Under the pieces are notes generated by a model, which was given only the letters and a program-made list of their open reading frames with translations, did not search any database and was not told the DNA's origin. From positions 868,001-932,000 of the forward strand of contig NZ_CP157968.1 in NCBI RefSeq assembly GCF_040215725.1: DNA of 64,000 nt, read 5' to 3'. Of this stretch, positions 1 through 64,000 are shown piece by piece (within the stretch, counting starts at the first letter, position 1; each line of letters opens with the position of its first letter). The position numbers and the translations under genes were made by a program. Origin of the DNA: Rhizobium sp. ZPR4. Lineage in GTDB: Bacteria > Pseudomonadota > Alphaproteobacteria > Rhizobiales > Rhizobiaceae.

Positions 1-716
1 GCGCGCTTGCCGCCGATGAAGAGGACAAGGGCCGCGCTATCCGTGCCCTTGTCGGCCCATTCGATCTCGACATGCAGGCGCGCAACGCCCTGGCTGCCCT
101 GTAGTGTGATTTCCGGGCGAATGCTGCCGAGACGCGCCTTTGACCAGTTCTCGATGACAATCGGCTTCCAGATGCCCGAGGTGACGACTGTCGGACCCCA
201 GTCCCAGCCGAAATTGCAGGCCATCTTGCGGATGAGGTTGCTCGGGCCGGGGTAATTCTGGGGAATATCGGCGGCGCTGCCGAGCTGCTTGCGCACCTCA
301 TCGCCATGCTCATAGGCGGATTGGAAATCGACAATCAGCTCGTTGCGGCCGCTTTTGAGGTGGTCGCCGATGTCAAAGCGATAGCTGCGATGCATGTTGC
401 GGGTTTCGCCAAGCGCGGTTCCGTTCAGCTCCAGGCGCGCAGCTGTATCGAGGCCGAGGCATGAAAGATCGATGCGCTCGGCGTCCTCGCCGTCCCAATC
501 GAAGGCCAGGCGGTAACGCCAGGCGGAGCGACCGATCCAATCCTGAGAGATCTCGTTGACGTCGAGATAGGGGTCGGTGATCAACTGCGCCGCCATCAGG
601 TCGAGATGAACGTTGCCCGGCACGGCGGCAGGTATTGCGTTCGGCAGGGCCGGTGCGCTGGAGGGTGCGCGAAGGCGCGAGATGGTCCAGCCGGTGTCGA
701 GCGTCTGTCTTTTCAT
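1..716 (-). CDS. Beta-mannosidase (glycoside hydrolase family 2), 5' part only
   Basis: The first 238 codons of a gene that runs off the left edge of the window. The protein starts MKRQTLDTGWTISRL and carries GNVHLDL, WIGRSAWRYR and NFGWDWGP, which are typical of the N-terminal sugar-binding and immunoglobulin-like domains of GH2 beta-mannosidases. The family removes terminal beta-linked mannose from mannosides. The catalytic glutamates would lie further on and cannot be seen. There is no signal peptide, so a cytoplasmic enzyme is likely. It starts 28 bases after the end of the GntR gene on the same strand, so the two are probably cotranscribed and controlled together with the divergent mannonate dehydratase. 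No stop codon is visible in the reading frame. Confidence 0.85.
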   Translation of the reverse strand, partial: MKRQTLDTGWTISRLRAPSSAPALPNAIPAAVPGNVHLDLMAAQLITDPYLDVNEISQDWIGRSAWRYRLAFDWDGEDAERIDLSCLGLDTAARLELNGTALGETRNMHRSYRFDIGDHLKSGRNELIVDFQSAYEHGDEVRKQLGSAADIPQNYPGPSNLIRKMACNFGWDWGPTVVTSGIWKPIVIENWSKARLGSIRPEITLQGSQGVARLHVEIEWADKGTDSAALVLFIGGKR

Positions 717-744
717 GTCATGTGTCCGTTATGGAATGTTTGTC

Positions 745-1443
745 TCAAACAGCCTTTGGCGCGATGAACTGCAGGCCCGCCTGCAGGTGGCGGTTCATAT
801 GATAGGCGTAGGCGATTCGATCCCGTTGTTCCAACGCTTCGATGATAGTGCGATGGTCATTATAGGCGCTGTCGACGGCCTCGCGAGAGCGCTTGCCCGC
901 CTCCATGAGCCGCTGCAACAATGGCTGCAGAATGCCATAGACTTGTGACAGAGTCTGATTGCCGGCGAAGCCGACAAGAGCGGCATGAAACCTGAAATCG
1001 AGCTCCGCGGCCTCGGTCAGTCCTGGCGCGGCTTTCATCGCGTCATTGATGGAGCGCAGCCTGTCGATGGCGGCTTCATCGAGAGTTTCGAACAGAAGGT
1101 CACTGAGATTGACCTCGATGAGGCGACGAAACCCCTGGATATCGAGAAAGCTTTCCGCCGATATGTCGATGGCGAAGGAAAAAAGGTCCATCAGCGCCTG
1201 CTGGCGGCGATCCGTTATGACGGCGCCGACCTTTTGGCGGCTTTCGACGATGCCGTAGGCCTTCAGGATGCGGATCGCTTCGCGCACCGTATTGCGGCTG
1301 GCATTGAACATGGAAGCGAGCTCCGCCTCCGAGGGTAGCGCGTCTCCGAGACCGAGATTGCGCTCGCGCATCAGTCGCCGCAATGCGTCGACCACCTGAT
1401 CGACCGCTGAAGCTCTATCCTCGATATCAGCGGTTTTTGCCAC
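745..1443 (-). CDS. GntR-family regulator, FadR/UxuR type
   Basis: A 232-residue transcription factor. The winged helix-turn-helix is at about residues 10-75 (PSEAELASMF, SRNTVREAIRILKAYG) and is followed by an FCD ligand-binding domain. I chose the GTG start at 1443 because GGAGGAGA lies just before it and the length fits the family; an ATG further upstream would add 75 residues of unlikely sequence. The gene diverges from mannonate dehydratase and precedes beta-mannosidase, so it probably represses hexuronate/mannoside genes in response to a sugar acid such as mannonate or a uronate. The effector is an inference from the neighbours. Confidence 0.88.
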   Translation of the reverse strand: MAKTADIEDRASAVDQVVDALRRLMRERNLGLGDALPSEAELASMFNASRNTVREAIRILKAYGIVESRQKVGAVITDRRQQALMDLFSFAIDISAESFLDIQGFRRLIEVNLSDLLFETLDEAAIDRLRSINDAMKAAPGLTEAAELDFRFHAALVGFAGNQTLSQVYGILQPLLQRLMEAGKRSREAVDSAYNDHRTIIEALEQRDRIAYAYHMNRHLQAGLQFIAPKAV

Positions 1444-1469
1444 CGTCTCTCCTCCGTTGTTGAAAGCAT

Positions 1470-1485
1470 ATTGTTGGTCAATAAT
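1470..1485. promoter_or_regulatory. Probable GntR operator between the regulator and uxuA
   Basis: The 16-base sequence ATTGTTGGTCAATAAT is a near-perfect palindrome and lies in the short divergent gap. FadR-type GntR proteins bind short dyads of this sort. It lies about 27 bases before the regulator start and about 75 bases before uxuA, a good place to control both. Confidence 0.5.
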
Positions 1486-1560
1486 GGGTGTCAAGCGACA
1501 TGGAATGATGGACATTTCGCTTTTCAGCGGTATTTTGACCGACAAATGGAGGGGTGTCGC

Positions 1561-2739
1561 ATGGAAAGCTGCTGGCGTTGGTTTGGTCCGAAAGATCTCG
1601 TTCCGCTTTTGCACGCCCGCCAGGCCGGCGCGACAGGCATCGTCACGGCCCTGCACGAAGTCTCGCATTCGCGCGTCTGGACGCCGGCCGAAATCGAGGC
1701 GCGAAAGGCACTCGTCGAGGCGGCGGGATTGCGCTGGAGCGTCTGCGAATCGATCCCGGTGCCAAGCGCCATAAAGCTCGGCGGCGCAGGCGCAAAAGCT
1801 GCGATCGGCGTCTGGAAGGACAGCCTTGCGAATCTCGCCCGCTCCGGCATCAAAACCGTCTGCTATAATTTCATGCCGGTGGTCGATTGGACACGCACGG
1901 ATCTGCGCTTCGAAATGCCGACCACGGCATTGGCCCTGCGTTTCGACATGGTGGAGTTCGTCGCCTATGACGTCTTCGTCCTGCGCAGGAAGGGTGCGGA
2001 AGAAAATTATGCGCCGGACCTGGTGCAGCGTGCCGAGGAGCGTATGAAGGGACTCTCGCCGCAGGCCGTACAGCGATTGGAGAACAATATCATCGCCGGT
2101 CTACCCGGCGGCGAGGACAGCTATGGCCGCGAAGCCATCCGCTCTGCCATCGCCCTTTTCGACGGAATGACAGCAGAAGATCTCCAGGCCAATCTCGACG
2201 CTTTTCTGCGGGAGGTCGTGCCGGTTGCCGCCGAATTCGGCGCCAGGCTTGCGATCCATCCCGACGATCCGCCCGTCTCGCTCTTTGGCCTTCCGCGTGT
2301 TGTCTCGACTGTGGTGGACCTGCGCCGCATCCTTGGTAGCGTCGATGACCCAGCCAATGGTTTGACGCTCTGCGTTGGATCTCTCGGCTCTCGCGCCGAC
2401 AATGATGTGCTTGCCGTTGCAAGAGAATTCGCCTCGCGCATCAATTTCGCGCATCTGCGCGACGTTGCGATCGAAGCCGATGGATCCTTCGTGGAAGCCT
2501 CACATTTGGAGGGACGCAGCGATATGTATGCCATTCTGCGCACATTGCTCGTGGAGGAGGCGCGGCGTCGCAAAGAGGGCCGGGAAGACCATATGATCCC
2601 GATGCGGCCGGACCATGGGCATCTTATTGGCGATGATATCGATAAGCCGACCAATCCCGGCTATTCCCTCATCGGTCGCCTGAAAGGCCTTGGCGAGCTG
2701 CATGGTGTCATCCATGCGATCGGCAAGACGGGGCTTTGA
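1561..2739 (+). CDS. uxuA: Mannonate dehydratase
   Basis: A 392-residue enzyme that dehydrates D-mannonate to 2-keto-3-deoxygluconate in hexuronate breakdown. It opens with WRWFGPKD, the family hallmark, followed by RQAGATGIV. FMPVVDWTRT, IHPDDPP and, near the end, RPDHGH supply the expected metal and substrate ligands of the TIM-barrel. The start at 1561 follows GGAGGGG with a seven-base gap and gives the normal family length (about 390-400). An upstream in-frame ATG at 1471 would overlap the operator region. Its pairing with GntR and beta-mannosidase suggests a mannoside/mannuronate route. Cytoplasmic. Confidence 0.95.
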   Translation: MESCWRWFGPKDLVPLLHARQAGATGIVTALHEVSHSRVWTPAEIEARKALVEAAGLRWSVCESIPVPSAIKLGGAGAKAAIGVWKDSLANLARSGIKTVCYNFMPVVDWTRTDLRFEMPTTALALRFDMVEFVAYDVFVLRRKGAEENYAPDLVQRAEERMKGLSPQAVQRLENNIIAGLPGGEDSYGREAIRSAIALFDGMTAEDLQANLDAFLREVVPVAAEFGARLAIHPDDPPVSLFGLPRVVSTVVDLRRILGSVDDPANGLTLCVGSLGSRADNDVLAVAREFASRINFAHLRDVAIEADGSFVEASHLEGRSDMYAILRTLLVEEARRRKEGREDHMIPMRPDHGHLIGDDIDKPTNPGYSLIGRLKGLGELHGVIHAIGKTGL

Positions 2740-2788
2740 ACCTCACGGTATTTGCCGCTCTATATCGGTGAAACGGGGCAAAGGGAAT

Positions 2789-2820
2789 AAAGCCTCCCGT
2801 TGCATATTCGGTAGGCTTTT
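2789..2820 (+). terminator. Possible terminator after uxuA
   Basis: AAAGCCT and AGGCTTT form a seven-base stem with a 17-base loop, ending in a run of four T. It stands 50 bases after the uxuA stop. The loop is long, so this is a moderate candidate. Confidence 0.4.
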
Positions 2821-2925
2821 GCCTAAAGTTTAGTCTTGTTACAATTTTGATTTTATTTAGTTTTTTCGTCTATCAATGTCCAATTCGCTAATCTTCAAAC
2901 TCGAATTGGCAAGGTCGACCTTCCT

Positions 2926-5016
2926 ATGAATTCCGTTTGGCTCGATGCCCCGAACGATGATTTTCGGTCGCTTTTCAAGACGCATCCGTCGCCGATGTGG
3001 GTCTATGATCCGCAGACGTTGAAGTTTCTGATCGTCAACGATGCGGCCCGCGACCTCTATGGCTATAGCCATGCGAACTTCGCGGTCATGACCGTGCTTG
3101 ACATCAGGCCATCCGTGGAACGCGAGCGCATGCTGGATGCCGTGCACCACCGCACCGACATTGAGACGGCACAGCGCTGGACGCATCTGAAGGCGGATGG
3201 CGAGACGTTCGAAGTACTGACCTATGGGCGGGAGATTCGCTTCAACGGCAAGATGGCGATACTGGCGATCGTGCAGGACCGCACCGAGGTCAATGCGGCA
3301 CGGCGGCAGGTGGATGCCACCCAGTCGCTGCTCGACAGCATCGTCGACAATCTTCCCGTCGGCGTCTTCGTCAAGGATATGGAGCGGGATGGCCGCTATA
3401 TTCTGTTCAACGAGGCGTGCGGCGGTATCGTCGGGCAGGCCGCACAGGATATGATCGGCAAGTCCGATAGGGCCATATTCTCGGATGAGCAGACGGCGCT
3501 TTTCCGGGAACAGGACAAGCTTGCCTTCGAAACTGCCACAACCGTCTACTTCGAGGAAACCATTCACACGGTAGATGGCGCGTTGCGTATCCTGAAGACG
3601 GCGAAGCGGGCGCTGCCCGCGCCGTCAGGGCAAGTACCGCGCTATGTTCTCGGCATTTCCCAGGATGTGACCGAGGAGCGCAGCGTCGAGGCGAGGCTTG
3701 CGCATCTTGCCATGCATGATTCCCTGACAGGCCTTCCGAACAGAGCCTTCTTTTCCGAGAGCATCGTACGGCAGGTGGCTGCCGCCACACCGGAAAAGCC
3801 AATCGCGCTGCTCTACATCGATGTTGATCATTTCAAACATATCAACGACAGCAAGGGGCATGCCGCGGGTGACATGCTCCTGCGTCAGGTTGCCGAACGC
3901 CTCCAGCAGCTTGCCGAGAGGAGTGATCTCGTCGCGCGCCTGGGCGGCGACGAGTTCGCGCTGGTCTTGAGGATGATGGATGCCGGGCGAGCCCGGCGCT
4001 TCGCCGATCTGTTGTTGCAATCGCTCTCTGCACCCTTCGATCTCGATGGTGTGCGGGAACATGTGACCTGCAGCATCGGCATTGCCATGGCGCCTGAACA
4101 TGGCACTGACGCCGATGTCCTGATGCGGGATGCGGATCTGGCGCTCTATGCAGCCAAGGCCAGCGGCCGCTCAACCTATCGTTTCTACCAGACGGAAATG
4201 AGGCTCGAAGCTGAACGGCGCCACCAGCTTACGCTGGAGCTTCGCGAGGCGTTGCAGAACGACGAATTCGAACTCCATTACCAGCCGATCATCCGGCTGG
4301 ACGAGGATGTTCTTTCCGGCTTCGAAGCTCTGATCCGCTGGCGTCATCCCAAGCATGGGCTCATTGCGCCAGCGGAATTCATCCCCGTCGCCGAAGAAAC
4401 CGGGATGATCGTGCCGATCGGCGATTGGGTGCTAAGGGAAGCCTGCCGGACCGCCATGGAATGGCCCGGGAACCTGAAGGTCGCCATCAACCTATCGGTC
4501 TATCAGTTTCGTCATGCGAGCCTGCTGGCCACCGTCGTCTCGGCGCTCGAGGAAACAGGCCTTTGCCCTGGGCGCCTCGAAATCGAGGTCACGGAATCCA
4601 TCCTGCTTTCCGAGGTCGAGCAAAGCCTGTCGCTGCTGCGTGCTCTCAAAGAGCTGGGTATCCGCATAGCGATCGATGATTTCGGCACGGGCTATTCCTC
4701 GCTCAGCTATCTGCGCTCCTTCTCTTTCGACAAGATCAAGCTCGATCGCAGTTTCGTTGCCGGCATGGATGCCGATCCCGGCAACCTCGCAATCGTGAGG
4801 GCAGTGGTCGGCATAGCCTCCGGCTTCAATGCCGTGACATTGGCCGAAGGCATCGAGACGGAAGCGCAATTGGCGAAATTGCGGGCCGAGGGCTATCATG
4901 AGGTACAGGGTTTTCTTCTCGGACGGCCAATGCCGCGTGAGGATGCCTTGGCGCGAATTCTCAGTGAGACCTATCCCGCTCGGACTTTACGTGCCCGAAA
5001 GCCAGCGCATGGATGA
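2926..5016 (+). CDS. PAS-PAS-GGDEF-EAL cyclic-di-GMP signalling protein
   Basis: A 696-residue soluble protein with two PAS sensor domains (about residues 10-120 and 125-245), a diguanylate cyclase domain (about 260-420) and an EAL phosphodiesterase domain (about 430-685). The cyclase signature is intact (RLGGDEFAL), as are the EAL residues (FEALIRW) and the metal-binding DDFGTGYSSL. Both activities, making and breaking c-di-GMP, are therefore possible; one may dominate under PAS control. I see no membrane segment, so signals would come from inside the cell. It stands alone, flanked by unrelated genes. The ATG follows AAGG at a loose spacing. Confidence 0.93.
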   Translation: MNSVWLDAPNDDFRSLFKTHPSPMWVYDPQTLKFLIVNDAARDLYGYSHANFAVMTVLDIRPSVERERMLDAVHHRTDIETAQRWTHLKADGETFEVLTYGREIRFNGKMAILAIVQDRTEVNAARRQVDATQSLLDSIVDNLPVGVFVKDMERDGRYILFNEACGGIVGQAAQDMIGKSDRAIFSDEQTALFREQDKLAFETATTVYFEETIHTVDGALRILKTAKRALPAPSGQVPRYVLGISQDVTEERSVEARLAHLAMHDSLTGLPNRAFFSESIVRQVAAATPEKPIALLYIDVDHFKHINDSKGHAAGDMLLRQVAERLQQLAERSDLVARLGGDEFALVLRMMDAGRARRFADLLLQSLSAPFDLDGVREHVTCSIGIAMAPEHGTDADVLMRDADLALYAAKASGRSTYRFYQTEMRLEAERRHQLTLELREALQNDEFELHYQPIIRLDEDVLSGFEALIRWRHPKHGLIAPAEFIPVAEETGMIVPIGDWVLREACRTAMEWPGNLKVAINLSVYQFRHASLLATVVSALEETGLCPGRLEIEVTESILLSEVEQSLSLLRALKELGIRIAIDDFGTGYSSLSYLRSFSFDKIKLDRSFVAGMDADPGNLAIVRAVVGIASGFNAVTLAEGIETEAQLAKLRAEGYHEVQGFLLGRPMPREDALARILSETYPARTLRARKPAHG

Positions 5017-5158
5017 CCGCCGAAGCGGTTGGCGTCGCCGTCGCGAAAAATAGTCAAAAAATTTGGTTCCCGTTGTCGGGAAGGGTGATTGACCTGCGTC
5101 CTTGGGATAGCCCATCGAAAAGGGCATGACACGATGAACCGTTCCCAAGGAGACGAAC

Positions 5159-5590
5159 ATGACCGATACAGCAGATCAGACGCAGTCCCAGCCGCCGCGC
5201 GTGCCGGTTCGTGGTGGTGTCGTCGCCTATTTGACGGTAGACGGCGCGGTCAAGGCGGCCGAATTCTACAAGCGCGCCTTCGGTGCCGAACAGGCCTTCA
5301 TGTATCCGGTCGATGAAAAAGGCCGGACCATGCACATCCATCTCTACATCAACGGCAGCTCGGTCATGCTCGGCGATGCTTTTCCGGAATATGGCCATGC
5401 GCTGGAAAAGCCGCAGTCCTTCACCATGCAGCTCGTTGTCGATGATCTTGATTTCTGGTGGAAGCGGGCTGTCGATGCCGGAGCCGAAGTCGTTGTCGAG
5501 CCACAGGTGATGTTCTGGGGCGATCGCTGGGGCCAGCTGCGCGATCCCTTCGGCGTTGCCTGGGCGATGAATGCGCCGGTCAACGGCTGA
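5159..5590 (+). CDS. VOC-superfamily (glyoxalase/PhnB-like) protein
   Basis: A 143-residue protein of the vicinal-oxygen-chelate fold. The repeated beta-alpha-beta-beta-beta pattern is visible (YLTVDGAVKAAEFYKRAFGAE, then MHIHLYINGSSVMLGD), and the C-terminal DRWGQLRDPFGVAWAM motif is standard in PhnB-like members. The start has a clear ribosome site, AAGGAGACGAAC. The reaction is unknown; relatives include isomerases, dioxygenases and resistance proteins. It appears to be a single-gene unit ending in a terminator. Confidence 0.88.
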   Translation: MTDTADQTQSQPPRVPVRGGVVAYLTVDGAVKAAEFYKRAFGAEQAFMYPVDEKGRTMHIHLYINGSSVMLGDAFPEYGHALEKPQSFTMQLVVDDLDFWWKRAVDAGAEVVVEPQVMFWGDRWGQLRDPFGVAWAMNAPVNG

Positions 5591-5599
5591 TACAATAAT

Positions 5600-5634
5600 G
5601 CCCTCGGTCCTTACCGCGCCGAGGGCACTTCTTT
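5600..5634 (+). terminator. Rho-independent terminator after the VOC gene
   Basis: GCCCTCGG pairs perfectly with CCGAGGGC (5600-5607 and 5619-5626) around an 11-base loop and is followed by the T-rich ACTTCTTTC. It begins 10 bases after the stop codon. Confidence 0.7.
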
Positions 5635-5653
5635 CGATGCGGCTGCGAAGACG

Positions 5654-6484
5654 CTAATCGGAAAGCAGGGTCCGCGTGAGAGGATGCTCGGCATCCGTAA
5701 GCCCGTCCAGAACCGAATAGTGATGTTTGTCCGGCTCGACGACTACCGCAGTTGCCGCGCCGAGCCCGGTCCAGATATTGGCCAGCAGTGCATTTTGGCG
5801 GATGAATTCGGCGCGCTCGGCACCGCCGACCCAGCAGGTGAGGCGAATGCTGTCGACCGGCTCGAGAAGTGCGGGACTTTCGGCTCCCGCCTCGGCATCA
5901 TCGATGCGAAGCTCCTTGTTCATCTTGCGCTTCATGATCGGACGCAGATCGTGCACGCCGGAAATCGCAAGCACGTGACGGATGCGCTCGCGGATCGCCT
6001 CGCCAAGCGGCGAGGTCGTTGTCATCATCCGGGCAACAAGTTGACCGCCGGCCGAATGGCCAGTCAATATAATCGGACCTTCGACCAAATCGGCCGCTGC
6101 CGTAATCGCCGCTGCGATTTCCTTGCCAATTCCGCCGATGCGATTATCTGGGCAGAGCGTGTAGGACGGGATCGCCACGGCATAGCCGGCCGCAATCGAG
6201 CCGGCCGCCAGATGCGACCAGTAACTCTTGTCCAATTGCAGCCAGTAGCCGCCATGGACAAAAACAACCAATCCCTTCGGCTGGCTTTCGGGCAGGAAGA
6301 GATCGAAGCGATTGCGCGCGGCCGGACCATAGACGAGATCGAGCTTTGCGCGTCCTGCCGCCGTCAACCGGTCGCGGAAGGATTTTGCCGGCTCGACCCA
6401 GGCTGCAGGCCATTGATCGCCGTCGACGATATAGGCGCCGTTGGTGTAGACGGCCTCCCAATCGGTGACCTTGAAATAGCTCAT
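5654..6484 (-). CDS. Alpha/beta hydrolase, kynurenine-formamidase-like
   Basis: A 276-residue hydrolase of the carboxylesterase/arylformamidase group. HGGYW (residues 77-81) forms the oxyanion hole, GHSAGG places the nucleophile at Ser144, and His253 or His254 in DKHHYSV completes the triad. It is the last gene of a five-gene unit, 37 bases after kynureninase. That suggests it hydrolyses N-formylkynurenine to kynurenine and formate, a role played by such hydrolases in eukaryotes and some bacteria; the usual bacterial KynB is a different metal-dependent fold. The assignment rests on context plus family. No signal peptide. Confidence 0.8.
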   Translation of the reverse strand: MSYFKVTDWEAVYTNGAYIVDGDQWPAAWVEPAKSFRDRLTAAGRAKLDLVYGPAARNRFDLFLPESQPKGLVVFVHGGYWLQLDKSYWSHLAAGSIAAGYAVAIPSYTLCPDNRIGGIGKEIAAAITAAADLVEGPIILTGHSAGGQLVARMMTTTSPLGEAIRERIRHVLAISGVHDLRPIMKRKMNKELRIDDAEAGAESPALLEPVDSIRLTCWVGGAERAEFIRQNALLANIWTGLGAATAVVVEPDKHHYSVLDGLTDAEHPLTRTLLSD

Positions 6485-6521
6485 CTTCGGCTCCTTCTTT
6501 CCAGCGGTCGACGCGTGGTGA

Positions 6522-7769
6522 TCAGGTCACGGCCGCACGCACCGTAAAGCGTGCTTCCTTCCATGATCCGCTGCTCAGAATGTCCTCCAGCACCGTCACG
6601 GCTCGCCAGACGTCGCGATAGCCGACATAGAGCGGCGTGAAGCCGAAACGCAATGTCGAAGGTGCGCGGAAATCGCCGATGACGCCGCGCTCGATCAGCG
6701 CCTGCATGACTTCGTAGGCATTGCTATGGATGAAGGACACCTGGCTGCCACGCTTCTCGCTGTCGCGCGTCGTCTCAAGCTCCACGCCATATTGGCCGCA
6801 TTTGGCTTCGACCAAGCGGATGAAGAGATCGGTGAGCGCTATGCTCTTCCGGCGCAAGGCTTCCATGTCCACCTCGTCCCAGATGGAGAGTGCCCCCTTC
6901 AATGCCCGCAAGGACAGGATCGGCTGCGTGCCGCAGAGAAAGCGCTTGATGCCGGCGTCGCCGTCGAAGCTCTGTTCGAAGGCAAAGGGGCGGGCATGGC
7001 TCCACCAGCCGCTGAGCGGCTGGACGATCGAGGCGTGATGACGCTTTGCGGCATAGATGAAGGCTGGAGCGCCCGGGCCGCCGTTCAGATATTTGTAGGT
7101 GCAGCCGACGGCAAAATCGGCACCGGCACCATCGAGATCGACGGGCAGAGCGCCGGCGCTGTGGCACAGATCCCAGATGACGAGTGCGCCCGCCGCCTGG
7201 ATGCGCTTCGTCAGCGCCGCCATGTCGCGCAGTTCGCCGCTCTTGTAGTTGACGTGATTGATGAGCACGACAGCGACGTTTTCATCGATCAGTTCCTCGA
7301 TGGTGTCGGCATCGCGGCCTTCAAGACGCAACGTGACGCCGGGCCGGGTCGAGACGACGCCTTCCGCCATATAGAGATCGGTCGGGAAACTGTCGCCCTC
7401 GGCGACGATGACGTTGCGATCCGGTCGCATAGCGAGTGCCGCATGCAAGGTCTTGTAGATGTTGATCGAGGTGGAGTCGGTGACGACAGTCTGGCCTTCG
7501 GCAGCACCGATCAGCCGGCCGATGCGATCGCCGAGCTCAAGCGGCAGGTGAAACCATCCGGCGCTGTTCCAGCTGCGGATCAGGCCGTTGCCCCATTCCT
7601 CCATGGCGGCCTGACGGACTTCGGCAAAGACCTCGTGCGAGGCCGCGCCAAGTGAATTGCCGTCGAGATAGATGATGCCGGCGGGCAGGGCAAAGCGGCT
7701 GCGAAAAACGCGCAGTGGGTCGGCCTCGTCCATGGCCTCGACGGCCGCGAGATCGGGAAGGCTATCCAT
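6522..7769 (-). CDS. kynU: Kynureninase
   Basis: A 415-residue PLP enzyme cleaving L-kynurenine to anthranilate and L-alanine. Family marks include YLDGNSLG (34-41), HVNYKSGE, VIWDLCHSAGALP and the PLP lysine, Lys226, in GCTYKYLNGGPGAP. Length is normal. It lies 20 bases downstream of an ABC permease and upstream of a formamidase-like hydrolase, all on one strand. No tryptophan 2,3-dioxygenase is present in the window, so the cluster could work on imported kynurenine or formylkynurenine, or rely on a dioxygenase elsewhere. Confidence 0.95.
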   Translation of the reverse strand: MDSLPDLAAVEAMDEADPLRVFRSRFALPAGIIYLDGNSLGAASHEVFAEVRQAAMEEWGNGLIRSWNSAGWFHLPLELGDRIGRLIGAAEGQTVVTDSTSINIYKTLHAALAMRPDRNVIVAEGDSFPTDLYMAEGVVSTRPGVTLRLEGRDADTIEELIDENVAVVLINHVNYKSGELRDMAALTKRIQAAGALVIWDLCHSAGALPVDLDGAGADFAVGCTYKYLNGGPGAPAFIYAAKRHHASIVQPLSGWWSHARPFAFEQSFDGDAGIKRFLCGTQPILSLRALKGALSIWDEVDMEALRRKSIALTDLFIRLVEAKCGQYGVELETTRDSEKRGSQVSFIHSNAYEVMQALIERGVIGDFRAPSTLRFGFTPLYVGYRDVWRAVTVLEDILSSGSWKEARFTVRAAVT

Positions 7770-7789
7770 AATGTCGTTGCCTCGTAAAT

Positions 7790-8716
7790 TTATTCGCGAA
7801 TGGTTTCTCGGGTGGCGGCTCCGCCGCGGCTGCGGCGGATGCTCGGCAGCGCCAGCATGATCAGCACGAACAGGCCGGTTGCGAGTTTGAGGTTCGGCGG
7901 CGGCATGCCGGCGGCAAGGCAGAGCGATACGAGCTGGTAGTAGATGATCGAACCAACGAAGGGCGCGAGCAGCTGACGAACCACGGTCTGCTTGCCGGTG
8001 AAGGCTTCGCCGATCATGAGCGCCGCCAGGCCGTTGATCAGGATGCCGATGCCCATGTTGACGTCGGCAAAGCCTTGCGACTGGACCATGAGTGCACCGC
8101 TCGCCGCGGAAAAGGCGCTGGCGATGCCGACACCGCCGATGGTGGCAGCCCAGACATTGATGCCCTGCGCCTCAGCCATATCGGGGTTGGAGCCGACGGC
8201 GCGCATGGCGGTGCCCTTTTCCGTCTTGAAGTAGAGGTTGAGGGCGATCAGCACGATAACGGCAAGCAGGCCGGCAATGACGATCTTGCTCGCCGGAAAA
8301 CCGGGCTCGGTGAATGGCACGACATCGAACACGGTTGGCGCGCCGAAGACCGAGAGGTTCGACTTGCCCATGATGGCAAGATTGACGCTGTAGAGCATCG
8401 TCGACATCAGGATGCCGGCGAGCAGCGTATGGATGCGGAAGCGTAAGTGAATGAAGGCCGTGCAGCAGCCGGCTCCGAGGCCGACGATGAAAGCAGCGAT
8501 AATCGCAAGCGGCGGCGCGACCCCGGCGGCAAGCAGGATGCCACAGACGCAGCCGCCGAGCGGAAACGCGCCTTCGCTGGTCAGATCCGGAAAGCTCAGC
8601 ATCCGGAACGGGATCATGATACCAAGGACGACAAAGCTCAGGATGAAGCTCTGCGCCAGTGTGACCGGGATGAGCGAGACGAAGCTCGAAACGGTTGTCT
8701 GAATGAAGTCCATCAT
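7790..8716 (-). CDS. ABC importer permease (tryptophan/kynurenine-type)
   Basis: A 308-residue multi-spanning membrane protein of the branched-chain-like permease superfamily that pairs with ABC_sub_bind (PF04392) solute-binding proteins. About eight or nine hydrophobic stretches are visible; GSNPDMAEAQGI is a cytoplasmic loop typical of the group. It starts four bases after the ATPase stop, indicating tight coupling, and is followed by kynU. Related systems (TrpXYZ type) import aromatic amino acids. With kynureninase in the same operon, kynurenine or a related tryptophan product is the likely cargo; this is inferred. Confidence 0.85.
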   Translation of the reverse strand: MMDFIQTTVSSFVSLIPVTLAQSFILSFVVLGIMIPFRMLSFPDLTSEGAFPLGGCVCGILLAAGVAPPLAIIAAFIVGLGAGCCTAFIHLRFRIHTLLAGILMSTMLYSVNLAIMGKSNLSVFGAPTVFDVVPFTEPGFPASKIVIAGLLAVIVLIALNLYFKTEKGTAMRAVGSNPDMAEAQGINVWAATIGGVGIASAFSAASGALMVQSQGFADVNMGIGILINGLAALMIGEAFTGKQTVVRQLLAPFVGSIIYYQLVSLCLAAGMPPPNLKLATGLFVLIMLALPSIRRSRGGAATRETIRE

Positions 8717-8720
8717 GATC

Positions 8721-9500
8721 TCAGCTCACCAGCAGCATTCGGTCGGTCTTGACGGCGAAGTGGCCGATCAGCTCGGGCACGGTGATGCGCCGCTTGCCAT
8801 CGCCGGTAATTTCGAGATGGACGCGGCCGGCATCGAGCATGATGATGCTGTCGCCGAAATCGACGGCGTGCTGCATGTTGTGCGTGACCATGAGGGTCGT
8901 CAGCTTCAGCGCCTCGACGGTGCGCACGGTTGCCTGCATGACGATATCGGCGGTGCGGGGATCGAGTGCGGCCGTGTGTTCATCGAGCAACAGCACGTCG
9001 GGCGAGCCGCCGACTGCCATGATGAGAGACAGCGATTGACGCTGCCCGCCGGAAAGAAGCTCGACCTTGGTGTCAAGCCGGTTCTCCAGGCCAAGGCCGA
9101 GAACGGCGAGGCGTTCCTTGTAGGCGGCGAGACGGGCGGCATTCAGGCCGGGACGAAATCCGCGGCTCTTGCCGCGCAGTTCCGCCAGAAGCATGTTTTC
9201 ACCGACCGTCATGCTGGCAGCGGTGCCCTTCATCGGGTCCTGGAACACGCGAGCCAGGCGCGCGGCGCGCTTGTGGACCGGCATGTTCGTCACGTCATTG
9301 CCATTGATGAGGATCTGGCCGGAATCGAGGCTGAGAGCACCGGAAATCGCGTTCAGCATGCTGCTCTTGCCGGCGCCGTTGGAGCCGATGACGACGCCGA
9401 ATTCGCCTGTCTTGAGGGAGAGCGTCAGGCCGTTGAGCGCGACCTTCTCGTCGGGCTGGCCTTTATAGAAAACCTTGCGCGCGGATTTGATATCAAGCAT
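8721..9500 (-). CDS. ABC importer ATP-binding protein
   Basis: A 259-residue ABC ATPase. Walker A is GSNGAGKSS, the signature is LSGGQRQSL and Walker B runs into the D-loop as VLLLDEHTAALD, followed by the switch histidine in MVTHNMQ. It belongs to the COG1101-like group that partners PF04392 binding proteins. It lies between the binding-protein and permease genes of the kynurenine operon. A hairpin separates it from the binding-protein gene. Confidence 0.92.
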   Translation of the reverse strand: MLDIKSARKVFYKGQPDEKVALNGLTLSLKTGEFGVVIGSNGAGKSSMLNAISGALSLDSGQILINGNDVTNMPVHKRAARLARVFQDPMKGTAASMTVGENMLLAELRGKSRGFRPGLNAARLAAYKERLAVLGLGLENRLDTKVELLSGGQRQSLSLIMAVGGSPDVLLLDEHTAALDPRTADIVMQATVRTVEALKLTTLMVTHNMQHAVDFGDSIIMLDAGRVHLEITGDGKRRITVPELIGHFAVKTDRMLLVS

Positions 9501-9531
9501 CCGTGCCTCCCCTGCAGTGTAGGGTTATGAA

Positions 9532-9556
9532 ATGGCGGCGTCCCTGACGCCGCCAT
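9532..9556 (-). other. Intercistronic hairpin between the binding-protein and ATPase genes
   Basis: ATGGCGGCGT and ACGCCGCCAT form a perfect ten-base stem with a five-base loop. On the transcribed (minus) strand it is followed by TTTCAT, a weak U-run. Such stems after solute-binding-protein genes often stop part of the transcription or protect the upstream mRNA, giving more binding protein than membrane parts. Confidence 0.6.
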
Positions 9557-9588
9557 GGATCGGATTGATCCCTAGAAGATGCCGCCTA

Positions 9589-10575
9589 TCACTTCGTGAA
9601 GCAATTGCAATCGGCAAGCGAAGCCGGGACTTCGGCGCCGAATGCTTTCAGCACGGTCTTGTTGATCAGCGGCGCGTGATCCTTATAGGCCGGAACGGCG
9701 GGCTTGATCGTCTTCGGATCGGCACCCTTGAGGATCTGCGCGGCGATCTTGCCGGCATTTTCGCCGACCTGCTCGTAGTTGACGGCAAAGCTTGCCGGCA
9801 CGACGCCATTGCGGACAGCGGCGTCATCGGAGTTGACGATCGGGATCTGCGCCTGGCGGGCGGCGGCGGCAACGGCTGGGATTGCCGGCTGCAGGAGGTT
9901 GGAAGCTGGCGTGTAGATCACGTCTGCCTTGCCGGCGAGCGAGGCGATGCGCTGCTGGATGTCGTTGACGTTGTCGACGCCGACTGGAACCACTTCGAAG
10001 CCGGCTGCCGGGGCTGCCGCCTTGACCTTGTCGATCAGCGCGACGTCATTGGCTTCGCCCGGATTATAGGGAACGCCGATGCGCTTGGCATTCGGAAGCA
10101 GCTTCTTGGTGAAGGTCAGGATGGCGGAAATATCCTGCAGGTCGCTCGAGCCGGTGATGCCGGTGTCACCCGCGTCCCAGGACGGGACGAGCTTGGCGGC
10201 GACCGGATCAGTGACGGCAGTAAAGACGATCGGAATGCCGGAGCCGGCAAGCGCCTTCTTGGCGATCTGCGACACAGGCGTCGTCACCGTGTACATCAGC
10301 TTCGGATGTTCGGACTGCAGCTTGGCAATCATCTGCGGAACGAGCGAGGCGTCGAAGCTGGTGTTGCTTTCGGAATAGACGACATCCTTGCCTTCGACGA
10401 AGCCGTTATCGGCAAGAGCCTTCTTGAAGCCGGCGATCGAAGCATTGAGCTGCGGATGCTCGCCAAAATTGGCGATTGCGATCTTGATGGGCTCGGCCGA
10501 TGCGGTTGCAACGCTTGCTGCAAAGGCGCCGGCGACAGCGAGGCCGGCCAGCCATTTGGACGTAGATCTCAGCAT
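9589..10575 (-). CDS. ABC importer solute-binding protein (PF04392 type)
   Basis: A 328-residue periplasmic binding protein. It starts MLRSTSKWLAGLAVAG with a Sec signal peptide ending near ATASA/EP. I chose the ATG at 10575 because GGAGGAAA precedes it; the longer frame would put 20 polar residues before the signal. Motifs KIAIANFGEHPQLNA and GIPIVFTAVTDPVAA are typical of the TrpX/ABC_sub_bind family. It is the first gene of the kynurenine unit and probably the most highly expressed. Aromatic amino-acid-like cargo is expected from family and context. Confidence 0.92.
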   Translation of the reverse strand: MLRSTSKWLAGLAVAGAFAASVATASAEPIKIAIANFGEHPQLNASIAGFKKALADNGFVEGKDVVYSESNTSFDASLVPQMIAKLQSEHPKLMYTVTTPVSQIAKKALAGSGIPIVFTAVTDPVAAKLVPSWDAGDTGITGSSDLQDISAILTFTKKLLPNAKRIGVPYNPGEANDVALIDKVKAAAPAAGFEVVPVGVDNVNDIQQRIASLAGKADVIYTPASNLLQPAIPAVAAAARQAQIPIVNSDDAAVRNGVVPASFAVNYEQVGENAGKIAAQILKGADPKTIKPAVPAYKDHAPLINKTVLKAFGAEVPASLADCNCFTK

Positions 10576-10660
10576 ATTTTCCTCCCGGATGTGACAAGGA
10601 GCCGTGTTCCGCCGGCTCTCTTGGGCAGGGATCATAGCGGCTGCTGCAATCCTGTCAATT

Positions 10661-10734
10661 TGTGATATATGATATACACCGCAGGCGCCTTTGATATATA
10701 TTTTCCTGTTGCGGCTATATTATATATAATCCGC
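10661..10734. promoter_or_regulatory. Divergent promoter with AT-rich dyads, probable GntR operators
   Basis: The gap between the binding-protein gene and its GntR regulator holds TGATATATGATATACAC (near 10662), TTGATATATATTTT (near 10691) and the perfect 12-base palindrome ATTATATATAAT at 10719-10730, itself bracketed by GCGG and CCGC. GntR proteins of the FCD class bind AT-rich dyads of this length. The stretch is far more AT-rich than its surroundings. Confidence 0.5.
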
Positions 10735-10760
10735 GGCTAGGGAGGATCGGGACAAGCGCC

Positions 10761-11516
10761 ATGCAGGATAAGGATGCGTTGAGCAAGACGGAGGTGGCCT
10801 ATTGGCTGTTGCGGCGCGATATCCTCAACACCAAGCTCAGGCCCGGCGCTTCTTTGCGGCTCGGGGCTCTTCGCGATACTTACGGCGTCGGCTGGACGCC
10901 GCTTCGCGAGGCGCTTTCGCGGCTGGAAGCCGAGAAGCTTGTTACTGCGATCAGCAATCGGGGCTTCGCGGTCGCTCCCGTATCGCGCGCCGAACTGGAG
11001 GACCTGACACGGGCGCGCATGGTCGTGGAGCTGCCGCTACTCATGGAGTCGATCGAAAAGGGCGGTCCCGATTGGGAATCGGCCGTCGTCACCGCACACT
11101 ATCGCCTCTCACGCTGTAAGATCGTGCCCGACTCCGCCTCGGAGGAGATGGCGGACGAATGGGATGAGAAGCACAACGCCTTTCATGCCGCGCTTGTCAG
11201 CGCGGCAACGTCGAACTGGCTCCAGCGTTTCCAGTCCACCATCGCGGATCAGCTTCGCCGCCATCATCGTTTTCTCGGCCTTGCGCCGACGCAGCGCGCG
11301 GCAGCTGGTCTTTCGATCGGCTATGAAAAAGCGGTTGCCGCCCTGCAGGACGCCATGGCGATCGAGCATCATACGGCACTGATGGAAGCGGCTCTCGACC
11401 GGGATCTGGTACGCGCCAGAGCGCTGATGACCGAGCATATCGGTTACACGCTGCAGGTTTATATCCGCTCGGAAGCCAGTGGCCCCGGGCCGTCCGCTGC
11501 GCCCCAGACGTCGTGA
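10761..11516 (+). CDS. GntR-family regulator of the kynurenine cluster
   Basis: A 251-residue FCD-type GntR protein. The winged helix is at about residues 10-75 (GVGWTPLREALSRLEAEKLV) and the alpha-helical FCD effector domain at about 85-225 (RARMVVELPLLMESI, HNAFHAAL). It diverges from the ABC-kynU operon across a 185-base gap full of AT-rich dyads, so it most likely controls that operon and itself. The effector may be kynurenine, anthranilate or a related acid; this is not shown by the sequence. Confidence 0.88.
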   Translation: MQDKDALSKTEVAYWLLRRDILNTKLRPGASLRLGALRDTYGVGWTPLREALSRLEAEKLVTAISNRGFAVAPVSRAELEDLTRARMVVELPLLMESIEKGGPDWESAVVTAHYRLSRCKIVPDSASEEMADEWDEKHNAFHAALVSAATSNWLQRFQSTIADQLRRHHRFLGLAPTQRAAAGLSIGYEKAVAALQDAMAIEHHTALMEAALDRDLVRARALMTEHIGYTLQVYIRSEASGPGPSAAPQTS

Positions 11517-11602
11517 CGCCAAGGCCGGAAGACAAGTCGTCGTCGAAACCCACCCACGACACAGGCAAAGAGCCATTGCCGTCGACATCGTCAAACGCAG
11601 GA

Positions 11603-11890
11603 TCAATCTTCCGTCTCCCCATTGGTGCCGAAGTGCAGATGCCAGTCGGATTTCACAAACACAATGTGTCCAGTGCCTTCCTGGTAATGGATCAAACCTG
11701 CTTCAGTCGTGTTGATCATGATCCCCGAAGAAAGGGTACCACCACCTATCATCTTCGCGTCCGGCATGTCCCATTGAGTATAGCCGGCAAGGAAAACGCG
11801 ATTGTCGAAATCGCAAACGACTATCCCGTCCATGCCATCTGCAAGGACGTGATCGCCTGCTGCCACCGGTTGGCCAGTCGAATATCGCAT
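11603..11890 (-). CDS. Small conserved-looking protein of unknown function
   Basis: A 95-residue protein starting MRYSTGQPVAAGDHVLADG after a strong GGAGGAGCGG ribosome site. The early part (GDHVLADGMDGIVVCDF) looks like a small beta-barrel of the kind that guards solubility or binds a partner, and DWHLHFG near the end is rich in aromatic residues. No signal or membrane segment. I do not recognise a named family. It sits just before an integrase remnant, so it may be part of transferred DNA. Confidence 0.6.
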   Translation of the reverse strand: MRYSTGQPVAAGDHVLADGMDGIVVCDFDNRVFLAGYTQWDMPDAKMIGGGTLSSGIMINTTEAGLIHYQEGTGHIVFVKSDWHLHFGTNGETED

Positions 11891-11912
11891 CCGCTCCTCC
11901 CAAACTTTTTTC

Positions 11913-12085
11913 CTAAACTACCAGCCTTGCAGCCCGTCCGTTTTTCCGTTCGGCACTGTTATAGTAGCTTACGGCGTGGGCTACCGACTTATGCAAGGAC
12001 TGCTGCATGGCCTCTTACAACGAAACGCCGCGGTTGGCGGCCTCGGAGGAGAGGGGAGGCGATATTGTTCGGATCGGCGCGCGCC
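11913..12085 (-). pseudogene. Tyrosine recombinase C-terminal remnant, copy 1
   Basis: On the minus strand this reads EAANRGVSL, a stop, then EAMQQSLHKSVAHAVSYYNS and AERKNGRAARLVV before the final stop. That is the C-terminal end of rhizobial phage-type integrases, including the catalytic-tyrosine region (SYYN). Relative to the second copy at 12783-13160 it lacks about 200 internal bases, so its upstream end jumps straight to the segment that lies near 13122-13160 in copy 2. No function can remain. Confidence 0.7.
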
Positions 12086-12091
12086 TGTTCC

Positions 12092-12589
12092 CTATTCCAG
12101 CATTTGAAGATCAGTCGGCTCTGGATGTGCGCCCGCTGCCGTTAGCATCGCGTGGACTTGACCCCGATTGTGTGTCTGATGGTTGAAAAGCTGCATGACA
12201 CAGAGCGCCTTTGGCTTCTCGATCCGGGTGGAGCCATCACCGGGATACCACACGAGCATCCCCTCCATGTCCGCGTCACGCAATCTCGCGGACCACTCTT
12301 CGATTTCCTCGTTCCTCTCCACACGGAGCGCCTTGAAGTCAGGCCAATCCGATGGACTTGTAAGAGAGTGCCTGATGGTTTTCTCCGGACGCTCGTTCCC
12401 TTTTAATCGCTCCAATATCAGGGCATCGGCCCAATAGAGATGGTTTAATGTAGCTGCGATCGATTGGAAGAACGCACCTCGATCCTTCCAGCGCTCCTCG
12501 TTGGTGAGCCCATCGGCGGCCGTTACCAAAGAACTATTTTGCCAGGTGTTGTAACGGGCCATAAGTCGGCAGTATCCGGCTGAGATCAT
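12092..12589 (-). CDS. DinB-family protein
   Basis: A 165-residue four-helix-bundle protein of the DinB/YfiT group. The three metal-binding histidines fit the pattern, with one in ATLNHLYWAD and two in FNHQTHNRGQVHAML. Members act as metal-dependent thiol transferases or hydrolases, most without a known substrate. The start has GGAGGATGAG ahead of it. The gene lies between two decayed integrase C-termini in the same orientation, so it was probably brought in, or trapped, by recombination. Confidence 0.85.
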   Translation of the reverse strand: MISAGYCRLMARYNTWQNSSLVTAADGLTNEERWKDRGAFFQSIAATLNHLYWADALILERLKGNERPEKTIRHSLTSPSDWPDFKALRVERNEEIEEWSARLRDADMEGMLVWYPGDGSTRIEKPKALCVMQLFNHQTHNRGQVHAMLTAAGAHPEPTDLQMLE

Positions 12590-12782
12590 TTCTCATCCTC
12601 CAAAAGACATCGATGCGTGGCTGGAATACAGTGCCGGACGAATATTTTTGTCCTATGCAATCCGCGTCATATTGCTGGGCGTAAGGCTGTACGCCTGAGC
12701 GACGGTATTTGCTGCACTGGGAGTAGAGATTAGGCTCTTTGCTGTTCTCTGACAACCCTAAGCTTGCATCACGGGGTACCTT

Positions 12783-13160
12783 CTAAATGGCAAACCTTGC
12801 CGCCCGCCCGTTCTTCCGCTCGGCGTTGTTGTAGTAGCTTGCGGCTTGCGCCACCGATCCATGCAGCGACTGCCGCATCGCCTCCTGCAGGGAGACGCCG
12901 CGATTGGCCGCTTCGGGCAGATAGCCCGATCGGAGCCCGTGCGCCGAAACACCTCCGGATCGAGACCTGCCTGCACCTGCTTTTCAGGATCAGATTGACC
13001 GACTGCGGCGGCCTCAATCCAGTTCCTCAAGGCCTCGACCGGCCGGCCGATCAGAACGACGTGGACTTGGTCGTCCGCGGTCGTCGTCTTTGTGCGGCCG
13101 AGATTGATGGTGAGACATGGCAGGAGAGGGGAGGCGGTATCGTTCGGATCGCCGCGCCCA
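12783..13160 (-). pseudogene. Tyrosine recombinase remnant, copy 2
   Basis: Pieces of an integrase are spread over two frames. LTINLGRTKTTTADDQVHVV and LIGRPVEALRNWIEAA lie in one, PQSVNLILKSRCRQ in another, and then EAANRGVSLQEAMRQSLHGS, VAQAASYYNNAERKNGRAAR. The order is that of rhizobial tyrosine recombinases, but a stretch between IEAA and PQSVN is missing and frames shift. About 870 bases separate the ends of this copy and copy 1, with the DinB gene between them. Confidence 0.75.
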
Positions 13161-13184
13161 ATTATTGATGTCTGGCGTGACATC

Positions 13185-13961
13185 TCAAATGCCGGCATAC
13201 CATTCGTAGCCACGATCCTCCCAAAATCCGCCATTGCCGCCCCAGAGATCATCAAACCGATCACGGATTTCGATGCGCATGACGTATTTGGCATGTTTGT
13301 AGCCAAGATGACGCTCGACGCGCAGGCGCAAGGGGGCGCCGTGTTCGACTTCCAGATCCTTGCCGTTGAGTGAGTAGGCGAGGATCGACTGCGGGTGAAA
13401 GGCATCGATCAGGTCGATGCTCTCGTAATAGCGGCCGCTGCCATCGAGCGTCTGTTCCAGTTCATCGGCACAATAGAAGACAGCGTAGCGAGCGCCTGGC
13501 TTCAATCCGGCAGTCTGCAGGATCAACCCGAGAGGAACGCCCTGCCATTTACCGATGGCGCTCCAGCCTTCGACGCAGTCGTGGCGGGTGATCTGGGTGC
13601 GGGAAGGCAGTTTCTTTAGGTCGGCCAGCGAAAATTCCATCGGCCGGTTGACCATGCCGTCGATCTTGAGACGCCAGTCGGCGAACTTGGTTTCGACCAT
13701 CTGGACATATTCGGCGCTGTTTGGCTGAATTGATCCATTCGGATGAAAGCTCGGTGAAATGTCCGCGTCGGTATATTCTCGGGCAAGCGTTTGCGGCGAA
13801 ACTATGAGCCGCTGTGTGCCCATGGTTAGCCGCTCAGCCAGAGCGAGCACCTTCTGCACGTGTTGGTTCTGAGAAATGTCGTCGCATCCGGTCAGGCCTA
13901 CGGCGCCGAGGCTCGCGGCCGAGCCGATAAGAAAGCGGCGGCGGGTGAAAATGGAGCTCAT
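13185..13961 (-). CDS. Molybdopterin-dependent oxidoreductase (sulfite oxidase/MsrP-like)
   Basis: A 258-residue periplasmic enzyme. The N-terminus has a Tat motif (TRRRFLIGSAAS) followed by LTGC, so it may be a Tat-exported lipoprotein with lipid on Cys26. Cys129 in RHDCVEGWS is the expected molybdenum ligand. The family includes MsrP, which repairs oxidised methionine in periplasmic proteins, and sulfite oxidases. Its ATG overlaps the stop of the cytochrome b gene (ATGA), showing translational coupling; the cytochrome would supply electrons. Such pairs sit in NrsF-controlled ECF regulons in other alphaproteobacteria, which agrees with the sigma factor nearby. Confidence 0.88.
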   Translation of the reverse strand: MSSIFTRRRFLIGSAASLGAVGLTGCDDISQNQHVQKVLALAERLTMGTQRLIVSPQTLAREYTDADISPSFHPNGSIQPNSAEYVQMVETKFADWRLKIDGMVNRPMEFSLADLKKLPSRTQITRHDCVEGWSAIGKWQGVPLGLILQTAGLKPGARYAVFYCADELEQTLDGSGRYYESIDLIDAFHPQSILAYSLNGKDLEVEHGAPLRLRVERHLGYKHAKYVMRIEIRDRFDDLWGGNGGFWEDRGYEWYAGI

Positions 13962-14818
13962 CGATCGGCCTCCTCGTTGATGATCGCGTAGCGGCCGGTC
14001 ACCATCGAACGCATGTTGTTCCAAACACCGGAGAGAACGACCATTGCGATATGCACGACGACGAAAGCCACCAGGCTCCAGGCGGTGATGAAATGAATGG
14101 AGCGGGCCGATTGACGGCCACCGAAAATATCGAGCAGGAAGGGGTAACCGGCGTCTATCGCGGGTGACATGGTCAATCCCGAGCCGATCATCAGCGGTAG
14201 CAGGATGAAGATGACGATGAGATAGGTCAGCTTCTGCAGTGCATTGTAGCGCCGTGCCTTTTCGCCTTTCGGGAAGCGCAGGCGGGCGTGGTCCTTGATC
14301 TCATGCCAGATGTTTCCGGGCCGGATATCTTGTATCGTCGGCATCAGATCGCGGCGGAAATGAGCGCCGATCAGGCCATAGGCCATGTAAACGAGCCCAT
14401 TGATGACAAACAGCCAAGCGAAGAAGAAATGCCAACGCCGGCCAGCCGCAAGATCCTGGTAGCTGGGTATCGTCGCCCAGGCCGGGAATGCGCGCGGCGT
14501 CATTTCGCCGTCGGCCGTGGAAGCACCGAGCACACCGGTGGTGGTGATCGACAACCGGCCGATGCGCAATATTCCGGTGATGTTGTCGCCATTCTGATTG
14601 CTGGCGATTTCGAACCACGATGGATCTTCAACGGCGCCGTAATTGCCCCAATGCAATTGCGGGTCGGCATTGAAGATCTGCATGCCGCTCATCAGCAGCA
14701 ATGTCAGACACAGCACGTTGATCCAGTGGGTCATCCGCGTGAGAACCGAATGACGGCGAATGAAGATCTTGGCGGGGCGAGATGGTGGCGCGGTGCCGAT
14801 CTCTTCGATGCTTGCCAT
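13958..14818 (-). CDS. Membrane cytochrome b for the molybdoenzyme
   Basis: A 286-residue di-haem cytochrome b561/Ni-Fe-hydrogenase-type subunit. At least four membrane helices are visible, with haem-ligand histidines in RHSVLTRMTHWINV, RWHFFFAWLF, SIHFITAWSL and VVVHIAMVV. It would pass electrons from the quinone pool to the periplasmic molybdoenzyme whose gene overlaps its stop codon. No MsrQ-type protein is present, so this is a different electron donor from that of enteric MsrPQ. Confidence 0.88.
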   Translation of the reverse strand: MASIEEIGTAPPSRPAKIFIRRHSVLTRMTHWINVLCLTLLLMSGMQIFNADPQLHWGNYGAVEDPSWFEIASNQNGDNITGILRIGRLSITTTGVLGASTADGEMTPRAFPAWATIPSYQDLAAGRRWHFFFAWLFVINGLVYMAYGLIGAHFRRDLMPTIQDIRPGNIWHEIKDHARLRFPKGEKARRYNALQKLTYLIVIFILLPLMIGSGLTMSPAIDAGYPFLLDIFGGRQSARSIHFITAWSLVAFVVVHIAMVVLSGVWNNMRSMVTGRYAIINEEADR

Positions 14819-14892
14819 GGATTACTCTCCTGACGTGTCGCCGGGAAGCGGCATCTGAAATTACGTGCTGCGACGATGTCGTTGTTCATTGA

Positions 14893-14925
14893 GGTTGCCC
14901 GGAGGCCTTCGGCAGCCGGGCAACC
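14893..14925 (-). terminator. Hairpin between the exported-protein and cytochrome b genes
   Basis: GGTTGCCCGG pairs perfectly with CCGGGCAACC around a 13-base loop, 22 bases after the exported-protein stop on the minus strand. No U-run follows, so it may only weaken read-through or protect the upstream mRNA. Confidence 0.5.
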
Positions 14926-14946
14926 CTTAATGTCGGCATGGATGCG

Positions 14947-15558
14947 TCACATTGGCGGAATGACGCCGTTTATGCCGACCAGAACACGGTCGGATTCAAC
15001 CGTGTTGTCTCCAGCGGTCGTGCCGTTGATGATAACACCGGCGCCGGGTTTGATATCGTCCTTCGTTGCGCTGCCGAAAGTGACGACCGGCGTGCCCGGC
15101 GGGATCGAAATCTTCTTCTCGCCGCCCTTGTAGGTGAGCGACAGGGTAGGACCGTTGACCGAGGTGACGGCACTGGCAACCGTCGCATTCGTCATCGAGC
15201 TCTTCGGCTTCAGATCCCAGCCGTAGTCGCCCTCGCCGGTGCCCTTCATGGCGGCCGGGAAGATCAGCACTTCAAGCGCACCATTGACGCCGCTGTTTGT
15301 CGGAACGGAAGCGATGCCGACGAAATCCCCGGGCTTGATGTCCGTCACGGAGGCGTTGACGATGCCGTTGACGGCCCATCCGGACTTCAGCTTGATCGTC
15401 ACGTCCTTGCCTTCGCGCGATTTGACCATCAGCGTATCGCCGCTGAGGTTCTCAACGACGCCGCGAACGCGTGCCTTGTCGGCAGCCTGTGCGGACAGAG
15501 CGGTCACCGCGCCGAGCGCCAGCGCCATACCCATGATCTTCAACTTCGTGAGCGACAT
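14947..15558 (-). CDS. Exported protein with DUF5666-like beta repeats
   Basis: A 203-residue exported protein. It starts MSLTKLKIMGMALALGAV with a Sec signal cut near SAQAA. The mature part has short strands resembling the OB-like DUF5666 repeat (VRGVVENLSGDTLMVKSREG, DIKPGDFVGIASV, then SVNGPTLSLTYKGGEKKI). I chose 15558 because GGAG precedes it. The function is unknown; a periplasmic accessory role for the molybdoenzyme downstream is possible. Upstream is an ECF-type promoter that matches the one before the sigma factor gene. Confidence 0.78.
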   Translation of the reverse strand: MSLTKLKIMGMALALGAVTALSAQAADKARVRGVVENLSGDTLMVKSREGKDVTIKLKSGWAVNGIVNASVTDIKPGDFVGIASVPTNSGVNGALEVLIFPAAMKGTGEGDYGWDLKPKSSMTNATVASAVTSVNGPTLSLTYKGGEKKISIPPGTPVVTFGSATKDDIKPGAGVIINGTTAGDNTVESDRVLVGINGVIPPM

Positions 15559-15638
15559 TCTGCTCTCCATATCTTCGATCTTCTCGACATGATCCCCATC
15601 CGGTTCTCTGGAGCGGGTAGGGTGATCGCTTTGGAAAC

Positions 15639-15684
15639 GGGACAATCCGCAATTGGCATCGTGTCGACGACACCGGATTGTCCC
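15639..15684. promoter_or_regulatory. Inverted repeat in the leader of the exported-protein gene
   Basis: GGGACAATCCG at 15639-15649 is matched exactly by CGGATTGTCCC at 15674-15684. The 24-base loop contains the near-palindrome GTGTCGACGACAC. It lies downstream of the predicted minus-strand ECF promoter, so it should be transcribed in the 5' leader; it could be an RNA structure or an operator. Confidence 0.55.
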
Positions 15685-15700
15685 TTAATTCCGCTCCCTC

Positions 15701-15727
15701 ATTCGGCGCCTTCGCGAATGCGTTACA
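15701..15727 (-). promoter_or_regulatory. ECF-sigma promoter for the exported protein/molybdoenzyme genes
   Basis: Read on the minus strand, TGTAAC at 15727-15722 is followed by 16 bases and then CGAAT at 15705-15701. The same core and spacing occur before the sigma gene on the other strand. GTAAC at -35 and CGA/CGT at -10 are typical of ECF promoters. The leader to the ATG at 15558 would be about 135 bases. Confidence 0.7.
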
Positions 15728-15779
15728 GTGATCACGCCGTTGTGATCGTAAGAAGGGGGACAAAAAATTCGGATGGGGA

Positions 15780-15806
15780 TGTAACAAGTAGCGCCGATCA
15801 ACGAAT
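15780..15806 (+). promoter_or_regulatory. ECF-sigma autoregulatory promoter
   Basis: TGTAAC at 15780-15785, a 16-base spacer, then CGAAT at 15802-15806, identical to the divergent promoter. Transcription would begin only some six bases before the sigma ATG at 15819, which also lacks a clear ribosome site, so the message may be nearly leaderless. Confidence 0.68.
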
Positions 15807-15818
15807 GACTGCCCGTGA

Positions 15819-16376
15819 ATGACTAAATCGGTATCGGAACAGCTCCTGAAAGGTTTGATGCTTCTGTCGCTTGATGGCGATGAGGCTGCGTACAGGCGTT
15901 TGCTCGTTATTTTGCGGGATCTGCTTTTGGCGTTTTATCGCAGGAGGCTTGGGTCCAATGCCGACCGCGACGCCGAGGATCTGGTTCAGGAGGTGCTTTT
16001 GGCAGTGCATGGCCGGCGCATTACCTACGATCGGGAACGACCGTTTACCGCCTGGTTCTTCCAGATCGCGAAATACAAGTTGATCGACCACTTCAGGGCG
16101 AATGGCAGCAAAAGAGGTGTCGAAATTGCATTGGGAGACGAGATCGCGGCCGAATTTCGAGAGGAAGCACTGTTTGCCCACCTCGACGTCGATCGTCTTC
16201 TCGATCAACTGCCCGCCAAACAGAGGGAGCTTCTGCGGCAGGTAAAGATCGCCGGAAAGACCACTGCTGAAGCCGCGATCGAGAGCGGACAGTCTGAAGC
16301 AATGGTTCGCGTCAGCATTCACCGAGGGATGCGCGCGATTGGACGCAAGCTGGGTTTTGCCAATGACGAAAAATGA
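15819..16376 (+). CDS. ECF RNA polymerase sigma factor (SigF-like)
   Basis: A 185-residue sigma-70 family factor with region 2 (DAEDLVQEVLLAVHGRR, PFTAWFFQIAKYKLIDHFR) and region 4 (LDQLPAKQRELLRQVKIAG, TTAEAA). The gene overlaps a DUF1109/NrsF anti-sigma gene by 14 bases. In Caulobacter the equivalent SigF-NrsF pair responds to metal or oxidative stress. Both this gene and the divergent exported-protein gene have a TGTAAC-N16-CGAAT promoter, so the factor probably drives its own operon and the molybdoenzyme operon. Confidence 0.92.
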   Translation: MTKSVSEQLLKGLMLLSLDGDEAAYRRLLVILRDLLLAFYRRRLGSNADRDAEDLVQEVLLAVHGRRITYDRERPFTAWFFQIAKYKLIDHFRANGSKRGVEIALGDEIAAEFREEALFAHLDVDRLLDQLPAKQRELLRQVKIAGKTTAEAAIESGQSEAMVRVSIHRGMRAIGRKLGFANDEK

Positions 16377-17004
16377 TGAATTCATCGAGGCTTTGGTGAG
16401 CGATCTCACCCCGGTTCGCCGTCATGCCCTGCGGATGCGGCTTGCACTTGCGATCGTTGTCGGCGTGATCGGCGCGGCTGTTGCGCTGCTCATATCGCTC
16501 GCCTTTCGCCCGCATCTGCATCATGTGACGGTGGCGGCGTTCTGGGTGAAGTTTTTATATACAGCCGTATTGATGAGCGCGACGATCGTCGCCCTTGAGC
16601 GGATTGCGCGACCGGAGGGTTCGATTGGCAATATGGTTCGGGTTCTGGGCGCGGCGTTCGGCATCGTCGCGCTGCTGGCAATCGCGCAGCTCGGACTGTC
16701 GCCGGTCTCATCCTATCCGGGTTTGATCGTCGGATTTTCGGCGTCTTTTTGTCCGTTCCTGATCATGGCTTTCGGCGTTCCCGCTTTCTGTGCCAACATG
16801 TGGTTTCTCAGGCGCGCGGCCCCCACGCGTCCAGCGCTTGCCGGTTTTGTGGCGGGTGCCTGCGCCGGCGGCGTCGGCGGCTGGGTGTATTCCTGGGCCT
16901 GCGTCGAAAACGGCATTCCGTTCATCGCGATATGGTACACGCTCGGCATCCTGCTGGGCGGGCTGGTCGGAAGCCTGATCGGCAAATTCAGCCTGCGCTG
17001 GTAG
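16363..17004 (+). CDS. Anti-sigma factor, DUF1109/NrsF family
   Basis: A 213-residue membrane protein with about six hydrophobic helices and a short polar N-terminal tail that would hold the sigma factor. I chose the ATG at 16363, inside the end of the sigma gene, because MTKNDEFIEALVSDL is the usual family start. Cysteines at 130, 143, 167 and 180 include a pair 50 residues apart (Cys130, Cys180), matching the two conserved cysteines reported for Caulobacter NrsF. Loss of binding on metal or oxidant contact would free the sigma factor. Confidence 0.88.
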   Translation: MTKNDEFIEALVSDLTPVRRHALRMRLALAIVVGVIGAAVALLISLAFRPHLHHVTVAAFWVKFLYTAVLMSATIVALERIARPEGSIGNMVRVLGAAFGIVALLAIAQLGLSPVSSYPGLIVGFSASFCPFLIMAFGVPAFCANMWFLRRAAPTRPALAGFVAGACAGGVGGWVYSWACVENGIPFIAIWYTLGILLGGLVGSLIGKFSLRW

Positions 17005-17203
17005 GTTTATCGCGACCAGGCGGCATGCCCCAGGCACGCGGCCGATTGGGTGAGTCCCTGGAGATCGCGGCGCGGATCCGAAGCTTTACCAATTTTCTGG
17101 CGGTGACGGTCATCGCAAGAGCGATCGGCGGGAGACGATCAGGCTTTTTCACGTTATGAATAGCAATCATTGATCCCACCAATCAGACACCGAGGTCTCC
17201 CAC

Positions 17204-18184
17204 ATGGCTTTGAACGTGCTTTTCATTGGCGGCACCGGCCAAATCTCATATCCCTGCGTCGAGCGCGCCGTTGGTCAGGGGCATCGCGTCAGTGTCTATA
17301 ACCGCGGCCTGAGGGGTGACCCCTTGCCGAACGGTGTGACGTCGATCACCGGCGAACTCGGATCGGCCGCCTATGCCGATCTCGCCAAGGCCAATTATGA
17401 CGTCGTCTGCCAGTTCATCGCCTTCACGCCGGATCAGGTTGCGCGCGACGTCGAGGTGTTTGCGGGCCATTGCGGCCAGTACGTTTTCATCTCTTCGGCC
17501 TCGGTCTACGAGAAGCCGGCACGCCATTATGTGATCACCGAGAAGACACCGGCGATCAATCCCTACTGGCCCTATAGTCAGGCCAAGATTGCCTGCGAGG
17601 AATTGCTCGCGGCGTCGAGGAATCTGGCCTGGACGATCGTCCGCCCCAGTCACACCGTGCGTACCGGCCTGCCGATCATGATGGGTGACAGCGACATAAT
17701 GGCGAGACGCATGCTGGATGGCGAGCCCACGATTGTCGCGGGTGATGGCCACACGCCGTGGACACTGACGCGCTCGGTCGATTTCGCAGTGCCTTTCGTC
17801 GCGCTTTTCGGCAAGCAGGCAGCCCTCAATGAAATCTTCCACATCACCTCCGACCGCGCCCATATATGGGACGATATTCAAAAGTCGATCGCCAGGTTGC
17901 TGGGTGTCGAGGCGAAGATCGTCCATGTGCCGACGGATACGCTGATCAAATATAATCCGGATTGGATCGGCCCATTGGTCGGCGACAAGGCCTGGACCGC
18001 GATCTTCGACAATTCGAAGGTCAAGCGCGTGGCGGGCGACTTCACTTGCGCGGAGAGCCTGGATGAAATCCTGGCCGAACCGATCATGCACTTGAAGCAG
18101 CGCCTCGCCAAAAATCGCCCACCAAAGGGCGAGCTTGATGCCCTGATCGACAGAATTTGCGCAGCGCAAAGCGCTTTGGGATAG
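17204..18184 (+). CDS. NAD-dependent epimerase/dehydratase family protein
   Basis: A 326-residue extended short-chain dehydrogenase. The nucleotide-binding glycine motif is FIGGTGQIS near residue 10, and the catalytic YSQAK is followed by CEELL. The pattern FISSASVYEKP is typical of nucleotide-sugar epimerases. The ribosome site GAGGTCTCCCAC is moderate. The substrate is not evident; related single genes in rhizobia are annotated only by family. No partner genes adjoin it. Confidence 0.85.
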   Translation: MALNVLFIGGTGQISYPCVERAVGQGHRVSVYNRGLRGDPLPNGVTSITGELGSAAYADLAKANYDVVCQFIAFTPDQVARDVEVFAGHCGQYVFISSASVYEKPARHYVITEKTPAINPYWPYSQAKIACEELLAASRNLAWTIVRPSHTVRTGLPIMMGDSDIMARRMLDGEPTIVAGDGHTPWTLTRSVDFAVPFVALFGKQAALNEIFHITSDRAHIWDDIQKSIARLLGVEAKIVHVPTDTLIKYNPDWIGPLVGDKAWTAIFDNSKVKRVAGDFTCAESLDEILAEPIMHLKQRLAKNRPPKGELDALIDRICAAQSALG

Positions 18185-18488
18185 GACAGGCATCTTTTGA
18201 GTGCTGCCTAGGGCACTGCCTGTTGATTACCAGCTGAAAATGACCCACTTGCACATTTTACCATTACCCGCTGCGCGCCCCCAACTTGTTGAAAGAGTTG
18301 GTTTTGTTTGCTTCTGTAAGATCGGATTGAAATCCTCACATCCTGGCAGCAATTCGACCGCCTTCTGGAACGGCATACTCATGTCGTGACGGAATAATGC
18401 AAAGGACATTCCGGGGCCGGTGACAACGAACTTGTCGATATTCTGGCGCGCAATGCGGCACGCTCTGTGATGATCCAGCTGGCGGCGC
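18185..18488. other. Intergenic stretch, possible insertion-sequence debris
   Basis: No gene can be supported. The segment near 18232-18260 (GCTGAAAATGACCCACTTGC) looks like the ends of IS21-type elements seen in rhizobia, and a short open stretch reads NELVDILARNAARSVMIQLA near 18425-18485 with no start. Both are too short to assign. Confidence 0.25.
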
Positions 18489-18968
18489 TCAGTCGCAGCG
18501 CTTCGGTGCCTCAAGCGTCTTCACCATCCTGTCAACCAGCGGCCCGAACCGCTTCTGTTGCGCTGCGGGGTACTCGAATGTGAAGCTCCCCATTGCGGCA
18601 TCGCAGAGCGCGATTTGCCGCATGTAGATGATCCGGTCGCCCTTGGTTCCCGAAAAGCTGGCCCATGATGAACCCCGCTTCTCGTAGGTGAACTTCCAGC
18701 CGTCCTCGGTCTCGAACTTCTTCCGAAGGTCACTCTCCTGGCTGAAGCCGCCTTCCGTCAGATAGTTGCCCCAGACCGATAGCTTCGCCGTTCCGTCCGC
18801 GCTCTCGAGACCGATCCCGTCGCCGTTGTCGGACGTCAGAACCGTTTTGAAGTCTGCAGGAAGGTCGATCACGTACCCGAAGCGGCCGTTTTCGTACGGT
18901 TTGAAGTCCGCGGCGACAACCGGCGTGGCGAACACACATACGGCGAAGATGATGGAGAAGCGATACAT
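18489..18968 (-). CDS. Exported protein of unknown function
   Basis: A 159-residue protein with a Sec signal peptide (MYRFSIIFAVCVFATPVVAA). The mature part reads like a small beta-rich domain (GRFGYVIDLPADFKTV, then YEKRGSSWASFSGTKGDRI) and has two cysteines near the C-terminal half and end that could pair. Similar proteins are common in rhizobia without a known role. It stands alone on the minus strand. Confidence 0.72.
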   Translation of the reverse strand: MYRFSIIFAVCVFATPVVAADFKPYENGRFGYVIDLPADFKTVLTSDNGDGIGLESADGTAKLSVWGNYLTEGGFSQESDLRKKFETEDGWKFTYEKRGSSWASFSGTKGDRIIYMRQIALCDAAMGSFTFEYPAAQQKRFGPLVDRMVKTLEAPKRCD

Positions 18969-19424
18969 GGCAGCCCTCTGATGTGTCTCGCGTCAGAGGA
19001 AGTCACGAACACCGATCGGAGGTCAACAGATATCATGCCATCTCAAGGGCGTTGTCCCGGAATCACACGAGATCTTCGTCGGCACTGACGCAGCAGTCTG
19101 GCGTAAACGAGCTGCATAGCTTCACTGTGGGGGATCCTGTGATCGAATATATCGGCCGTGATTTGCTGGGATGGACAACCGTTTGCTATCGCGACGTTGA
19201 ATAGCTACGGCGTGAACCGGAGCCGGTCTTGCGCGGTGTACGTGAAGTAGATCTTGGTACTAAATACTGTAACAGGTATTTGATATAATTGGAGGATTTT
19301 GCTCAAAAGTCGATATGGCTGATTCGATCCCCGTGGGTTTGTATCTCTTCAAGAGCATAAGCTTATCAGATTGCTGGCAAACAGCAGCTTTGGGGCGCGT
19401 GTCCGGCAATACTCCCGATTTAGC
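18969..19424. other. Gene-free stretch with an old promoter region
   Basis: About 450 bases without a supportable gene; short open frames here lack ribosome sites and family resemblance. The only structured part is the dyad and TATAAT at 19262-19289. Confidence 0.5.
19262..19289 (+). promoter_or_regulatory. Dyad operator abutting a TATAAT box
   Basis: AAATACTGTAACAGGTATTT at 19262-19281 has perfect six-base arms and a CTGT/ACAG core. A consensus TATAAT follows at 19284-19289, then GGAGG. This is the layout of a repressor-controlled promoter, although the gene after it is broken. Confidence 0.45.
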
Positions 19425-19850
19425 ACTTCACTTGCGCGATGGACCGACAGAAGCCAAGGGCCTAGACCCTAGACGGGACCCAACAAGAGGCTGTTTTCTG
19501 CTTTTGTCGATGACCTTCTTGTCAAAGGTCGCATGGAGAAGCTCGCGGGCTATATCGATGGCGACAGATATATCCAGCACAACCCGCAAATCGGTGATGG
19601 CCTGTCGGAACTGGGCGCAGCTCTGAAAGCAATGACGGACGCTGGCATAACTATGAAGTGCGACACGGTCTACAGGGTTCTTGGCAAGGGGAATTTTGTC
19701 CTGACGGTTAGCGAAGGCACATTCGCGGGCAAGCTAACGTCGTTCTGCGACCTGCTCCGGATCGAGAACGGCAATATCGCCGAGCGCTGGGATACGATCG
19801 AAACCATCCTGGCCAAGGCCGATTGGCAGAACCAGAACGGCAAATTCTGA
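19425..19850 (+). pseudogene. Broken NTF2/SnoaL-like gene
   Basis: The C-terminal part is intact from an ATG at 19533 (105 residues: MEKLAGYIDGDRYIQHNP, later GNFVLTVSEGTFAG, ending WQNQNGKF) and matches the end of NTF2-like proteins of the SnoaL fold. In the same frame upstream NKRLFSAFVDDLLVKGR clearly belongs to the protein but is cut by a stop at 19470. The preceding piece, LHLRDGPTEAKGLDPRRDP, lies in another frame. The gene has therefore suffered a frameshift and loss of its start. A shortened protein could still be made. Confidence 0.65.
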
Positions 19851-20029
19851 CATTTCGCGGGTCTTCGGCCCCTGGTCGACTTCTGTCCGGCCAATTCGAG
19901 CGGGCTGCTCCACAGGCTGACGGCCTGAAACGTGACCGCGGTCGCATGAACATCGTAGCGGCGACAAGTCGCTGATTCGAGGTCTGTTAGAACCGCGGCT
20001 TGCATAGTGGCTTTAGAAAGATCGCTGAT

Positions 20030-20170
20030 GTCGAACAAGCGATCGGGAATTGATTGATGTGGCTTGGAGGGCGCGAACGCCCTCCAAGCTCTCGACGATT
20101 TTATCAAGCGTCACGTTCTTGCGATCCTCAACCATCTCGACGACAACGCTTCGCGTGTTTCAACGACCGC
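20030..20170 (-). pseudogene. Possible IS630-type transposase fragment
   Basis: The minus strand reads VVVEMVEDRKNVTLDKIVES, then LEGVRAL, and later SRSLVRHQRSF before a stop. This resembles the N-terminal helix-turn-helix part of IS630-family transposases (typically DRKDVTLDE and SRSALWRFFDRH). There is no start and no further homologous stretch. The hairpin at 20062-20089 lies within it. Confidence 0.35.
20062..20089. terminator. Strong symmetric hairpin
   Basis: GCTTGGAGGGCG pairs perfectly with CGCCCTCCAAGC around a four-base loop that reads TTCG on the minus strand, a very stable tetraloop. It stands about 100 bases after the ALDH stop and about 210 bases after the NTF2-like stop, so it may halt transcripts from both sides. 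No U-run follows. Confidence 0.45.
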
Positions 20171-20187
20171 GGGCGCAGTCTTGGCGC

Positions 20188-21633
20188 TCAGAACGGATAA
20201 TGCTGCGCCGGATCCTCGATGGTGATCCAACGGAGATCGGTGAATTCGGCAATGGCTGCCTTACCACCGAAGCGGCCGTAGCCGCTGCCCTTGACACCGC
20301 CGAACGGCATCTGCGCCTCATCGTTCAAAGTCGGGCCGTTGATGTGGCAAATGCCGGACTGGATGCGGCCGGCGACCGCAAGCGCCCGCTGCACATCGGC
20401 GCTGAAGACCGCCGACGAAAGACCGTATTCGGTATCGTTGGCAACCCGCACGGCCTCATCCTCGTTTGCCACACGGATGATCGGCTTTACTGGCCCGAAG
20501 GATTCTTCGCCATAGACACGCATATCCGGCGTGACGAAATCGAGCAGCGTTGCCTCGACCACGGTGCCGGTGCGCTTGCCGCCGGCGACGAGCTTGGCAC
20601 CCTTTGCCTGAGCGTCAGCGATCAGCTCTTCCATCTTCTTAGCAGCTTCGAGGCTGATCAACGAGCCGAGGACAACATGGCCGCGCGGATCGCCGGCGGG
20701 CAATACGGCCGCACGTGCCGCAAGCTTGGCGACGAAGGTATCCGCGATCGCTTGATGCACGATGATACGCTCGGTCGACATGCAGATTTGGCCCTGATGC
20801 ATGAAGGCGCCGAAGATAGCAGCGTTGACCGCACCATCGATATCCGCATCCTCAAGCACAACCAGAGGCGCCTTGCCGCCGAGTTCCAGAAGAGCTGGCT
20901 TCAGATGCTTGCCGCTGAGCTCGGCGATGATCTTGCCGACCTTCGTTGAACCGGTGAAATTGACACGGCGAACGGCGGGGTGAGCAATCAGTGCCTCGAC
21001 GACACCAGGTGCGTCCTCCGGCGCATTGGTAATCACGTTGATGACGCCAGCCGGCAGACCGGCTTCGGTCAGTGCGGTTGCGATCAGCCGTTGCGTGCCG
21101 GGGCACTGTTCGGATGCCTTGAGGATCACGGTATTGCCGCATGCAATCGGCATGGCAATGGCGCGCGTTGCCAGGATCACAGGTGCATTCCAGGGCGCGA
21201 TGGCGAGGCAAACGCCGGCCGCCTGACGCACGCCCATGGCAAGCGTGCCAGGCTTGTCGGACGGGATGATCTCGCCGCCGATCTGCGTCGTCATGGCAGC
21301 CGCCTCGCGCAAGATATTGGCCGCGAGCATGACGTTGAAGCCGGCCCAGGGTGCGGTCGCTCCCGTCTCCTCCATCATCAGCTTCGTAAACTCGCCGACC
21401 TTGGCGTCCATGATATCTGCGGCCTTGGCCAGGATCGTACGGCGCTGCCCAGGACCTGTACTCGACCATGCGGGAAAGGCGTTAGAGGCAGCCTCGATCG
21501 CGGCGGCGACATCCTCAGGCTCTGCGGCCGGCGCCGTGCTTGCCAGCTCTCCCGTGAAAGGATCATGTCGGTTATAGGTGCGGCCGCTGGCCGCCGGCTT
21601 GTCGACGCCGTTGATGAGAAGGGAAATGTTCAT
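20188..21633 (-). CDS. Aldehyde dehydrogenase (coniferyl-aldehyde/vanillin type), copy 1
   Basis: A 481-residue NAD(P)-dependent aldehyde dehydrogenase. The general base lies in LELGGKAPLV, the nucleophile cysteine in GQICMSTERI, and FTGSTKVGKII is the cofactor-binding motif. It is close to the enzyme at 27260-28711 and less close to 38884-40356. The vanillin/salicylaldehyde dehydrogenase branch fits best. It is the last gene of the operon, 27 bases after the coniferyl-alcohol-dehydrogenase-like gene, so oxidation of coniferyl aldehyde to ferulate is a likely role (CalB function). The exact aldehyde cannot be read from sequence. Confidence 0.88.
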   Translation of the reverse strand: MNISLLINGVDKPAASGRTYNRHDPFTGELASTAPAAEPEDVAAAIEAASNAFPAWSSTGPGQRRTILAKAADIMDAKVGEFTKLMMEETGATAPWAGFNVMLAANILREAAAMTTQIGGEIIPSDKPGTLAMGVRQAAGVCLAIAPWNAPVILATRAIAMPIACGNTVILKASEQCPGTQRLIATALTEAGLPAGVINVITNAPEDAPGVVEALIAHPAVRRVNFTGSTKVGKIIAELSGKHLKPALLELGGKAPLVVLEDADIDGAVNAAIFGAFMHQGQICMSTERIIVHQAIADTFVAKLAARAAVLPAGDPRGHVVLGSLISLEAAKKMEELIADAQAKGAKLVAGGKRTGTVVEATLLDFVTPDMRVYGEESFGPVKPIIRVANEDEAVRVANDTEYGLSSAVFSADVQRALAVAGRIQSGICHINGPTLNDEAQMPFGGVKGSGYGRFGGKAAIAEFTDLRWITIEDPAQHYPF

Positions 21634-21660
21634 CTCTTGTCTCCTGATGAGGATGCTATT

Positions 21661-22446
21661 TCAAAAACCGAGCACGTCGGCATTGATAGAGGCTTCAAGG
21701 CCGCCATCGACGGGAAGATTGGCGCCGCTGATCCAGCGTGCCCCGTCGGAGCACAGGAACAGGATTGCAGGCGCGATATCGGCTGATGTTCCTGCCCGCC
21801 CGACGCGCGTGATGTCGCTGTTGACGCGCTCATCGCCGAGCACGGCACGGAATTGCTCGAGGATCGGCGTCTCGACCGGACCGGGGCTGACGGCATTGAC
21901 GCGAATGCCGCGATCCTTGAAGAGAGGCTGGTGCGGGGCACGCATCGTCCAAAGCAGCAGCAGTTCCTTGGAGAGGGGATAGCCTTCCTCGTTCTTCAGT
22001 CCGTGTTCGCTGACCAGCGCGGCAACATCCGGAAAGCCCTCAATCCCAGTCAACCTCGTTGTCCGTTCCAGATTGGCGCGCCAGCCATAACCGGCGATAG
22101 AGGCGACATTGACGATCGCCCCACCTTCGCGCAGCCGAGGCGCGACAGCTTCCGAAAGGGCACGCAGGCCATAGAAGTTGACGGCCAGCGTCGCCGTGAC
22201 GCCGGTGTTTCCTGAAAGGCCGGCGACGTTGGCCAGCGCATCGATGCGGTTGGGCAGTTGCTTGACGATGTCCTCGACGCCAGCGGCAGTCGAGACATCC
22301 CCCTTGATGAAGGAGCTGATGCCCGAGGACGGTTCTCGGATATCGACGCCGATGACATCGGCTCCCATTTGCCCCGCAAGCTCCGCAGCACGCGCGCCGA
22401 TGCCCGAGGCAACGCCGGTAATGAGGATGGTCTTGCCGAAAAGCAT
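21661..22446 (-). CDS. Short-chain dehydrogenase, coniferyl-alcohol dehydrogenase-like, copy 1
   Basis: A 261-residue SDR. The NAD-binding motif is TGVASGIG near residue 10, the catalytic serine is in NVASIAGYG, and the YPLSK motif gives the Tyr/Lys pair. A long insert before YPLSK (GFPDVAALVSEHGLK) is usual in coniferyl-alcohol dehydrogenases (CalA), which oxidise coniferyl alcohol to the aldehyde. It lies between LivM and an aldehyde dehydrogenase on one strand. A second member is at 40447-41214. Confidence 0.85.
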   Translation of the reverse strand: MLFGKTILITGVASGIGARAAELAGQMGADVIGVDIREPSSGISSFIKGDVSTAAGVEDIVKQLPNRIDALANVAGLSGNTGVTATLAVNFYGLRALSEAVAPRLREGGAIVNVASIAGYGWRANLERTTRLTGIEGFPDVAALVSEHGLKNEEGYPLSKELLLLWTMRAPHQPLFKDRGIRVNAVSPGPVETPILEQFRAVLGDERVNSDITRVGRAGTSADIAPAILFLCSDGARWISGANLPVDGGLEASINADVLGF

Positions 22447-22485
22447 GATTTTACCTTTCCTATGAAATGCAGCGAATGCTCGCCG

Positions 22486-23505
22486 CTATTGTTTGTCCTT
22501 GAAGAGATCGGAAATCGTCAGCCGATAACCCACGGGTAAAAGCTGCAGATCGAAGCGGCGTTCGATTTCGCCCCAGAGACCGCGCGGCAAGTAGAGGGAG
22601 AAGAGCACCGCGGTCGCGCCGAGGCCGACCAGATACCAGACCCCTGTTCCACCGAAGACAGTCTCGATGACGAAGAAGAGAATGGCTCCGAGGATCGCGC
22701 CCTCGAACTTGCCGATGCCGCCGACCAGCACCATGAAGATCATGTAGGCGGTCCACTGTACGCTGAAATAGGTTTTGGGCTGGAAGGTGACTGCCGTTGC
22801 CAGCCATAGGCCGCCGGCAACAGCAATGCCGAAGGCGGCAAGAACAAAGAGCAGGCGTTTCGTCGCCGCGACGCGGACACCCACGGATGTTGCTGCCTCC
22901 TCATTGTCGCGGATCGCCTGCATGGCGGCCCCCGCCCGGCTTCGCATCAGAGCAAAGAGCGCTCCGAGAAGAGCGACCATGGCCGTCAGCGCCAGCCAAT
23001 AGATCACACCGCGCCGCGTGCCGCTGTCATAGGCGTTCAAGGAAATCAGTGAGGTCCCGGTTTCGCCCTGTATGAGCCGGTCGAGATTGACGAGAAGATG
23101 GGCAAGCTCGGCAAGCACCCACATGCCGATGGCAAATTCGCCTCCCTTCAGCCGCAACATCAGCCATGAGAGCGGCAGTGATATCGCGCCGGTAACGACG
23201 GCTGCAGCGATGAGTGAGACGAAGGGATCGAGCCCCGCATCTGCCAGACGAATCGTGAAATAGGCGCCAAGGCCGAAGAAAACCTGCTGGCCGACGGAGA
23301 CGAGACCGCCGAAGCCGGCCAGTGCGTTCCACATGGCCGCGAGGATCACGTAGATGAAGAGAGCGGTCATGCGATCGGTAACACCAGCGCTCGAGACGTT
23401 GGGTACGGCGGCGAGAAGACCGATCGCCACCATCATGGCAGCCAGGGTCAATCGTGAGGATGCAGTCCAGCGCTCGACGGAAATTTCAGGTGCGATCGTA
23501 CTCAT
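22486..23505 (-). CDS. Branched-chain-type ABC importer permease LivM
   Basis: A 339-residue inner-membrane permease with about nine hydrophobic segments and the family motifs GLVSVGQQVFFGLGAY and AIRDNEEAATSVGV. It overlaps the upstream LivH gene by four bases (ATGA), so the subunits are made together. HAAT/LIV systems carry amino acids, but close relatives such as the Rhodopseudomonas coumarate importer take up aromatic acids; the flanking catabolic genes point to lignin-derived aromatics here. Confidence 0.9.
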   Translation of the reverse strand: MSTIAPEISVERWTASSRLTLAAMMVAIGLLAAVPNVSSAGVTDRMTALFIYVILAAMWNALAGFGGLVSVGQQVFFGLGAYFTIRLADAGLDPFVSLIAAAVVTGAISLPLSWLMLRLKGGEFAIGMWVLAELAHLLVNLDRLIQGETGTSLISLNAYDSGTRRGVIYWLALTAMVALLGALFALMRSRAGAAMQAIRDNEEAATSVGVRVAATKRLLFVLAAFGIAVAGGLWLATAVTFQPKTYFSVQWTAYMIFMVLVGGIGKFEGAILGAILFFVIETVFGGTGVWYLVGLGATAVLFSLYLPRGLWGEIERRFDLQLLPVGYRLTISDLFKDKQ

Positions 23506-24398
23506 GATGGACTCCGAAGACGTTTGTGGATTTTACCGAGGCTCAGGAAGCCGAACTGGTGTAGCCGCACGAAAAGAACGAGAAGGAAGGCGATATGTCC
23601 GCCGATCAGAAAGCCCTGCGGATGGATCTGGGCGCCGATCGATTGCGCCAGCCCGAGTACGATGCCACCAAGCAGAGTACCCCAGAGCGAACCGGCGCCG
23701 CCGATGACGGCCGCCTCGAAGGCAAACAATAATTGCGGCCCGCCAGAATAGGGATTGAAGGTCGCCCGCATGGCGAGGAACGCGCCGGCAATGCCGACCG
23801 TGGCCATGGTAATCGCGGTCGCAACGGCATTGACGCGGCGCGCATCTATGCCGACGAGGCCGGCTGTATCCGGATCCTCCGCCGTGGCGCGGATCGAGCG
23901 GCCGATGGCAAACCGGCTCAGGAAGAACTGCAGTCCGCCGATAATGACGATTGCCGTCACCATCATCAGCACCGCAAGCTTGCCGACGAACACATGACCC
24001 GGCAGCTGCCAGGACGCATAGGAGAGATTGCCGATGAAGGGGGCGAGCGAGCGCGTATCCGCCCCGAATTGCTCGAACAGCAGGTTGTCGATGACGATTG
24101 ACAAGCCGAAGGTCGTCAGGATCGGCAGCAACGCCCCTCCACGCGCGCTGCGATCGAGGATGAAGCGCTGTAGAAACCAGCCGATGGCAGCCATAACAGG
24201 CAGCATGATCAGCAAGCCGATGAAGGGCGGAATGCCAAGTTTCGCCGCCAGCAGCCAGAGGCCATAGGCAGCGACGACAGCAAGGCTGCCATGCGCAAGA
24301 TTGATGATGCGCATGACGGAGAACATGAAGGATAGGCCACAGGCGATGACGGCATAGTAACCGCCGAGCAGAATGCCTTGGATGAGGGTGTTGGTCAC
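23502..24398 (-). CDS. Branched-chain-type ABC importer permease LivH
   Basis: A 298-residue permease with about eight hydrophobic helices and the LivH marks QGILLGGYYAVIACGLSF, NLAHGSLAV and IRATAEDPDTAGLVGID. Four-base overlaps join it to both neighbours (the LivF stop and the LivM start), as in a single coupled transcript. It would form the translocation pore with LivM. Confidence 0.9.
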   Translation of the reverse strand: MTNTLIQGILLGGYYAVIACGLSFMFSVMRIINLAHGSLAVVAAYGLWLLAAKLGIPPFIGLLIMLPVMAAIGWFLQRFILDRSARGGALLPILTTFGLSIVIDNLLFEQFGADTRSLAPFIGNLSYASWQLPGHVFVGKLAVLMMVTAIVIIGGLQFFLSRFAIGRSIRATAEDPDTAGLVGIDARRVNAVATAITMATVGIAGAFLAMRATFNPYSGGPQLLFAFEAAVIGGAGSLWGTLLGGIVLGLAQSIGAQIHPQGFLIGGHIAFLLVLFVRLHQFGFLSLGKIHKRLRSPS

Positions 24399-25123
24399 GA
24401 GACGCTCCTCTCGGCTGTCGCCCGATGCAGGCCGAAATAGGCTCGGGTCACCTCTTCGCGCGTCACGCTATTTGCCGGTCTGTCGAGCACGATACTGCCC
24501 TCCAGCATGCAGATGACGCGGGTTGCGACGCTCATGGTGCGTGCCAGATCCTGTTCGACAAGCACGATGGTCGTGCCCGAAGATAAGAGCCCTTGCAGTT
24601 GCTGATAGACGCGATCGACGACGAGCGGCGACAGGCCGAGGGAAACCTCGTCGAGTAGCAAAATGTCGGGGTTGCTCATCAGCGCCCGTCCGATCGCGGT
24701 GGCCTGTTGTTCGCCACCCGACAGATGACCGGTCTTGGCGTGCCGGCGCGGTTTCAGGTTTGGAAAGGCATCGAAGATCCGCTCGATTGTCCACTCACCC
24801 GTGCGGCCGGCACTGGTGCCGAGCAGCAAATTTTCCTCGACCGTCATCTGCGAGAATAGTCGCCGCCCCTCCGGAACGAGTGCAATGCCCCTGGCGATAC
24901 GTTTATGCGACGGAACGGTCGTGACATCTTCGCCGTCAAGCACGATCTGGCCGGCAGCAGGCAGATGCGCACCGGCAATGGAACGCAGCAGCGTCGTCTT
25001 GCCCGCGCCATTGGCGCCGACGAGCGCCAGCACCTCTCCCTTGGCGAGATCGAAACTGATGCCGCGCACCGCCTGCAGCAGCCCGTGTCGAACATCGAGA
25101 TTGCGAACGGAAAGAATGCTCAT
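24395..25123 (-). CDS. Branched-chain-type ABC importer ATPase LivF
   Basis: A 242-residue ABC ATPase. Walker A GANGAGKTT, signature LSGGEQQATAIGRALM and Walker B ILLLDEVSLGLSP are all intact; VPEGRRLFSQMTVEENL is the LivF signature. It overlaps LivG and LivH by four bases each. It energises aromatic uptake together with LivG. Confidence 0.92.
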   Translation of the reverse strand: MSILSVRNLDVRHGLLQAVRGISFDLAKGEVLALVGANGAGKTTLLRSIAGAHLPAAGQIVLDGEDVTTVPSHKRIARGIALVPEGRRLFSQMTVEENLLLGTSAGRTGEWTIERIFDAFPNLKPRRHAKTGHLSGGEQQATAIGRALMSNPDILLLDEVSLGLSPLVVDRVYQQLQGLLSSGTTIVLVEQDLARTMSVATRVICMLEGSIVLDRPANSVTREEVTRAYFGLHRATAERSVS

Positions 25124-25887
25124 GCGGGCGCTCCCCCAAGATAGGCGCGCACCACTTCGGCATCGCTCATGACTGCCTTCGGATCGCCATCGGCGATGAT
25201 CTTGCCGGCATCCATGCAGATCAATCGCTCGACGACCTGCAGGAGGATGTGAACGATATGCTCGATCCAGACGATACCGATGCCGCGACGGCGCAGTTCG
25301 AGGATGGTGCCGACGAGTTCGCTCGCTTCACCATCCGTCAGCCCGCCGCCGATCTCGTCGAGCAGCAGCAGGCGCGGACTGGTCGCAAGCGCGCGGGCCA
25401 GCTCAAGCCGCTTGCGATCGAGCAGGCCGAGCGTATCGGCGCGACGATTGGCGACGCCGAGCATGCCGCAGAGCCGCAAAGAATCGACAACGCGCTCATA
25501 AGCCTCGTCACGGCTCGATGCCTTGCCATGCGAGGCGGCAACGAAGACATTCTCGAATGTCGTCATGCCGCTGAAAGGTTTTGGTATCTGATGCGTTCTG
25601 ACAAGACCCGATCGGCAACGATCGGCCGCCGTCAAAGCGGTCACGTTCCGACCGTCAAAGCTGATCGTTCCGGCATTCAGCGGAAAGGCGCCTGCCAGCG
25701 CGCTCAGCAACGTCGTCTTGCCGGCTCCGTTGGGACCGACGATACCGACGGCATCGCCGTCTCCCATGGAAAAGTCGAGATTTTCGAGGACCACAAGCGC
25801 CCCGAAGCGCTTGTGGATCCCCTTGGCCGAGAGAAACTCCCCTCTCGGCCGATGTCCTTCTTGTCCCTGCACGATAGCCTTACCCAT
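25120..25887 (-). CDS. Branched-chain-type ABC importer ATPase LivG
   Basis: A 255-residue ABC ATPase with Walker A GPNGAGKTT, the LivG insert RSGLVRTHQIPKPFSGMTTF and Walker B LLLLDEIGGGLTDGE. The signature is the variant LGLLDRKRLELARALAT, common in LivG. I placed the start at 25887, overlapping the binding-protein stop by eight bases; an ATG at 25920 would add 11 residues. Neither has a good ribosome site, so coupling to the upstream gene is likely. Confidence 0.87.
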   Translation of the reverse strand: MGKAIVQGQEGHRPRGEFLSAKGIHKRFGALVVLENLDFSMGDGDAVGIVGPNGAGKTTLLSALAGAFPLNAGTISFDGRNVTALTAADRCRSGLVRTHQIPKPFSGMTTFENVFVAASHGKASSRDEAYERVVDSLRLCGMLGVANRRADTLGLLDRKRLELARALATSPRLLLLDEIGGGLTDGEASELVGTILELRRRGIGIVWIEHIVHILLQVVERLICMDAGKIIADGDPKAVMSDAEVVRAYLGGAPA

Positions 25888-27190
25888 TGTAAGCGATGAG
25901 TTTGGCGGCGACAGGGACATTCGGATCGGTGGCGTGTTCGGTCACGACATAATCAAGCGCGAATTTCGAGCCGGCCGGCGCCTTGACCCATTGCGTGCCG
26001 ACGATCGGTCCGGGAGAAACATTGGCGACAGGACCGCCGGTAAAATCCACCTTGCCGGCGATTGTCGTTGTTTTCAGCGTGCTCAGTGCCTTGGCAACCG
26101 CCTCTTTGCTCTTCGCATTCGATGCAGCTTTGAGCGCATCGAAACCGGCATCGATAAGCGACAAGCTCGCGCCGAGCTGCTGCGTCCATTGCTTGCCGTT
26201 TGCCGCCTCATAGCCGTCGGCAAGTTCGAGGCCGGAAACGCCCGTCAGCGACGACTTGTAAGGGAAGGCCTTGTGCCAATAGGCGGCGCTGGCGATGTTG
26301 ACGCCGAGGTCGCCGAGCGCCTCGATATCGGAGGGGAACAGCCCGGTCTTGGCGACCTGGCAGATCTTGATCTGCTGGATGAGGCCTTGCTGTGCCGCCT
26401 GTCGCCAGAAGGCCGCGAAATCCGGCGGGATCGGGAAACTGTTGAAGATCTCGACGCCTTCCTGACGGAAAAGCGCGATCTGTGAGGAAAAATCCGTCGT
26501 ACCCGTCTCATAGGCGCCGGGATCGACGATCGTGAAGCCGGCCTTGGCCAGCGCTGGCGCCAGATTGGCGCGGATTGCATTGCCATCGGCATCGTTCGGA
26601 TACATGACGCCGACCTTCTTGTTGGTCTCGATCAGGTTCCATTGCGAAATATAGGTCTTCAGGAATTCACCAACGCCGAAGCCAAAATGATAGGTCCACT
26701 TGAACGGCGACGGCGCACCGGGCTTGGCGCCGCGGCCGAAATACCAGGCTTCCCACGGCATGACTGTCGAGAGACACGGCACGCCCGCCGCCTCGCAGGC
26801 ATCGGCGACCGGATTGATGGTCTCAGGCGTCGAGACCGCCAGCATCAGGTCGATGGTCTGATTGTTGATCAGATCCTTTGCCAATTGGCCGGCCCGCGAC
26901 GGGTCGGATTGCGTGTCGCGGTCGAGGATTTCGACCTTCCAGGTCTTGCCGCCGGCCTGTAATCCATTGGCTAGCGCCTTGCGCGCGAGATCGAGCACAT
27001 AGCCATCGGTTTCGCCGAAGCCGCCAAGCGGTCCGGTGCGGGGGCTGACGAAGCCAACCTTCAGTGTGTCATCGGCGGCAAAAGCCTTGCGCCCGCCGAA
27101 GGCCAGTGCAGTCGTGCCTGCTGCCGCCGCAGTCATGAAATCACGACGCGTCAGTCCTGCTCTCGAAATCCTTCCCCTGGAACCAGTCAT
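25880..27190 (-). CDS. Aromatic-type ABC importer solute-binding protein, Tat-exported
   Basis: A 436-residue periplasmic protein. The N-terminus has a twin-arginine motif (GLTRRDFMTAAAAGTTALAF) and a likely cut after AFA, so it is exported folded. The mature part is the type I periplasmic-binding fold of LIV systems (KVGFVSPRTGPLGGFGE, MYPNDADGNAIRANL). Family members from coumarate and aromatic operons resemble this. It stands directly between an aldehyde dehydrogenase and the importer ATPases, implying cargo such as coniferyl alcohol, coumarate or ferulate. Confidence 0.88.
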   Translation of the reverse strand: MTGSRGRISRAGLTRRDFMTAAAAGTTALAFGGRKAFAADDTLKVGFVSPRTGPLGGFGETDGYVLDLARKALANGLQAGGKTWKVEILDRDTQSDPSRAGQLAKDLINNQTIDLMLAVSTPETINPVADACEAAGVPCLSTVMPWEAWYFGRGAKPGAPSPFKWTYHFGFGVGEFLKTYISQWNLIETNKKVGVMYPNDADGNAIRANLAPALAKAGFTIVDPGAYETGTTDFSSQIALFRQEGVEIFNSFPIPPDFAAFWRQAAQQGLIQQIKICQVAKTGLFPSDIEALGDLGVNIASAAYWHKAFPYKSSLTGVSGLELADGYEAANGKQWTQQLGASLSLIDAGFDALKAASNAKSKEAVAKALSTLKTTTIAGKVDFTGGPVANVSPGPIVGTQWVKAPAGSKFALDYVVTEHATDPNVPVAAKLIAYNG

Positions 27191-27259
27191 GCAATTCCTC
27201 CCTCTTTGGCGGAGCCCTCTTAAACTCCGTGTTCTCTTGTGTTTTGCCGATCCGTAATG

Positions 27260-28711
27260 TCAGATCGGATAGTCGCGCCTGCCCGAAGCAAGCGTGATCC
27301 AGCGCAGTTCCATGAACTCGTCGATCGCCGCCCTGCCGCCGAAGCGGCCATAACCGCTGGACTTCACCCCGCCGAAGGGCATTTGCGGTTCGTCGGAAAC
27401 CGTCGCCTCGTTGATGTGGCAGATGCCGGTCTCGATACGTTTGGCAACGGCCAGCGCCTGGTTGATGTCGCGGCTGAACACGGCTGACGAAAGACCGTAT
27501 TCGTTGTCATTGGCGACAGTCACGGCTTCGTCGATGCTGTCGACGCGGATGATCGCCGCCAGCGGTCCGAAGCTTTCCTCGCGGTATATGCGCATGGCTG
27601 CAGTGACATGATCGATGACCGTCGCGTCGATCAGCGTGCCGCGGGCGTGACCGCCGCAGACGACAACCGCGCCTTTCTGCGTGGCATCTTCGACCAGCGT
27701 ACGAACGCGCCGTGCGGCTTCGGCCGTAATCATCGTCCCGAGCGGCGTGTTGCCGTTGCGCGGATCGCCGGCGACGAGCGTCTCAGCCTTTGCCTTGAAT
27801 TTCTCGACGAATTCATCGGCGATCTCGTCCATAAGGATGATCCGCTCGGTCGACATGCAGATCTGGCCCTGGTTCATGAAGGCGCCGAAGGCAGCGGCAC
27901 GGACCGCCTCGTCGATATCGGCATCGGCAAGCACGATGAAGGGCGCCTTTCCGCCGAGCTCAAGCAGGCAGCGCTTCAGATGCCTTGCCGATGTCTCGGC
28001 AATAATCCGCCCGACGCGCGTCGAGCCGGTGAAGTTGATCCGCCGCACCGCCGGATGGGCGATCAGGGCTTCGACGACGGTGGCGGCATCCTTGGGAGCA
28101 TTGGTGACGACATTGACCACACCTGGCGGAAAGCCCGCCTCGCGCATGACCTCTCCGATCAGGCAATGGGTCTTCGGGCAGAGTTCGGAAGCCTTGAGTA
28201 CGACCGTGTTGCCGCAGGCAAGCGGCATGGCGATCGCCCGCACGCCGAGGATGATCGGCGCGTTCCAGGGCGCGATGCCGACGCAGACGCCGGCGGGCTG
28301 GCGCACCGCCATGGAGACGTTGCCGGGAATGCCTGAGGGGATGATCTCGCCGGCGATCTGCGTGGTCATCGAGGCCGCCTCGCGCAATATGTCGGCGGCA
28401 AGATCGCAATTGATCCTGGCCCAAAGGGCGGTCGCCCCGGTCTCTGCGATCATCGCCGCCACGAAATCCGCCGATCGCGCAAGGAGAATATCCGCCGCCC
28501 GATTGAGCATGGCGCGGCGTTCACCCGGTCCTAGTTCCGACCATACGGGAAAGGCAGCGGCGGCGGCGTTGGCCGCCCGCGCTGCGTCCGATGTCGAGGC
28601 CGCAGGCGCGATGGTCGCGACATCGCCGGTCGCCGGATCAAGGCATTCGAAGGTGGATGCATCTGATGCATCCACCGTCTCGTCATTGATCAGAAGCTTT
28701 GCCACAAACAT
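27260..28711 (-). CDS. Aldehyde dehydrogenase (vanillin/coniferyl-aldehyde type), copy 2
   Basis: A 483-residue aldehyde dehydrogenase, parallel to the copy at 20188-21633. Base Glu is in LELGGKAPFIV, catalytic Cys in GQICMSTERI, and FTGSTRVGRII binds cofactor. I chose the start at 28711, after GAAGGAGCGG; the longer frame (to 28843) extends into the control region. It is the first gene of the eight-gene minus-strand operon and diverges from an AraC regulator. Vanillin or coniferyl aldehyde is the likely substrate. Having two similar enzymes in one operon suggests different aldehydes or gene duplication. Confidence 0.88.
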   Translation of the reverse strand: MFVAKLLINDETVDASDASTFECLDPATGDVATIAPAASTSDAARAANAAAAAFPVWSELGPGERRAMLNRAADILLARSADFVAAMIAETGATALWARINCDLAADILREAASMTTQIAGEIIPSGIPGNVSMAVRQPAGVCVGIAPWNAPIILGVRAIAMPLACGNTVVLKASELCPKTHCLIGEVMREAGFPPGVVNVVTNAPKDAATVVEALIAHPAVRRINFTGSTRVGRIIAETSARHLKRCLLELGGKAPFIVLADADIDEAVRAAAFGAFMNQGQICMSTERIILMDEIADEFVEKFKAKAETLVAGDPRNGNTPLGTMITAEAARRVRTLVEDATQKGAVVVCGGHARGTLIDATVIDHVTAAMRIYREESFGPLAAIIRVDSIDEAVTVANDNEYGLSSAVFSRDINQALAVAKRIETGICHINEATVSDEPQMPFGGVKSSGYGRFGGRAAIDEFMELRWITLASGRRDYPI

Positions 28712-28955
28712 CGCGATCGTCCGCTCCTTCGTAGGTCTTTTCCTCAAACGCATCAACGGGAGGAGGCGCGCGCAGACGCGCGCGGCCAGGATAGGCCTCG
28801 CAATCGGCATTTGTTGTGTGGAGTCCTCCTCCCAGAGGCTCATGAGATGAGACTACGCCATTGCAATTGGGAAGGAATGTGTTTTTCTGGGTTAATGTTG
28901 TAATTATCTGGCATTCCCGGCGGCGGTATCGCGGTGCCGGCAGGAGGCGCACTTC

Positions 28956-29855
28956 ATGGTTTCTGATGGCGGCATCCATCACCATGCACACGGCGAGTGG
29001 CGTGAGCCATCGCTGTCGCACCGGACGATCCGTTTTCAGAAAGGCATCTATGCCGATTTCCACCATCTGTTTCTGCTGCAGGCTGGAACGGCCGCCTTGT
29101 TGTTCGAGCCGGAGGAGCAACGATCGTTGCAAGGGCCGGCGCTCGCTTATCTGCCACCGCAGGCGCGGTGCGAGCTGCGCATGGCTGCGGGTGCAGCAGG
29201 CTTCCTGATCGGCGCGTCGCCGCAGATCATGGTGGACGCGATTGGCGACCAGGCGGAATCCTATGCGCTGCGGACTTTCAGCGAGCGGCCCTGGCTGACG
29301 GACGAACCGAAGCCGCATGCAGTCGAAGAGACGCAGCCGCTGGTGGCGGGCTTCGTGCGGGAGCTTGGCGATCCCTCGCGCGCCTCGTGGATGGTCATCT
29401 CCGCCTATTTGCGGCTGATCCTCATGACGCTGTGGCGCACCGGCGGCAGTGATGCGGCCGAGCAGCGTGGCCGCGGCGGCGGCGCTTCGATCCTGCAGCG
29501 ATACCGGCAATTGGTGGAGATCTGGTTTCGGCAGCACCGGCCGATCAGCGATTATGCGCAGGAGCTCGGTGTCACCACCGACCGCCTGCATTCCATCTGC
29601 AGCAGCGCGCTCGCGCGCTCTCCTGTACAGCTCCTGCATGAACGCGTCGTCCAGGAGGCGAAGTTGAGGCTGGAACGCTCCGCCAGGACCGTCCAGGAGA
29701 TTTCGGACAGTCTTGGATTTCGGGACCCCACCTATTTCAGTCATTTCTTCAAGAGAAAGACCGGATTTTCACCCGCCACCTATCGCGATTTCGCCAGGAA
29801 GGCGGAAGTCGCCCGCAGCGACATGCTTTCGTCGGGCTATTCGGATTGGCCGTGA
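28956..29855 (+). CDS. AraC-family transcriptional regulator
   Basis: A 299-residue activator. The N-terminal half is a cupin-like sensor (GIHHHAHGEWREPSLS, FHHLFLLQAGTAALLF); the C-terminal two helix-turn-helix motifs span about residues 195-295 (SDYAQELGVTTDRLHSICSS, then ISDSLGFRDPTYFSHFFKRK). GGAGG lies before the ATG. It diverges from the ALDH/LIV/SDR operon across 244 bases and probably switches on that operon when the incoming aromatic is present. The effector is unknown. Confidence 0.9.
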   Translation: MVSDGGIHHHAHGEWREPSLSHRTIRFQKGIYADFHHLFLLQAGTAALLFEPEEQRSLQGPALAYLPPQARCELRMAAGAAGFLIGASPQIMVDAIGDQAESYALRTFSERPWLTDEPKPHAVEETQPLVAGFVRELGDPSRASWMVISAYLRLILMTLWRTGGSDAAEQRGRGGGASILQRYRQLVEIWFRQHRPISDYAQELGVTTDRLHSICSSALARSPVQLLHERVVQEAKLRLERSARTVQEISDSLGFRDPTYFSHFFKRKTGFSPATYRDFARKAEVARSDMLSSGYSDWP

Positions 29856-29884
29856 TCAGATTGCGAACGGGCAGGCTTTGCAGC

Positions 29885-32041
29885 TCAGGCATGGATAGGC
29901 TTGGGTGCGGTCAGCATCAAGGCATCCAGCGCCACTGCACCTTCGCCGTCGGGATAGATCACGACGGGATTGAGGTCTATTTCACGGATTGCCGGTTCGG
30001 CCAGTAGCAGCTGGCCGAGCGTGGCGATGATGCGGGCGGCGGCATTCACGTCGAGCGGCGGCGAGCCGCGGAAACCGCGTAGCAAAGGCGCATTCTTCAG
30101 CCGATGTAGCTCGCGGATAATAGCGTCATCTGGCAGATCGGGCGTCAAGATGCGGACGTCCCCAAGAATCTCCGCCGTAACGCCGCCGAAGCCCGCGAGG
30201 ATCACAGGTCCCCAATCCGGATCATTGCGCGCGCCGATGATCAGCTCGATGCCGCGTTTGCCCATGGCTTCGATCAGCACGCCGTCCAGGGCGAGGCCTG
30301 GGCGATGGCGCGCGATATCGGCATGCAGCCGGAGCCAGCCCTCCTTGAGGCTGGTTGCGTCCACCAATCCGATAACGACGCCACCCGCATCGCTCTTGTG
30401 GCTGAGATCGGGCGATTGCGCCTTCAGCACCACGGGATACCCAATCGCGGCAGCTGCCGCGAGGGCTTGTTCAAGGGTTGTTGCCAGGCGGCCTGCAGGA
30501 AAGGGAATTCCGAGTGGCGCCAGGATTTGCTTGGCCTGATATTCGGGAATGACACCTCCCTGCGAGGGGAGGCCGGCAATCGCGACCGGTGCCACGGTGC
30601 GGGTGGCGATGTCGCGAGCCGCGAATGCGTCAATGCGTTTCAGCGCTCGGAAGGCCCGTTCGGTCGACGGGAAATAGACGATGCCGAGCGCCCGCAACTG
30701 CGCGATATAGTCCGCCGGGATGGGAGCACCCTCATCGAGCCCGGCGAAGATCAGCGGTTTTGCCGGCTTGCGCTCTCGCACCGCTTTCAGGATCGGCGGC
30801 AGCTTGATGGCTGAGGTGACAGGGTCGGTCTGGATGATGCAGGCGACAATGCTAGCAAAACGGGTATCGTCGAAGAGGGCGGTGAGCGTTTTGTCGTAAA
30901 GGTCCGGCTCCACGAGGCCCTGTGCCGTCAGATCCAGCGGATTGCTGACGCCCACGAAGGGCGGCAGGACGGCGCGCAGCGCCGGCGCGGTCTCATCGTT
31001 AATCGGAGGAAGATCCAGCCCAAGCTCCTCACACAGATCGAGCGTCAGCGCCTTGAACGCGCCGGATTCGCCAAGCACCGCTGGGCCTCCAGCCGGAAGG
31101 GCCGGGCACCGCAGGGCGATCTCGGCGATGTCACCAAGTTCCTCGAGCGTCTCGGCCAGAATGACGCCGGCACGCGCGACCTTGGCGCGCATGACCTGAT
31201 AGTCACCGGCCAAGGCACCGGTGTGGGTTGCGGCGGATTCACGCGCCGCACTGCTCCGGCCGGGATGAAGAAGGACGATCCGCTTTCCCTTCGCATATGC
31301 TTTGCGCGCCGCGGCAAGGAAACGGACTGGCTTGCGGAATTGTTCAACGATCATCGCGATGACCTTCGTGGAGGCGTCCTGCACCAGAAACTCCACATAG
31401 TCTTCGACGCCGCTTGCGGCTTCGTTGCCGGTCGAAATGGAATAGGAGAGGCCCAGATCGCGGCTGGCGAAGGTCACGCCAAGGACGGCAGCCATGGCAC
31501 CGCTTTGCGACACGATCGCAATGCCCGGCCTGGCGCCGAGTTCCTCTGACGCAGTTTCGATGAAGGTCAGGGGGATGCGGTCAACATGGTTGACCATGCC
31601 GAGGCAGTTCGGCCCCTCGATCACCATTCCCACCTCGGCCGCTATGCGGGTGATCTCGCGTTGATCGGCCAACCCTTCCTCGCCGCCCTCGGCAAAGCCC
31701 GCCGAAAAGATCACCGCCGCACCAACACGACGGCGGGCAAGCGCCTCGATCGAGGGAAGCACGGCTGCGCGCGGCACGGCAAGAACGGCCGCATCCACGC
31801 CGTCGGGCAGGTCATCGATCGAGGCGAGGCAGGGCCGTTCGCCGATCTCGGTCCGTTTGGGGTTGATCAGATGAATGGCACCGGCATAGCCGCTGCGGTC
31901 GAGATTGGACAATACCGAAGCGCCAAGCGCGCCGGGCTTGTCGGAGGCGCCGACGATCGCCACCGATCTTGGACGCAGCAGCCGTTCCATCGAACCGCTG
32001 GGAAGAGCCGATGGGCGCGCGCTAGTGGTCTCGACCGTCAT
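29885..32041 (-). CDS. ferA: Feruloyl-CoA synthetase, ADP-forming acyl-CoA synthetase family
   Basis: A 718-residue single-chain ADP-forming acyl-CoA synthetase. A CoA-binding domain opens it (MERLLRPRSVAIVGASDKPG); the phosphohistidine-type segment is SAATHTGALAGDYQVM; an ATP-grasp domain lies at the C-terminus (GYPVVLKAQSPDLSHKSDAG). It starts 13 bases after the feruloyl-CoA hydratase/lyase gene with GAGGAGCG between them. Sphingobium FerA is of this family, unlike the AMP-forming Fcs of pseudomonads. It would activate ferulate, coumarate or caffeate. A longer frame to 32200 overlaps the upstream gene and is less likely. Confidence 0.85.
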   Translation of the reverse strand: MTVETTSARPSALPSGSMERLLRPRSVAIVGASDKPGALGASVLSNLDRSGYAGAIHLINPKRTEIGERPCLASIDDLPDGVDAAVLAVPRAAVLPSIEALARRRVGAAVIFSAGFAEGGEEGLADQREITRIAAEVGMVIEGPNCLGMVNHVDRIPLTFIETASEELGARPGIAIVSQSGAMAAVLGVTFASRDLGLSYSISTGNEAASGVEDYVEFLVQDASTKVIAMIVEQFRKPVRFLAAARKAYAKGKRIVLLHPGRSSAARESAATHTGALAGDYQVMRAKVARAGVILAETLEELGDIAEIALRCPALPAGGPAVLGESGAFKALTLDLCEELGLDLPPINDETAPALRAVLPPFVGVSNPLDLTAQGLVEPDLYDKTLTALFDDTRFASIVACIIQTDPVTSAIKLPPILKAVRERKPAKPLIFAGLDEGAPIPADYIAQLRALGIVYFPSTERAFRALKRIDAFAARDIATRTVAPVAIAGLPSQGGVIPEYQAKQILAPLGIPFPAGRLATTLEQALAAAAAIGYPVVLKAQSPDLSHKSDAGGVVIGLVDATSLKEGWLRLHADIARHRPGLALDGVLIEAMGKRGIELIIGARNDPDWGPVILAGFGGVTAEILGDVRILTPDLPDDAIIRELHRLKNAPLLRGFRGSPPLDVNAAARIIATLGQLLLAEPAIREIDLNPVVIYPDGEGAVALDALMLTAPKPIHA

Positions 32042-32054
32042 GGTAGGGCGCTCC

Positions 32055-32894
32055 TCAGGCCTGGTGCTTGGATTTGTCATAGGCCCCAAGACCGGGCTTG
32101 TAGGTCTTGTCGTCGATGAACTGCTTGATACCTTCCTTGCGTCCCTCGTTATCATAACTGTTGGCCGCTTCCTGGGCGCGCACGAGGTAATCCTCCGCAT
32201 TGTCGTAGGTCATCTCCCGCACGCGGCGAATGGCATCCTTGGTGGCTTTGAGTGCTACAGGGTTCTTTTGCAGCAGGATGTTGGCGACATCGGTCACGCG
32301 CGCCTTCAACTGCGCAAGCGGCAGGGACTCGTTGACGAAGCCCCATTCGGCCGCCTTCCTGCCGCCGATGTTCTCGCCGGTCAGCGCGTGGTACATGGCG
32401 TTGCGGAAGGATGTGAGCTCGGTCGCCACCTTGGCGGCGCCACCGCCGGGCAGAATGCCCCAGTTGATCTCGCTCAGTCCGAATTTGGCTTCATCGGCGG
32501 CAAAGGCGAGGTCGCAGGCGAAAAGAGGCCCGTAACCGCCGCCGAAGCACCAGCCGTTCACCATGGCGATGGTCGGTTTCTGATACCAGCGCAACCGGCG
32601 CCACCAGCCATAGCTCTCACGCTGTGCCTTACGCGTACCCTGTAGACCGTAAGCCTCGGTCTCGCGGAAATATTCCTTGAGATCCATACCTGCTGACCAG
32701 GCCGTACCCTCGCCGGACAGAACCAGTACACCGACATCGGCCCGAAACTCGACCTCGTCCAGAACCTCCATCATGCGCCGATTGAGCGTGGGGCTCATGG
32801 CATTGCGTTTCTCCGGGCGGTTGAAGCTGACCCAGGCGATACCGGCTTCAACGACAAAGGCGACGGTATCTTTTTCGGGATGTTCTGTTGTCAT
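32055..32894 (-). CDS. ferB: Feruloyl-CoA hydratase/lyase
   Basis: A 279-residue crotonase-fold enzyme. AFVVEAGIAWVSFNRPEKRN opens the family signature; MVNGWCFGGGYGPLFACDLA forms the oxyanion hole; the acid/base Glu lies in FGLSEINWGILPGGG; SYDNEGRKEGIKQF holds the C-terminal Tyr that distinguishes hydroxycinnamoyl-CoA hydratase/lyases. It hydrates feruloyl-CoA and splits it into vanillin and acetyl-CoA, the key carbon-carbon cleavage of the pathway. First gene of a ferB-ferA operon, divergent from a MarR regulator as in Sphingobium and Rhodopseudomonas. Confidence 0.92.
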   Translation of the reverse strand: MTTEHPEKDTVAFVVEAGIAWVSFNRPEKRNAMSPTLNRRMMEVLDEVEFRADVGVLVLSGEGTAWSAGMDLKEYFRETEAYGLQGTRKAQRESYGWWRRLRWYQKPTIAMVNGWCFGGGYGPLFACDLAFAADEAKFGLSEINWGILPGGGAAKVATELTSFRNAMYHALTGENIGGRKAAEWGFVNESLPLAQLKARVTDVANILLQKNPVALKATKDAIRRVREMTYDNAEDYLVRAQEAANSYDNEGRKEGIKQFIDDKTYKPGLGAYDKSKHQA

Positions 32895-33102
32895 GATGCT
32901 GTCCTTCTTGCCGTTCGGGCCTGCACATCAAAAGGGAACCGGCCGCAAAGTCGCGACCCGCGTTGAATACAGTAAACCTCACTGCGCCATGTGAGCCGCA
33001 GTGCAACCGAAATGAAAAGTTCCATGTCGGCCGGCGCGAATGCACGGCCGACTACGGACCGGGAGAGCTGTTGCCTCGCGGATCAACTGATCGCGGTGTA
33101 CC

Positions 33103-33209
33103 TGCCGGTATTCTTCAAACGGAATTCCTCCAGTACCGGCAAATGACCTCCTCGCCGGTAATGTTATGTCTCATAGCATTGTTTGATTGTTATGTGCAAT
33201 AGCATTATA
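33103..33209. promoter_or_regulatory. ferB/marR control region with repeated dyads
   Basis: Two sets of repeats fill this stretch. TGCCGGTA (33103-33110), TACCGGCA (33134-33141) and GCCGGTA (33154-33160) alternate in orientation. Then come two copies of GTTATGTNNNATAGCATT, at 33163-33180 and 33189-33206, 26 bases apart; the first extends to a palindrome with arms AATGTTATG and CATAGCATT. MarR-type regulators of hydroxycinnamate genes bind dyads of about this length. The second copy ends 11 bases before the marR start. Confidence 0.6.
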
Positions 33210-33217
33210 CGTGGATT

Positions 33218-33706
33218 ATGGATATCGACGCCCGCACTTCGAAATTGAACGACCCGCTCGAGACCCTGCTTGGCTATCAGCTGAGGAGGGCGTCCAATGT
33301 GATGATGGCTGACCTGGGCTCAAGGCTGCAGGCAATCGAACTCAGGCCGGTCGAAGCTTCCATTCTGACGCTGATCGATGCCAATCCCGGCTGTACCCAG
33401 AGCGATCTCGGACGCAGCCTCGGCATCCAGCGCGCCAACATGGTTCCCTTGATGCTCGGGCTGACCAAAGCCGGGCTTGTCGACCGAGCTCCGGTTGGCG
33501 GCCGATCGCAGGCTCTTCGCCTCACGAGGACCGGCATGGAGAGGGTGGAGACAGTGCATGCCATCATCGGCGCACACGAGGCGCGGTTTCTGCGCCTTTT
33601 CGCGCCCGAGCTGCGGGAGGCGGCGTTGGAAGTCCTGCGAAGTATCCGGCAAGAGGGGGAAGGGGCCTCGCGCCAGGATAACCTGGAGCTCCCGACTGGT
33701 GGTTGA
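33218..33706 (+). CDS. MarR-family regulator, FerR/CouR/HcaR-like
   Basis: A 162-residue winged-helix dimeric repressor. The DNA-binding part is CTQSDLGRSLGIQRANMVPL, with the wing in LVDRAPVGGRSQALRLT. It diverges from ferB, as do Sphingobium FerR and Rhodopseudomonas CouR, which are relieved by hydroxycinnamoyl-CoA esters. The same effector is likely here. The ribosome site is weak, and two repeated operator candidates lie right before the ATG, so it probably limits its own expression. Confidence 0.88.
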   Translation: MDIDARTSKLNDPLETLLGYQLRRASNVMMADLGSRLQAIELRPVEASILTLIDANPGCTQSDLGRSLGIQRANMVPLMLGLTKAGLVDRAPVGGRSQALRLTRTGMERVETVHAIIGAHEARFLRLFAPELREAALEVLRSIRQEGEGASRQDNLELPTGG

Positions 33707-33774
33707 TCGGCTAAAACCGTAACAGTCGGTCGCCGCAGCGCTATCTATCTACGCATCTTCCGGACGTGCTTGGA

Positions 33775-34761
33775 TTATTCTGCTGCGGTGAGGTCGGGGC
33801 GATAGCCGGTATCGATGACGATCCGTCCGCCGCAAGCCCGCGAAACGCAGGCGCACATGCGTGAATTTTCCTGCCGCTCGGCTTCGGAAAAGAAAACATC
33901 GCGGTGGTCGATCACGCCATCCGCTTCGATGATGTTGACGGCACAGAGTCCACATTCGCCGCGGCGGCAATCGAAAACCATGTCGACGCCGGCCTCCACC
34001 AAGACGTCGAGCATGGATTGGTCGGCCCGAACCCGAACATGGGCACCGAGTTTAGCGACTTCGACATCGAAGGCCTGCTCGGCAAAGCGGCCGTTATCGC
34101 CAAAGACCTCATAGCGCAGGCGACTCATCGATCGTCCGCTTTTCTGCCAAGCCTGCCGCGCTGCCTCCAGGAGGCCGAGCGGGCCGCAGATATACGCCTC
34201 GCCATCCGGCGGCAGGGCTGCAAATTCGGAGTCGAGATCGAGAGCCTCGCCGTCATCCTGAGCAAAGACCTGCAACCCGTCGCCAAGCAGCGCGGCAAGC
34301 TCGTCGAGGAAGGCCATTTGCCGACGGCTCTTCGCGGCATAGGCTAGCCGGAGTTTCTGCCCGCGCGAGGCGAGTGTTTTCGCCATGCCATAGATCGGGG
34401 TAATCCCGATGCCGCCGGCAATCAGGAGATAACGGGAGGCGCGCCAGGAAAGCTCGAAGCGGTTCTCCGGCTCCGTCAATTCAGTGTCATCACCCGGTTG
34501 CAGCTGCCAGATGAACGCCGAGCCGCCGCGGCTGTTCGGGTGAAGCTTCACGGCTATGGAAAGCGTGCCGGGCCGTCCGGGTACAACGGTATAAGTGCGG
34601 ATCGTCGGTTCTCCGTTGATCTGTACCCTGATATTGGTGTGTGAGCCGGGATCGAAGCCGGCACGCAGGCCTTCGACGGCGAAGGTCACCGCCCGCACAT
34701 TCTCGGCGATCGTTTGTGCCTCAATGACCCGCGCCTTGCGCCACTCCAGTCTGGACCGCAT
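33775..34761 (-). CDS. vanB: Vanillate O-demethylase reductase subunit
   Basis: A 328-residue reductase of the phthalate-dioxygenase-reductase type. FMN/NAD-binding domains come first (residues about 1-230, with YLLIAGGIGITPIYGMAK) and the plant-type [2Fe-2S] domain last, with cysteines in DCRRGECGLCAVN and, further on, SRMCACVSRA. It passes electrons from NADH to the VanA oxygenase. The start has GGGAGGGAAAT ahead. It is the third gene of a vanA-gntR-vanB unit on the minus strand; the regulator between the two subunits is unusual. Confidence 0.9.
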   Translation of the reverse strand: MRSRLEWRKARVIEAQTIAENVRAVTFAVEGLRAGFDPGSHTNIRVQINGEPTIRTYTVVPGRPGTLSIAVKLHPNSRGGSAFIWQLQPGDDTELTEPENRFELSWRASRYLLIAGGIGITPIYGMAKTLASRGQKLRLAYAAKSRRQMAFLDELAALLGDGLQVFAQDDGEALDLDSEFAALPPDGEAYICGPLGLLEAARQAWQKSGRSMSRLRYEVFGDNGRFAEQAFDVEVAKLGAHVRVRADQSMLDVLVEAGVDMVFDCRRGECGLCAVNIIEADGVIDHRDVFFSEAERQENSRMCACVSRACGGRIVIDTGYRPDLTAAE

Positions 34762-34840
34762 ATTTCCCTCCCTTTGATGAATCTCGATGATCAGGCGGTT
34801 ATCCGCTGCAAAGGCCTGCTCCCCACGAGCCTCTTGCGCT

Positions 34841-35584
34841 TCAGCCGGACATCAGCGCCAGCGCTAGCACCTTGCGGCGCAGGTCTGGTTGTTCTTCCGT
34901 GACGAAATCCAGGTTTTGACGTGCCAGGCGTGCATGTTCACGCGCCAGCGCTTCGGCGCGCGCGCCTTCGCGCAGTTCGATCGCGGCAATGATCGCCCTG
35001 TGCTGCGTCTGCGCGACCACCAGCGTGCGTTGAAAGGCCGGCACGTCCGCTTCCGTATTGACGAATGCATTGGGGCTGGCAAACGGCAGGCTGGTGATCC
35101 GCTCGATCTCTCGGCTCAGGACATCGCTGCCGCATAGGGCTGCGAGTTGTCGGTGAAAACGTTCGTTCAGCATTTCATAGAGCCCGAAATCCATGGCGCC
35201 CGGTCCCGGCTCGACGACACGGTCGAGATTGGCGACCACGTCCGAAATCGCCTTCAGCTTTACCGGTGGCACGCCGCGTTCTGCTGCCAGCCGCGCGGCT
35301 GTGCCTTCGAGAACGCCGCGAAGTTCTATGGCGTCGATCACGTCTTGGCGGCTGAAGCCGCGGACAGCATAGCCGCCCGAGGGGATCATGACGACCAGCG
35401 CTTCCTGTTCCAGCTTTTGCAGGGCGGCCCGTAACGGCGTACGAGACACCTTCAGCCGGGCGGCGAGCGCCACTTCTGAAAGCCGCTCTCCGGGCAGCAC
35501 CTCGCCTTTGAGCACGAGATCACGAAGGCCGGTCAGGGCCTTTGCCGTCTGCTGTTTGGGGGCGCCGTCCTGTTCTGTCGCCAT
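34841..35584 (-). CDS. GntR-family regulator, VanR-like
   Basis: A 247-residue FCD-class GntR protein. The helix-turn-helix region includes LSEVALAARLKVSRTPLRAA; the FCD domain has ELRGVLEGTAARLAA and NERFHRQLAAL. The ATG stands three bases after the vanA stop, and vanB follows, so it is within the operon it should control. VanR proteins repress vanAB and let go when vanillate is present. Two TGTATACA-centred palindromes beyond vanA are good operator candidates. Confidence 0.88.
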   Translation of the reverse strand: MATEQDGAPKQQTAKALTGLRDLVLKGEVLPGERLSEVALAARLKVSRTPLRAALQKLEQEALVVMIPSGGYAVRGFSRQDVIDAIELRGVLEGTAARLAAERGVPPVKLKAISDVVANLDRVVEPGPGAMDFGLYEMLNERFHRQLAALCGSDVLSREIERITSLPFASPNAFVNTEADVPAFQRTLVVAQTQHRAIIAAIELREGARAEALAREHARLARQNLDFVTEEQPDLRRKVLALALMSG

Positions 35585-35587
35585 GCC

Positions 35588-36649
35588 CTACTCCGCCGCC
35601 ACAGCGGTGGCGTTTTCTCGTGGATTGATTTCTTCGTCGATCATCCGGTCGATAAGCTTGCGAGCCCACATCGTACCGGCATCGATATTGAGATTGTAGA
35701 ATTGATGATCGGGATTGGCCTCGATCGCGATCTGCTGTGCTTGAAGCACCGCCTCATCCTCGCGGAAGACACCGGCGACGCCCTCGCGCAGTTCATGCGT
35801 GCGAGCCTGGTTATGCAGGTCGTAATTTCGGGCAAAGGCCCAGAAATACAGACAGGTGTTCTCAGTCGACGGCGTGATCGTGTTTAGGACGTAGCCGTTC
35901 ACGCCTTGCGAGCGGTCTCCCTGCTCGGCGCCAGTACCGGCGGCCGCGACACCGACATCAATGGTGACGGTGCAAGGAGCCTCGAAGCGAATGATCTGCC
36001 AGCGATCCACCTTGCCAGGCTTGCCATATTGTTTGCGCCAGAAGGGTGGAGGGTCGATCTCATGCATCCACCTGGTCACATAGGCGAAGCGGTCGGAATG
36101 GCTGGCTTCGAAGGGGGCTTCCGCCACGGCGCGATCGCCGATCGAGGAACCGTGCACGAAGGTTTCATGGGTGAGATCCATCAGGTTGTCGACGACAAGG
36201 CGGTAATCGCATTTCACCTCAATCAGCTTGCCGTCAGCGGCCCAACCGGGATCGTCGTTCCAATGCAGGTCAGGGATCAGCGCCGGGTCGGCGAGTGCCG
36301 GCTCGCCCGGCCAGATCCAGACGAAGCGGTGCTTTTCGGCGACTGGATAGGATTTGACGCAGGCCGATGGATTAATGGTGTCCTGTGACGGCATGTATAC
36401 ACAGCGGCCGGTCTCGTCATATTCGAGGCCGTGATAGCCGCATACCACGTTGTCGCCATCAAGCCGACCGAACGAGAGCGGCACCAGCCGGTGCCAACAG
36501 GCATCCGCCAAGGCTGCGGGCGTGCCATTTTCCTTGCGATACAGCACGATTGGCTTGTTGCAGATGGTGCGCGGCAGCAGCGCGCGCTTCAGCTCCACAT
36601 CGTAGGCGGCAGCATACCAGGCATTCAGGGGAAAGGTTGATCGCTTCAT
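35588..36649 (-). CDS. vanA: Vanillate O-demethylase oxygenase subunit
   Basis: A 353-residue Rieske oxygenase. The Rieske cluster ligands are in CWHRLVPLSFG and CGYHGLEYD; the mononuclear iron site is in DNLMDLTHETFVHG. MKRSTFPLNAWYAAAYD is the usual VanA start, at 36649 after GGAGG; a longer frame to 36685 is less likely. It converts vanillate to protocatechuate and formaldehyde with electrons from VanB. Formaldehyde disposal genes are not in the window. Confidence 0.92.
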   Translation of the reverse strand: MKRSTFPLNAWYAAAYDVELKRALLPRTICNKPIVLYRKENGTPAALADACWHRLVPLSFGRLDGDNVVCGYHGLEYDETGRCVYMPSQDTINPSACVKSYPVAEKHRFVWIWPGEPALADPALIPDLHWNDDPGWAADGKLIEVKCDYRLVVDNLMDLTHETFVHGSSIGDRAVAEAPFEASHSDRFAYVTRWMHEIDPPPFWRKQYGKPGKVDRWQIIRFEAPCTVTIDVGVAAAGTGAEQGDRSQGVNGYVLNTITPSTENTCLYFWAFARNYDLHNQARTHELREGVAGVFREDEAVLQAQQIAIEANPDHQFYNLNIDAGTMWARKLIDRMIDEEINPRENATAVAAE

Positions 36650-36686
36650 CTCATCTGTCCTCCTCAGATGGCTTAAGGAGCGCACG

Positions 36687-36768
36687 ATGTATACATTATG
36701 TCAAGATGAAGAGTAAAAATTCGAAAATATGACGTTTATGGCGGTATTTATCTCGTCGCTGTATACAG
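36687..36768. promoter_or_regulatory. Paired GTATAC palindromes before vanA
   Basis: ATGTATACAT at 36687-36696 and CTGTATACAG at 36759-36768 are perfect ten-base palindromes whose centres are 72 bases apart. The first sits next to TTGACA on the vanA strand. GntR-FCD proteins commonly bind TGTATACA-like sites, so the VanR-like regulator is the expected ligand, and the spacing (about seven helical turns) would allow looping. Confidence 0.55.
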
Positions 36769-36773
36769 TCAAA

Positions 36774-38567
36774 TCAACTGATAAGGCCAAGTTTTTTCAA
36801 TCTGTATTCCAGCTTGGCGCGGGTGAGGCCAAGGCTGCGGGCAGCGGCCGAGACATTGCCGGCCGCGGCCCGCAGCGCCTCCCGGTAGAGCGTGTCTTCG
36901 GCGGCGGCAAGGTCGCCTGGCGAGGCGATAAGGCCAGGATGCGAGACAGCGATGGGTATATCCTTCGGCTTTATCCGCCCATCCCGGTTCAACGTCTGCG
37001 GAAACGTCAGGGGGGCTTCGCCACTCGTGAAGAGATGGTGGATATCGACGAGGCCACCAGACTCGGCAAAAATCACGCCGCGTTCGATCAGATTCTGCAG
37101 TTCACGGATATTGCCCGGGAAGTCATAGGCCAAAAGCGCATCGATCGCTCGTCGCGACAGGCCCATGATATTGCGGCGGTGGCGTTCCCGGAAAATGCGC
37201 AGGAAATGATCGATCAGCATCGGAATGTCATCGCGTCTGTCGCGCAGCGGGGGAATGACGATCGGGAAGACACAGAGGCGGAAATAGAGGTCCTGCCGAA
37301 ACCGTCCGGCGCGCACTTCGCCTTCAAGGTTGACATTGGATGCCGCCACCACCCGTACGTCGGCCGGAATGGTGCGGATGCCGCCGACCCGCTCGATCTG
37401 CCGCTCCTGGATGGCGCGAAGCAGCTTTCCCTGTGCGGCATAGGCGAGCGAAGCGATCTCGTCCAGAAATATGGTGCCGCCCGCAGCCCGCTCGAAATAT
37501 CCCGGCCGGGATGCGATTGCGCCGGTATAGGCCCCCTTTTCGACGCCGAACAGCTCCGATTCCACCAGGTTTTCGGGGATCGCAGCGCAGTTGATCGGCA
37601 CGAACGGGCCACTGGCCCGGCCGCTCAGCCGGTGAAGCTGCTGCGCAAAGACCTCCTTGCCAACGCCGGATTCGCCGATCAGCAGCACGGTGGCCTCGGT
37701 ATCGGCGACCTTTTCCACCATCAGCCGGGCGCGCAGGAAACTTGCCGATACGCCGATGACCTGGCTAGAACCAGCGGCTTCGGACGGACCGGCCTTCGCC
37801 GGCGGCTCGGTCGACTGCAATGTCGGCTCGGCGCTCCGACGAACGATGCGGCGGGACCTCGGCCATTCAAGCCCGAGGTAAGCGCGTTCCGGTGCGTCGT
37901 CGCCCCATTCCTCCGCATTCTGGCCCACCACTTTGCAATGGGATGCCCCCATGCCGGCGCACTCGACTTCGCGAAAGATGACGGGGCGTCCGAAAAGCGT
38001 GCTGGTATAGCCGCTGGGATAGCCCGTCTGCATCCAGCAGACCGGCGCGCTGGCAAGGCCGTGATGGGCGATGTGTTCGGCGGCTTCGGAGGAATCGTGC
38101 CAGTCGAACTCGCCGAAGTAGGTGCCTCGGGCGCTGTCGAATTCGAAATGCCGGGTGGTGACCTTGACGAAGCCCTCGAGGGTGTGGACCCGTGGCCCGG
38201 CCGCCAGCGCGTGGGTCAGATCCTCGTTCGGAAAACGCTTTTGGATCAACTCCGCATCGCGCACGCCCTGCATGTAGCCGACCCGCATGAACATGGCCGT
38301 GGCGGTTTCGACCCCGAAGGCTTCGATGATCTCCTGCCGGAGCCGGCCCAGAACCTGCGACTGCATCAATACCATGCGCTGATCGTTCAGCCAGATGCGT
38401 CCATCCCCGATTGCGAAGTGAAGGGCCTCGGTCAACTCGGTCAATGTCGGGGACGCCCCGGTGTCGAGCTCGCTATACGCGCCGCGCGACAGCATCTTGC
38501 CGGTCCGTTTGGATGCATCGGCCAGGGAGATCAGGTGCGGCGGAAGCGTGCGCTTGGGCATGATCAT
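36774..38567 (-). CDS. Sigma54-dependent activator, XylR/DmpR/MopR class
   Basis: A 597-residue activator. The N-terminal XylR_N/V4R sensor covers about residues 20-235, the AAA+ domain about 270-510 (Walker A GESGVGKE at 298-305; GAYTGA loop at 345-350) and the Fis-type helix-turn-helix the C-terminus ([20 protein letters not shown]). His128 and Trp156 sit 28 apart, and Cys177, Glu200, Cys203 and Cys211 follow at the spacing of the MopR phenol pocket (His106, Trp134) and zinc ligands (155, 178, 181, 189). It should therefore bind a phenol. It diverges from the ALDH/SDR operon, which has a sigma54 promoter. Confidence 0.93.
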
Positions 38568-38597
38568 CTTTCATGGAATTCTGAAAATAACGAAGCT

Positions 38598-38637
38598 ATT
38601 CATCATCTAATGAATTTCGGCAAGCCAATTTCCGAAA
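38598..38637. promoter_or_regulatory. Candidate activator-binding dyads upstream of the sigma54 promoter
   Basis: ATTCAT at 38598-38603 and ATGAAT at 38610-38615 form a perfect dyad; TTTCGG at 38615-38620 and CCGAAA at 38632-38637 form another, sharing one base. They lie about 90-130 bases upstream of the -24/-12 element, the usual place for enhancer sites of XylR-class activators, and just ahead of the activator gene. Confidence 0.5.
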
Positions 38638-38725
38638 CGGCTTTGATCTCTCGATCCCCTGAAAATCAAGTTGGTGGAAGCGTTTATCTGCCGCGATCAT
38701 CGTCCGGCTCGGCGGAAAAGAAAAC

Positions 38726-38741
38726 TGGCACGCGCCTTGCT
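38726..38741 (+). promoter_or_regulatory. Sigma54 (-24/-12) promoter
   Basis: TGGCAC, five bases, then TTGCT: an exact match to the sigma54 consensus TGGCAC-N5-TTGCA/T. Transcription would start near 38752, about 130 bases before the ALDH ATG. The activator gene lies immediately upstream in the opposite direction. Confidence 0.88.
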
Positions 38742-38883
38742 GCGGAGGGAGTGACCGCTTGAGGAGCAGCGGCCGGGAGGATTGCAGCATTATCATAGCC
38801 GACGTCGGTCGAACTGTGCGGACCGTGCAATGGTGAAGCGATGCCTTTCTCTCATGACAAGAGGATCTGAGGAGGCCCACAGC

Positions 38884-40356
38884 ATGAATATCCAAATCCA
38901 TAGTTTCATCGATGCCGAGCGCTGGACCGGCCGCGCCTTCTTCGGCGGCTGGGATCGGACCGAAGCGGGGACGATCAATGTCATTGATCCCGCCAACGGA
39001 ACGGTTCTCACCTCCGTCGGGCTTGGTGGGCCAGCAGACATCGCCCGTGCCGCTGGCGAGGCACGCGCTGCCCAGAAGGCCTGGGCAAAGATGCTTGGCG
39101 CGGAGCGTGCGCGCATCCTCAACAAGGCCGCGGAATTGCTGGAGGCAAACGGTAAGGAACTCGCCCAGTGGATCATGAAGGAGTCCGGCTCGATCCATCA
39201 GAAGGCGATGATTGAGATCGAGCACGGAGCGCTTTTCATTCGCCATGCGGCAACACTCGCCACGGCTCCCTCCGGCGTGTTCCTTCCCGGCATGGATGAT
39301 CGTGAAAACTATGCCCGACGTGTGCCGCATGGCGTCGTCGGCGTCATCTCGCCGTTCAATTTTCCGCTCGTTCTCTCGGTTCGTTCCATTGCCGCCGCGC
39401 TGGCGGTCGGCAATGCGGTGGTGCACAAGCCCGATCCGCGCACGCCGATCTCCGGCGGCATCATCATTGCCCGTATTTTCGAGGAGGCCGGCTTGCCGGC
39501 GGGCATTCTGCATATCGTGCCCGGCGGCGCAGATGCCGGCGAAGCTCTCTGCAGCGATCCGAACGTGGCGATGATCTCTTTCACGGGCTCCGCCCGCGGC
39601 GGTGCCAAGGTTGGCGAGATAGCCGGCAAGAACCTGAAGCGTGTTCAGCTCGAACTTGGCGGCAAGAACGCGCTAATCATTCTTGATGATGCCGATCCTG
39701 ACGTCGCGGCCTCCAATGCCGCCTGGGGCGCGTTCCTTCACCAGGGTCAGATTTGCATGGCAACCGGCCTGATTCTCGTTGACGAGACGATCGAACGGGC
39801 GGTGACTGAGCGGCTGGTCGCAAAGGCCGCGCAGCTGCCAGTTGGCGATCCCTCGAGCTACCAGGTGGCGCTCGGGCCGATCATTTCGGATGCCCAGGTG
39901 ATGGCGATCCAGGCGATCGTCGACGACGCTGTGACAAAAGGCGCCCGATTGCTCGCCGGCGGTAGCGGAAAGGGGCGCTTCTATCCCGCAACCGTGCTCT
40001 CTGGCGTGAAGCCCGGCATGCTCGCCTTCGAGGAGGAGATCTTCGGCCCTGTCGCCTGTATCGTCTCTTTCCGCAGTGACGAAGAGGCGATAGCGCTTGC
40101 CAACCGATCCGACTACGGCCTCGCCGCCGGGGTCATTTCCGCCGATATCGGCCGGGCGATGGCAGTCGGACAAGAGCTTGAGGTTGGCCAACTGCACATC
40201 AACGACCAGACGGTCAATGGCGGGCCATATGCCCCCTTCGGCGGACGCGGCAAATCGGGTAACGGCACGCGGGTGGGTGGCCCGGCGGACATCGAAGAAT
40301 TCACCCAATGGCAGTGGGTTTCGATCAAGAACGCCGCAACACCCTATCCGTTCTGA
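38884..40356 (+). CDS. Aldehyde dehydrogenase, vanillin/benzaldehyde type, copy 3
   Basis: A 490-residue aldehyde dehydrogenase. Base Glu lies in LELGGKNALIILDDADPD, nucleophile Cys in GQICMATGLI, and SFTGSARGGAKVGEIAG binds the cofactor. The start at 38884 follows GAGGAGG; the longer frame from 38782 lacks family sequence. It is less similar to the other two and closest in pattern to vanillin/benzaldehyde dehydrogenases (Vdh), so it may finish the step from vanillin to vanillate. Driven by the sigma54 promoter at 38726 and cotranscribed with the next SDR gene. Confidence 0.9.
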   Translation: MNIQIHSFIDAERWTGRAFFGGWDRTEAGTINVIDPANGTVLTSVGLGGPADIARAAGEARAAQKAWAKMLGAERARILNKAAELLEANGKELAQWIMKESGSIHQKAMIEIEHGALFIRHAATLATAPSGVFLPGMDDRENYARRVPHGVVGVISPFNFPLVLSVRSIAAALAVGNAVVHKPDPRTPISGGIIIARIFEEAGLPAGILHIVPGGADAGEALCSDPNVAMISFTGSARGGAKVGEIAGKNLKRVQLELGGKNALIILDDADPDVAASNAAWGAFLHQGQICMATGLILVDETIERAVTERLVAKAAQLPVGDPSSYQVALGPIISDAQVMAIQAIVDDAVTKGARLLAGGSGKGRFYPATVLSGVKPGMLAFEEEIFGPVACIVSFRSDEEAIALANRSDYGLAAGVISADIGRAMAVGQELEVGQLHINDQTVNGGPYAPFGGRGKSGNGTRVGGPADIEEFTQWQWVSIKNAATPYPF

Positions 40357-40446
40357 TCTGCCTGCATTTTCGTCCATTTTCGCGATCGAGCCCCGGACCG
40401 CCTGACTGCGCCCGGTTCGACGCCTTCCAGAACAAGGATGATACCC

Positions 40447-41214
40447 ATGAACTTTCACGGAAAAACAATCGTCGTCACCGGCGCGTCCTCCGGCATTGGG
40501 GGCGAAGTCGCTCGCCTGGCACGCTTTCATGGCGCACATGTTATCGGTCTTGATCGGAACGATCCGATGCTGACGCTTGACGGCTTCATCAAGGCCGACC
40601 TGAGTGATCCCTCCGCAATCGACATAGCCGTGCGCTCACTGCCCGGGCAGGTCGACGCGCTGATCAATGCGGCGGGCGTGCCCGGAACCGCCGATCGGGC
40701 TCTCGTCGCGAAAGTCAATTACCTCGGGCTTCGCCACCTCACCGAAGTGCTGGTGGCGCGGATGCCCAAGGGGGCATCGATCGTCAATTTTGCCTCCATT
40801 CTTGGCGCTGAGTGGCCCAAACGTGTCGAGGCTCATCATGCGCTCGCCGCGACGAAGAACTTCGCCGAGGGACTGGCCTGGCTAAACGACAACCCGGTCG
40901 CACAAGAGACTTGCTATCAGTATTTCAAGGAGGCGCTGATTGTCTGGACGCGCGCGCGTAGCTCCGATCTGTTCATGCGGTACGACATCCGCATGAATTC
41001 GGTGGCACCGGGGCCGGTCTTCACTCCGATCCTTGGCGATTTCGTCACCATGCTGGGCGAAGAACGGGTGCAGCGAGACGCGGGCCTGATGAAGCGCCCT
41101 GCCTTTGCTGACGAGATTGCCGGACCCACCCTATTCCTCTGCTCGGATGCCGCTCGCTGGGTGGTCGGCGTCAACCTGGCAGTCGATGGCGGCCTGGCGG
41201 CGACCGCTCTCTGA
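40447..41214 (+). CDS. Short-chain dehydrogenase, coniferyl-alcohol dehydrogenase-like, copy 2
   Basis: A 255-residue SDR starting MNFHGKTIVVTGASSGIGG. The catalytic serine follows NFAS; Tyr and Lys lie in CYQYFKEAL. The region before them (LAWLNDNPVAQETC) is longer than in classic SDRs, as in CalA. It parallels the gene at 21661-22446. It follows the ALDH by 90 bases on the sigma54 transcript, so an aryl alcohol-to-aldehyde step feeding that ALDH is likely (coniferyl or vanillyl alcohol). An ATG nine bases upstream is an alternative. Confidence 0.85.
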   Translation: MNFHGKTIVVTGASSGIGGEVARLARFHGAHVIGLDRNDPMLTLDGFIKADLSDPSAIDIAVRSLPGQVDALINAAGVPGTADRALVAKVNYLGLRHLTEVLVARMPKGASIVNFASILGAEWPKRVEAHHALAATKNFAEGLAWLNDNPVAQETCYQYFKEALIVWTRARSSDLFMRYDIRMNSVAPGPVFTPILGDFVTMLGEERVQRDAGLMKRPAFADEIAGPTLFLCSDAARWVVGVNLAVDGGLAATAL

Positions 41215-41299
41215 TCGATCAAAGTCTTTGGTTCTTGATCGCCTACCCGACGCCCTCGACCCTGCCATGGGCGGTGGCCTGCGAAGGCTCCTGCCCGGG

Positions 41300-41602
41300 G
41301 AGGGGAACTGCGTGTTTCGGCCTTAAAATATGGCACTCACTTTTCCTTGGCAAAAATTGACTGGGTCGTTTCCGGTTGGTTTCCCACGCGCGGCAACCGG
41401 TGTCGAATAGTGACGGCGCCAGAACCTCTCGATTCGATCTGAGCGTCGGTATCAACGCTCCTGCCATTTCCTCCAGGATTGCGTTGACGGTTCTTTCCGC
41501 ATCTTTCAGATGGAGATAGGGGGTACGCCTTGCGACGATTTCGATAAGTTCGGCTTTGCAATCGTCGCAACATCGTTCATGACGATGCTCGATCCGGATC
41601 AC
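41300..41602 (-). pseudogene. Decayed integration-host-factor beta-like gene
   Basis: One frame reads KAELIEIVARRTPYLHLKDA, then ERTVNAILEEMAGAL, which is the N-terminal part of IHF-beta/HU proteins. A frameshift follows; the next frame continues DAQIESRGSGAVTIRHRLPR and VGNQPETTQSIFAKEK, the DNA-binding arm and following strand, then a stop where family members go on with VPFFK; VPYFKAE is seen just after the stop. At least one frameshift and one stop break it. Confidence 0.72.
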
Positions 41603-42279
41603 ACTTACTCAGCCTTTTTCGATCCAGGTCCATGAAAACCTCCTCTGTCGAAGACGCTTGTCACGCGTGGACCGCTTCATCAGATATCAACGGCAATCAA
41701 CGCCGCGGCGAGCGATGGAACTCTACTACGTCTGGTCCCTGAACCAAGGGATTGAAAGTCCCCGATCTTCATATCGATACGCTAAAGGTGAAGGCTCGGA
41801 ATTTTCATTAGAACTGCGCGGATCGTTCACATCACTTGCAGTGCTGAGGGCTTTCAACATCGTCAGTTACCTCATTGGCGGCTCGTAGTTGACGCGGAGA
41901 GTCTGAACTTGTCTGACCCGATACGATAGGATCCATACGCCTGCACCAACTACGAGAAGTGTGCGGAAAATCATTCTTCCGGTCACGGTCTCATCAAAGA
42001 AAACAACAGCAGAAATAACGCTTAGCACTAATTGGAAGGATTTGTTTTCGCAGAGCTTTTGGCTCAGTTTAATCGGGCAACGCCAAATGAAAAACCGGTC
42101 AAATCCTACTGATATTTAACACCCAGAAGCCGGCCAGCCCCCGATCGGTCATTCTATCGAGGTTAGGCCGATGTATGCTATTGGAAAATTTGAGGCGGAA
42201 GACTTCTGTGACAATAGGGTCGTCAGTTTCAATCCCATCAACTGCAAAAAGCTCTATTGAAAGCGATCGGCATTGACGT
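41603..42279. other. Gene-poor stretch between the aromatic island and the efflux region
   Basis: No intact gene is supported over about 680 bases. A short plus-strand frame at 41658-41888 (76 codons) has no ribosome site or recognisable content. The GC content falls and a membrane-protein fragment is visible on the minus strand (next entry). Confidence 0.6.
41867..42115 (-). pseudogene. Membrane-protein fragment, DMT/EamA-transporter-like
   Basis: An open minus-strand frame with no start codon near its beginning reads LSQKLCENKSFQLVLSVISA, VVFFDETVTG, and MIFRTLLVVGAGVWILSYR. Two hydrophobic helices separated by FFDETVTG resemble the last two helices of EamA-type transporters. The rest of the gene is absent; a possible continuation (LAGFWVLNIS) is out of frame upstream. 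Confidence 0.4.
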
Positions 42280-43623
42280 TTAGGTTGCGAGCCGAACGTG
42301 GGTGCCAATATTTGGTGTCGTGATTTCGAGGCGCATGCCATGCAGCCTTGCGATCGCTGAAACCAGGCTCAATCCCAAACCATTGCCGGGGGCATGTCGG
42401 CTTTTCTCGGCCTTATAGAAGCGGCGAAGCACGGCGTCGGCCTCTTCTGCGCGGATCCCTATGCCGGTATCCTCGACGGTCACAGCCACTCCGCGCTCTG
42501 TGCCTTCGACGCGGACGGTTGCGCTCCCTCCCGGCGGCGTAAACTTGATCGCGTTGTCAATCAGATTGGCGATCGCTTCGAAGATCAGGCTCGGGTCGCC
42601 TGAGATGATCGCTGGCTGCTCCGTGCTCGACATATAGGCAAGAGTGACCGCGCATTCATCGGCTGCGGGCTCGAAGAAATCGACGGCATCGCGTGCGATC
42701 TCCTTCAAATCGATATCGACGAAGCCTGATCTCCGCAGGCCATCCTCCACTTCCGAGATACGCAGAAGTGCGCCAAACGTCTTGAGAATGCCGCGTATCT
42801 CGTCGAGCGCTTCGTCGATATAGCCGTGATATTCATCGATACTGGTCGCGCGCCGGCGCGCGCGCTCAAGGCTGCCCAGCAGGCGGGTGAGCGGCGTACG
42901 CATATCGTGGGCGATATTGTCGCAAACGCCCTTGACTTCCTGCATCAGGCGCTCGATTTCGTCGAGCATTTCATTGACCACTTTGGCGAGGCGATCGATG
43001 TCGCCGCCGGCGCGGCCTGTCGGCAGTCGCTGTTTGAGATCTCCCTTCATGATTTGCGCTGCGGCGCCAGACATGGCGTCCAGCCGACGAACCGCGCCGA
43101 AGCCGACGGCGATTGCGCCCGCAAGTCCCAATATCGCTGTTGTCAGCGCCGCGAACAACGTCGCATTTTCGAGACGCTCGCGAAATTCGCGCTGCTCATG
43201 CAGACTTTGTGCGACAAGGATGGAGGAGCCATCGGCGCGCCGATGCAGCAACCCTCTATAGTGATATTTCCTTGGGGTGCTGTGGTCGACGAAATCGAAG
43301 GGAGCGTCGACAACGGATCCTTCGGGATAGGTGAGCGGGATTCCCGCCACGAGCTTGCCATCCCGATCGAAAAGCGAAAAGGGGCGCTCGGTGTTCGTCA
43401 AATCTCGGCTTCGGGCGGATAGGCGTGAAACGACCGCGTCCGTCGGCAGGTTCTGAAGCGATTGCATCTCGCGCCTCAGCCATTCGTCGCTTCGCTGGTC
43501 GAGAAAGTCCTGCATCTGCCAATCGACGAACAGAAACAAAGCACTTGCTGCCGCGCCGAACACGAGCAGGAAGGCAAGCGCCAAGCGGAAGCCGCTCGTC
43601 CTGAAAAGTTCAATTGGCCGCAT
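42280..43623 (-). CDS. Sensor histidine kinase
   Basis: A 447-residue membrane kinase. The N-terminal helix (LALAFLLVFGAAASALFLFV), a periplasmic domain of about 130 residues, a second helix near residue 160 and a HAMP linker (IMKGDLKQRLPTGRAGGDI) lead to the phospho-accepting His in NIAHDMRTPLTRLLG and the ATPase boxes NLIDNAIKFTPPGG and DTGIGIR. It overlaps the end of the response-regulator gene by 14 bases, so the two form a pair. The target signal is unknown; the neighbouring RND pump suggests a toxic small molecule. Confidence 0.92.
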   Translation of the reverse strand: MRPIELFRTSGFRLALAFLLVFGAAASALFLFVDWQMQDFLDQRSDEWLRREMQSLQNLPTDAVVSRLSARSRDLTNTERPFSLFDRDGKLVAGIPLTYPEGSVVDAPFDFVDHSTPRKYHYRGLLHRRADGSSILVAQSLHEQREFRERLENATLFAALTTAILGLAGAIAVGFGAVRRLDAMSGAAAQIMKGDLKQRLPTGRAGGDIDRLAKVVNEMLDEIERLMQEVKGVCDNIAHDMRTPLTRLLGSLERARRRATSIDEYHGYIDEALDEIRGILKTFGALLRISEVEDGLRRSGFVDIDLKEIARDAVDFFEPAADECAVTLAYMSSTEQPAIISGDPSLIFEAIANLIDNAIKFTPPGGSATVRVEGTERGVAVTVEDTGIGIRAEEADAVLRRFYKAEKSRHAPGNGLGLSLVSAIARLHGMRLEITTPNIGTHVRLAT

Positions 43624-44293
43624 CGAGAATATAGCCTGAGCCACGAAGCGTTCGGATCAGGGGCGTAAGGCCAGGCAGATCCAGCTTCTTGCGAAGTTTG
43701 CTGATATGGACGTCGATGACGTTCGTCGCCTCGCCGTAGCGGTAGTGCCAGACTTCTTCGAACATCATCGTGCGTGTAACGATCTGACCGGAGTGCCGGG
43801 CGAGATATTCAAGCAACTGATACTCCCGCGGCAGGAGATCGATGATGTTGCCAGCCCGGCTGGCGGTATGTGTCAGGAGATTGATTTCAAGATCGCCGAC
43901 TTTGAGAACCGTCTCCTGAGCCGTGTTGGTTCGGCGGCGCATGAGGACATCCAGCCGCGCCGTCAGCTCGAGCGCTTCAAACGGCTTCGTCAGATAGTCG
44001 TCGCCGCCGGCCTTGAGACCGCGTACCCTTTCGTCGACCGCTGAAAGCGCACTCAAAATCAGGACCGGGGTCTGCACGGACGCGGCCCGTAAGGCAGCCA
44101 GCATTCCGAGCCCGTCAAGCGTGCCGGGCAGCATGCGATCGAGCACGATGGCATCAAATGTGCCGGAAATCGCCTTGACCAGTCCATCCCGACCGTCGAC
44201 CGACTGTGTAACGGTGCAGCCGTGGTCCACAAGTGCCGCCTCGATTTCCGACGCCGTCCCCAGATCATCCTCGACCACGAGTATCTTCGACAC
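43610..44293 (-). CDS. OmpR-family response regulator (partner of the kinase)
   Basis: A 227-residue regulator. The receiver domain starts VSKILVVEDD, has the acceptor Asp in IVLDRMLPGTLDG and Lys in DYLTKPFEALEL; the C-terminal winged helix has LLPREYQLLEYLARHSGQIV and VIDVHISKLRKKL. I chose the GTG at 44293 because GGAGGAAAT precedes it; the same frame stays open far upstream without family sequence. It diverges from a second response regulator across 135 bases. Confidence 0.92.
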   Translation of the reverse strand: MSKILVVEDDLGTASEIEAALVDHGCTVTQSVDGRDGLVKAISGTFDAIVLDRMLPGTLDGLGMLAALRAASVQTPVLILSALSAVDERVRGLKAGGDDYLTKPFEALELTARLDVLMRRRTNTAQETVLKVGDLEINLLTHTASRAGNIIDLLPREYQLLEYLARHSGQIVTRTMMFEEVWHYRYGEATNVIDVHISKLRKKLDLPGLTPLIRTLRGSGYILDAAN

Positions 44294-44326
44294 ATTTCCT
44301 CCAAGAATGCTGACTAGCTTTCGCAC

Positions 44327-44382
44327 ATTATCTAGATAATCAATCTTGAATATTCGTTCGCCTGAACATGAAATCAATTTCA
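44327..44382. promoter_or_regulatory. Shared control region of the two response regulators
   Basis: ATTATCTAGATAAT at 44327-44340 is a perfect 14-base palindrome. TGAAAT and ATTTCA (44369-44374, 44377-44382) form a second dyad two bases apart. Both lie between the two divergent regulator genes and could be read by either. Confidence 0.5.
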
Positions 44383-44428
44383 TCTTCGCGAGCGCTTGGA
44401 ACGACGTGCTGTCTTCAACGAGGATTGA

Positions 44429-45100
44429 ATGCGCCTGCTGGTAGTTGAAGATGATGACCGAAGTGCGGCCTATCTGAAGCGAGGCCTCTCCGAATCCGGG
44501 CATGTCGTTGATGTCGCAGGCGATGGTGAATTCGGCCTTGCACTTGCAATGGAGCTGATCTACGACGGCCTGGTGGTGGATCGGCTTCTGCCCAAGCTTG
44601 ACGGCATCGAGCTCGTCAGGCGCCTTCGCGAGATGAAGGTCAATGTGCCGGTGATCATGGTGAGCGCGCTGGCGAGCTCGATGGATCGTGTGGAGGGGTT
44701 GCGTGCCGGCTGCGACGACTACCTCGCCAAGCCCTTCTTCTTCTCCGAACTCCTTGCCCGCATCGAGGCCATTACGAAGCACTTCGTAGCGGATGGCTAC
44801 GAGAACACGCTGGTCGTGGGCGATTTGTCGCTCGATCTTCGGCGGCGAATTGCGCGCAGGAAGGAACGCATCATTGATCTGCAGTTCAGGGAATTCCTCC
44901 TTCTGCAGGCTCTTATGCGCAACGCAGGTTCCGTCGTAACCCGTGCGATGCTGCTTGAGGCCGCGTGGGACTACGACTTCGATCCCCGAGGTAATATCGT
45001 CGACATGCATGTCCATCGTTTGCGCAAGAAGATCGACATGGGCGCAACGACAAGCATGATTATCACGGTTCCAGGCGCCGGGTATCTCATCAAGCCATAA
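44429..45100 (+). CDS. OmpR-family response regulator without adjacent kinase
   Basis: A 223-residue regulator. MRLLVVEDDDRSAAYLKRGL starts the receiver; the acceptor Asp is in GLVVDRLLPKLDG; Lys lies in DYLAKPFFFSELLAR; the winged helix ends MHVHRLRKKIDM and GAGYLIKP. No kinase gene follows; it could be phosphorylated by the kinase at 42280. The RND pump genes start 140 bases downstream on the same strand, so it is the likely direct controller of the pump. Confidence 0.9.
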   Translation: MRLLVVEDDDRSAAYLKRGLSESGHVVDVAGDGEFGLALAMELIYDGLVVDRLLPKLDGIELVRRLREMKVNVPVIMVSALASSMDRVEGLRAGCDDYLAKPFFFSELLARIEAITKHFVADGYENTLVVGDLSLDLRRRIARRKERIIDLQFREFLLLQALMRNAGSVVTRAMLLEAAWDYDFDPRGNIVDMHVHRLRKKIDMGATTSMIITVPGAGYLIKP

Positions 45101-45239
45101 TCCGCGGCTTCGGCGAAACATAAAAAATTTTTCATCCTGGCGCGAATTACCAGCCATTTGCGATCCGTCACATTTCCAAGCATCGCGTGACGGGTCTCCG
45201 TGTCCCTGCGCAATTTTGAACGCTTTATGGAGTTTTGCA

Positions 45240-46442
45240 GTGGATCGTTCCCGTGCAGGGTCAAACAGTTCAGCTAGGCCATTTTACCTTCTGGGAATAG
45301 GCGCTTTGGCGGTAGCCGGAGCAGTAGCCGGGTATCTCGTCTATTGGCCGGGGCCCGGTCTTAGCAAAACCAAAGCATCGGCATCCGAACGCGCGCCGGT
45401 CCCGGTGCAGACCGCGACGGCAGCAATAAAAGATCTGCCTGTCGTGCGCAGTGGTCTCGGTGTGGTTTCCTCGTTGACCGCCGTAGATGTGAAGGTCCGC
45501 GTCGACGGCCAGCTCCAGCATATCGCTTTCGCCGAAGGACAGGATGTCAAGGCTGGAGATATCCTTGCGACGATCGACCCTCGCCCCTACGCGGCGGCGG
45601 TGGCACAAGCGCAGGCGGACTACGACAAGGAGCTGGCCCAGCTCGATCAGGCCAAGATCGACGAGGCCCGGGCACAGAAGCTCACGACCACGGGCAGCGG
45701 CACGACCCAGGCGGCCCAGACGGCGGCGGCGCAAGTCAAGGTCATGGATGCCACAGCGGCATCGGGAAAGGCGGCGCTCGATACTGCGAAACTCAATCTG
45801 GAGTTCGCAACCGTCACGGCTCCGATTACCGGCAGGGTAGGCCTGCGCCAGCAGCAGGAAGGAGGCATCCTGCGTACAACCGATGCGACGGGCGTGGTGA
45901 CCGTCACGCAGATGCGCCCCATCTCCGTCGAATTCACGCTGACGCAGGATGATCTTCCAGATTTGGTTGCGGGACAGGCAAAGGGCCAGCTGACCGTCTC
46001 GGCATATAGCCGCGACGGCGCCAAGCATCTGGCCGACGGAAAACTAAGCGCGATAGACAGCCAGGTGGATTCATCCACCGGCATGGTGAAGCTGAAGGCC
46101 GTGTTTGCAAACGAGGACCTGTCGCTTTGGCCCGGAGAGCTGGTAACGGCAAACATAACGCTGCGCACCGATCCGAATTCGACGGTCGTGCCATCATCGG
46201 CGATACAGAACGGGCAGACAGGTCCGTATGTCTTCGTCGTAAAGCCGGGCAACAAGGTTTCCACCGCCTCGGTGACCGCCGGCATTGCTTACTCGGGCCT
46301 CACTGCAGTCATGCAAGGCGTCTCCAGCGGCGAGATCGTCGTCACCTCCGGTCAGTCCCGGCTTGCCGATGGAACCGTCGTCTCCACGCAAGGCCCTGAC
46401 GACAAGAAGCTGGCCGCCGGCGGCGAGGGGGCGGTCCAATGA
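45240..46442 (+). CDS. RND efflux periplasmic adaptor (membrane fusion protein)
   Basis: A 400-residue adaptor with an N-terminal membrane helix (FYLLGIGALAVAGAVAGYLV), a lipoyl half (VDGQLQHIAFAEGQDVKAGD), an alanine/glutamine-rich coiled-coil hairpin of about 60 residues, and the returning half (FATVTAPITGRVGLRQQQ). I chose the GTG at 45240 because TATGGAG precedes it at good spacing; a TTG at 45216 is an alternative. It would link the inner-membrane pump to an outer-membrane channel and is translated with it. Confidence 0.9.
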   Translation: MDRSRAGSNSSARPFYLLGIGALAVAGAVAGYLVYWPGPGLSKTKASASERAPVPVQTATAAIKDLPVVRSGLGVVSSLTAVDVKVRVDGQLQHIAFAEGQDVKAGDILATIDPRPYAAAVAQAQADYDKELAQLDQAKIDEARAQKLTTTGSGTTQAAQTAAAQVKVMDATAASGKAALDTAKLNLEFATVTAPITGRVGLRQQQEGGILRTTDATGVVTVTQMRPISVEFTLTQDDLPDLVAGQAKGQLTVSAYSRDGAKHLADGKLSAIDSQVDSSTGMVKLKAVFANEDLSLWPGELVTANITLRTDPNSTVVPSSAIQNGQTGPYVFVVKPGNKVSTASVTAGIAYSGLTAVMQGVSSGEIVVTSGQSRLADGTVVSTQGPDDKKLAAGGEGAVQ

Positions 46443-49400
46443 ACCTTTCACAAATCTTCATCCAACGCAGGGTCGGAACCTGCCTCCTGGCTGCCGGACT
46501 TTTGATCGTTGGCTCAATTGCCTATGGCTTGTTGCCTATCGCATCGCTGCCCCAGGTCGATTTTCCCACGATCCAGATTTCAAGCTCTCTTCCCGGCGCT
46601 AGCGCCGAGACAATGGCGACATCGGTTGCCACACCGCTGGAAAATCAACTTTCGACGATCTCGGGCGTATCCCAGATGACGTCGACGAGTTCGTCCGGGC
46701 GAACTTCGATCGCGCTGCAATTCGATCTCAACAGGGATATCAATGCCGCCGCGCAGGATGTTCAGGCCGCGATCAGTGCCGCCAGCGGTCAATTGCCCAA
46801 GGATCTGCCGGCCGCTCCTGACTTCCATAAGAGCAATCCGGCGGAAGCGACGATCCTGACGCTAGCGCTCACATCCGACCGCATTCCGACGACCGAACTC
46901 GATCATTATGCCGAAGACATCATCGCACAGCAGGTTTCGCAGATGAATGGCGTGGGCCTGGTGGATTACCATGGTCCCCAGCGACCGGCGATCCGCATCC
47001 AGCTCGATCCGGACAAGGTTGCGGCGCGAGGATTGACGCTGGAGGATATTCGAAGCGCCGTCGGCCTTCAGACGGTCAATCAGCCCAAGGGGCAGCTGGC
47101 CGGCAACGGACGGACCATCGTTCTCGATGCGACCGACCAGATCATGGACGTCCCGGCGTTTCGTTCGATGGTGATTGCCTATAAGAACGGCTCGCCCATT
47201 CGCGCAGAAGATCTCGGGACGGTAGTGTCGGCTCCGGAGGACGTCAACCAGGCGGCCTGGCTGCAGGATACGCGGTCGGTGATGCTGGATGTCCATAAAA
47301 TGGCTGGTTCAAACGTGCTTGATACCATTCAGGGCATCAAGGCGAAGCTGCCGCAAATGGAGGCAGGGCTGCCGGCCGGCATCAAGCTGTCGGTTGTCGC
47401 CGACAGGTCGGGCATGATCCAGGCCTCGGTCGACGACGTCAAGGTGACGATCCTCATCACCATCGGCCTCGTCGTACTGGTGATCTTCAGTTTTCTGCGA
47501 AATCTGTGGGCGACGATCATTCCGGCGGCAACCATTCCGCTGTCCTTGATCGGTACTTTTGCCGTCATGTATCTCGCCGGTTACAGCCTCGATAATCTCT
47601 CGCTCATGGGATTGACCATCGCCGTCGGGTTTGTCGTCGATGACGCCATCGTGGTCATCGAAAATGTGATGCGACATGTCGAGGAGGGAAAGTCCACTCT
47701 CGAGGCCGCTGTCGAGGGATCGCGAGAGGTGGGCTTTACCATCGTTTCGATGACTGTCTCCCTGGTTGCCGTCTTCATTCCCATCCTGTTGATGAGCGGA
47801 ATTGTCGGTCGCCTTTTCCGTGAGTTTGCCGTTACGATCAGCGTGGCGATCACGATATCGGGGCTCGTTTCGCTGACGGTCACCCCGATGATGTGCGCCT
47901 GGTTGATCAAGCATGATCACGACAAGCCGCACGGTGCGCTCTTCCGCTGGTCGGAGGCATTTTTCGAAAAATGCACGGCGGGGTATGGAAGAGCGCTCGA
48001 TGTCGTCCTTCGCAGCCGCATCATAGTCCTTATCGTTGCGGTCGCCACGATGGCGGTGACGGGCTGGCTTTACGTTTCCATCCAGAAGGGCTTCATCCCG
48101 CAACAGGATACCGGATGGGTTCAAGGGCAGGCGCAGGCGGCAACCGACATATCCTTTGCGGACATGTCGACGAAGATGCAGGAACTCGCGCATATCGTCA
48201 TGGTCGACCCGGCCGTCGACAACGTTGCCTACTGGATCAATCCCAGTCCGTCGGCCAGTGTCGGCCAGCTCCAGATCAATCTGAAGCCGATCGGCACGCG
48301 AAGCCCGGCGTCGGCAGTGCTGGCGCGTCTGCGAACTGCGACCGCGGGTTTGGAGGGACTGACGGTCGGCCTGCAGGTTCGCCAGGATGTCCAGATCGGT
48401 GGACGGTCTTCCGCGTCGCAGTATCAATACACGCTTCAAGATCCAGATACGGCGGAGCTCGACAAATGGGCGGCGGTGATGACCAAGGTCTTGAAGGGCC
48501 TCCCTGAGCTGCAGGATGTGATTTCCGATAAGCAGAAGGCTGCGACCAGCCTCACGCTCGATATAGATCGCTCGACGGCATCCAGGCTCGGTGTCAGCGT
48601 TTCCCAGATCGATCAAACGCTTTACGACGCTTTCGGGCAGCGGCAGATCGCTACGATGTACACGCAGGTCAGCCAGTACCACGTCGTGATGGAGCTTGCG
48701 CCGCAGTTCGCCTTGTCACCCGAGTCGCTGTCGCACCTCTATGTCAAGTCTTCCACCAGCGGCAAGCTTGTTCCACTTAGCGTGCTTGGATCGTTGAAGA
48801 CGGGTGTTCTGCCGGTCTCCATAAATCACCAGGGGTCCATCCCGGCAACGACGATCTCTTTCAACCTGAGGCCGGGCAGCGCCCTCAGCGATGCTGTGAC
48901 GGCTATCAAGGCGGCGGAGACGGGCGCGGGCATGCCGGCCACCGTCATCGGCACCTTCCAAGGGACGGCGCAGGCATTCCAGGATTCGCTGCGAAGCCAG
49001 CCCTGGCTCATTCTGGCTGCCATCGTTGCGGTCTATATCGTGCTGGGTGTTCTCTATGAAAGCGCTGTTCATCCGCTGACGATCATCTCCACGCTGCCAT
49101 CCGCGGGACTTGGAGCCTTGCTGGCCCTGAAACTGGCCAATCTGGACCTGTCCATCATGGGGATGATCGGCATCATTCTTTTGATCGGCATCGTCAAAAA
49201 GAATGCGATCATGATGATCGACTTTGCGCTTGTTGCCGAACGAACGCAGAAGCTGGCGCCGCAAGATGCGATACGACAGGCCTGTATGCTGCGGTTCCGG
49301 CCCATCATGATGACGACGCTTGCTGCATTGTTCGGGGCCGTTCCACTGGCATTGGGAACCGGGCCTGGATCCGAATTGCGCGTTCCCCTCGGCATTGCGA

Positions 49401-49540
49401 TCGTCGGTGGCCTGGTCGTCTCGCAAGCACTGACGCTGTTTACGACACCGGTCATCTATCTGGCATTCGATTGGCTGCGGGGACACCGCTCAAAACAGCC
49501 GTCGCATTTGCAGGTCGTGCTCTCCGCAAAGCAACGATAG
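46439..49540 (+). CDS. RND multidrug efflux pump, HAE1/MdtBC-like
   Basis: A 1033-residue proton-driven exporter with twelve membrane helices and two large periplasmic loops. The proton-relay pair lies in helix 4 (GFVVDDAIVVIEN), and LPQVDFPTIQISSSLPGASA is the family opening. Its start overlaps the adaptor stop (ATGA). No outer-membrane factor gene follows, so a channel encoded elsewhere must complete the pump. The closest pattern is that of the MdtB/MdtC group, used for detergents, flavonoids or antibiotics; the substrate is not determined. Confidence 0.93.
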   Translation: MNLSQIFIQRRVGTCLLAAGLLIVGSIAYGLLPIASLPQVDFPTIQISSSLPGASAETMATSVATPLENQLSTISGVSQMTSTSSSGRTSIALQFDLNRDINAAAQDVQAAISAASGQLPKDLPAAPDFHKSNPAEATILTLALTSDRIPTTELDHYAEDIIAQQVSQMNGVGLVDYHGPQRPAIRIQLDPDKVAARGLTLEDIRSAVGLQTVNQPKGQLAGNGRTIVLDATDQIMDVPAFRSMVIAYKNGSPIRAEDLGTVVSAPEDVNQAAWLQDTRSVMLDVHKMAGSNVLDTIQGIKAKLPQMEAGLPAGIKLSVVADRSGMIQASVDDVKVTILITIGLVVLVIFSFLRNLWATIIPAATIPLSLIGTFAVMYLAGYSLDNLSLMGLTIAVGFVVDDAIVVIENVMRHVEEGKSTLEAAVEGSREVGFTIVSMTVSLVAVFIPILLMSGIVGRLFREFAVTISVAITISGLVSLTVTPMMCAWLIKHDHDKPHGALFRWSEAFFEKCTAGYGRALDVVLRSRIIVLIVAVATMAVTGWLYVSIQKGFIPQQDTGWVQGQAQAATDISFADMSTKMQELAHIVMVDPAVDNVAYWINPSPSASVGQLQINLKPIGTRSPASAVLARLRTATAGLEGLTVGLQVRQDVQIGGRSSASQYQYTLQDPDTAELDKWAAVMTKVLKGLPELQDVISDKQKAATSLTLDIDRSTASRLGVSVSQIDQTLYDAFGQRQIATMYTQVSQYHVVMELAPQFALSPESLSHLYVKSSTSGKLVPLSVLGSLKTGVLPVSINHQGSIPATTISFNLRPGSALSDAVTAIKAAETGAGMPATVIGTFQGTAQAFQDSLRSQPWLILAAIVAVYIVLGVLYESAVHPLTIISTLPSAGLGALLALKLANLDLSIMGMIGIILLIGIVKKNAIMMIDFALVAERTQKLAPQDAIRQACMLRFRPIMMTTLAALFGAVPLALGTGPGSELRVPLGIAIVGGLVVSQALTLFTTPVIYLAFDWLRGHRSKQPSHLQVVLSAKQR

Positions 49541-49574
49541 ACCGGCTGGAAAAAGGCTAAGGCTTTCGAATGTT

Positions 49575-49607
49575 GTCGGTATTGCCGCCCATGTCGGCAA
49601 TACCGAC
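49575..49607 (+). terminator. Thirteen-base-pair hairpin after the RND operon
   Basis: GTCGGTATTGCCG pairs perfectly with CGGCAATACCGAC around the loop CCCATGT, 34 bases after the pump stop. There is no T-run, so termination is likely but not certain. Confidence 0.55.
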
Positions 49608-49736
49608 TGGAATACTGAGTCCGGAGACTTTCAGATCGGCATTGCTCGTTCTTATTCGCGAGCGCGCAGATGCATCTTAAGGGTCGAACGCCCCTACAAG
49701 GCTGACTGCCAACACGGCATTCCCTGTCATCATCAT

Positions 49737-49774
49737 GAAATAAACATTTCCTAATCATGCCGCATGAAATGTTT
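49737..49774. promoter_or_regulatory. Probable RpiR operator before the regulator gene
   Basis: GAAATAAACATTTC (49737-49750) has arms GAAAT/ATTTC, and GAAATGTTT (49766-49774) repeats its other-strand half. RpiR/MurR proteins bind GAAAT-N-ATTTC-like dyads. The pair ends 14 bases before the ATG. Confidence 0.5.
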
Positions 49775-49788
49775 GCGACCGAGCTGAG

Positions 49789-50682
49789 ATGATGACCGAA
49801 CAAGCCCCCGATCAATTGACGCTGAACGAACGGATTGATGCCGCACTTCCGTCGATGTCGCCTGCCGAGCAGAAGATGGCCTCGTATTTTCGAAGCCAGA
49901 AGCAAGCGGTCCTTTTGAATTCCGCAGCTGAAATTTCGGCTAAGGTCGGGGCGAGTGACGCCACCGTTGTTCGCACCGCGAGAAGTTTGGGCTTTGACGG
50001 TCTTGCGGATTTGCGCGAGGCAATCCTTGCCGATCTGACCGCGGCCGGCCCTGAGGGCCGTCTCAGCCGCACGTTGGAAGACCTTGGGGCAACTTCCGAA
50101 GGTGCCTTGGGTCTTGTGCTGCGAGCTCATCGCGAAAGCCTTGAGGTCATGTCGTCTGTCGCGTTTTCCGAGGCCTTTGCACGGACGGTTCAGGCCCTCT
50201 TTTCCGCTCGGCACAGGTTCGTGTTCGGCATCGGCCCTTCTGGAAACGTCGCCGAATATGCGGCGCTGCAGTTCAATCGGCTCGGCCTTTCGACAACGGC
50301 TCTGTCCGACAGCGGCATCGGCCTGGCTGACCGGTTGATTTCGGTTGAGAAGGGTGATGCCATCCTGATGATCGCCCATGCACCCGTCTACCGAGAGGTT
50401 TCGGTTGTGCTTGATTATGCCGAGGCCCACGAAGTGCCGGTCCTACTGGTCGGCGACAGTCTTTACCCTCATGTCAGCCGCCAGGTCGCTGAAGTCCTGC
50501 CGATATCGCGGGGGCGGGCGGACCACCTTGCCATGCACGGTACGACGATCGTTCTGATCGAGGCCATGATTGTGGCGCTTGCCGCGGAAGATAAAGCTTC
50601 AGCCCTTTCATCGCTTGCAAAATTCGGCGCCTTGCGCGGCGCCATCGACAAACACTGGCTGAAACGCGGTGTGAAGAAGTGA
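49789..50682 (+). CDS. RpiR/MurR-family regulator
   Basis: A 297-residue regulator with an N-terminal HTH_6 domain (AEISAKVGASDATVVRTARS) and a C-terminal SIS sugar-phosphate-binding domain (FVFGIGPSGNVAEYAALQF, ILMIAHAPVYREV). It lies 38 bases before a Fe3+/AfuABC-type importer on the same strand and should control it. The SIS domain implies a phosphorylated sugar or related ester as signal. Confidence 0.88.
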   Translation: MMTEQAPDQLTLNERIDAALPSMSPAEQKMASYFRSQKQAVLLNSAAEISAKVGASDATVVRTARSLGFDGLADLREAILADLTAAGPEGRLSRTLEDLGATSEGALGLVLRAHRESLEVMSSVAFSEAFARTVQALFSARHRFVFGIGPSGNVAEYAALQFNRLGLSTTALSDSGIGLADRLISVEKGDAILMIAHAPVYREVSVVLDYAEAHEVPVLLVGDSLYPHVSRQVAEVLPISRGRADHLAMHGTTIVLIEAMIVALAAEDKASALSSLAKFGALRGAIDKHWLKRGVKK

Positions 50683-50720
50683 TTTCAGTTCGAACATTCT
50701 AAGCCCTCAAGGATATATCG

Positions 50721-51722
50721 ATGAAGAAGCTTTCTTTTGTAAGTGCAATCTTACTTGGTGCGGCGACCGCCTTTGGTTCCGCCCATGCGGCCGATCATCT
50801 TGTTGTCTATTCGGCTCTTGATACCGTCGATACGGCGACCAAGGCATTTACGGCGAAGACCGGCATTCCAGTCGATCTGGTCCGGCTTTCCACCGGTGAG
50901 TTGCTCGGAAAAGTCGCAGCGGAAGGCAACAATCCCAAGTTCGATATTCTCTGGGTCGAGGGTTCGGCCGTCATGCACCGGCTCGCCGAGCAGGGGATCC
51001 TCAAGCCGGAGCCGGGTCTTGCGGACAAGGTCGACTACACCACGCTTGGACGACGCCTTGTTCCGACGAACCAGGCCTATTTTCCGATCACCGTCTCGAC
51101 GACGGCAATCGCCGTCAACACCAAAAAGATCGGAAGCGCCAAGCCTCCTCGTTCGTGGAGCGATCTGGTCGGCTTTTCCGGAAGCGTTGCCGCCAAGGAC
51201 CCGAACCTGTCTGGCCCGGCGTTCCAATGGCTGGCGGGCTATTTTGCCACCAAGGGCGTCGATGCCGGCAAGCAGGAACTCTCAAGCATTCTGACGAACA
51301 GGAAGCTGAGCGGCATCCCAAGCGGCGGTGCGGTCAACAAGTCTCTGATCACCGGTGATGCGAGCGTCGCGATCCAGCAGGACACCTCCATCTATGCCCT
51401 CGTGGACAAGAAGGAGCCGATTTCGGTCGTGTATCCGACCGAAGGCGTAGTCGCGATCCCTTCAAGCGCGGGTATTGCCCGCACGACGACGCATGAAGAG
51501 GATGCCAAGGCCTTCGTGCAGTTCCTGCTCACGAAGGATGGCAATGCGGCTATGGAGCAAACCGAGGGCGGCGATGCGTTCTTTGCTCCCTTGATCCAAG
51601 GCGTGAAAGCCAAGGGTGCCCGCATCGACAATACTGCGACCTGGCAGGTTCTCGACGACAAGGCAGCTGCCGCAAACGAAACCGAGTGGAAGCAATGGTT
51701 CAGGGATCAGTTCGTACCGTGA
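50721..51722 (+). CDS. ABC importer solute-binding protein, Fe3+/phosphosugar type
   Basis: A 333-residue periplasmic protein with a Sec signal (MKKLSFVSAILLGAATAFGS, cut near AHA). VYSALDTVDTATKAFTAKTG and FDILWVEGSAVMHRLAEQG are typical of the type II family that includes iron(III)-binding FbpA and sugar-phosphate-binding AfuA. The iron-ligand tyrosine pair of FbpA is not obvious, and an RpiR regulator precedes it, so a phosphorylated sugar or phosphonate is the better guess. Confidence 0.87.
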   Translation: MKKLSFVSAILLGAATAFGSAHAADHLVVYSALDTVDTATKAFTAKTGIPVDLVRLSTGELLGKVAAEGNNPKFDILWVEGSAVMHRLAEQGILKPEPGLADKVDYTTLGRRLVPTNQAYFPITVSTTAIAVNTKKIGSAKPPRSWSDLVGFSGSVAAKDPNLSGPAFQWLAGYFATKGVDAGKQELSSILTNRKLSGIPSGGAVNKSLITGDASVAIQQDTSIYALVDKKEPISVVYPTEGVVAIPSSAGIARTTTHEEDAKAFVQFLLTKDGNAAMEQTEGGDAFFAPLIQGVKAKGARIDNTATWQVLDDKAAAANETEWKQWFRDQFVP

Positions 51723-53491
51723 CCGAACCGGAGGCGCGGATCGCCCGCGCCTCCGCCAGGGGCAGGTCGATCAGGGACGTTGCATTGCGCCCATTCACAT
51801 CTCACGGAAGACGCTGGGGCGGCAACGCGCCGCTCCTGTGGCTTGTCGCCTTCATTCTGGTCGGCTTGCCGATGCTCCTTGTGCTCGTGCAGGCCATTTT
51901 CCCAAAGCTCTTCGATCCCACAAGCCCAAGTCTCAGGCCGTCGCTGGATGCGCTAGCGCGCATGATCACCTCACCGCGCCTGTTGCGCGGCATTGTCAAC
52001 ACCATCATTCTCGGCATGGTCGGTGCTGTGGTTTCCACACTTCTCGGCGCCGCGTGGGCGCTGATAGTCCATCTGAGCGATGTTCGTCTTCGCAGGGTTT
52101 GGACCGCTTTACCCTGGATCGTCTTTGCAACGCCAAGCTACTTGAAGGGGCTTGCCTGGGTGCTGTTGATGTCGCAGGGCGGCTATCTGGTCTATCTCGG
52201 GGTGCTTTCGCCCATGCAGGCATCGGCCTTTTTCGGTCCGCCCGGTCTGTTGCTTGTAATGGCGCTTTCGCTGTTCCCGGTACCTTATTTCATCATCCGT
52301 GCCCGCCTCGAAGGCATTGGGGGCGAATATATCGACGCTGCCCGTATGGCCTCCGCCGGCCCCATGCGGACGGTCGTCAAGATCATTGTTCCCATGCTCA
52401 TGCCAGCAATCGGATTGTCGCTGTTGACGACATTTGCCGAAGTCATCGGTGATTTCGGTCTGGCAAATACGATCGCGCGCTCGATGAACTTCGGGTTGCT
52501 GACCTACAACATCTATGCCGCGACCTCGAGCTTTCCTGTCGATTTCGCAGGCGCCGGTGCCCAGGCGTTGCTTCTGGCCGTGCTGGTGTCCGGATCCGTC
52601 AGTGCTGCCGCCATGAGCGGAACGCAGCGCGAGGCTCGGTTCCTTTCCGGCCGCAACCGGCATCTGCGGCCCTATAGGCTCGGAGGCTGGCAGCCGTTGG
52701 CTGTCGGATTGCTGATGCTGGTCGCTGTCTTGTCGGCCGCGCTGCCGTTGCTGGCCGTCACTTTGAGAGCGCTTACGACCTCCCTGGGAGATGGGCTTGC
52801 TTTGGCGAATTTTTCCCTGGATGCGATCAGGGCCGTCTTGGACCTATCGAATGTCGCAGGACAGGCACTGGTTTCGAGTTTTCTTTATGGTTTTGCGGCA
52901 GCTTTCGTAACGGTCGCCTTCGCGGTGCTGTTCGCCTTCCGGGTTTCGCTTGCGTCAAGCAGGGTACGCACGATCGCCGTCGCCCTGGCAATGGTTACGG
53001 TTGCCGTGCCGGGGATCATTCCCGCCTTCGGCTATATTCTCCTTTATGATCGCGTGCCCGGTTTCACGGAACTCAATCTTTATGGCACGAGAACCTTGCT
53101 CGTTCTTGGCTATAGCGCGGCGGCATTGCCCTACTGCCTGATCTTCATGTGGTCGGCATTGGATCGGCTCGGCCCGTCGATTGGCGAGGCGTCGCGGTTG
53201 GCGGGCGCAAGCCCCTTTCAATACCTGCGCCGGATAGTTGCGCCACTGGCAGGGCGCGCGATTGCGGCCGCGTTTGGCGTGACGATGGTGCGCACCGTGT
53301 TTGAGCTGCCCATGTCACAGCTCCTGATGCCGCAGGCCGGACCGGCGCTGCCTGCGCTGATCGTCGATGATTTCACCCAGGACAGGGATGCCGTTGCCTG
53401 CGCCATGGCGCTTGTCGCCTTGCTGGCAGTTGCTCTCATTTGGGGACTGGTACTCGCATTACCCGGTCGAGCGCGGGTCAGAAGGAGATGA
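51719..53491 (+). CDS. ABC importer permease, fused two-domain Fe3+ type
   Basis: A 590-residue inner-membrane protein containing two copies of the binding-protein-dependent permease domain (about 12 helices). EAA-type loops are seen in both halves (EYIDAARMASAGPMRTVVKI; GEASRLAGASPFQYLRRIVA). I set the start at the GTG that overlaps the binding-protein stop (GTGA); ATG at 51695 and GTG at 51686 are alternatives. As in FbpB, one chain forms the whole pore. The ATPase gene follows four bases after its stop. Confidence 0.87.
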   Translation: MTEPEARIARASARGRSIRDVALRPFTSHGRRWGGNAPLLWLVAFILVGLPMLLVLVQAIFPKLFDPTSPSLRPSLDALARMITSPRLLRGIVNTIILGMVGAVVSTLLGAAWALIVHLSDVRLRRVWTALPWIVFATPSYLKGLAWVLLMSQGGYLVYLGVLSPMQASAFFGPPGLLLVMALSLFPVPYFIIRARLEGIGGEYIDAARMASAGPMRTVVKIIVPMLMPAIGLSLLTTFAEVIGDFGLANTIARSMNFGLLTYNIYAATSSFPVDFAGAGAQALLLAVLVSGSVSAAAMSGTQREARFLSGRNRHLRPYRLGGWQPLAVGLLMLVAVLSAALPLLAVTLRALTTSLGDGLALANFSLDAIRAVLDLSNVAGQALVSSFLYGFAAAFVTVAFAVLFAFRVSLASSRVRTIAVALAMVTVAVPGIIPAFGYILLYDRVPGFTELNLYGTRTLLVLGYSAAALPYCLIFMWSALDRLGPSIGEASRLAGASPFQYLRRIVAPLAGRAIAAAFGVTMVRTVFELPMSQLLMPQAGPALPALIVDDFTQDRDAVACAMALVALLAVALIWGLVLALPGRARVRRR

Positions 53492-53495
53492 CGTC

Positions 53496-54536
53496 ATGAC
53501 GAAGGCTGCTCTTATATGTTCGGGCATCACCAAGTCGCTTGGCGGCAAGGCAGTTCTCAAGGACCTGAGCTTTGTTGTCGAGGCGGGCGAGGTTATTGCC
53601 CTCGTCGGCGCCAGTGGATCGGGCAAATCGACGTTGCTGCGATCCATTGCCGGCCTTGTGGAGCCGGACGAGGGTGACATTCATATCCAAGGGGACGTCG
53701 TCTGGTCACGCCGCGTTCGGGTGCCGGCCGAGCAGCGCAATGTCGGCCTGGTCTTTCAGGATTATGCGCTCTGGCCTCACATGTCCGTCCGAGAGAATCT
53801 AAGCTTCGGCCTTGAGGTGAAAGGTTACGATCGTGCCGAGGTCGAGCGCCGCATCGACCATGCGCTTTCCATTACGCATCTCGAGCAGCTGGCAAACCGT
53901 AGGCCCAGCGAGCTTTCCGGCGGCCAGCAGCAGCGCGTCGCCATTGCTAGATGTCTCGCCATGCGGCCGAAACTCCTCCTGCTCGACGAGCCTTTGAGCA
54001 ATCTTGACGCGGCGCTTCGCGACGACCTGCGGGCGGACATGATGCAGCTTATCCGCGCGGAGGGAATGAGTGCCGTCTATGTCACGCATGACCAGGTTGA
54101 GGCAATGGCGGTTTCGGATCGCCTTGCGGTCATGGACAGCGGCTCCATCGTGCAATTTGCCGCACCCCAGGCGATCTACGAGGCGCCTGCAAATGCTTTC
54201 GTCGCCAAATTCCTTGGAGGCTTCTCCCTACTCAAGGGAATGGCTTGCGACGACAGTTTCAAGGTCTCCGACAATGGCGGCGTCATGCATCACGCTTCGC
54301 CTTATATGAAAGGACCTGCCGTTCTCGTCGTTCGTCCGGAAGACGGGCGGCCAGCTACCGGCAATAACGATCTGACCGGAGAAGTCGTCGACAGCGCATT
54401 CCAAGGGAGGTGCTGGCGCGTTCAGGTTCGCATCGGCTGCGACGTTGTTCGTCTCGACTGGCCACGTAAGGAGGAAAGAGGGGCTTCTCTCTCATTTTCG
54501 CTTCCGCCCGAACGCTGCACGGTCCTTCCCGCATAG
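53496..54536 (+). CDS. ABC importer ATPase, FbpC/AfuC type
   Basis: A 346-residue ATPase. Walker A GASGSGKST, signature LSGGQQQRVAIARCLAMRP and Walker B LLLLDEPLSNLDA are intact; a C-terminal TOBE-like domain (PAVLVVRPEDGRP) is present. The ATG at 53496 has GAAGGAGATGACGTC before it; an earlier in-frame start would lie inside the permease gene. Last gene of the RpiR-controlled operon. Confidence 0.92.
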   Translation: MTKAALICSGITKSLGGKAVLKDLSFVVEAGEVIALVGASGSGKSTLLRSIAGLVEPDEGDIHIQGDVVWSRRVRVPAEQRNVGLVFQDYALWPHMSVRENLSFGLEVKGYDRAEVERRIDHALSITHLEQLANRRPSELSGGQQQRVAIARCLAMRPKLLLLDEPLSNLDAALRDDLRADMMQLIRAEGMSAVYVTHDQVEAMAVSDRLAVMDSGSIVQFAAPQAIYEAPANAFVAKFLGGFSLLKGMACDDSFKVSDNGGVMHHASPYMKGPAVLVVRPEDGRPATGNNDLTGEVVDSAFQGRCWRVQVRIGCDVVRLDWPRKEERGASLSFSLPPERCTVLPA

Positions 54537-54544
54537 CCTGGAAC

Positions 54545-54592
54545 CGCTCTGCTTTTCCGCGAATCGTAAGAGCGATCTATCTTTTTGTTTTT
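54545..54592 (+). terminator. Probable terminator after the ABC operon
   Basis: CGCTCT (54545-54550) pairs with AGAGCG (54569-54574); a T-rich run CTTTTTGTTTTT follows. The stem is short, but the T-run is the best in this stretch. The remaining bases to 54801 hold no supportable gene. Confidence 0.45.
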
Positions 54593-54801
54593 ACTAAATT
54601 TAAGGCAGAGGATCGTTATGCATTTTCCGGGAATTGCCCCGGATCGCCGGTTCATGAATCCCCGCACTCGGTCTTGATGTCGACGGGACCGGACCTGTCT
54701 TTGCGGCCGTCTCCCTTGCGATCTCGGCAATCATCTTGCCTTCATGTGAAAGTGTTTAATGTGCCGCTGGGGCCCTCGACCTTGAGATTCGGGAGCAGTT
54801 G

Positions 54802-56676
54802 ATGTCGGCAATCCAGCGTTCGACCACGCATTCATCCTCTTGGTTCCTGGCGAGTATCGGTGCCCTCGGCATCGTGTTCGGCGATATCGGCACCAGTCCG
54901 CTATATACGTTCAAAACCGTGCTCGACATGACCGGCACGGGCGATCCGGCAACCATATTGGGCGTGCTTTCGCTGATCGTATGGACGCTCGTCATCATCA
55001 CTTCGGTCAAATATGCCGGATTTGCCATGCGCATCGACAATGATGGCGAAGGCGGCATCCTGGCCCTCATGGCCCTGCTTGGCATCAAGCGACAGGTCAG
55101 GCCGCTTGTTGTCGCCTTCGGCCTTTTCGGCGCCGCACTGATCTATGGCGATGGGGCCATAACGCCGGCGATCTCGGTGCTTTCTGCGCTTGAGGGTCTC
55201 AATATCGTTGCTCCATCGTTGCAGGCCTATGTGCTGCCACTGACAGTCGCAATTCTGCTCGGCCTATTTCTCATCCAGCCTTTCGGCACGGCGCGGATCG
55301 GACACGCCTTCGGTCCGATCATGAGCATCTGGTTCCTTTCCATGGCGCTGATGGGCATATGGGGCGTGGTTCAGCATCCGGCGGTCCTTTGGGCGCTCAA
55401 TCCGCTTTACGGTCTGTCCTTTCTTCTTCACCACGGCAGCATTGGCTTTCTCGTGCTCGGTGGCGTCTTTCTCTGCGTTACCGGCGCGGAGGCGCTCTAT
55501 GCGGATATGGGGCACTTCGGACCCGGGCCGATCAAGCTTTCCTGGTCGCTCATGGTCTTTCCGAGCCTCGTTCTGAATTATGCGGGGCAGTCCGCGATCG
55601 TCCTTGCCGGAGCGCCGACCGACGGCAATATCTTTTATCGTCTTTGTCCGCCCGGTCTCACCCTGCCGCTGATCCTTTTGTCGACGGCGGCGACGATCAT
55701 TGCCAGCCAATCCATCATTACCGGCGCATTCTCCATGACACGGCAGGCCATCGCACTTGGTTGGATGCCGAGGCTGAAAGTGGTGCAGACATCTGCCGGC
55801 GGTTATGGCCAGATCTATGTCGGAGCCGTCAACTGGCTATTGATGATCGTGACGATCGGCCTCGCCTTGGGTTTCAAGAAATCGGACAATCTGGCGGCCG
55901 CCTACGGCATTGCGGTCTCGGCCACGATGCTGATGACGACGACGCTGCTCTTCATGGCAATGCGGGAGATATGGCGATGGAGCCTGCTTGCAAGCGGTGT
56001 GGTGGCCGGTTTGTTTTTCCTCGTAGATACTGCATTCTTCGTGTCGAACCTGACAAAGCTCCTCGATGGCGGCTATGTGCCGCTTATCCTTGCCGCTCTC
56101 GTCTATGCCATCATGTATATCTGGCACCGTGGTGTGCTGGCGATGACGGCAAGCATGGAGGAAAACCCGATATCGGTCGGCGACTTCATCGCAAGCCTGC
56201 CCCAGCGGCAGATAGCCCGTGTACCGGGTACGGCCGTCTTTCTGACGCGTTCGACCGCCAATACGCCTCTGCTCATCCAATGGTATGTCAATCATTCCAA
56301 TTCATTGCACAAGAAGGTGCTGACTATCACGTTGCGGACGGAATCGGTACCGTGGGTGGCTGAGGCCGACCGGGTGGTTTTTTCCGAGGAGGCACCGGGC
56401 TTCTGGCGGGCTGTCACGCGCTACGGCTTCATGGAGCGTCCCGACATTCCCGCCCTTGTTCGACAGATCGAGTCGCTGAAATGTCCCGTCGATCTCGATA
56501 ATATCAACTACTTCATCGGCACGCAGAAGATCGTACGACGCGAGGATGGGCGTGGTCTGCCTTATTGGCAGCACGCGACTTTTGCGGTCATGATGCGTAA
56601 TAGCGCCCACATGAACGATTTTTTCCGTATCCCCGCCGGCCAGCTTCTCGATCTCGGCCATGAAGTTGCCGTTTAG
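54802..56676 (+). CDS. kup: Low-affinity potassium transporter
   Basis: A 624-residue potassium/proton symporter with about 12 membrane helices followed by a cytoplasmic C-terminal domain. GIVFGDIGTSPLYTFKTVLD is the hallmark opening and GDGAITPAISVLSALEG the next conserved loop. The ATG at 54802 follows GGGAG. Rhizobia usually have several Kup copies; this one stands alone with no regulator alongside. Confidence 0.95.
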   Translation: MSAIQRSTTHSSSWFLASIGALGIVFGDIGTSPLYTFKTVLDMTGTGDPATILGVLSLIVWTLVIITSVKYAGFAMRIDNDGEGGILALMALLGIKRQVRPLVVAFGLFGAALIYGDGAITPAISVLSALEGLNIVAPSLQAYVLPLTVAILLGLFLIQPFGTARIGHAFGPIMSIWFLSMALMGIWGVVQHPAVLWALNPLYGLSFLLHHGSIGFLVLGGVFLCVTGAEALYADMGHFGPGPIKLSWSLMVFPSLVLNYAGQSAIVLAGAPTDGNIFYRLCPPGLTLPLILLSTAATIIASQSIITGAFSMTRQAIALGWMPRLKVVQTSAGGYGQIYVGAVNWLLMIVTIGLALGFKKSDNLAAAYGIAVSATMLMTTTLLFMAMREIWRWSLLASGVVAGLFFLVDTAFFVSNLTKLLDGGYVPLILAALVYAIMYIWHRGVLAMTASMEENPISVGDFIASLPQRQIARVPGTAVFLTRSTANTPLLIQWYVNHSNSLHKKVLTITLRTESVPWVAEADRVVFSEEAPGFWRAVTRYGFMERPDIPALVRQIESLKCPVDLDNINYFIGTQKIVRREDGRGLPYWQHATFAVMMRNSAHMNDFFRIPAGQLLDLGHEVAV

Positions 56677-57050
56677 AACAATTTCGGCAAAAGTGCAGAG
56701 CGGCTTCGCGTCCGGAATTGCGTGAAAACAAAGAGATAGAGCACTTCCGCAGTTCCGTTTAGGACGGAAATACTCCATTCAGAGCCCCGCCTCATTTTGA
56801 ATTAAGCGTTCGGTGGGAGCGCCTCCTTCGTTCGCCGATGGAACGCCGGCGACGCGGTGCGTAGGATTTCAATTTCGCAATACCCAGCCGAGTCCTGATA
56901 CCGGGATCCAACCTTTGCCGATCGCTGGCGGCACTCGCGCATTAACCAATAATTAAGATTTGCGACGCCGGTGGCGCGACCCAAATTGACTTCGCCGACT
57001 GTGGAATTTAACCATTTATTAACACTGCTCCCTAAGGCAAAGGCGTTTGT
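56677..57050. other. Gene-free upstream region of the BTLCP gene
   Basis: No gene is supported in these 374 bases. The last 100 bases are AT-rich (including AACCATTTATTAACAC) and probably contain the promoter of the next gene. Confidence 0.5.
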
Positions 57051-57692
57051 ATGTTTTGCGTCGTCCGGCCAGCCAGCTTGTTCCGCGCAGGCAAGACCAT
57101 GGTCTCAGCTCTGGCTTTTGCAGCAGCATTGTTAGCCTGTGACACAGGCGCCTCCGCGGCTTCAAATGCGTTCATGCCAACGGGTTCAATCACATCGCAG
57201 CCGATCGGCCATTACGATTTCTGCAAGCGGCGCCCGATGGAATGTGAGATCCATCCCACCGATCTGCGCCCAATCAAGCTTACACAAGAAACCTGGGACA
57301 AGATTGTCGCAGTCAATGACTCCGTCAACAAATGGGTCAAACCAATCAGCGACCTCGATCATTATGGTGTCGTGCAATACTGGAATTACCCTGACGACGG
57401 CATGGGCAATTGCGAGCATTATGCACTGGAGAAGCGCAGGGAACTGATGGAAAAAGGCATATCACTTGCCGATCTTCTGATTACGGTGGTGCGCCTTCCG
57501 GATGGCGAAGGTCATGCCGTCGTCACGGTGCGCACCGACCGCGGGGATTTCATCCTCGACAATCTGAGCGATCAGGTGAAGAACTGGACACAGACGCCGT
57601 ATCACTTTCTGAAGCGGCAGGCGACTGACGATACCGGTCGTTGGGTGGATATCCTGCAGCCGCAGACCGTCGTTGCCAATCTTACGAAATAG
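57051..57692 (+). CDS. BTLCP-type transglutaminase-like cysteine protease
   Basis: A 213-residue exported protein of the bacterial transglutaminase-like cysteine protease group (COG3672). A signal-like helix (MVSALAFAAALLACDTGASA) is followed by the catalytic Cys121 in GMGNCEHYAL, His155 in GEGHAVVTV and Asp170 in FILDNLSD. Relatives (LapG in pseudomonads) cleave large surface adhesins in response to c-di-GMP via LapD; rhizobial copies are often orphan. No adhesin or LapD is nearby. A second start at 57099 would shorten the leader. Confidence 0.88.
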   Translation: MFCVVRPASLFRAGKTMVSALAFAAALLACDTGASAASNAFMPTGSITSQPIGHYDFCKRRPMECEIHPTDLRPIKLTQETWDKIVAVNDSVNKWVKPISDLDHYGVVQYWNYPDDGMGNCEHYALEKRRELMEKGISLADLLITVVRLPDGEGHAVVTVRTDRGDFILDNLSDQVKNWTQTPYHFLKRQATDDTGRWVDILQPQTVVANLTK

Positions 57693-57818
57693 TGATCGCG
57701 CGCCCGTTGTCGACAATTAGGTTCGATGGGAAGAGGCGCCCCTCGTGGGTGGCATTTGTTCCTAACATCATTCTGAAAAAGCGCTTTTTTATTGATCCCG
57801 TCGGTCACCGCCTCGATG

Positions 57819-59324
57819 TCACTGTCGCGGGTCGGTATATTGGAAGTCGGTCCGGAGGGTCGAAGCGGAATAGCAGACCGTTGCAAAAATAAGTGGAATG
57901 TGGCTGTTTGAAAGCCGGATCGGGTGGCTTGGCCCATGAGCAGTGCAATAGGGCGGCAGTTGATCGTCCTTGGTGTCAGACATATACAGCATGCCCTTGG
58001 TCGCTACGTCGCTTGCCGTAACCCAGGGGGAGAGCCTGAGATCGCGATCAACGGCCACATTGGGTCTCTGTGGCAGGCCGAGTGATACGAGACCTGCAAG
58101 CCACATACTTCCTCCAGTGATTTGCAGGGGAGTATCGACTTCGGCTTTCCAGATAGAATTTGCTTTTTCCGCAAGCTCCTGCATCGGCCAGGATGTTCTC
58201 TGCGGTTTATGCGATTTCGACCAGACGGCTTCGCCGATAAACACGGTGCCTACGAGGGAAACAAACGTCACAGCACCGATCGTTAGGCGTTTGATCATGG
58301 TCGTATTCCAAACGCTATCAATTTCGGCAACGACCCAAAGCCCGACAGTGGTGAACATCGGCATCCCCCACATGGTGACGAGGCCTTTTCCAGTTAGGAG
58401 TGCGCCAATGATCAGCATTGCTAAAGGTGTGAAGGTGAATAAGCGGAAGAACGACTTCGTTGACGACGAGCTCTCTCTGTCGCCCTTTACACTAAGGGCC
58501 GAAAAACCGACACAACTCAACAACAGCAGCATAGGTATGTGATTTAGGATTTGCATGAGCAAGAATATGAAGGGCTCTTCAGCAAATCTGCGGCCGGCGG
58601 TGCGGTCCGACACGTATTTGAAGGTCAGGAAATCGGTCTGAAACAACCACACAACGTGAGGCAAGAAGATCAGCCCGGCGATCGTGATCGCAAGATAGGG
58701 TCTCGGTGTCTTCAGCTGCGCTCTGACGTTGGAAAAAACGACACCGGCAATCGCTGCCGTGATTGCAATTACGCAGACGGAGTATTTGGCGTACATTCCC
58801 GCGCCGACGAGTATTCCGAGGATAATCCAGAGCGATGTTCTTGCCGGCTTCCTCAATATATGGGCAAAAACTAAAATGATTGCGGACCAAAATGGTAGCT
58901 GCAGAACATTATGATTAAACTGGGTCGTGAAATAATTGAAGTATAACGATCCGGCGAGCAGTAGGGTACCTGCCAATGCGCGCCATTTATCCGTGAAGAC
59001 GCAACCCGCAAGATAGACAAACAGATAGGTCAAAGCGACGGCGATCTGTGACAACAGATAGGGGCCAAACAAATAGCCTGGTATCAGATAATGCATGATC
59101 TCGATCGACCATGCAGGCCCGGGTGGATGCTTATATGTGCCGATTAGCCAATGGGGTGCCCAGGTCCAACCCTCAACGACGTCCAGCGGCGGCGCGGAAC
59201 TAAATGCTGTTGGGATGATCGTTAGAACGACGAGTTGAAAGGCAATAAGAAGCCACAGGATATTTGTGGGGCGTCGGAAAATGGTGTTAACAGCCGTTTG
59301 CAAAAAATCGTTCCCTAAATTCAC
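57819..59324 (-). CDS. Membrane glycosyltransferase, GT39/ArnT-like
   Basis: A 501-residue membrane protein with about ten to twelve helices. The N-terminal region includes FSSAPPLDVVEGWTWAPHW, where the acidic residue after the first helix is the usual catalytic site of polyprenyl-phosphate-sugar transferases (ArnT, PMT). It moves a sugar from a lipid carrier to a target in the periplasm. It diverges from a GT2 gene that would make the carrier-linked sugar. The start is a GTG with weak spacing; a later start is possible. Confidence 0.82.
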   Translation of the reverse strand: MNLGNDFLQTAVNTIFRRPTNILWLLIAFQLVVLTIIPTAFSSAPPLDVVEGWTWAPHWLIGTYKHPPGPAWSIEIMHYLIPGYLFGPYLLSQIAVALTYLFVYLAGCVFTDKWRALAGTLLLAGSLYFNYFTTQFNHNVLQLPFWSAIILVFAHILRKPARTSLWIILGILVGAGMYAKYSVCVIAITAAIAGVVFSNVRAQLKTPRPYLAITIAGLIFLPHVVWLFQTDFLTFKYVSDRTAGRRFAEEPFIFLLMQILNHIPMLLLLSCVGFSALSVKGDRESSSSTKSFFRLFTFTPLAMLIIGALLTGKGLVTMWGMPMFTTVGLWVVAEIDSVWNTTMIKRLTIGAVTFVSLVGTVFIGEAVWSKSHKPQRTSWPMQELAEKANSIWKAEVDTPLQITGGSMWLAGLVSLGLPQRPNVAVDRDLRLSPWVTASDVATKGMLYMSDTKDDQLPPYCTAHGPSHPIRLSNSHIPLIFATVCYSASTLRTDFQYTDPRQ

Positions 59325-59520
59325 ATCCGTGACATTGCGCCATAGCGAAGTCGAGCAACTCGCTGTCTTCGATCATTGTGACATCCGTCTTCCCGCCGAG
59401 TTGGTAAGATTTTAGGTTGCATACAGGAATTATTTGCCGCGAAACTCAGTTTGAATTCACCAAGATAGGCCACGGTTCAATCGAAAATTGGATAAATTTA
59501 TTCGTCGATATGAGTGCCAA

Positions 59521-60471
59521 ATGCCAGTACTATCTATTGTCTCACCATTTCTGAACGAGCAAGCGTCGGCGGAAGCCTTTGCACGATTCTCAAAAGCACT
59601 TGCACGCGATGTCAAAAGCCGCTTTGGGCTCGATTTAGAGGTCGTTCTCGTTGATGATGGCAGCACCGATGATAGCATCGGCCGATATCGAGCGGTTCTT
59701 GAAGGCAATTGGCGTATTGTTGAACTCAGTCGAAATTTCGGAAAAGAAATAGCACTTTTCTCCGGCATCGAAGAAAGCAGCGGCGATCTTATTTTGATGG
59801 TGGACGCCGATTTACAGCATCCGTACGACGTCTGCATGGAGCTGATTTCAACGTTGATTGCCGATGACGATCTTGATGTCGTGTACTCCGTGCGAATTGA
59901 TCGAAAGACGGAATCTTGGACGAAGGCGCTCGCGAGCAAGCTTTTCTACAGTCTGATCAATGCCGGTCAGCGCTTCGACATGCCCGAGAATGCAGGTGAT
60001 TTTCGCATCATGCGGCGTCAGGTGGCAGAAGCTCTGCTGCGCATTCGCGACAAGAGACGTTTCAACAAAGGGCTCTATGCTTGGATGGGTTTCAGGCAAA
60101 AGGGCATTTCCTATATTCCGGCTCCACGCGCGGCAGGCAGGACCAAATGGTCGAAGCGAGCTCTTGCCTCCCTTTCGCTTGAGGGGATTACATCCTTCTC
60201 GGCACTGCCACTGCGTTCAATGTCGGTCGTCGGTGTTGTTATCGGCATCCTCGGCATGCTGTACGGAGGCGAGATCATTATTGAGGCTTTGCTATTTGGC
60301 ACCAATGTGCCTGGCTATCCTAGCCTGATGGCGTCCATTTCCGTGCTTGGCGGCTTCAATCTCGCTCTTCTCGGCCTGCTTGGTGAGTATATCTGGGTTA
60401 CCATCGGCGAGGTGAAGGATCGGCCCCTCTACATCGTGCGGCGGCTCCATCGATCGGATGACGCAGCTTGA
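59521..60471 (+). CDS. Polyprenyl-phosphate glycosyltransferase, GT2 (ArnC/GtrB-like)
   Basis: A 316-residue transferase. Nucleotide-sugar binding shows as VVLVDDGSTDDS and the metal site as MVDADLQHP; two C-terminal helices (about 225-290) anchor it in the membrane. Such enzymes attach a sugar to undecaprenyl phosphate for use by a GT39 partner. The ATG at 59521 fits the family opening PVLSIVSPFLNEQ; a TTG at 59488 is an alternative. It overlaps the next gene by one base. Confidence 0.88.
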   Translation: MPVLSIVSPFLNEQASAEAFARFSKALARDVKSRFGLDLEVVLVDDGSTDDSIGRYRAVLEGNWRIVELSRNFGKEIALFSGIEESSGDLILMVDADLQHPYDVCMELISTLIADDDLDVVYSVRIDRKTESWTKALASKLFYSLINAGQRFDMPENAGDFRIMRRQVAEALLRIRDKRRFNKGLYAWMGFRQKGISYIPAPRAAGRTKWSKRALASLSLEGITSFSALPLRSMSVVGVVIGILGMLYGGEIIIEALLFGTNVPGYPSLMASISVLGGFNLALLGLLGEYIWVTIGEVKDRPLYIVRRLHRSDDAA

Positions 60472-61259
60472 TGGCGTCGCGAGTCAATGTCGTCGCCGAT
60501 GACTACGGCCTGTCCCCCGGTGTCAGTGGTGCCATCAGAGAGTTGATTGATTCCGGCACGTTGACGGGTACCGGATGCATGACGCTTTTTCCGGAGTGGC
60601 TGGAGCAATCGCGATTGCTTCGCCAGCTCAATCCAGAGTCTGGGGCCGACATTGGTTTGCATCTGACGCTGACTGATTTTGCGCCACTCTCCCGGTGGGA
60701 CGCTGATAAGAATTTACCATCACTCCCACGGCTGCTATCCGCAGCCTTCTTTCAGCAGCTCAATCAGGAGACGATCGACGCCGAGCTCGATGCTCAACTC
60801 GACCGCTTCGTTGCGGGTATCGGAAGGCTGCCGGATTTCATTGATGGACACCAGCATGTACATTTTTTACCGGCCGTGCGGCGATGGCTGGAGGCGCGCA
60901 CCGATCGGCTCGTGCATGATGGCCGTCTGCCGTGGTTGCGTGGAGCCCCTTTGATGCGATTCGCGCCAGACATTGGGATGAAGGCGAAAATTGCTTTCGT
61001 TGGGTTGATTGCAGCCGGTTTTGATCGCCAGATGACTGCCGCGGGGTTTCCCGTGCGTGGTCCTTTGGTCGGGTTTTATAATTGGAAGCGCCCCGGCGAT
61101 TTTTTTAAGATGATCGACCGGCTTCAAGGCAAATTGTCGAAAAATACAGTTTTGATGTGCCATCCCGGCTGGGTAGATGAAACACTCATCGACAGGGATA
61201 AAATGATCCTGGCAAGACCAACGGAATTCAACGGCCTTCGACGGCAATATTTTCGTTAA
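60471..61259 (+). CDS. ChbG/HpnK-family carbohydrate deacetylase
   Basis: A 262-residue deacetylase. VVADDYGLSPGVSG gives the aspartate metal ligand and IDGHQHVHFLPAVR the histidines. The family removes acetyl groups from chitooligosaccharides (ChbG) or acts in hopanoid side-chain or lipid-linked sugar processing (HpnK). Its start overlaps the GT2 stop, so the deacetylase most likely trims an N-acetyl group from the carrier-bound sugar, as ArnD does for aminoarabinose. Confidence 0.87.
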   Translation: MASRVNVVADDYGLSPGVSGAIRELIDSGTLTGTGCMTLFPEWLEQSRLLRQLNPESGADIGLHLTLTDFAPLSRWDADKNLPSLPRLLSAAFFQQLNQETIDAELDAQLDRFVAGIGRLPDFIDGHQHVHFLPAVRRWLEARTDRLVHDGRLPWLRGAPLMRFAPDIGMKAKIAFVGLIAAGFDRQMTAAGFPVRGPLVGFYNWKRPGDFFKMIDRLQGKLSKNTVLMCHPGWVDETLIDRDKMILARPTEFNGLRRQYFR

Positions 61260-61848
61260 TTCTGAAGGGAAGCGGGCGGTTCAATCCCATTGCCTGCAGT
61301 CAGTTGTCGATGAGTCAGACCTGCGACGCCTGCACCATCAAAAAGCAGCTTCTGGGATGCCAATCGACCCAGGAGTTTTGTCGATTCTATGCGTTGCTGC
61401 CGTTGCATCATTGGCACAGGTGAATTGCGCCCGGCATCAAGCTCCGGATGACGCTATTTGGCAACGATCTCACTGAGACCGGCGTCATTTCCGGAACGAC
61501 GGCCATGGTGCTTGACCGCATCGTCGATCCTCCGACAATCTCGCAATACAGCATCTTCTGGACAACCGGCTTGCCTGCATGGTGCGAGCCGATCATCCCG
61601 AAATTGGAGACCATATACCGTAGTCGCCGGCGCGGCTGTTGTTATCGGGGAGGAGGGCGTAGGGGTCGACGGTTCTGATCCCTTCAAGAGCAAAAAATAA
61701 AATATACCGCTTTCGTGGGCGCAATGGACTAGGAGTCGAAAGTTCGGGTACCTCTACGTAGCTTTTGGGAGACGGGATCATTCTACCTCTCCTCACTTGG
61801 ACAGGCGTCTAATGAGGAGAGGGAATCCTGGCTGCGAAAAGGCCGCAG
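61260..61848. other. Gene-free stretch
   Basis: No gene can be supported across 589 bases. Several short overlapping frames on both strands lack ribosome sites and do not resemble known proteins. The sequence becomes more AT-rich near 61690-61710. Confidence 0.5.
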
Positions 61849-62247
61849 CTACTGACAGGCAGTCAAGCCGCCCGGGTTCTGAATTGCTGCGAAACCGACG
61901 GTGTTGATGGTGGCATCGTTGCGAGCGATGAAGCAATAGTCGTCGTTCGCATGTGGCGCGGCAACGATGCATGAGTTGGATCCTGCCGGAATAACATATG
62001 TGTCCAGGTTATTGATCGCAAAAACCGAAGCTGTCCCGGTGGGATGTGGTACGGGCTGTTTGGTGAACAGGATCGCGTTCTGCGGTGGTACGACTGCAAT
62101 AGGCTGGTGGTTTCGGCAATCGGATGAAAAGGCCAGTTGTGCCGAGGCCGGCACAGTCGTTGCCAGCATGGAGATGGCACTCAGTGCCAGCCCGATAATC
62201 AGCTTGCGGTCCCGCCTGGTGGGCTTCGATTGGGAATGGGTCGACAT
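61849..62247 (-). CDS. Small exported protein of unknown function
   Basis: A 132-residue protein. After a charged start (MSTHSQSKPTRRDRKLIIGL) comes a hydrophobic signal cut near PASAQ. The mature part of about 90 residues is rich in Asn, Pro and Ala and has four cysteines (FSSDCRNHQP, GSNSCIVAA, DDYCFIA and the penultimate residue), enough for two disulfide bridges. I do not recognise the family. It is on the same strand as, and follows, the two tandem paralogues, so the three may act together at the cell surface. Confidence 0.65.
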   Translation of the reverse strand: MSTHSQSKPTRRDRKLIIGLALSAISMLATTVPASAQLAFSSDCRNHQPIAVVPPQNAILFTKQPVPHPTGTASVFAINNLDTYVIPAGSNSCIVAAPHANDDYCFIARNDATINTVGFAAIQNPGGLTACQ

Positions 62248-62319
62248 ATCTATGTTCCTTTGTGGTTTGAGAGTTTGATGGGTTGTTCAAGCTTCAAGGT
62301 TAGATTGGATCTTCTGGGT

Positions 62320-63039
62320 CTATGATCCTCCTGTGGTTGAAAACGTTCCGTTTGAATTGTAGGTGGCGATAATCGTGGCAAAGCCGGTCGTGAAATCGCA
62401 GCGCGCCGAGTTGCTTTCGTCATAGGTCAGGAGGCTCCCGACCGGCTGATAGCCCGTCTTTACGAAAAAGATCTGTGTCGGCGAGCAACTCATCGTGGCG
62501 TTGGGTACGGGCGCCACGAAGCTTGAGAGGATAACGGCCTGGTTAGTGTTCACCGCAGCGACGCCGCTGAAGAGCGCGGGAAGCGGTGCCGGCGTATAGG
62601 GCGGCACGTTGATCGCAAATGCTCCAACCGGGATCCCCGATTGATAGATAGGCGCTGACAGCCCCAGCGGACTGAGTGTCAATTCCGTAAAATTTGTCGG
62701 CGGATTGCTGCCGGTGCCGGTCGTGAGCGAGATTGCTTGTTTCGTCGTCGCGTTGCTGACCAAGAGCCGCGAAGTTCCGGACGAGACCGACGCGGTAGAC
62801 AGCGATGGCGGCGGTGGCGGCGCCGCGGTGCTGATAGCGCCCGCGTAGATCTGTTTGTCCAGGCCGAAGACTATCTGTGCGCCAGAGCTGACGTAGTTGC
62901 CGACATTTTGGCAGCCGAGACTGCAGCAGTAGATGGTGCTGGTAGATGGTCCGAAGGTCGCCCTTTTCTGGAAGACATAGAAATACTGCGCAGTCTGCGA
63001 GAGATTCTGAACGATGATTTGATAGGACAAACTGTTCAT
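62320..63039 (-). CDS. Unknown protein, second of a tandem paralogue pair
   Basis: A 239-residue protein without a signal peptide or membrane helix. It starts MNSLSYQIIVQNLSQTAQYF and shares with its upstream neighbour the blocks YVFQKRA, VGNYVSSGA, QIYAGA, LTLSPLGLSAPI, VGAFAIN and a C-terminal DFTTGFATIIATYNSNGTFS. A proline-rich patch (APPPPPSLS) lies near residue 75. It has cysteine pairs (CCSLGC) its neighbour lacks. The composition suggests a beta-sandwich, such as a lectin-like or surface protein. Family unknown to me. Confidence 0.72.
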   Translation of the reverse strand: MNSLSYQIIVQNLSQTAQYFYVFQKRATFGPSTSTIYCCSLGCQNVGNYVSSGAQIVFGLDKQIYAGAISTAAPPPPPSLSTASVSSGTSRLLVSNATTKQAISLTTGTGSNPPTNFTELTLSPLGLSAPIYQSGIPVGAFAINVPPYTPAPLPALFSGVAAVNTNQAVILSSFVAPVPNATMSCSPTQIFFVKTGYQPVGSLLTYDESNSARCDFTTGFATIIATYNSNGTFSTTGGS

Positions 63040-63188
63040 GGTGTTCTGACAATCCCGTTCAAGATTCAGGCCCGTCGGGGTGAGGCTGTCCACCGCCTTT
63101 GCCGGCGGCGGACATCAGGTGGCGCGTGCCGGGCACACGCGGGTGAGGGTGAGGAGGTGCGTTTTTCACCCGCGTGTCCGCAGTCGGC

Positions 63189-63857
63189 CTATTGCAGCTG
63201 CGTGCTCCAGTTGCCGTTAGCCTGCAAGCTGACGTTGCAGATGGTGTAGCCGCCTGTGAAGTCGGAGAGCGCGGCATTCACACTCGACTGCGAGAAGTTC
63301 ATGACGTTGCCCGGAGTGTAGGTACCAGTCTGAACGAAGTATTTGAGGATCGGCTGGCAATCGATGTTGTTCATCGGGTTTGCCTGCACGAAGTTGGACA
63401 GCACGATGCCGCCATTGACGGCGATCGCCGAGCCGACATTGTAGTAGGGAGGCGAGGTGAAGCTCGGCGTCGTGATACGGAAGGCGCCTGGCTGGACGCC
63501 CTGGCCGTTGACCGGTGCGGAAAGACCCAGCGGCGATACCGTTGCGGTCGTCCAATCGTTCGGAGACCCGCCGCCCGCACTCGGGGCAAGGTCGATGGCA
63601 CGACTGGCGGAGGCAAAGCCCGAGGACGATCCGATCTGCGGCGGCGTGTTCGCCTGCTGGATGCCGGCATAATATTGCAGATTGACCTGGAAGGTCAGGA
63701 TTGCGCCGGTTGCATCATAGTTGCCGAGAGATTGCGAAAAGAGGCTGTTTGAATAAACCTGTCCGCCGCCGGTATAGATGGCCGGCTGCTGGAAAAAGTA
63801 GAAGCTCTGTGTCTGCGGCTGGTAATTCTTCACGTTGATGGTCAGCAATGTAGACAT
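63189..63857 (-). CDS. Unknown protein, first of a tandem paralogue pair
   Basis: A 222-residue protein, rich in Gln, Asn, Ser and Gly, with no visible signal peptide. It opens MSTLLTINVKNYQPQTQSFY and carries FFQQPAIY, SLGNYDATGAI, YYAGIQ, ATVSPLGLSAPV, PGAFRIT and DFTGGYTICNVSLQANG, each matched in the downstream paralogue. AAGGA lies ten bases before the ATG. Low complexity and many polar residues suggest a beta-sheet surface or structural protein. I do not recognise the family; export, if any, would need a non-classical route. Confidence 0.72.
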   Translation of the reverse strand: MSTLLTINVKNYQPQTQSFYFFQQPAIYTGGGQVYSNSLFSQSLGNYDATGAILTFQVNLQYYAGIQQANTPPQIGSSSGFASASRAIDLAPSAGGGSPNDWTTATVSPLGLSAPVNGQGVQPGAFRITTPSFTSPPYYNVGSAIAVNGGIVLSNFVQANPMNNIDCQPILKYFVQTGTYTPGNVMNFSQSSVNAALSDFTGGYTICNVSLQANGNWSTQLQ

Positions 63858-63960
63858 GGTCAACAATCCTTTTGCGTTGAGAGTGAAGCACAGGGTCTCT
63901 CCCGCGGCTGAAGCTCAAGGAGCTTGCCGCCCGATCATTCGGTGCTCTGTTTGAAACCCT

Positions 63961-63994
63961 GATTAGAAATATCTAATATAATTTACTTCTAATC
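63961..63994. promoter_or_regulatory. Inverted repeat upstream of the paralogue pair
   Basis: GATTAGAA and TTCTAATC form a perfect eight-base inverted repeat with an AT-rich 18-base centre, about 105 bases before the first paralogue. It looks like a regulator site or promoter dyad. Confidence 0.45.
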
Positions 63995-64000
63995 AACCTG

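Follow-up and report, generated by a model that had tools for sequence, protein, structure and literature searches.

Known phenol-sensing activators and loop-less relatives

The closest described systems are the sigma54 activators PoxR, DmpR (CapR) and MopR, which combine a common domain order with a His/Trp dyad, a Cys-Glu-Cys-Cys zinc site and a GA[FY]TGA loop, act at -24/-12 target promoters with upstream inverted repeats, and are linked to phenol hydroxylase. In the accessible part of one source, 13 residues are listed for the MopR pocket, namely H106, W134, F99, P103, V112, V114, F132, Y161, A162, Y165, Y176, I191 and S166 (PMC10715001), and in that of another the His of the dyad is given as Tyr in XylR itself (PMC7264223). 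Two Aromatoleum sensors, EtpR (p-ethylphenol/p-hydroxyacetophenone) and PcrS (p-cresol), retain His/Trp in their V4R sensors and, by their authors' models as given in the available portions of the reports, accommodate para-substituted phenols in an enlarged pocket (PMC4630880, PMC10715001). Both serve anaerobic pathways, PcrS as part of a two-component system, and their likeness to the protein studied here, a V4R sensor with His/Trp, is one of description and not of sequence. Bacterial enhancer-binding proteins (bEBPs) without GAFTGA have also been described: the excerpted text of PMC10274813 reports Rhodobacter capsulatus NtrC, Caulobacter NtrC and VspR at sigma70 promoters, and R. capsulatus NtrC as needing ATP binding rather than hydrolysis.

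Against this background, we analyzed a stretch of 64,000 nucleotides (the window) from a 7.7 Mb Rhizobium genome, in which a 597-codon ORF on the minus strand (36774..38567) is identified by domain profiles and sensor alignment as the gene of a sigma54-dependent activator. The protein carries XylR_N (residues 45-144; 114.6 Pfam bits), V4R (157-214; 50.0 bits), AAA+ (Sigma54_activat; 218.2 bits) and a Fis-type HTH (563-593; 29.1 bits), in that order and all above cut-offs, with a GAYTGA loop at 345-350 and a Walker B of the DE form (TIFLDE). This is the domain order of PoxR, DmpR and MopR, and on the sequence features examined the window protein belongs to the XylR/DmpR/MopR family. Its XylR_N match is the only one in the whole genome, which also has one rpoN match. 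Such matches are sporadic in Rhizobiaceae (23 of 297 sampled genomes), and the closest named record fetched, Rhizobium rhizogenes 17-2069-2c, is identical over the 235-residue sensor query.

Sensor domain and ligand pocket

An earlier sequence-only reading had held that six landmark residues of this sensor stand at the same intervals as in MopR. A gapless alignment of residues 42-223 with MopR 20-201 (61 of 182 identical) confirms this, placing H128, W156, C177, E200, C203 and C211 on MopR H106, W134, C155, E178, C181 and C189 with a uniform shift of 22. Coincidental spacing, named at the time as one way in which the claim could fail, is ruled out by phmmer E-values of 4e-41 to MopR, 6e-54 to PoxR and 1e-45 to DmpR/CapR. 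PoxR, the closest solved sensor, is nearer to the window sensor than MopR is (186 versus 144 bits). An AlphaFold model of the sensor, built from 28 sensor sequences, likewise finds PoxR 5fru (TM 0.81 by target length), MopR 5kbh (0.78) and DmpR as its top structural matches, with modest confidence: mean pLDDT is 68, and the stretch 124-132, located at the pocket itself, falls below 50. The dyad, zinc site, fold and domain order together give good homology support to the proposal that the regulator senses a phenol directly.

The further claim that the sensor follows MopR residue for residue overstates the likeness in the phenol pocket, where 8 of the 13 MopR residues are kept. In the order of the MopR list given above, the window equivalents are H128, W156, L121, P125, V134, V136, F154, Y183, P184, Y187, F198, V213 and T188, the five changes being F99L, A162P, S166T, Y176F and I191V. 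Four of these occur singly in solved relatives (L121 and T188 in PoxR, F198 and V213 in DmpR), and therefore do not alone predict a larger ligand. The fifth is clade-specific: Pro184, in place of MopR Ala162, is found in all 77 scored orthologues (the window and 76 fetched sequences) and in none of 44 more distant comparators, all of which have Ala. Every scored orthologue (77 of 77) also has the full set of six landmarks, which recurs in 36 of the 44 comparators. Being so common, these residues mark the XylR_N/V4R family and give no clue to the particular phenol recognized; that they prove a ligand class is ruled out by the same count.

The sensor would fit an ordinary detector of simple phenols or cresols of the PoxR/DmpR kind, with phenol as the effector and the dehydrogenase neighbors as accidents of position. 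It shares its anchor residues and zinc site with the phenol sensors, its closest solved relative is PoxR, and four of its five pocket changes have counterparts in PoxR or DmpR. The evidence that weighs on the other side comes from the gene neighborhood.

Neighboring genes in the window

PoxR, DmpR and MopR are linked to phenol hydroxylase, whereas the window regulator is linked to aldehyde and alcohol dehydrogenases. An aldehyde dehydrogenase (ALDH) gene lies at 38884..40356 on the plus strand (likely ATG start 38884), followed on the same strand by an SDR-type dehydrogenase gene (40438..41214) that passes the NCBIfam model for coniferyl-alcohol dehydrogenase (NF009092; 378 bits, cut-off 242), a family label to be used with care. 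The best-scoring solved relatives of the ALDH are benzaldehyde dehydrogenase (346 bits) and 4-hydroxybenzaldehyde dehydrogenase (342 bits), with a solved vanillin dehydrogenase below both at 277 bits. Farther along the minus strand are genes for a vanillate O-demethylase oxygenase (35588..36685; VanA_C and Rieske) and a reductase with FAD/NAD and 2Fe-2S matches (33775..34761), VanB-like by its position, and between these two vanillate demethylase genes a GntR/FCD regulator (34841..35584) whose placement suggests a VanR-like role. Beyond them are a p-hydroxycinnamoyl-CoA hydratase/lyase (Ech; 32055..32894, minus; NF006588, 469 bits, cut-off 276) and an ATP-grasp/succinyl-CoA-ligase-like CoA ligase (29885..32200, minus), by position a putative feruloyl-CoA synthetase (FCS). 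Ech is of the enzyme kind that produces vanillin from feruloyl-CoA. No other ALDH was met among the scanned genes around Ech, and the window ALDH may therefore be the vanillin dehydrogenase.

No phenol hydroxylase is present among the eight neighboring genes scanned (ALDH, SDR, VanA, VanB, GntR, MarR, Ech and CoA ligase), which agrees with the earlier description of the regulator as adjoining genes for phenolic alcohols and aldehydes, and which speaks against a simple-phenol effector. HcaR-type MarR and VanR-type GntR proteins control ferulate and vanillate genes, and the MarR and GntR genes of the window share this catabolic neighborhood; these are separate regulators of other families, whereas the protein studied here is a sigma54 activator. 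Pseudomonas putida CalA, a relative of yeast ADH6 and of the MDR kind, is a protein other than the window's SDR. Its assignment as a coniferyl-alcohol dehydrogenase was shown to be wrong, the enzyme being a vanillin reductase according to the portion of the report available (PMC7054097).

Gene order across relatives

Retrieval by sensor sequence alone yielded 77 named loci, which together with the window make 78 (55 Hyphomicrobiales, 23 Rhodobacterales); several Rhizobium loci are near copies, and the loci are thus not independent. L079-L095, mostly second copies of named loci, and L001 (the window) were omitted from the neighbor, residue, promoter and loop counts; the truncated L078 is absent from the 77-sequence residue and loop counts and, like L070, from the repeat count. 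The 44 comparators exclude L116 (327 aa), L117, which lacks a sensor, and the orthologue L139.

A divergent ALDH gene adjoins the regulator in 77 of the 78 loci, starting within 1.2 kb and encoding proteins 59-100% identical. The next slot, at about 1.75-2.0 kb, holds an alcohol dehydrogenase in 75 loci, an SDR in 47 and an unrelated zinc MDR in 28; the three loci with neither are L020 (also without ALDH; 2,446 bases upstream covered), L037 (1,422 bases covered) and L056. For the one MDR compared (L069), benzyl alcohol dehydrogenase 1f8f, second in the list, ranks highest among the solved relatives whose substrate is named. Given this alternation in a single slot and the solved relatives of the MDR and the ALDH, alcohol dehydrogenases of two unrelated families appear to share a single function. 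A Neorhizobium galegae plasmid copy is annotated as benzaldehyde dehydrogenase plus coniferyl-alcohol dehydrogenase.

The arrangement extends to six more distant loci elsewhere in the phylum (L099-L102, L104 and L107), with the ALDH in six of six and an SDR in the slot in five. Among the remaining 38 comparator loci, an ALDH occupies that place only at L128 and L129, at 30-32% identity. Such constancy within the clade and the next one, set against two of 38 elsewhere, argues against accidental dehydrogenase neighbors, and we consider a simple-phenol sensor of the PoxR/DmpR kind quite unlikely. The sister locus of the clade, L122, shows no ALDH match; its divergent side has a VanA-like gene at a distance of 3.2 kb and a VanB-like gene at 5.1 kb, with no good -24/-12 element upstream at this locus.

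The wider surroundings vary. Counting genes anywhere in the retrieved stretches, the 55 Hyphomicrobiales loci include VanA in 15, Ech in 14, FCS in 8, an esterase in 15, LivK in 9 and PobA in 2, and the 23 Rhodobacterales loci LivK in 18, an esterase in 7, PobA in 6, and VanA, Ech and FCS in none; the LivK-like importer genes are 36-46% identical to the query. The constant core would run from an aromatic alcohol through the aldehyde to the acid, with exits that look like vanillate or 4-hydroxybenzoate.

These counts bear on two narrower or broader versions of the effector. One would make it specifically a C6-C3 monolignol, coniferyl alcohol or coniferaldehyde, and not a C6-C1 compound. The window itself is favorable to this, since its SDR passes the coniferyl-alcohol dehydrogenase model and, with Ech and the putative feruloyl-CoA synthetase, a route from coniferyl alcohol through ferulate and vanillin to vanillate could be complete. 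Yet the side genes are unconserved (among the 55 Hyphomicrobiales loci 14 have Ech and 8 have FCS, and the 23 Rhodobacterales loci have neither), the PobA found nearby in 6 of 23 Rhodobacterales suits C6-C1 4-hydroxyphenyl compounds at least equally, and the ALDH, possibly a vanillin dehydrogenase in the window, scores best with benzaldehyde and 4-hydroxybenzaldehyde enzymes; we regard so specific an effector as a tentative possibility, with coniferyl alcohol one possible candidate among several. The other would see a switch mainly for detoxification, of broad effector range, whose dehydrogenase pair oxidizes or reduces whichever aromatic aldehyde is toxic. An aldehyde and an alcohol dehydrogenase behind a single promoter would fit, as would the exchange of unrelated families in the alcohol-dehydrogenase slot, and a detoxifying role is described for a P. 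putida aromatic aldehyde reductase in the accessible text of PMC7054097. The nearby LivK-like importers (18 of 23 Rhodobacterales, 9 of 55 Hyphomicrobiales) and esterases (7 of 23 and 15 of 55) instead suggest uptake and catabolism, and we consider a switch mainly for detoxification unlikely.

The control region

A -24/-12 sigma54-type element, TGGCACGCGCCTTGCT, lies at 38726..38741 on the plus strand, matches the consensus exactly and faces the dehydrogenases. It is the sole exact match in the window, where matches at up to two mismatches number 31 against 31.4 expected by chance. The whole genome holds 8 exact sites versus 12 for a reversed control pattern, which rules out an exact match as significant by itself. 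Scored with our own weighting (maximum 15 points), and with the gene start fixed by the sensor alignment, the element recurs at the same place in 55 of 55 Hyphomicrobiales loci, the window included, at 13 points or more and in 53 at 14 or more, compared with 4 and 0 on the reverse strand and 1-5 and 0-1 across five Markov shuffles. The promoter placed at 38726 by the sequence-only reading is thus present as sequence and conserved in position.

Two inverted repeats of the form TTTCAT-N6-ATGAAA precede it as putative operator copies: TTTCATGGAATTCTGAAA at 38569..38586, with one mismatch, and ATTCATCATCTAATGAAT at 38598..38615, with two mismatches and 29 bp after the first. Some 110-160 bp separate them from the -24 element downstream, which puts both in the usual place for enhancer sites of this activator type. 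At up to two mismatches the repeat occurs in 39 of 54 Hyphomicrobiales regions (Markov mean 1.08; 15 of 54 without it) and in 17 of 22 Rhodobacterales regions (Markov mean 0.68), counts that are descriptive because the pattern was derived from these same regions, and that near-identical Rhizobium loci inflate. A control stretch further in contains it, even at up to three mismatches, in just 1 of 54 and 0 of 22. The repeat probably serves as the operator. A search of the source genome finds it at 160 places per strand versus 50 for the control. It is not specific to the clade, a perfect copy being present at the phenol-hydroxylase-linked Acinetobacter MobR locus (L136), and similar sites occur at other members of the family.

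A proposed sensor circuit

Taken together, the domains, residues, promoter, repeats and gene order of the locus suggest a one-component activator of the XylR/DmpR/MopR type, and we consider it likely that this protein senses a phenolic compound, an aldehyde or alcohol of the guaiacyl or 4-hydroxyphenyl kind, and drives sigma54 transcription of the adjacent ALDH and alcohol dehydrogenase. In the proposed sequence of events, the V4R sensor dimer would bind the phenol, its hydroxyl held by His128 and Trp156 in a pocket shaped by zinc on C177, E200, C203 and C211; likely ligands would be vanillin or vanillyl alcohol, coniferyl alcohol or aldehyde, and 4-hydroxybenzyl alcohol or aldehyde. Binding would relieve repression of the AAA+ domain, and the protein would assemble on the two TTTCAT-N6-ATGAAA repeats (38569-38615). 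Its GAYTGA loop would then engage sigma54 RNA polymerase at 38726, the ALDH and alcohol dehydrogenase would be transcribed, and the aldehyde or alcohol would thereby enter a vanillate/protocatechuate route.

The proposed ligand class derives from the conserved divergent ALDH and alcohol-dehydrogenase pair, not from the pocket itself. The earlier suggestion of a pocket tuned to a larger phenolic alcohol or aldehyde is thus supported in part, for the ligand class. A larger phenol, held at the time to be an unusual specificity, would not be wholly new, since sensors that accommodate para-substituted phenols in an enlarged pocket (PcrS and EtpR) are already on record. The clade-specific Pro184 is left unexplained by the circuit that we favor and counts against it. 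In the open-licence PMC literature, represented largely by titles and the beginnings of abstracts, none of the matches listed describes a regulator of the XylR/NtrC type for genes of vanillin, vanillyl alcohol or coniferyl alcohol metabolism.

Rhodobacterales orthologues without the sigma54-contact loop

The 23 Rhodobacterales orthologues have sensors with 51-61% identity to the query. Retained in them are the dyad (H128, W156), all zinc ligands and residues T118, P125, T138, F141, F154, P184 and F198. Tyr183 (MopR Tyr161), present in 52 of 54 Hyphomicrobiales, is replaced in all 23 (Val in 12, Ala in 11), and their ligand may therefore differ from the Hyphomicrobiales one; Phe replaces Tyr187 in 13 of the 23, and Ala replaces Val134 in 9.

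The output side departs more sharply. All 54 scored Hyphomicrobiales sequences have the GA[FY]TGA loop (38 GAFTGA, 16 GAYTGA) and the DE form of Walker B, whereas no GAFTGA-type loop is found in any of the 23 Rhodobacterales orthologues, 22 of which share a 12-column gap at the loop together with a Walker-B ND instead of DE; the remaining sequence, L072, appears to be damaged. The AAA+ domain is still recognized by Pfam in the two proteins examined (L054 and L062). At the Rhodobacterales loci, the -24/-12 promoter is found in 0 of 23 at 14 of 15 points or more and in one at 13, as in shuffles (0-5). An rpoN match is present in 12 of the 23 Rhodobacterales genomes and in seven of seven other genomes searched. 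The other 11 Rhodobacterales genomes gave no rpoN match, an absence that is unsure for draft or MAG genomes; five of these records (L057, L062, L067, L069 and L075) are titled as strains, not MAGs. Loss of GAFTGA as a consequence of losing sigma54 itself fits only partly, as 12 of 23 genomes still show an rpoN match.

In a tree of sensor columns (76 sequences, 16 Rhodobacterales rows after thinning, root not inferred), the Rhodobacterales rows form one clade (100/100), whose sister, Pannonibacter, has both loop and promoter (95/92). The loop state changes twice on this tree, and a single change suffices in 0% of 200 bootstrap trees (5-95% range 2-2); that the loop was lost rather than gained is a reading of an unrooted tree. 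The loop is also missing from a second, related V4R clade (L096-L098, L132-L135 and L137), whose members come from Rhizobiaceae apart from one from Pseudosulfitobacter and adjoin LivK-like genes.

On balance, we lean toward one sensor circuit with two outputs, in which the Hyphomicrobiales version would use sigma54 and the Rhodobacterales version would act at housekeeping promoters, with DNA site and neighbor genes unchanged. A change of output to the housekeeping polymerase appears the most likely reading because loop-less bEBPs are known at sigma70 promoters. The Rhodobacterales orthologues resemble R. capsulatus NtrC, Caulobacter NtrC and VspR in the missing sigma54-contact loop, and they perhaps bind ATP without hydrolyzing it. 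They differ in carrying a V4R phenol sensor, whereas those proteins sense nitrogen or phosphate, and, unlike them, they have loop-bearing relatives that share the repeat and the target genes. A Gram-positive PheR-type protein (L143), considered as a GAFTGA-less precedent, was set aside: it has no AAA+ match, its sensor being joined to a PucR-type HTH. Among the matches listed from open-licence PMC literature, again largely titles and openings of abstracts, there is no V4R-sensor bEBP without GAFTGA.

Implications

If the proposed circuit is correct, rhizobia and their relatives would possess a one-component sensor dedicated to lignin-type phenolic alcohols and aldehydes, which could also serve as a natural scaffold for biosensors of vanillin-like compounds. 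The wider interest would lie in the two output versions of this single sensor circuit: the comparison across orders would amount to a natural experiment in which an enhancer-binding AAA+ activator leaves sigma54 while its sensor, DNA site and target genes are retained.

Orthologous regulators of the Rhodobacterales

Among the 23 orthologous regulators of the Rhodobacterales (L054–L077 except L073), the GAFTGA loop is absent from every one, and none of the 23 corresponding loci yielded a good -24/-12 promoter. A search for rpoN returned no match in 11 of the 23 genomes. The H128/W156 dyad, the zinc ligands (C177, E200, C203 and C211) and the target genes, a divergent aldehyde dehydrogenase (ALDH) followed by an alcohol dehydrogenase, are retained, and the TTTCAT-N6-ATGAAA repeat is present in 17 of 22 regions. 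The pocket residue Tyr183 is replaced by Val or Ala in all 23 orthologues. One copy, that of the Maritimibacter MAG L072, appears truncated or frame-shifted within the AAA+ domain.

GAFTGA is likewise missing from a second group of regulators with a V4R sensor, a clade (L096–L098, L132–L135 and L137) whose Walker motifs are decayed and whose members come from Rhizobiaceae and one Pseudosulfitobacter plasmid. LivK-like genes lie divergent from these regulators, joined at L137 by a 2,4'-dihydroxyacetophenone dioxygenase-family gene.

Alcohol dehydrogenase slot in the divergent operon

Across the window and L002–L078, its orthologous loci in Hyphomicrobiales and Rhodobacterales, the operon's second gene encodes an SDR in 47 of 78 loci and an unrelated zinc MDR in 28, with both versions occurring in both orders. 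The alcohol dehydrogenase slot has thus undergone non-orthologous replacement at a fixed place.

Other genes in the window

The CoA ligase adjoining Ech (29885–32200, minus strand) carries ATP-grasp and succinyl-CoA-ligase-like domains and is therefore not of the AMP-forming kind to which the name feruloyl-CoA synthetase usually refers. Translation alone suggested a histidine kinase (42280–43644, minus), two OmpR-like response-regulator sequences adjoining on opposite strands (about 43610–44290, minus; about 44429–45100, plus) and a membrane-fusion/efflux-like gene from 45216.

Sensor variation and output domains

Sensor position 184 (MopR Ala162) is Pro in all 77 scored orthologues and Ala in all 44 more distant V4R-sensor relatives, so that Pro184 is a pocket-wall substitution confined to this clade. 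Ala184 occurs in L122, a sister regulator from the same class as the window genome (sensor 62% identical), which possesses GAFTGA; its upstream region yielded no good -24/-12 element. This locus gave no hit to an ALDH; on its divergent side, VanA-like and VanB-like genes lie 3.2 and 5.1 kb away. In the L143 protein (3929–5857, plus), encoded on a Parageobacillus plasmid, the XylR_N+V4R sensor is coupled to an HTH of the PucR type together with a GGDEF-like domain, and no AAA+ domain was hit; this architecture represents a third output mode of the sensor.
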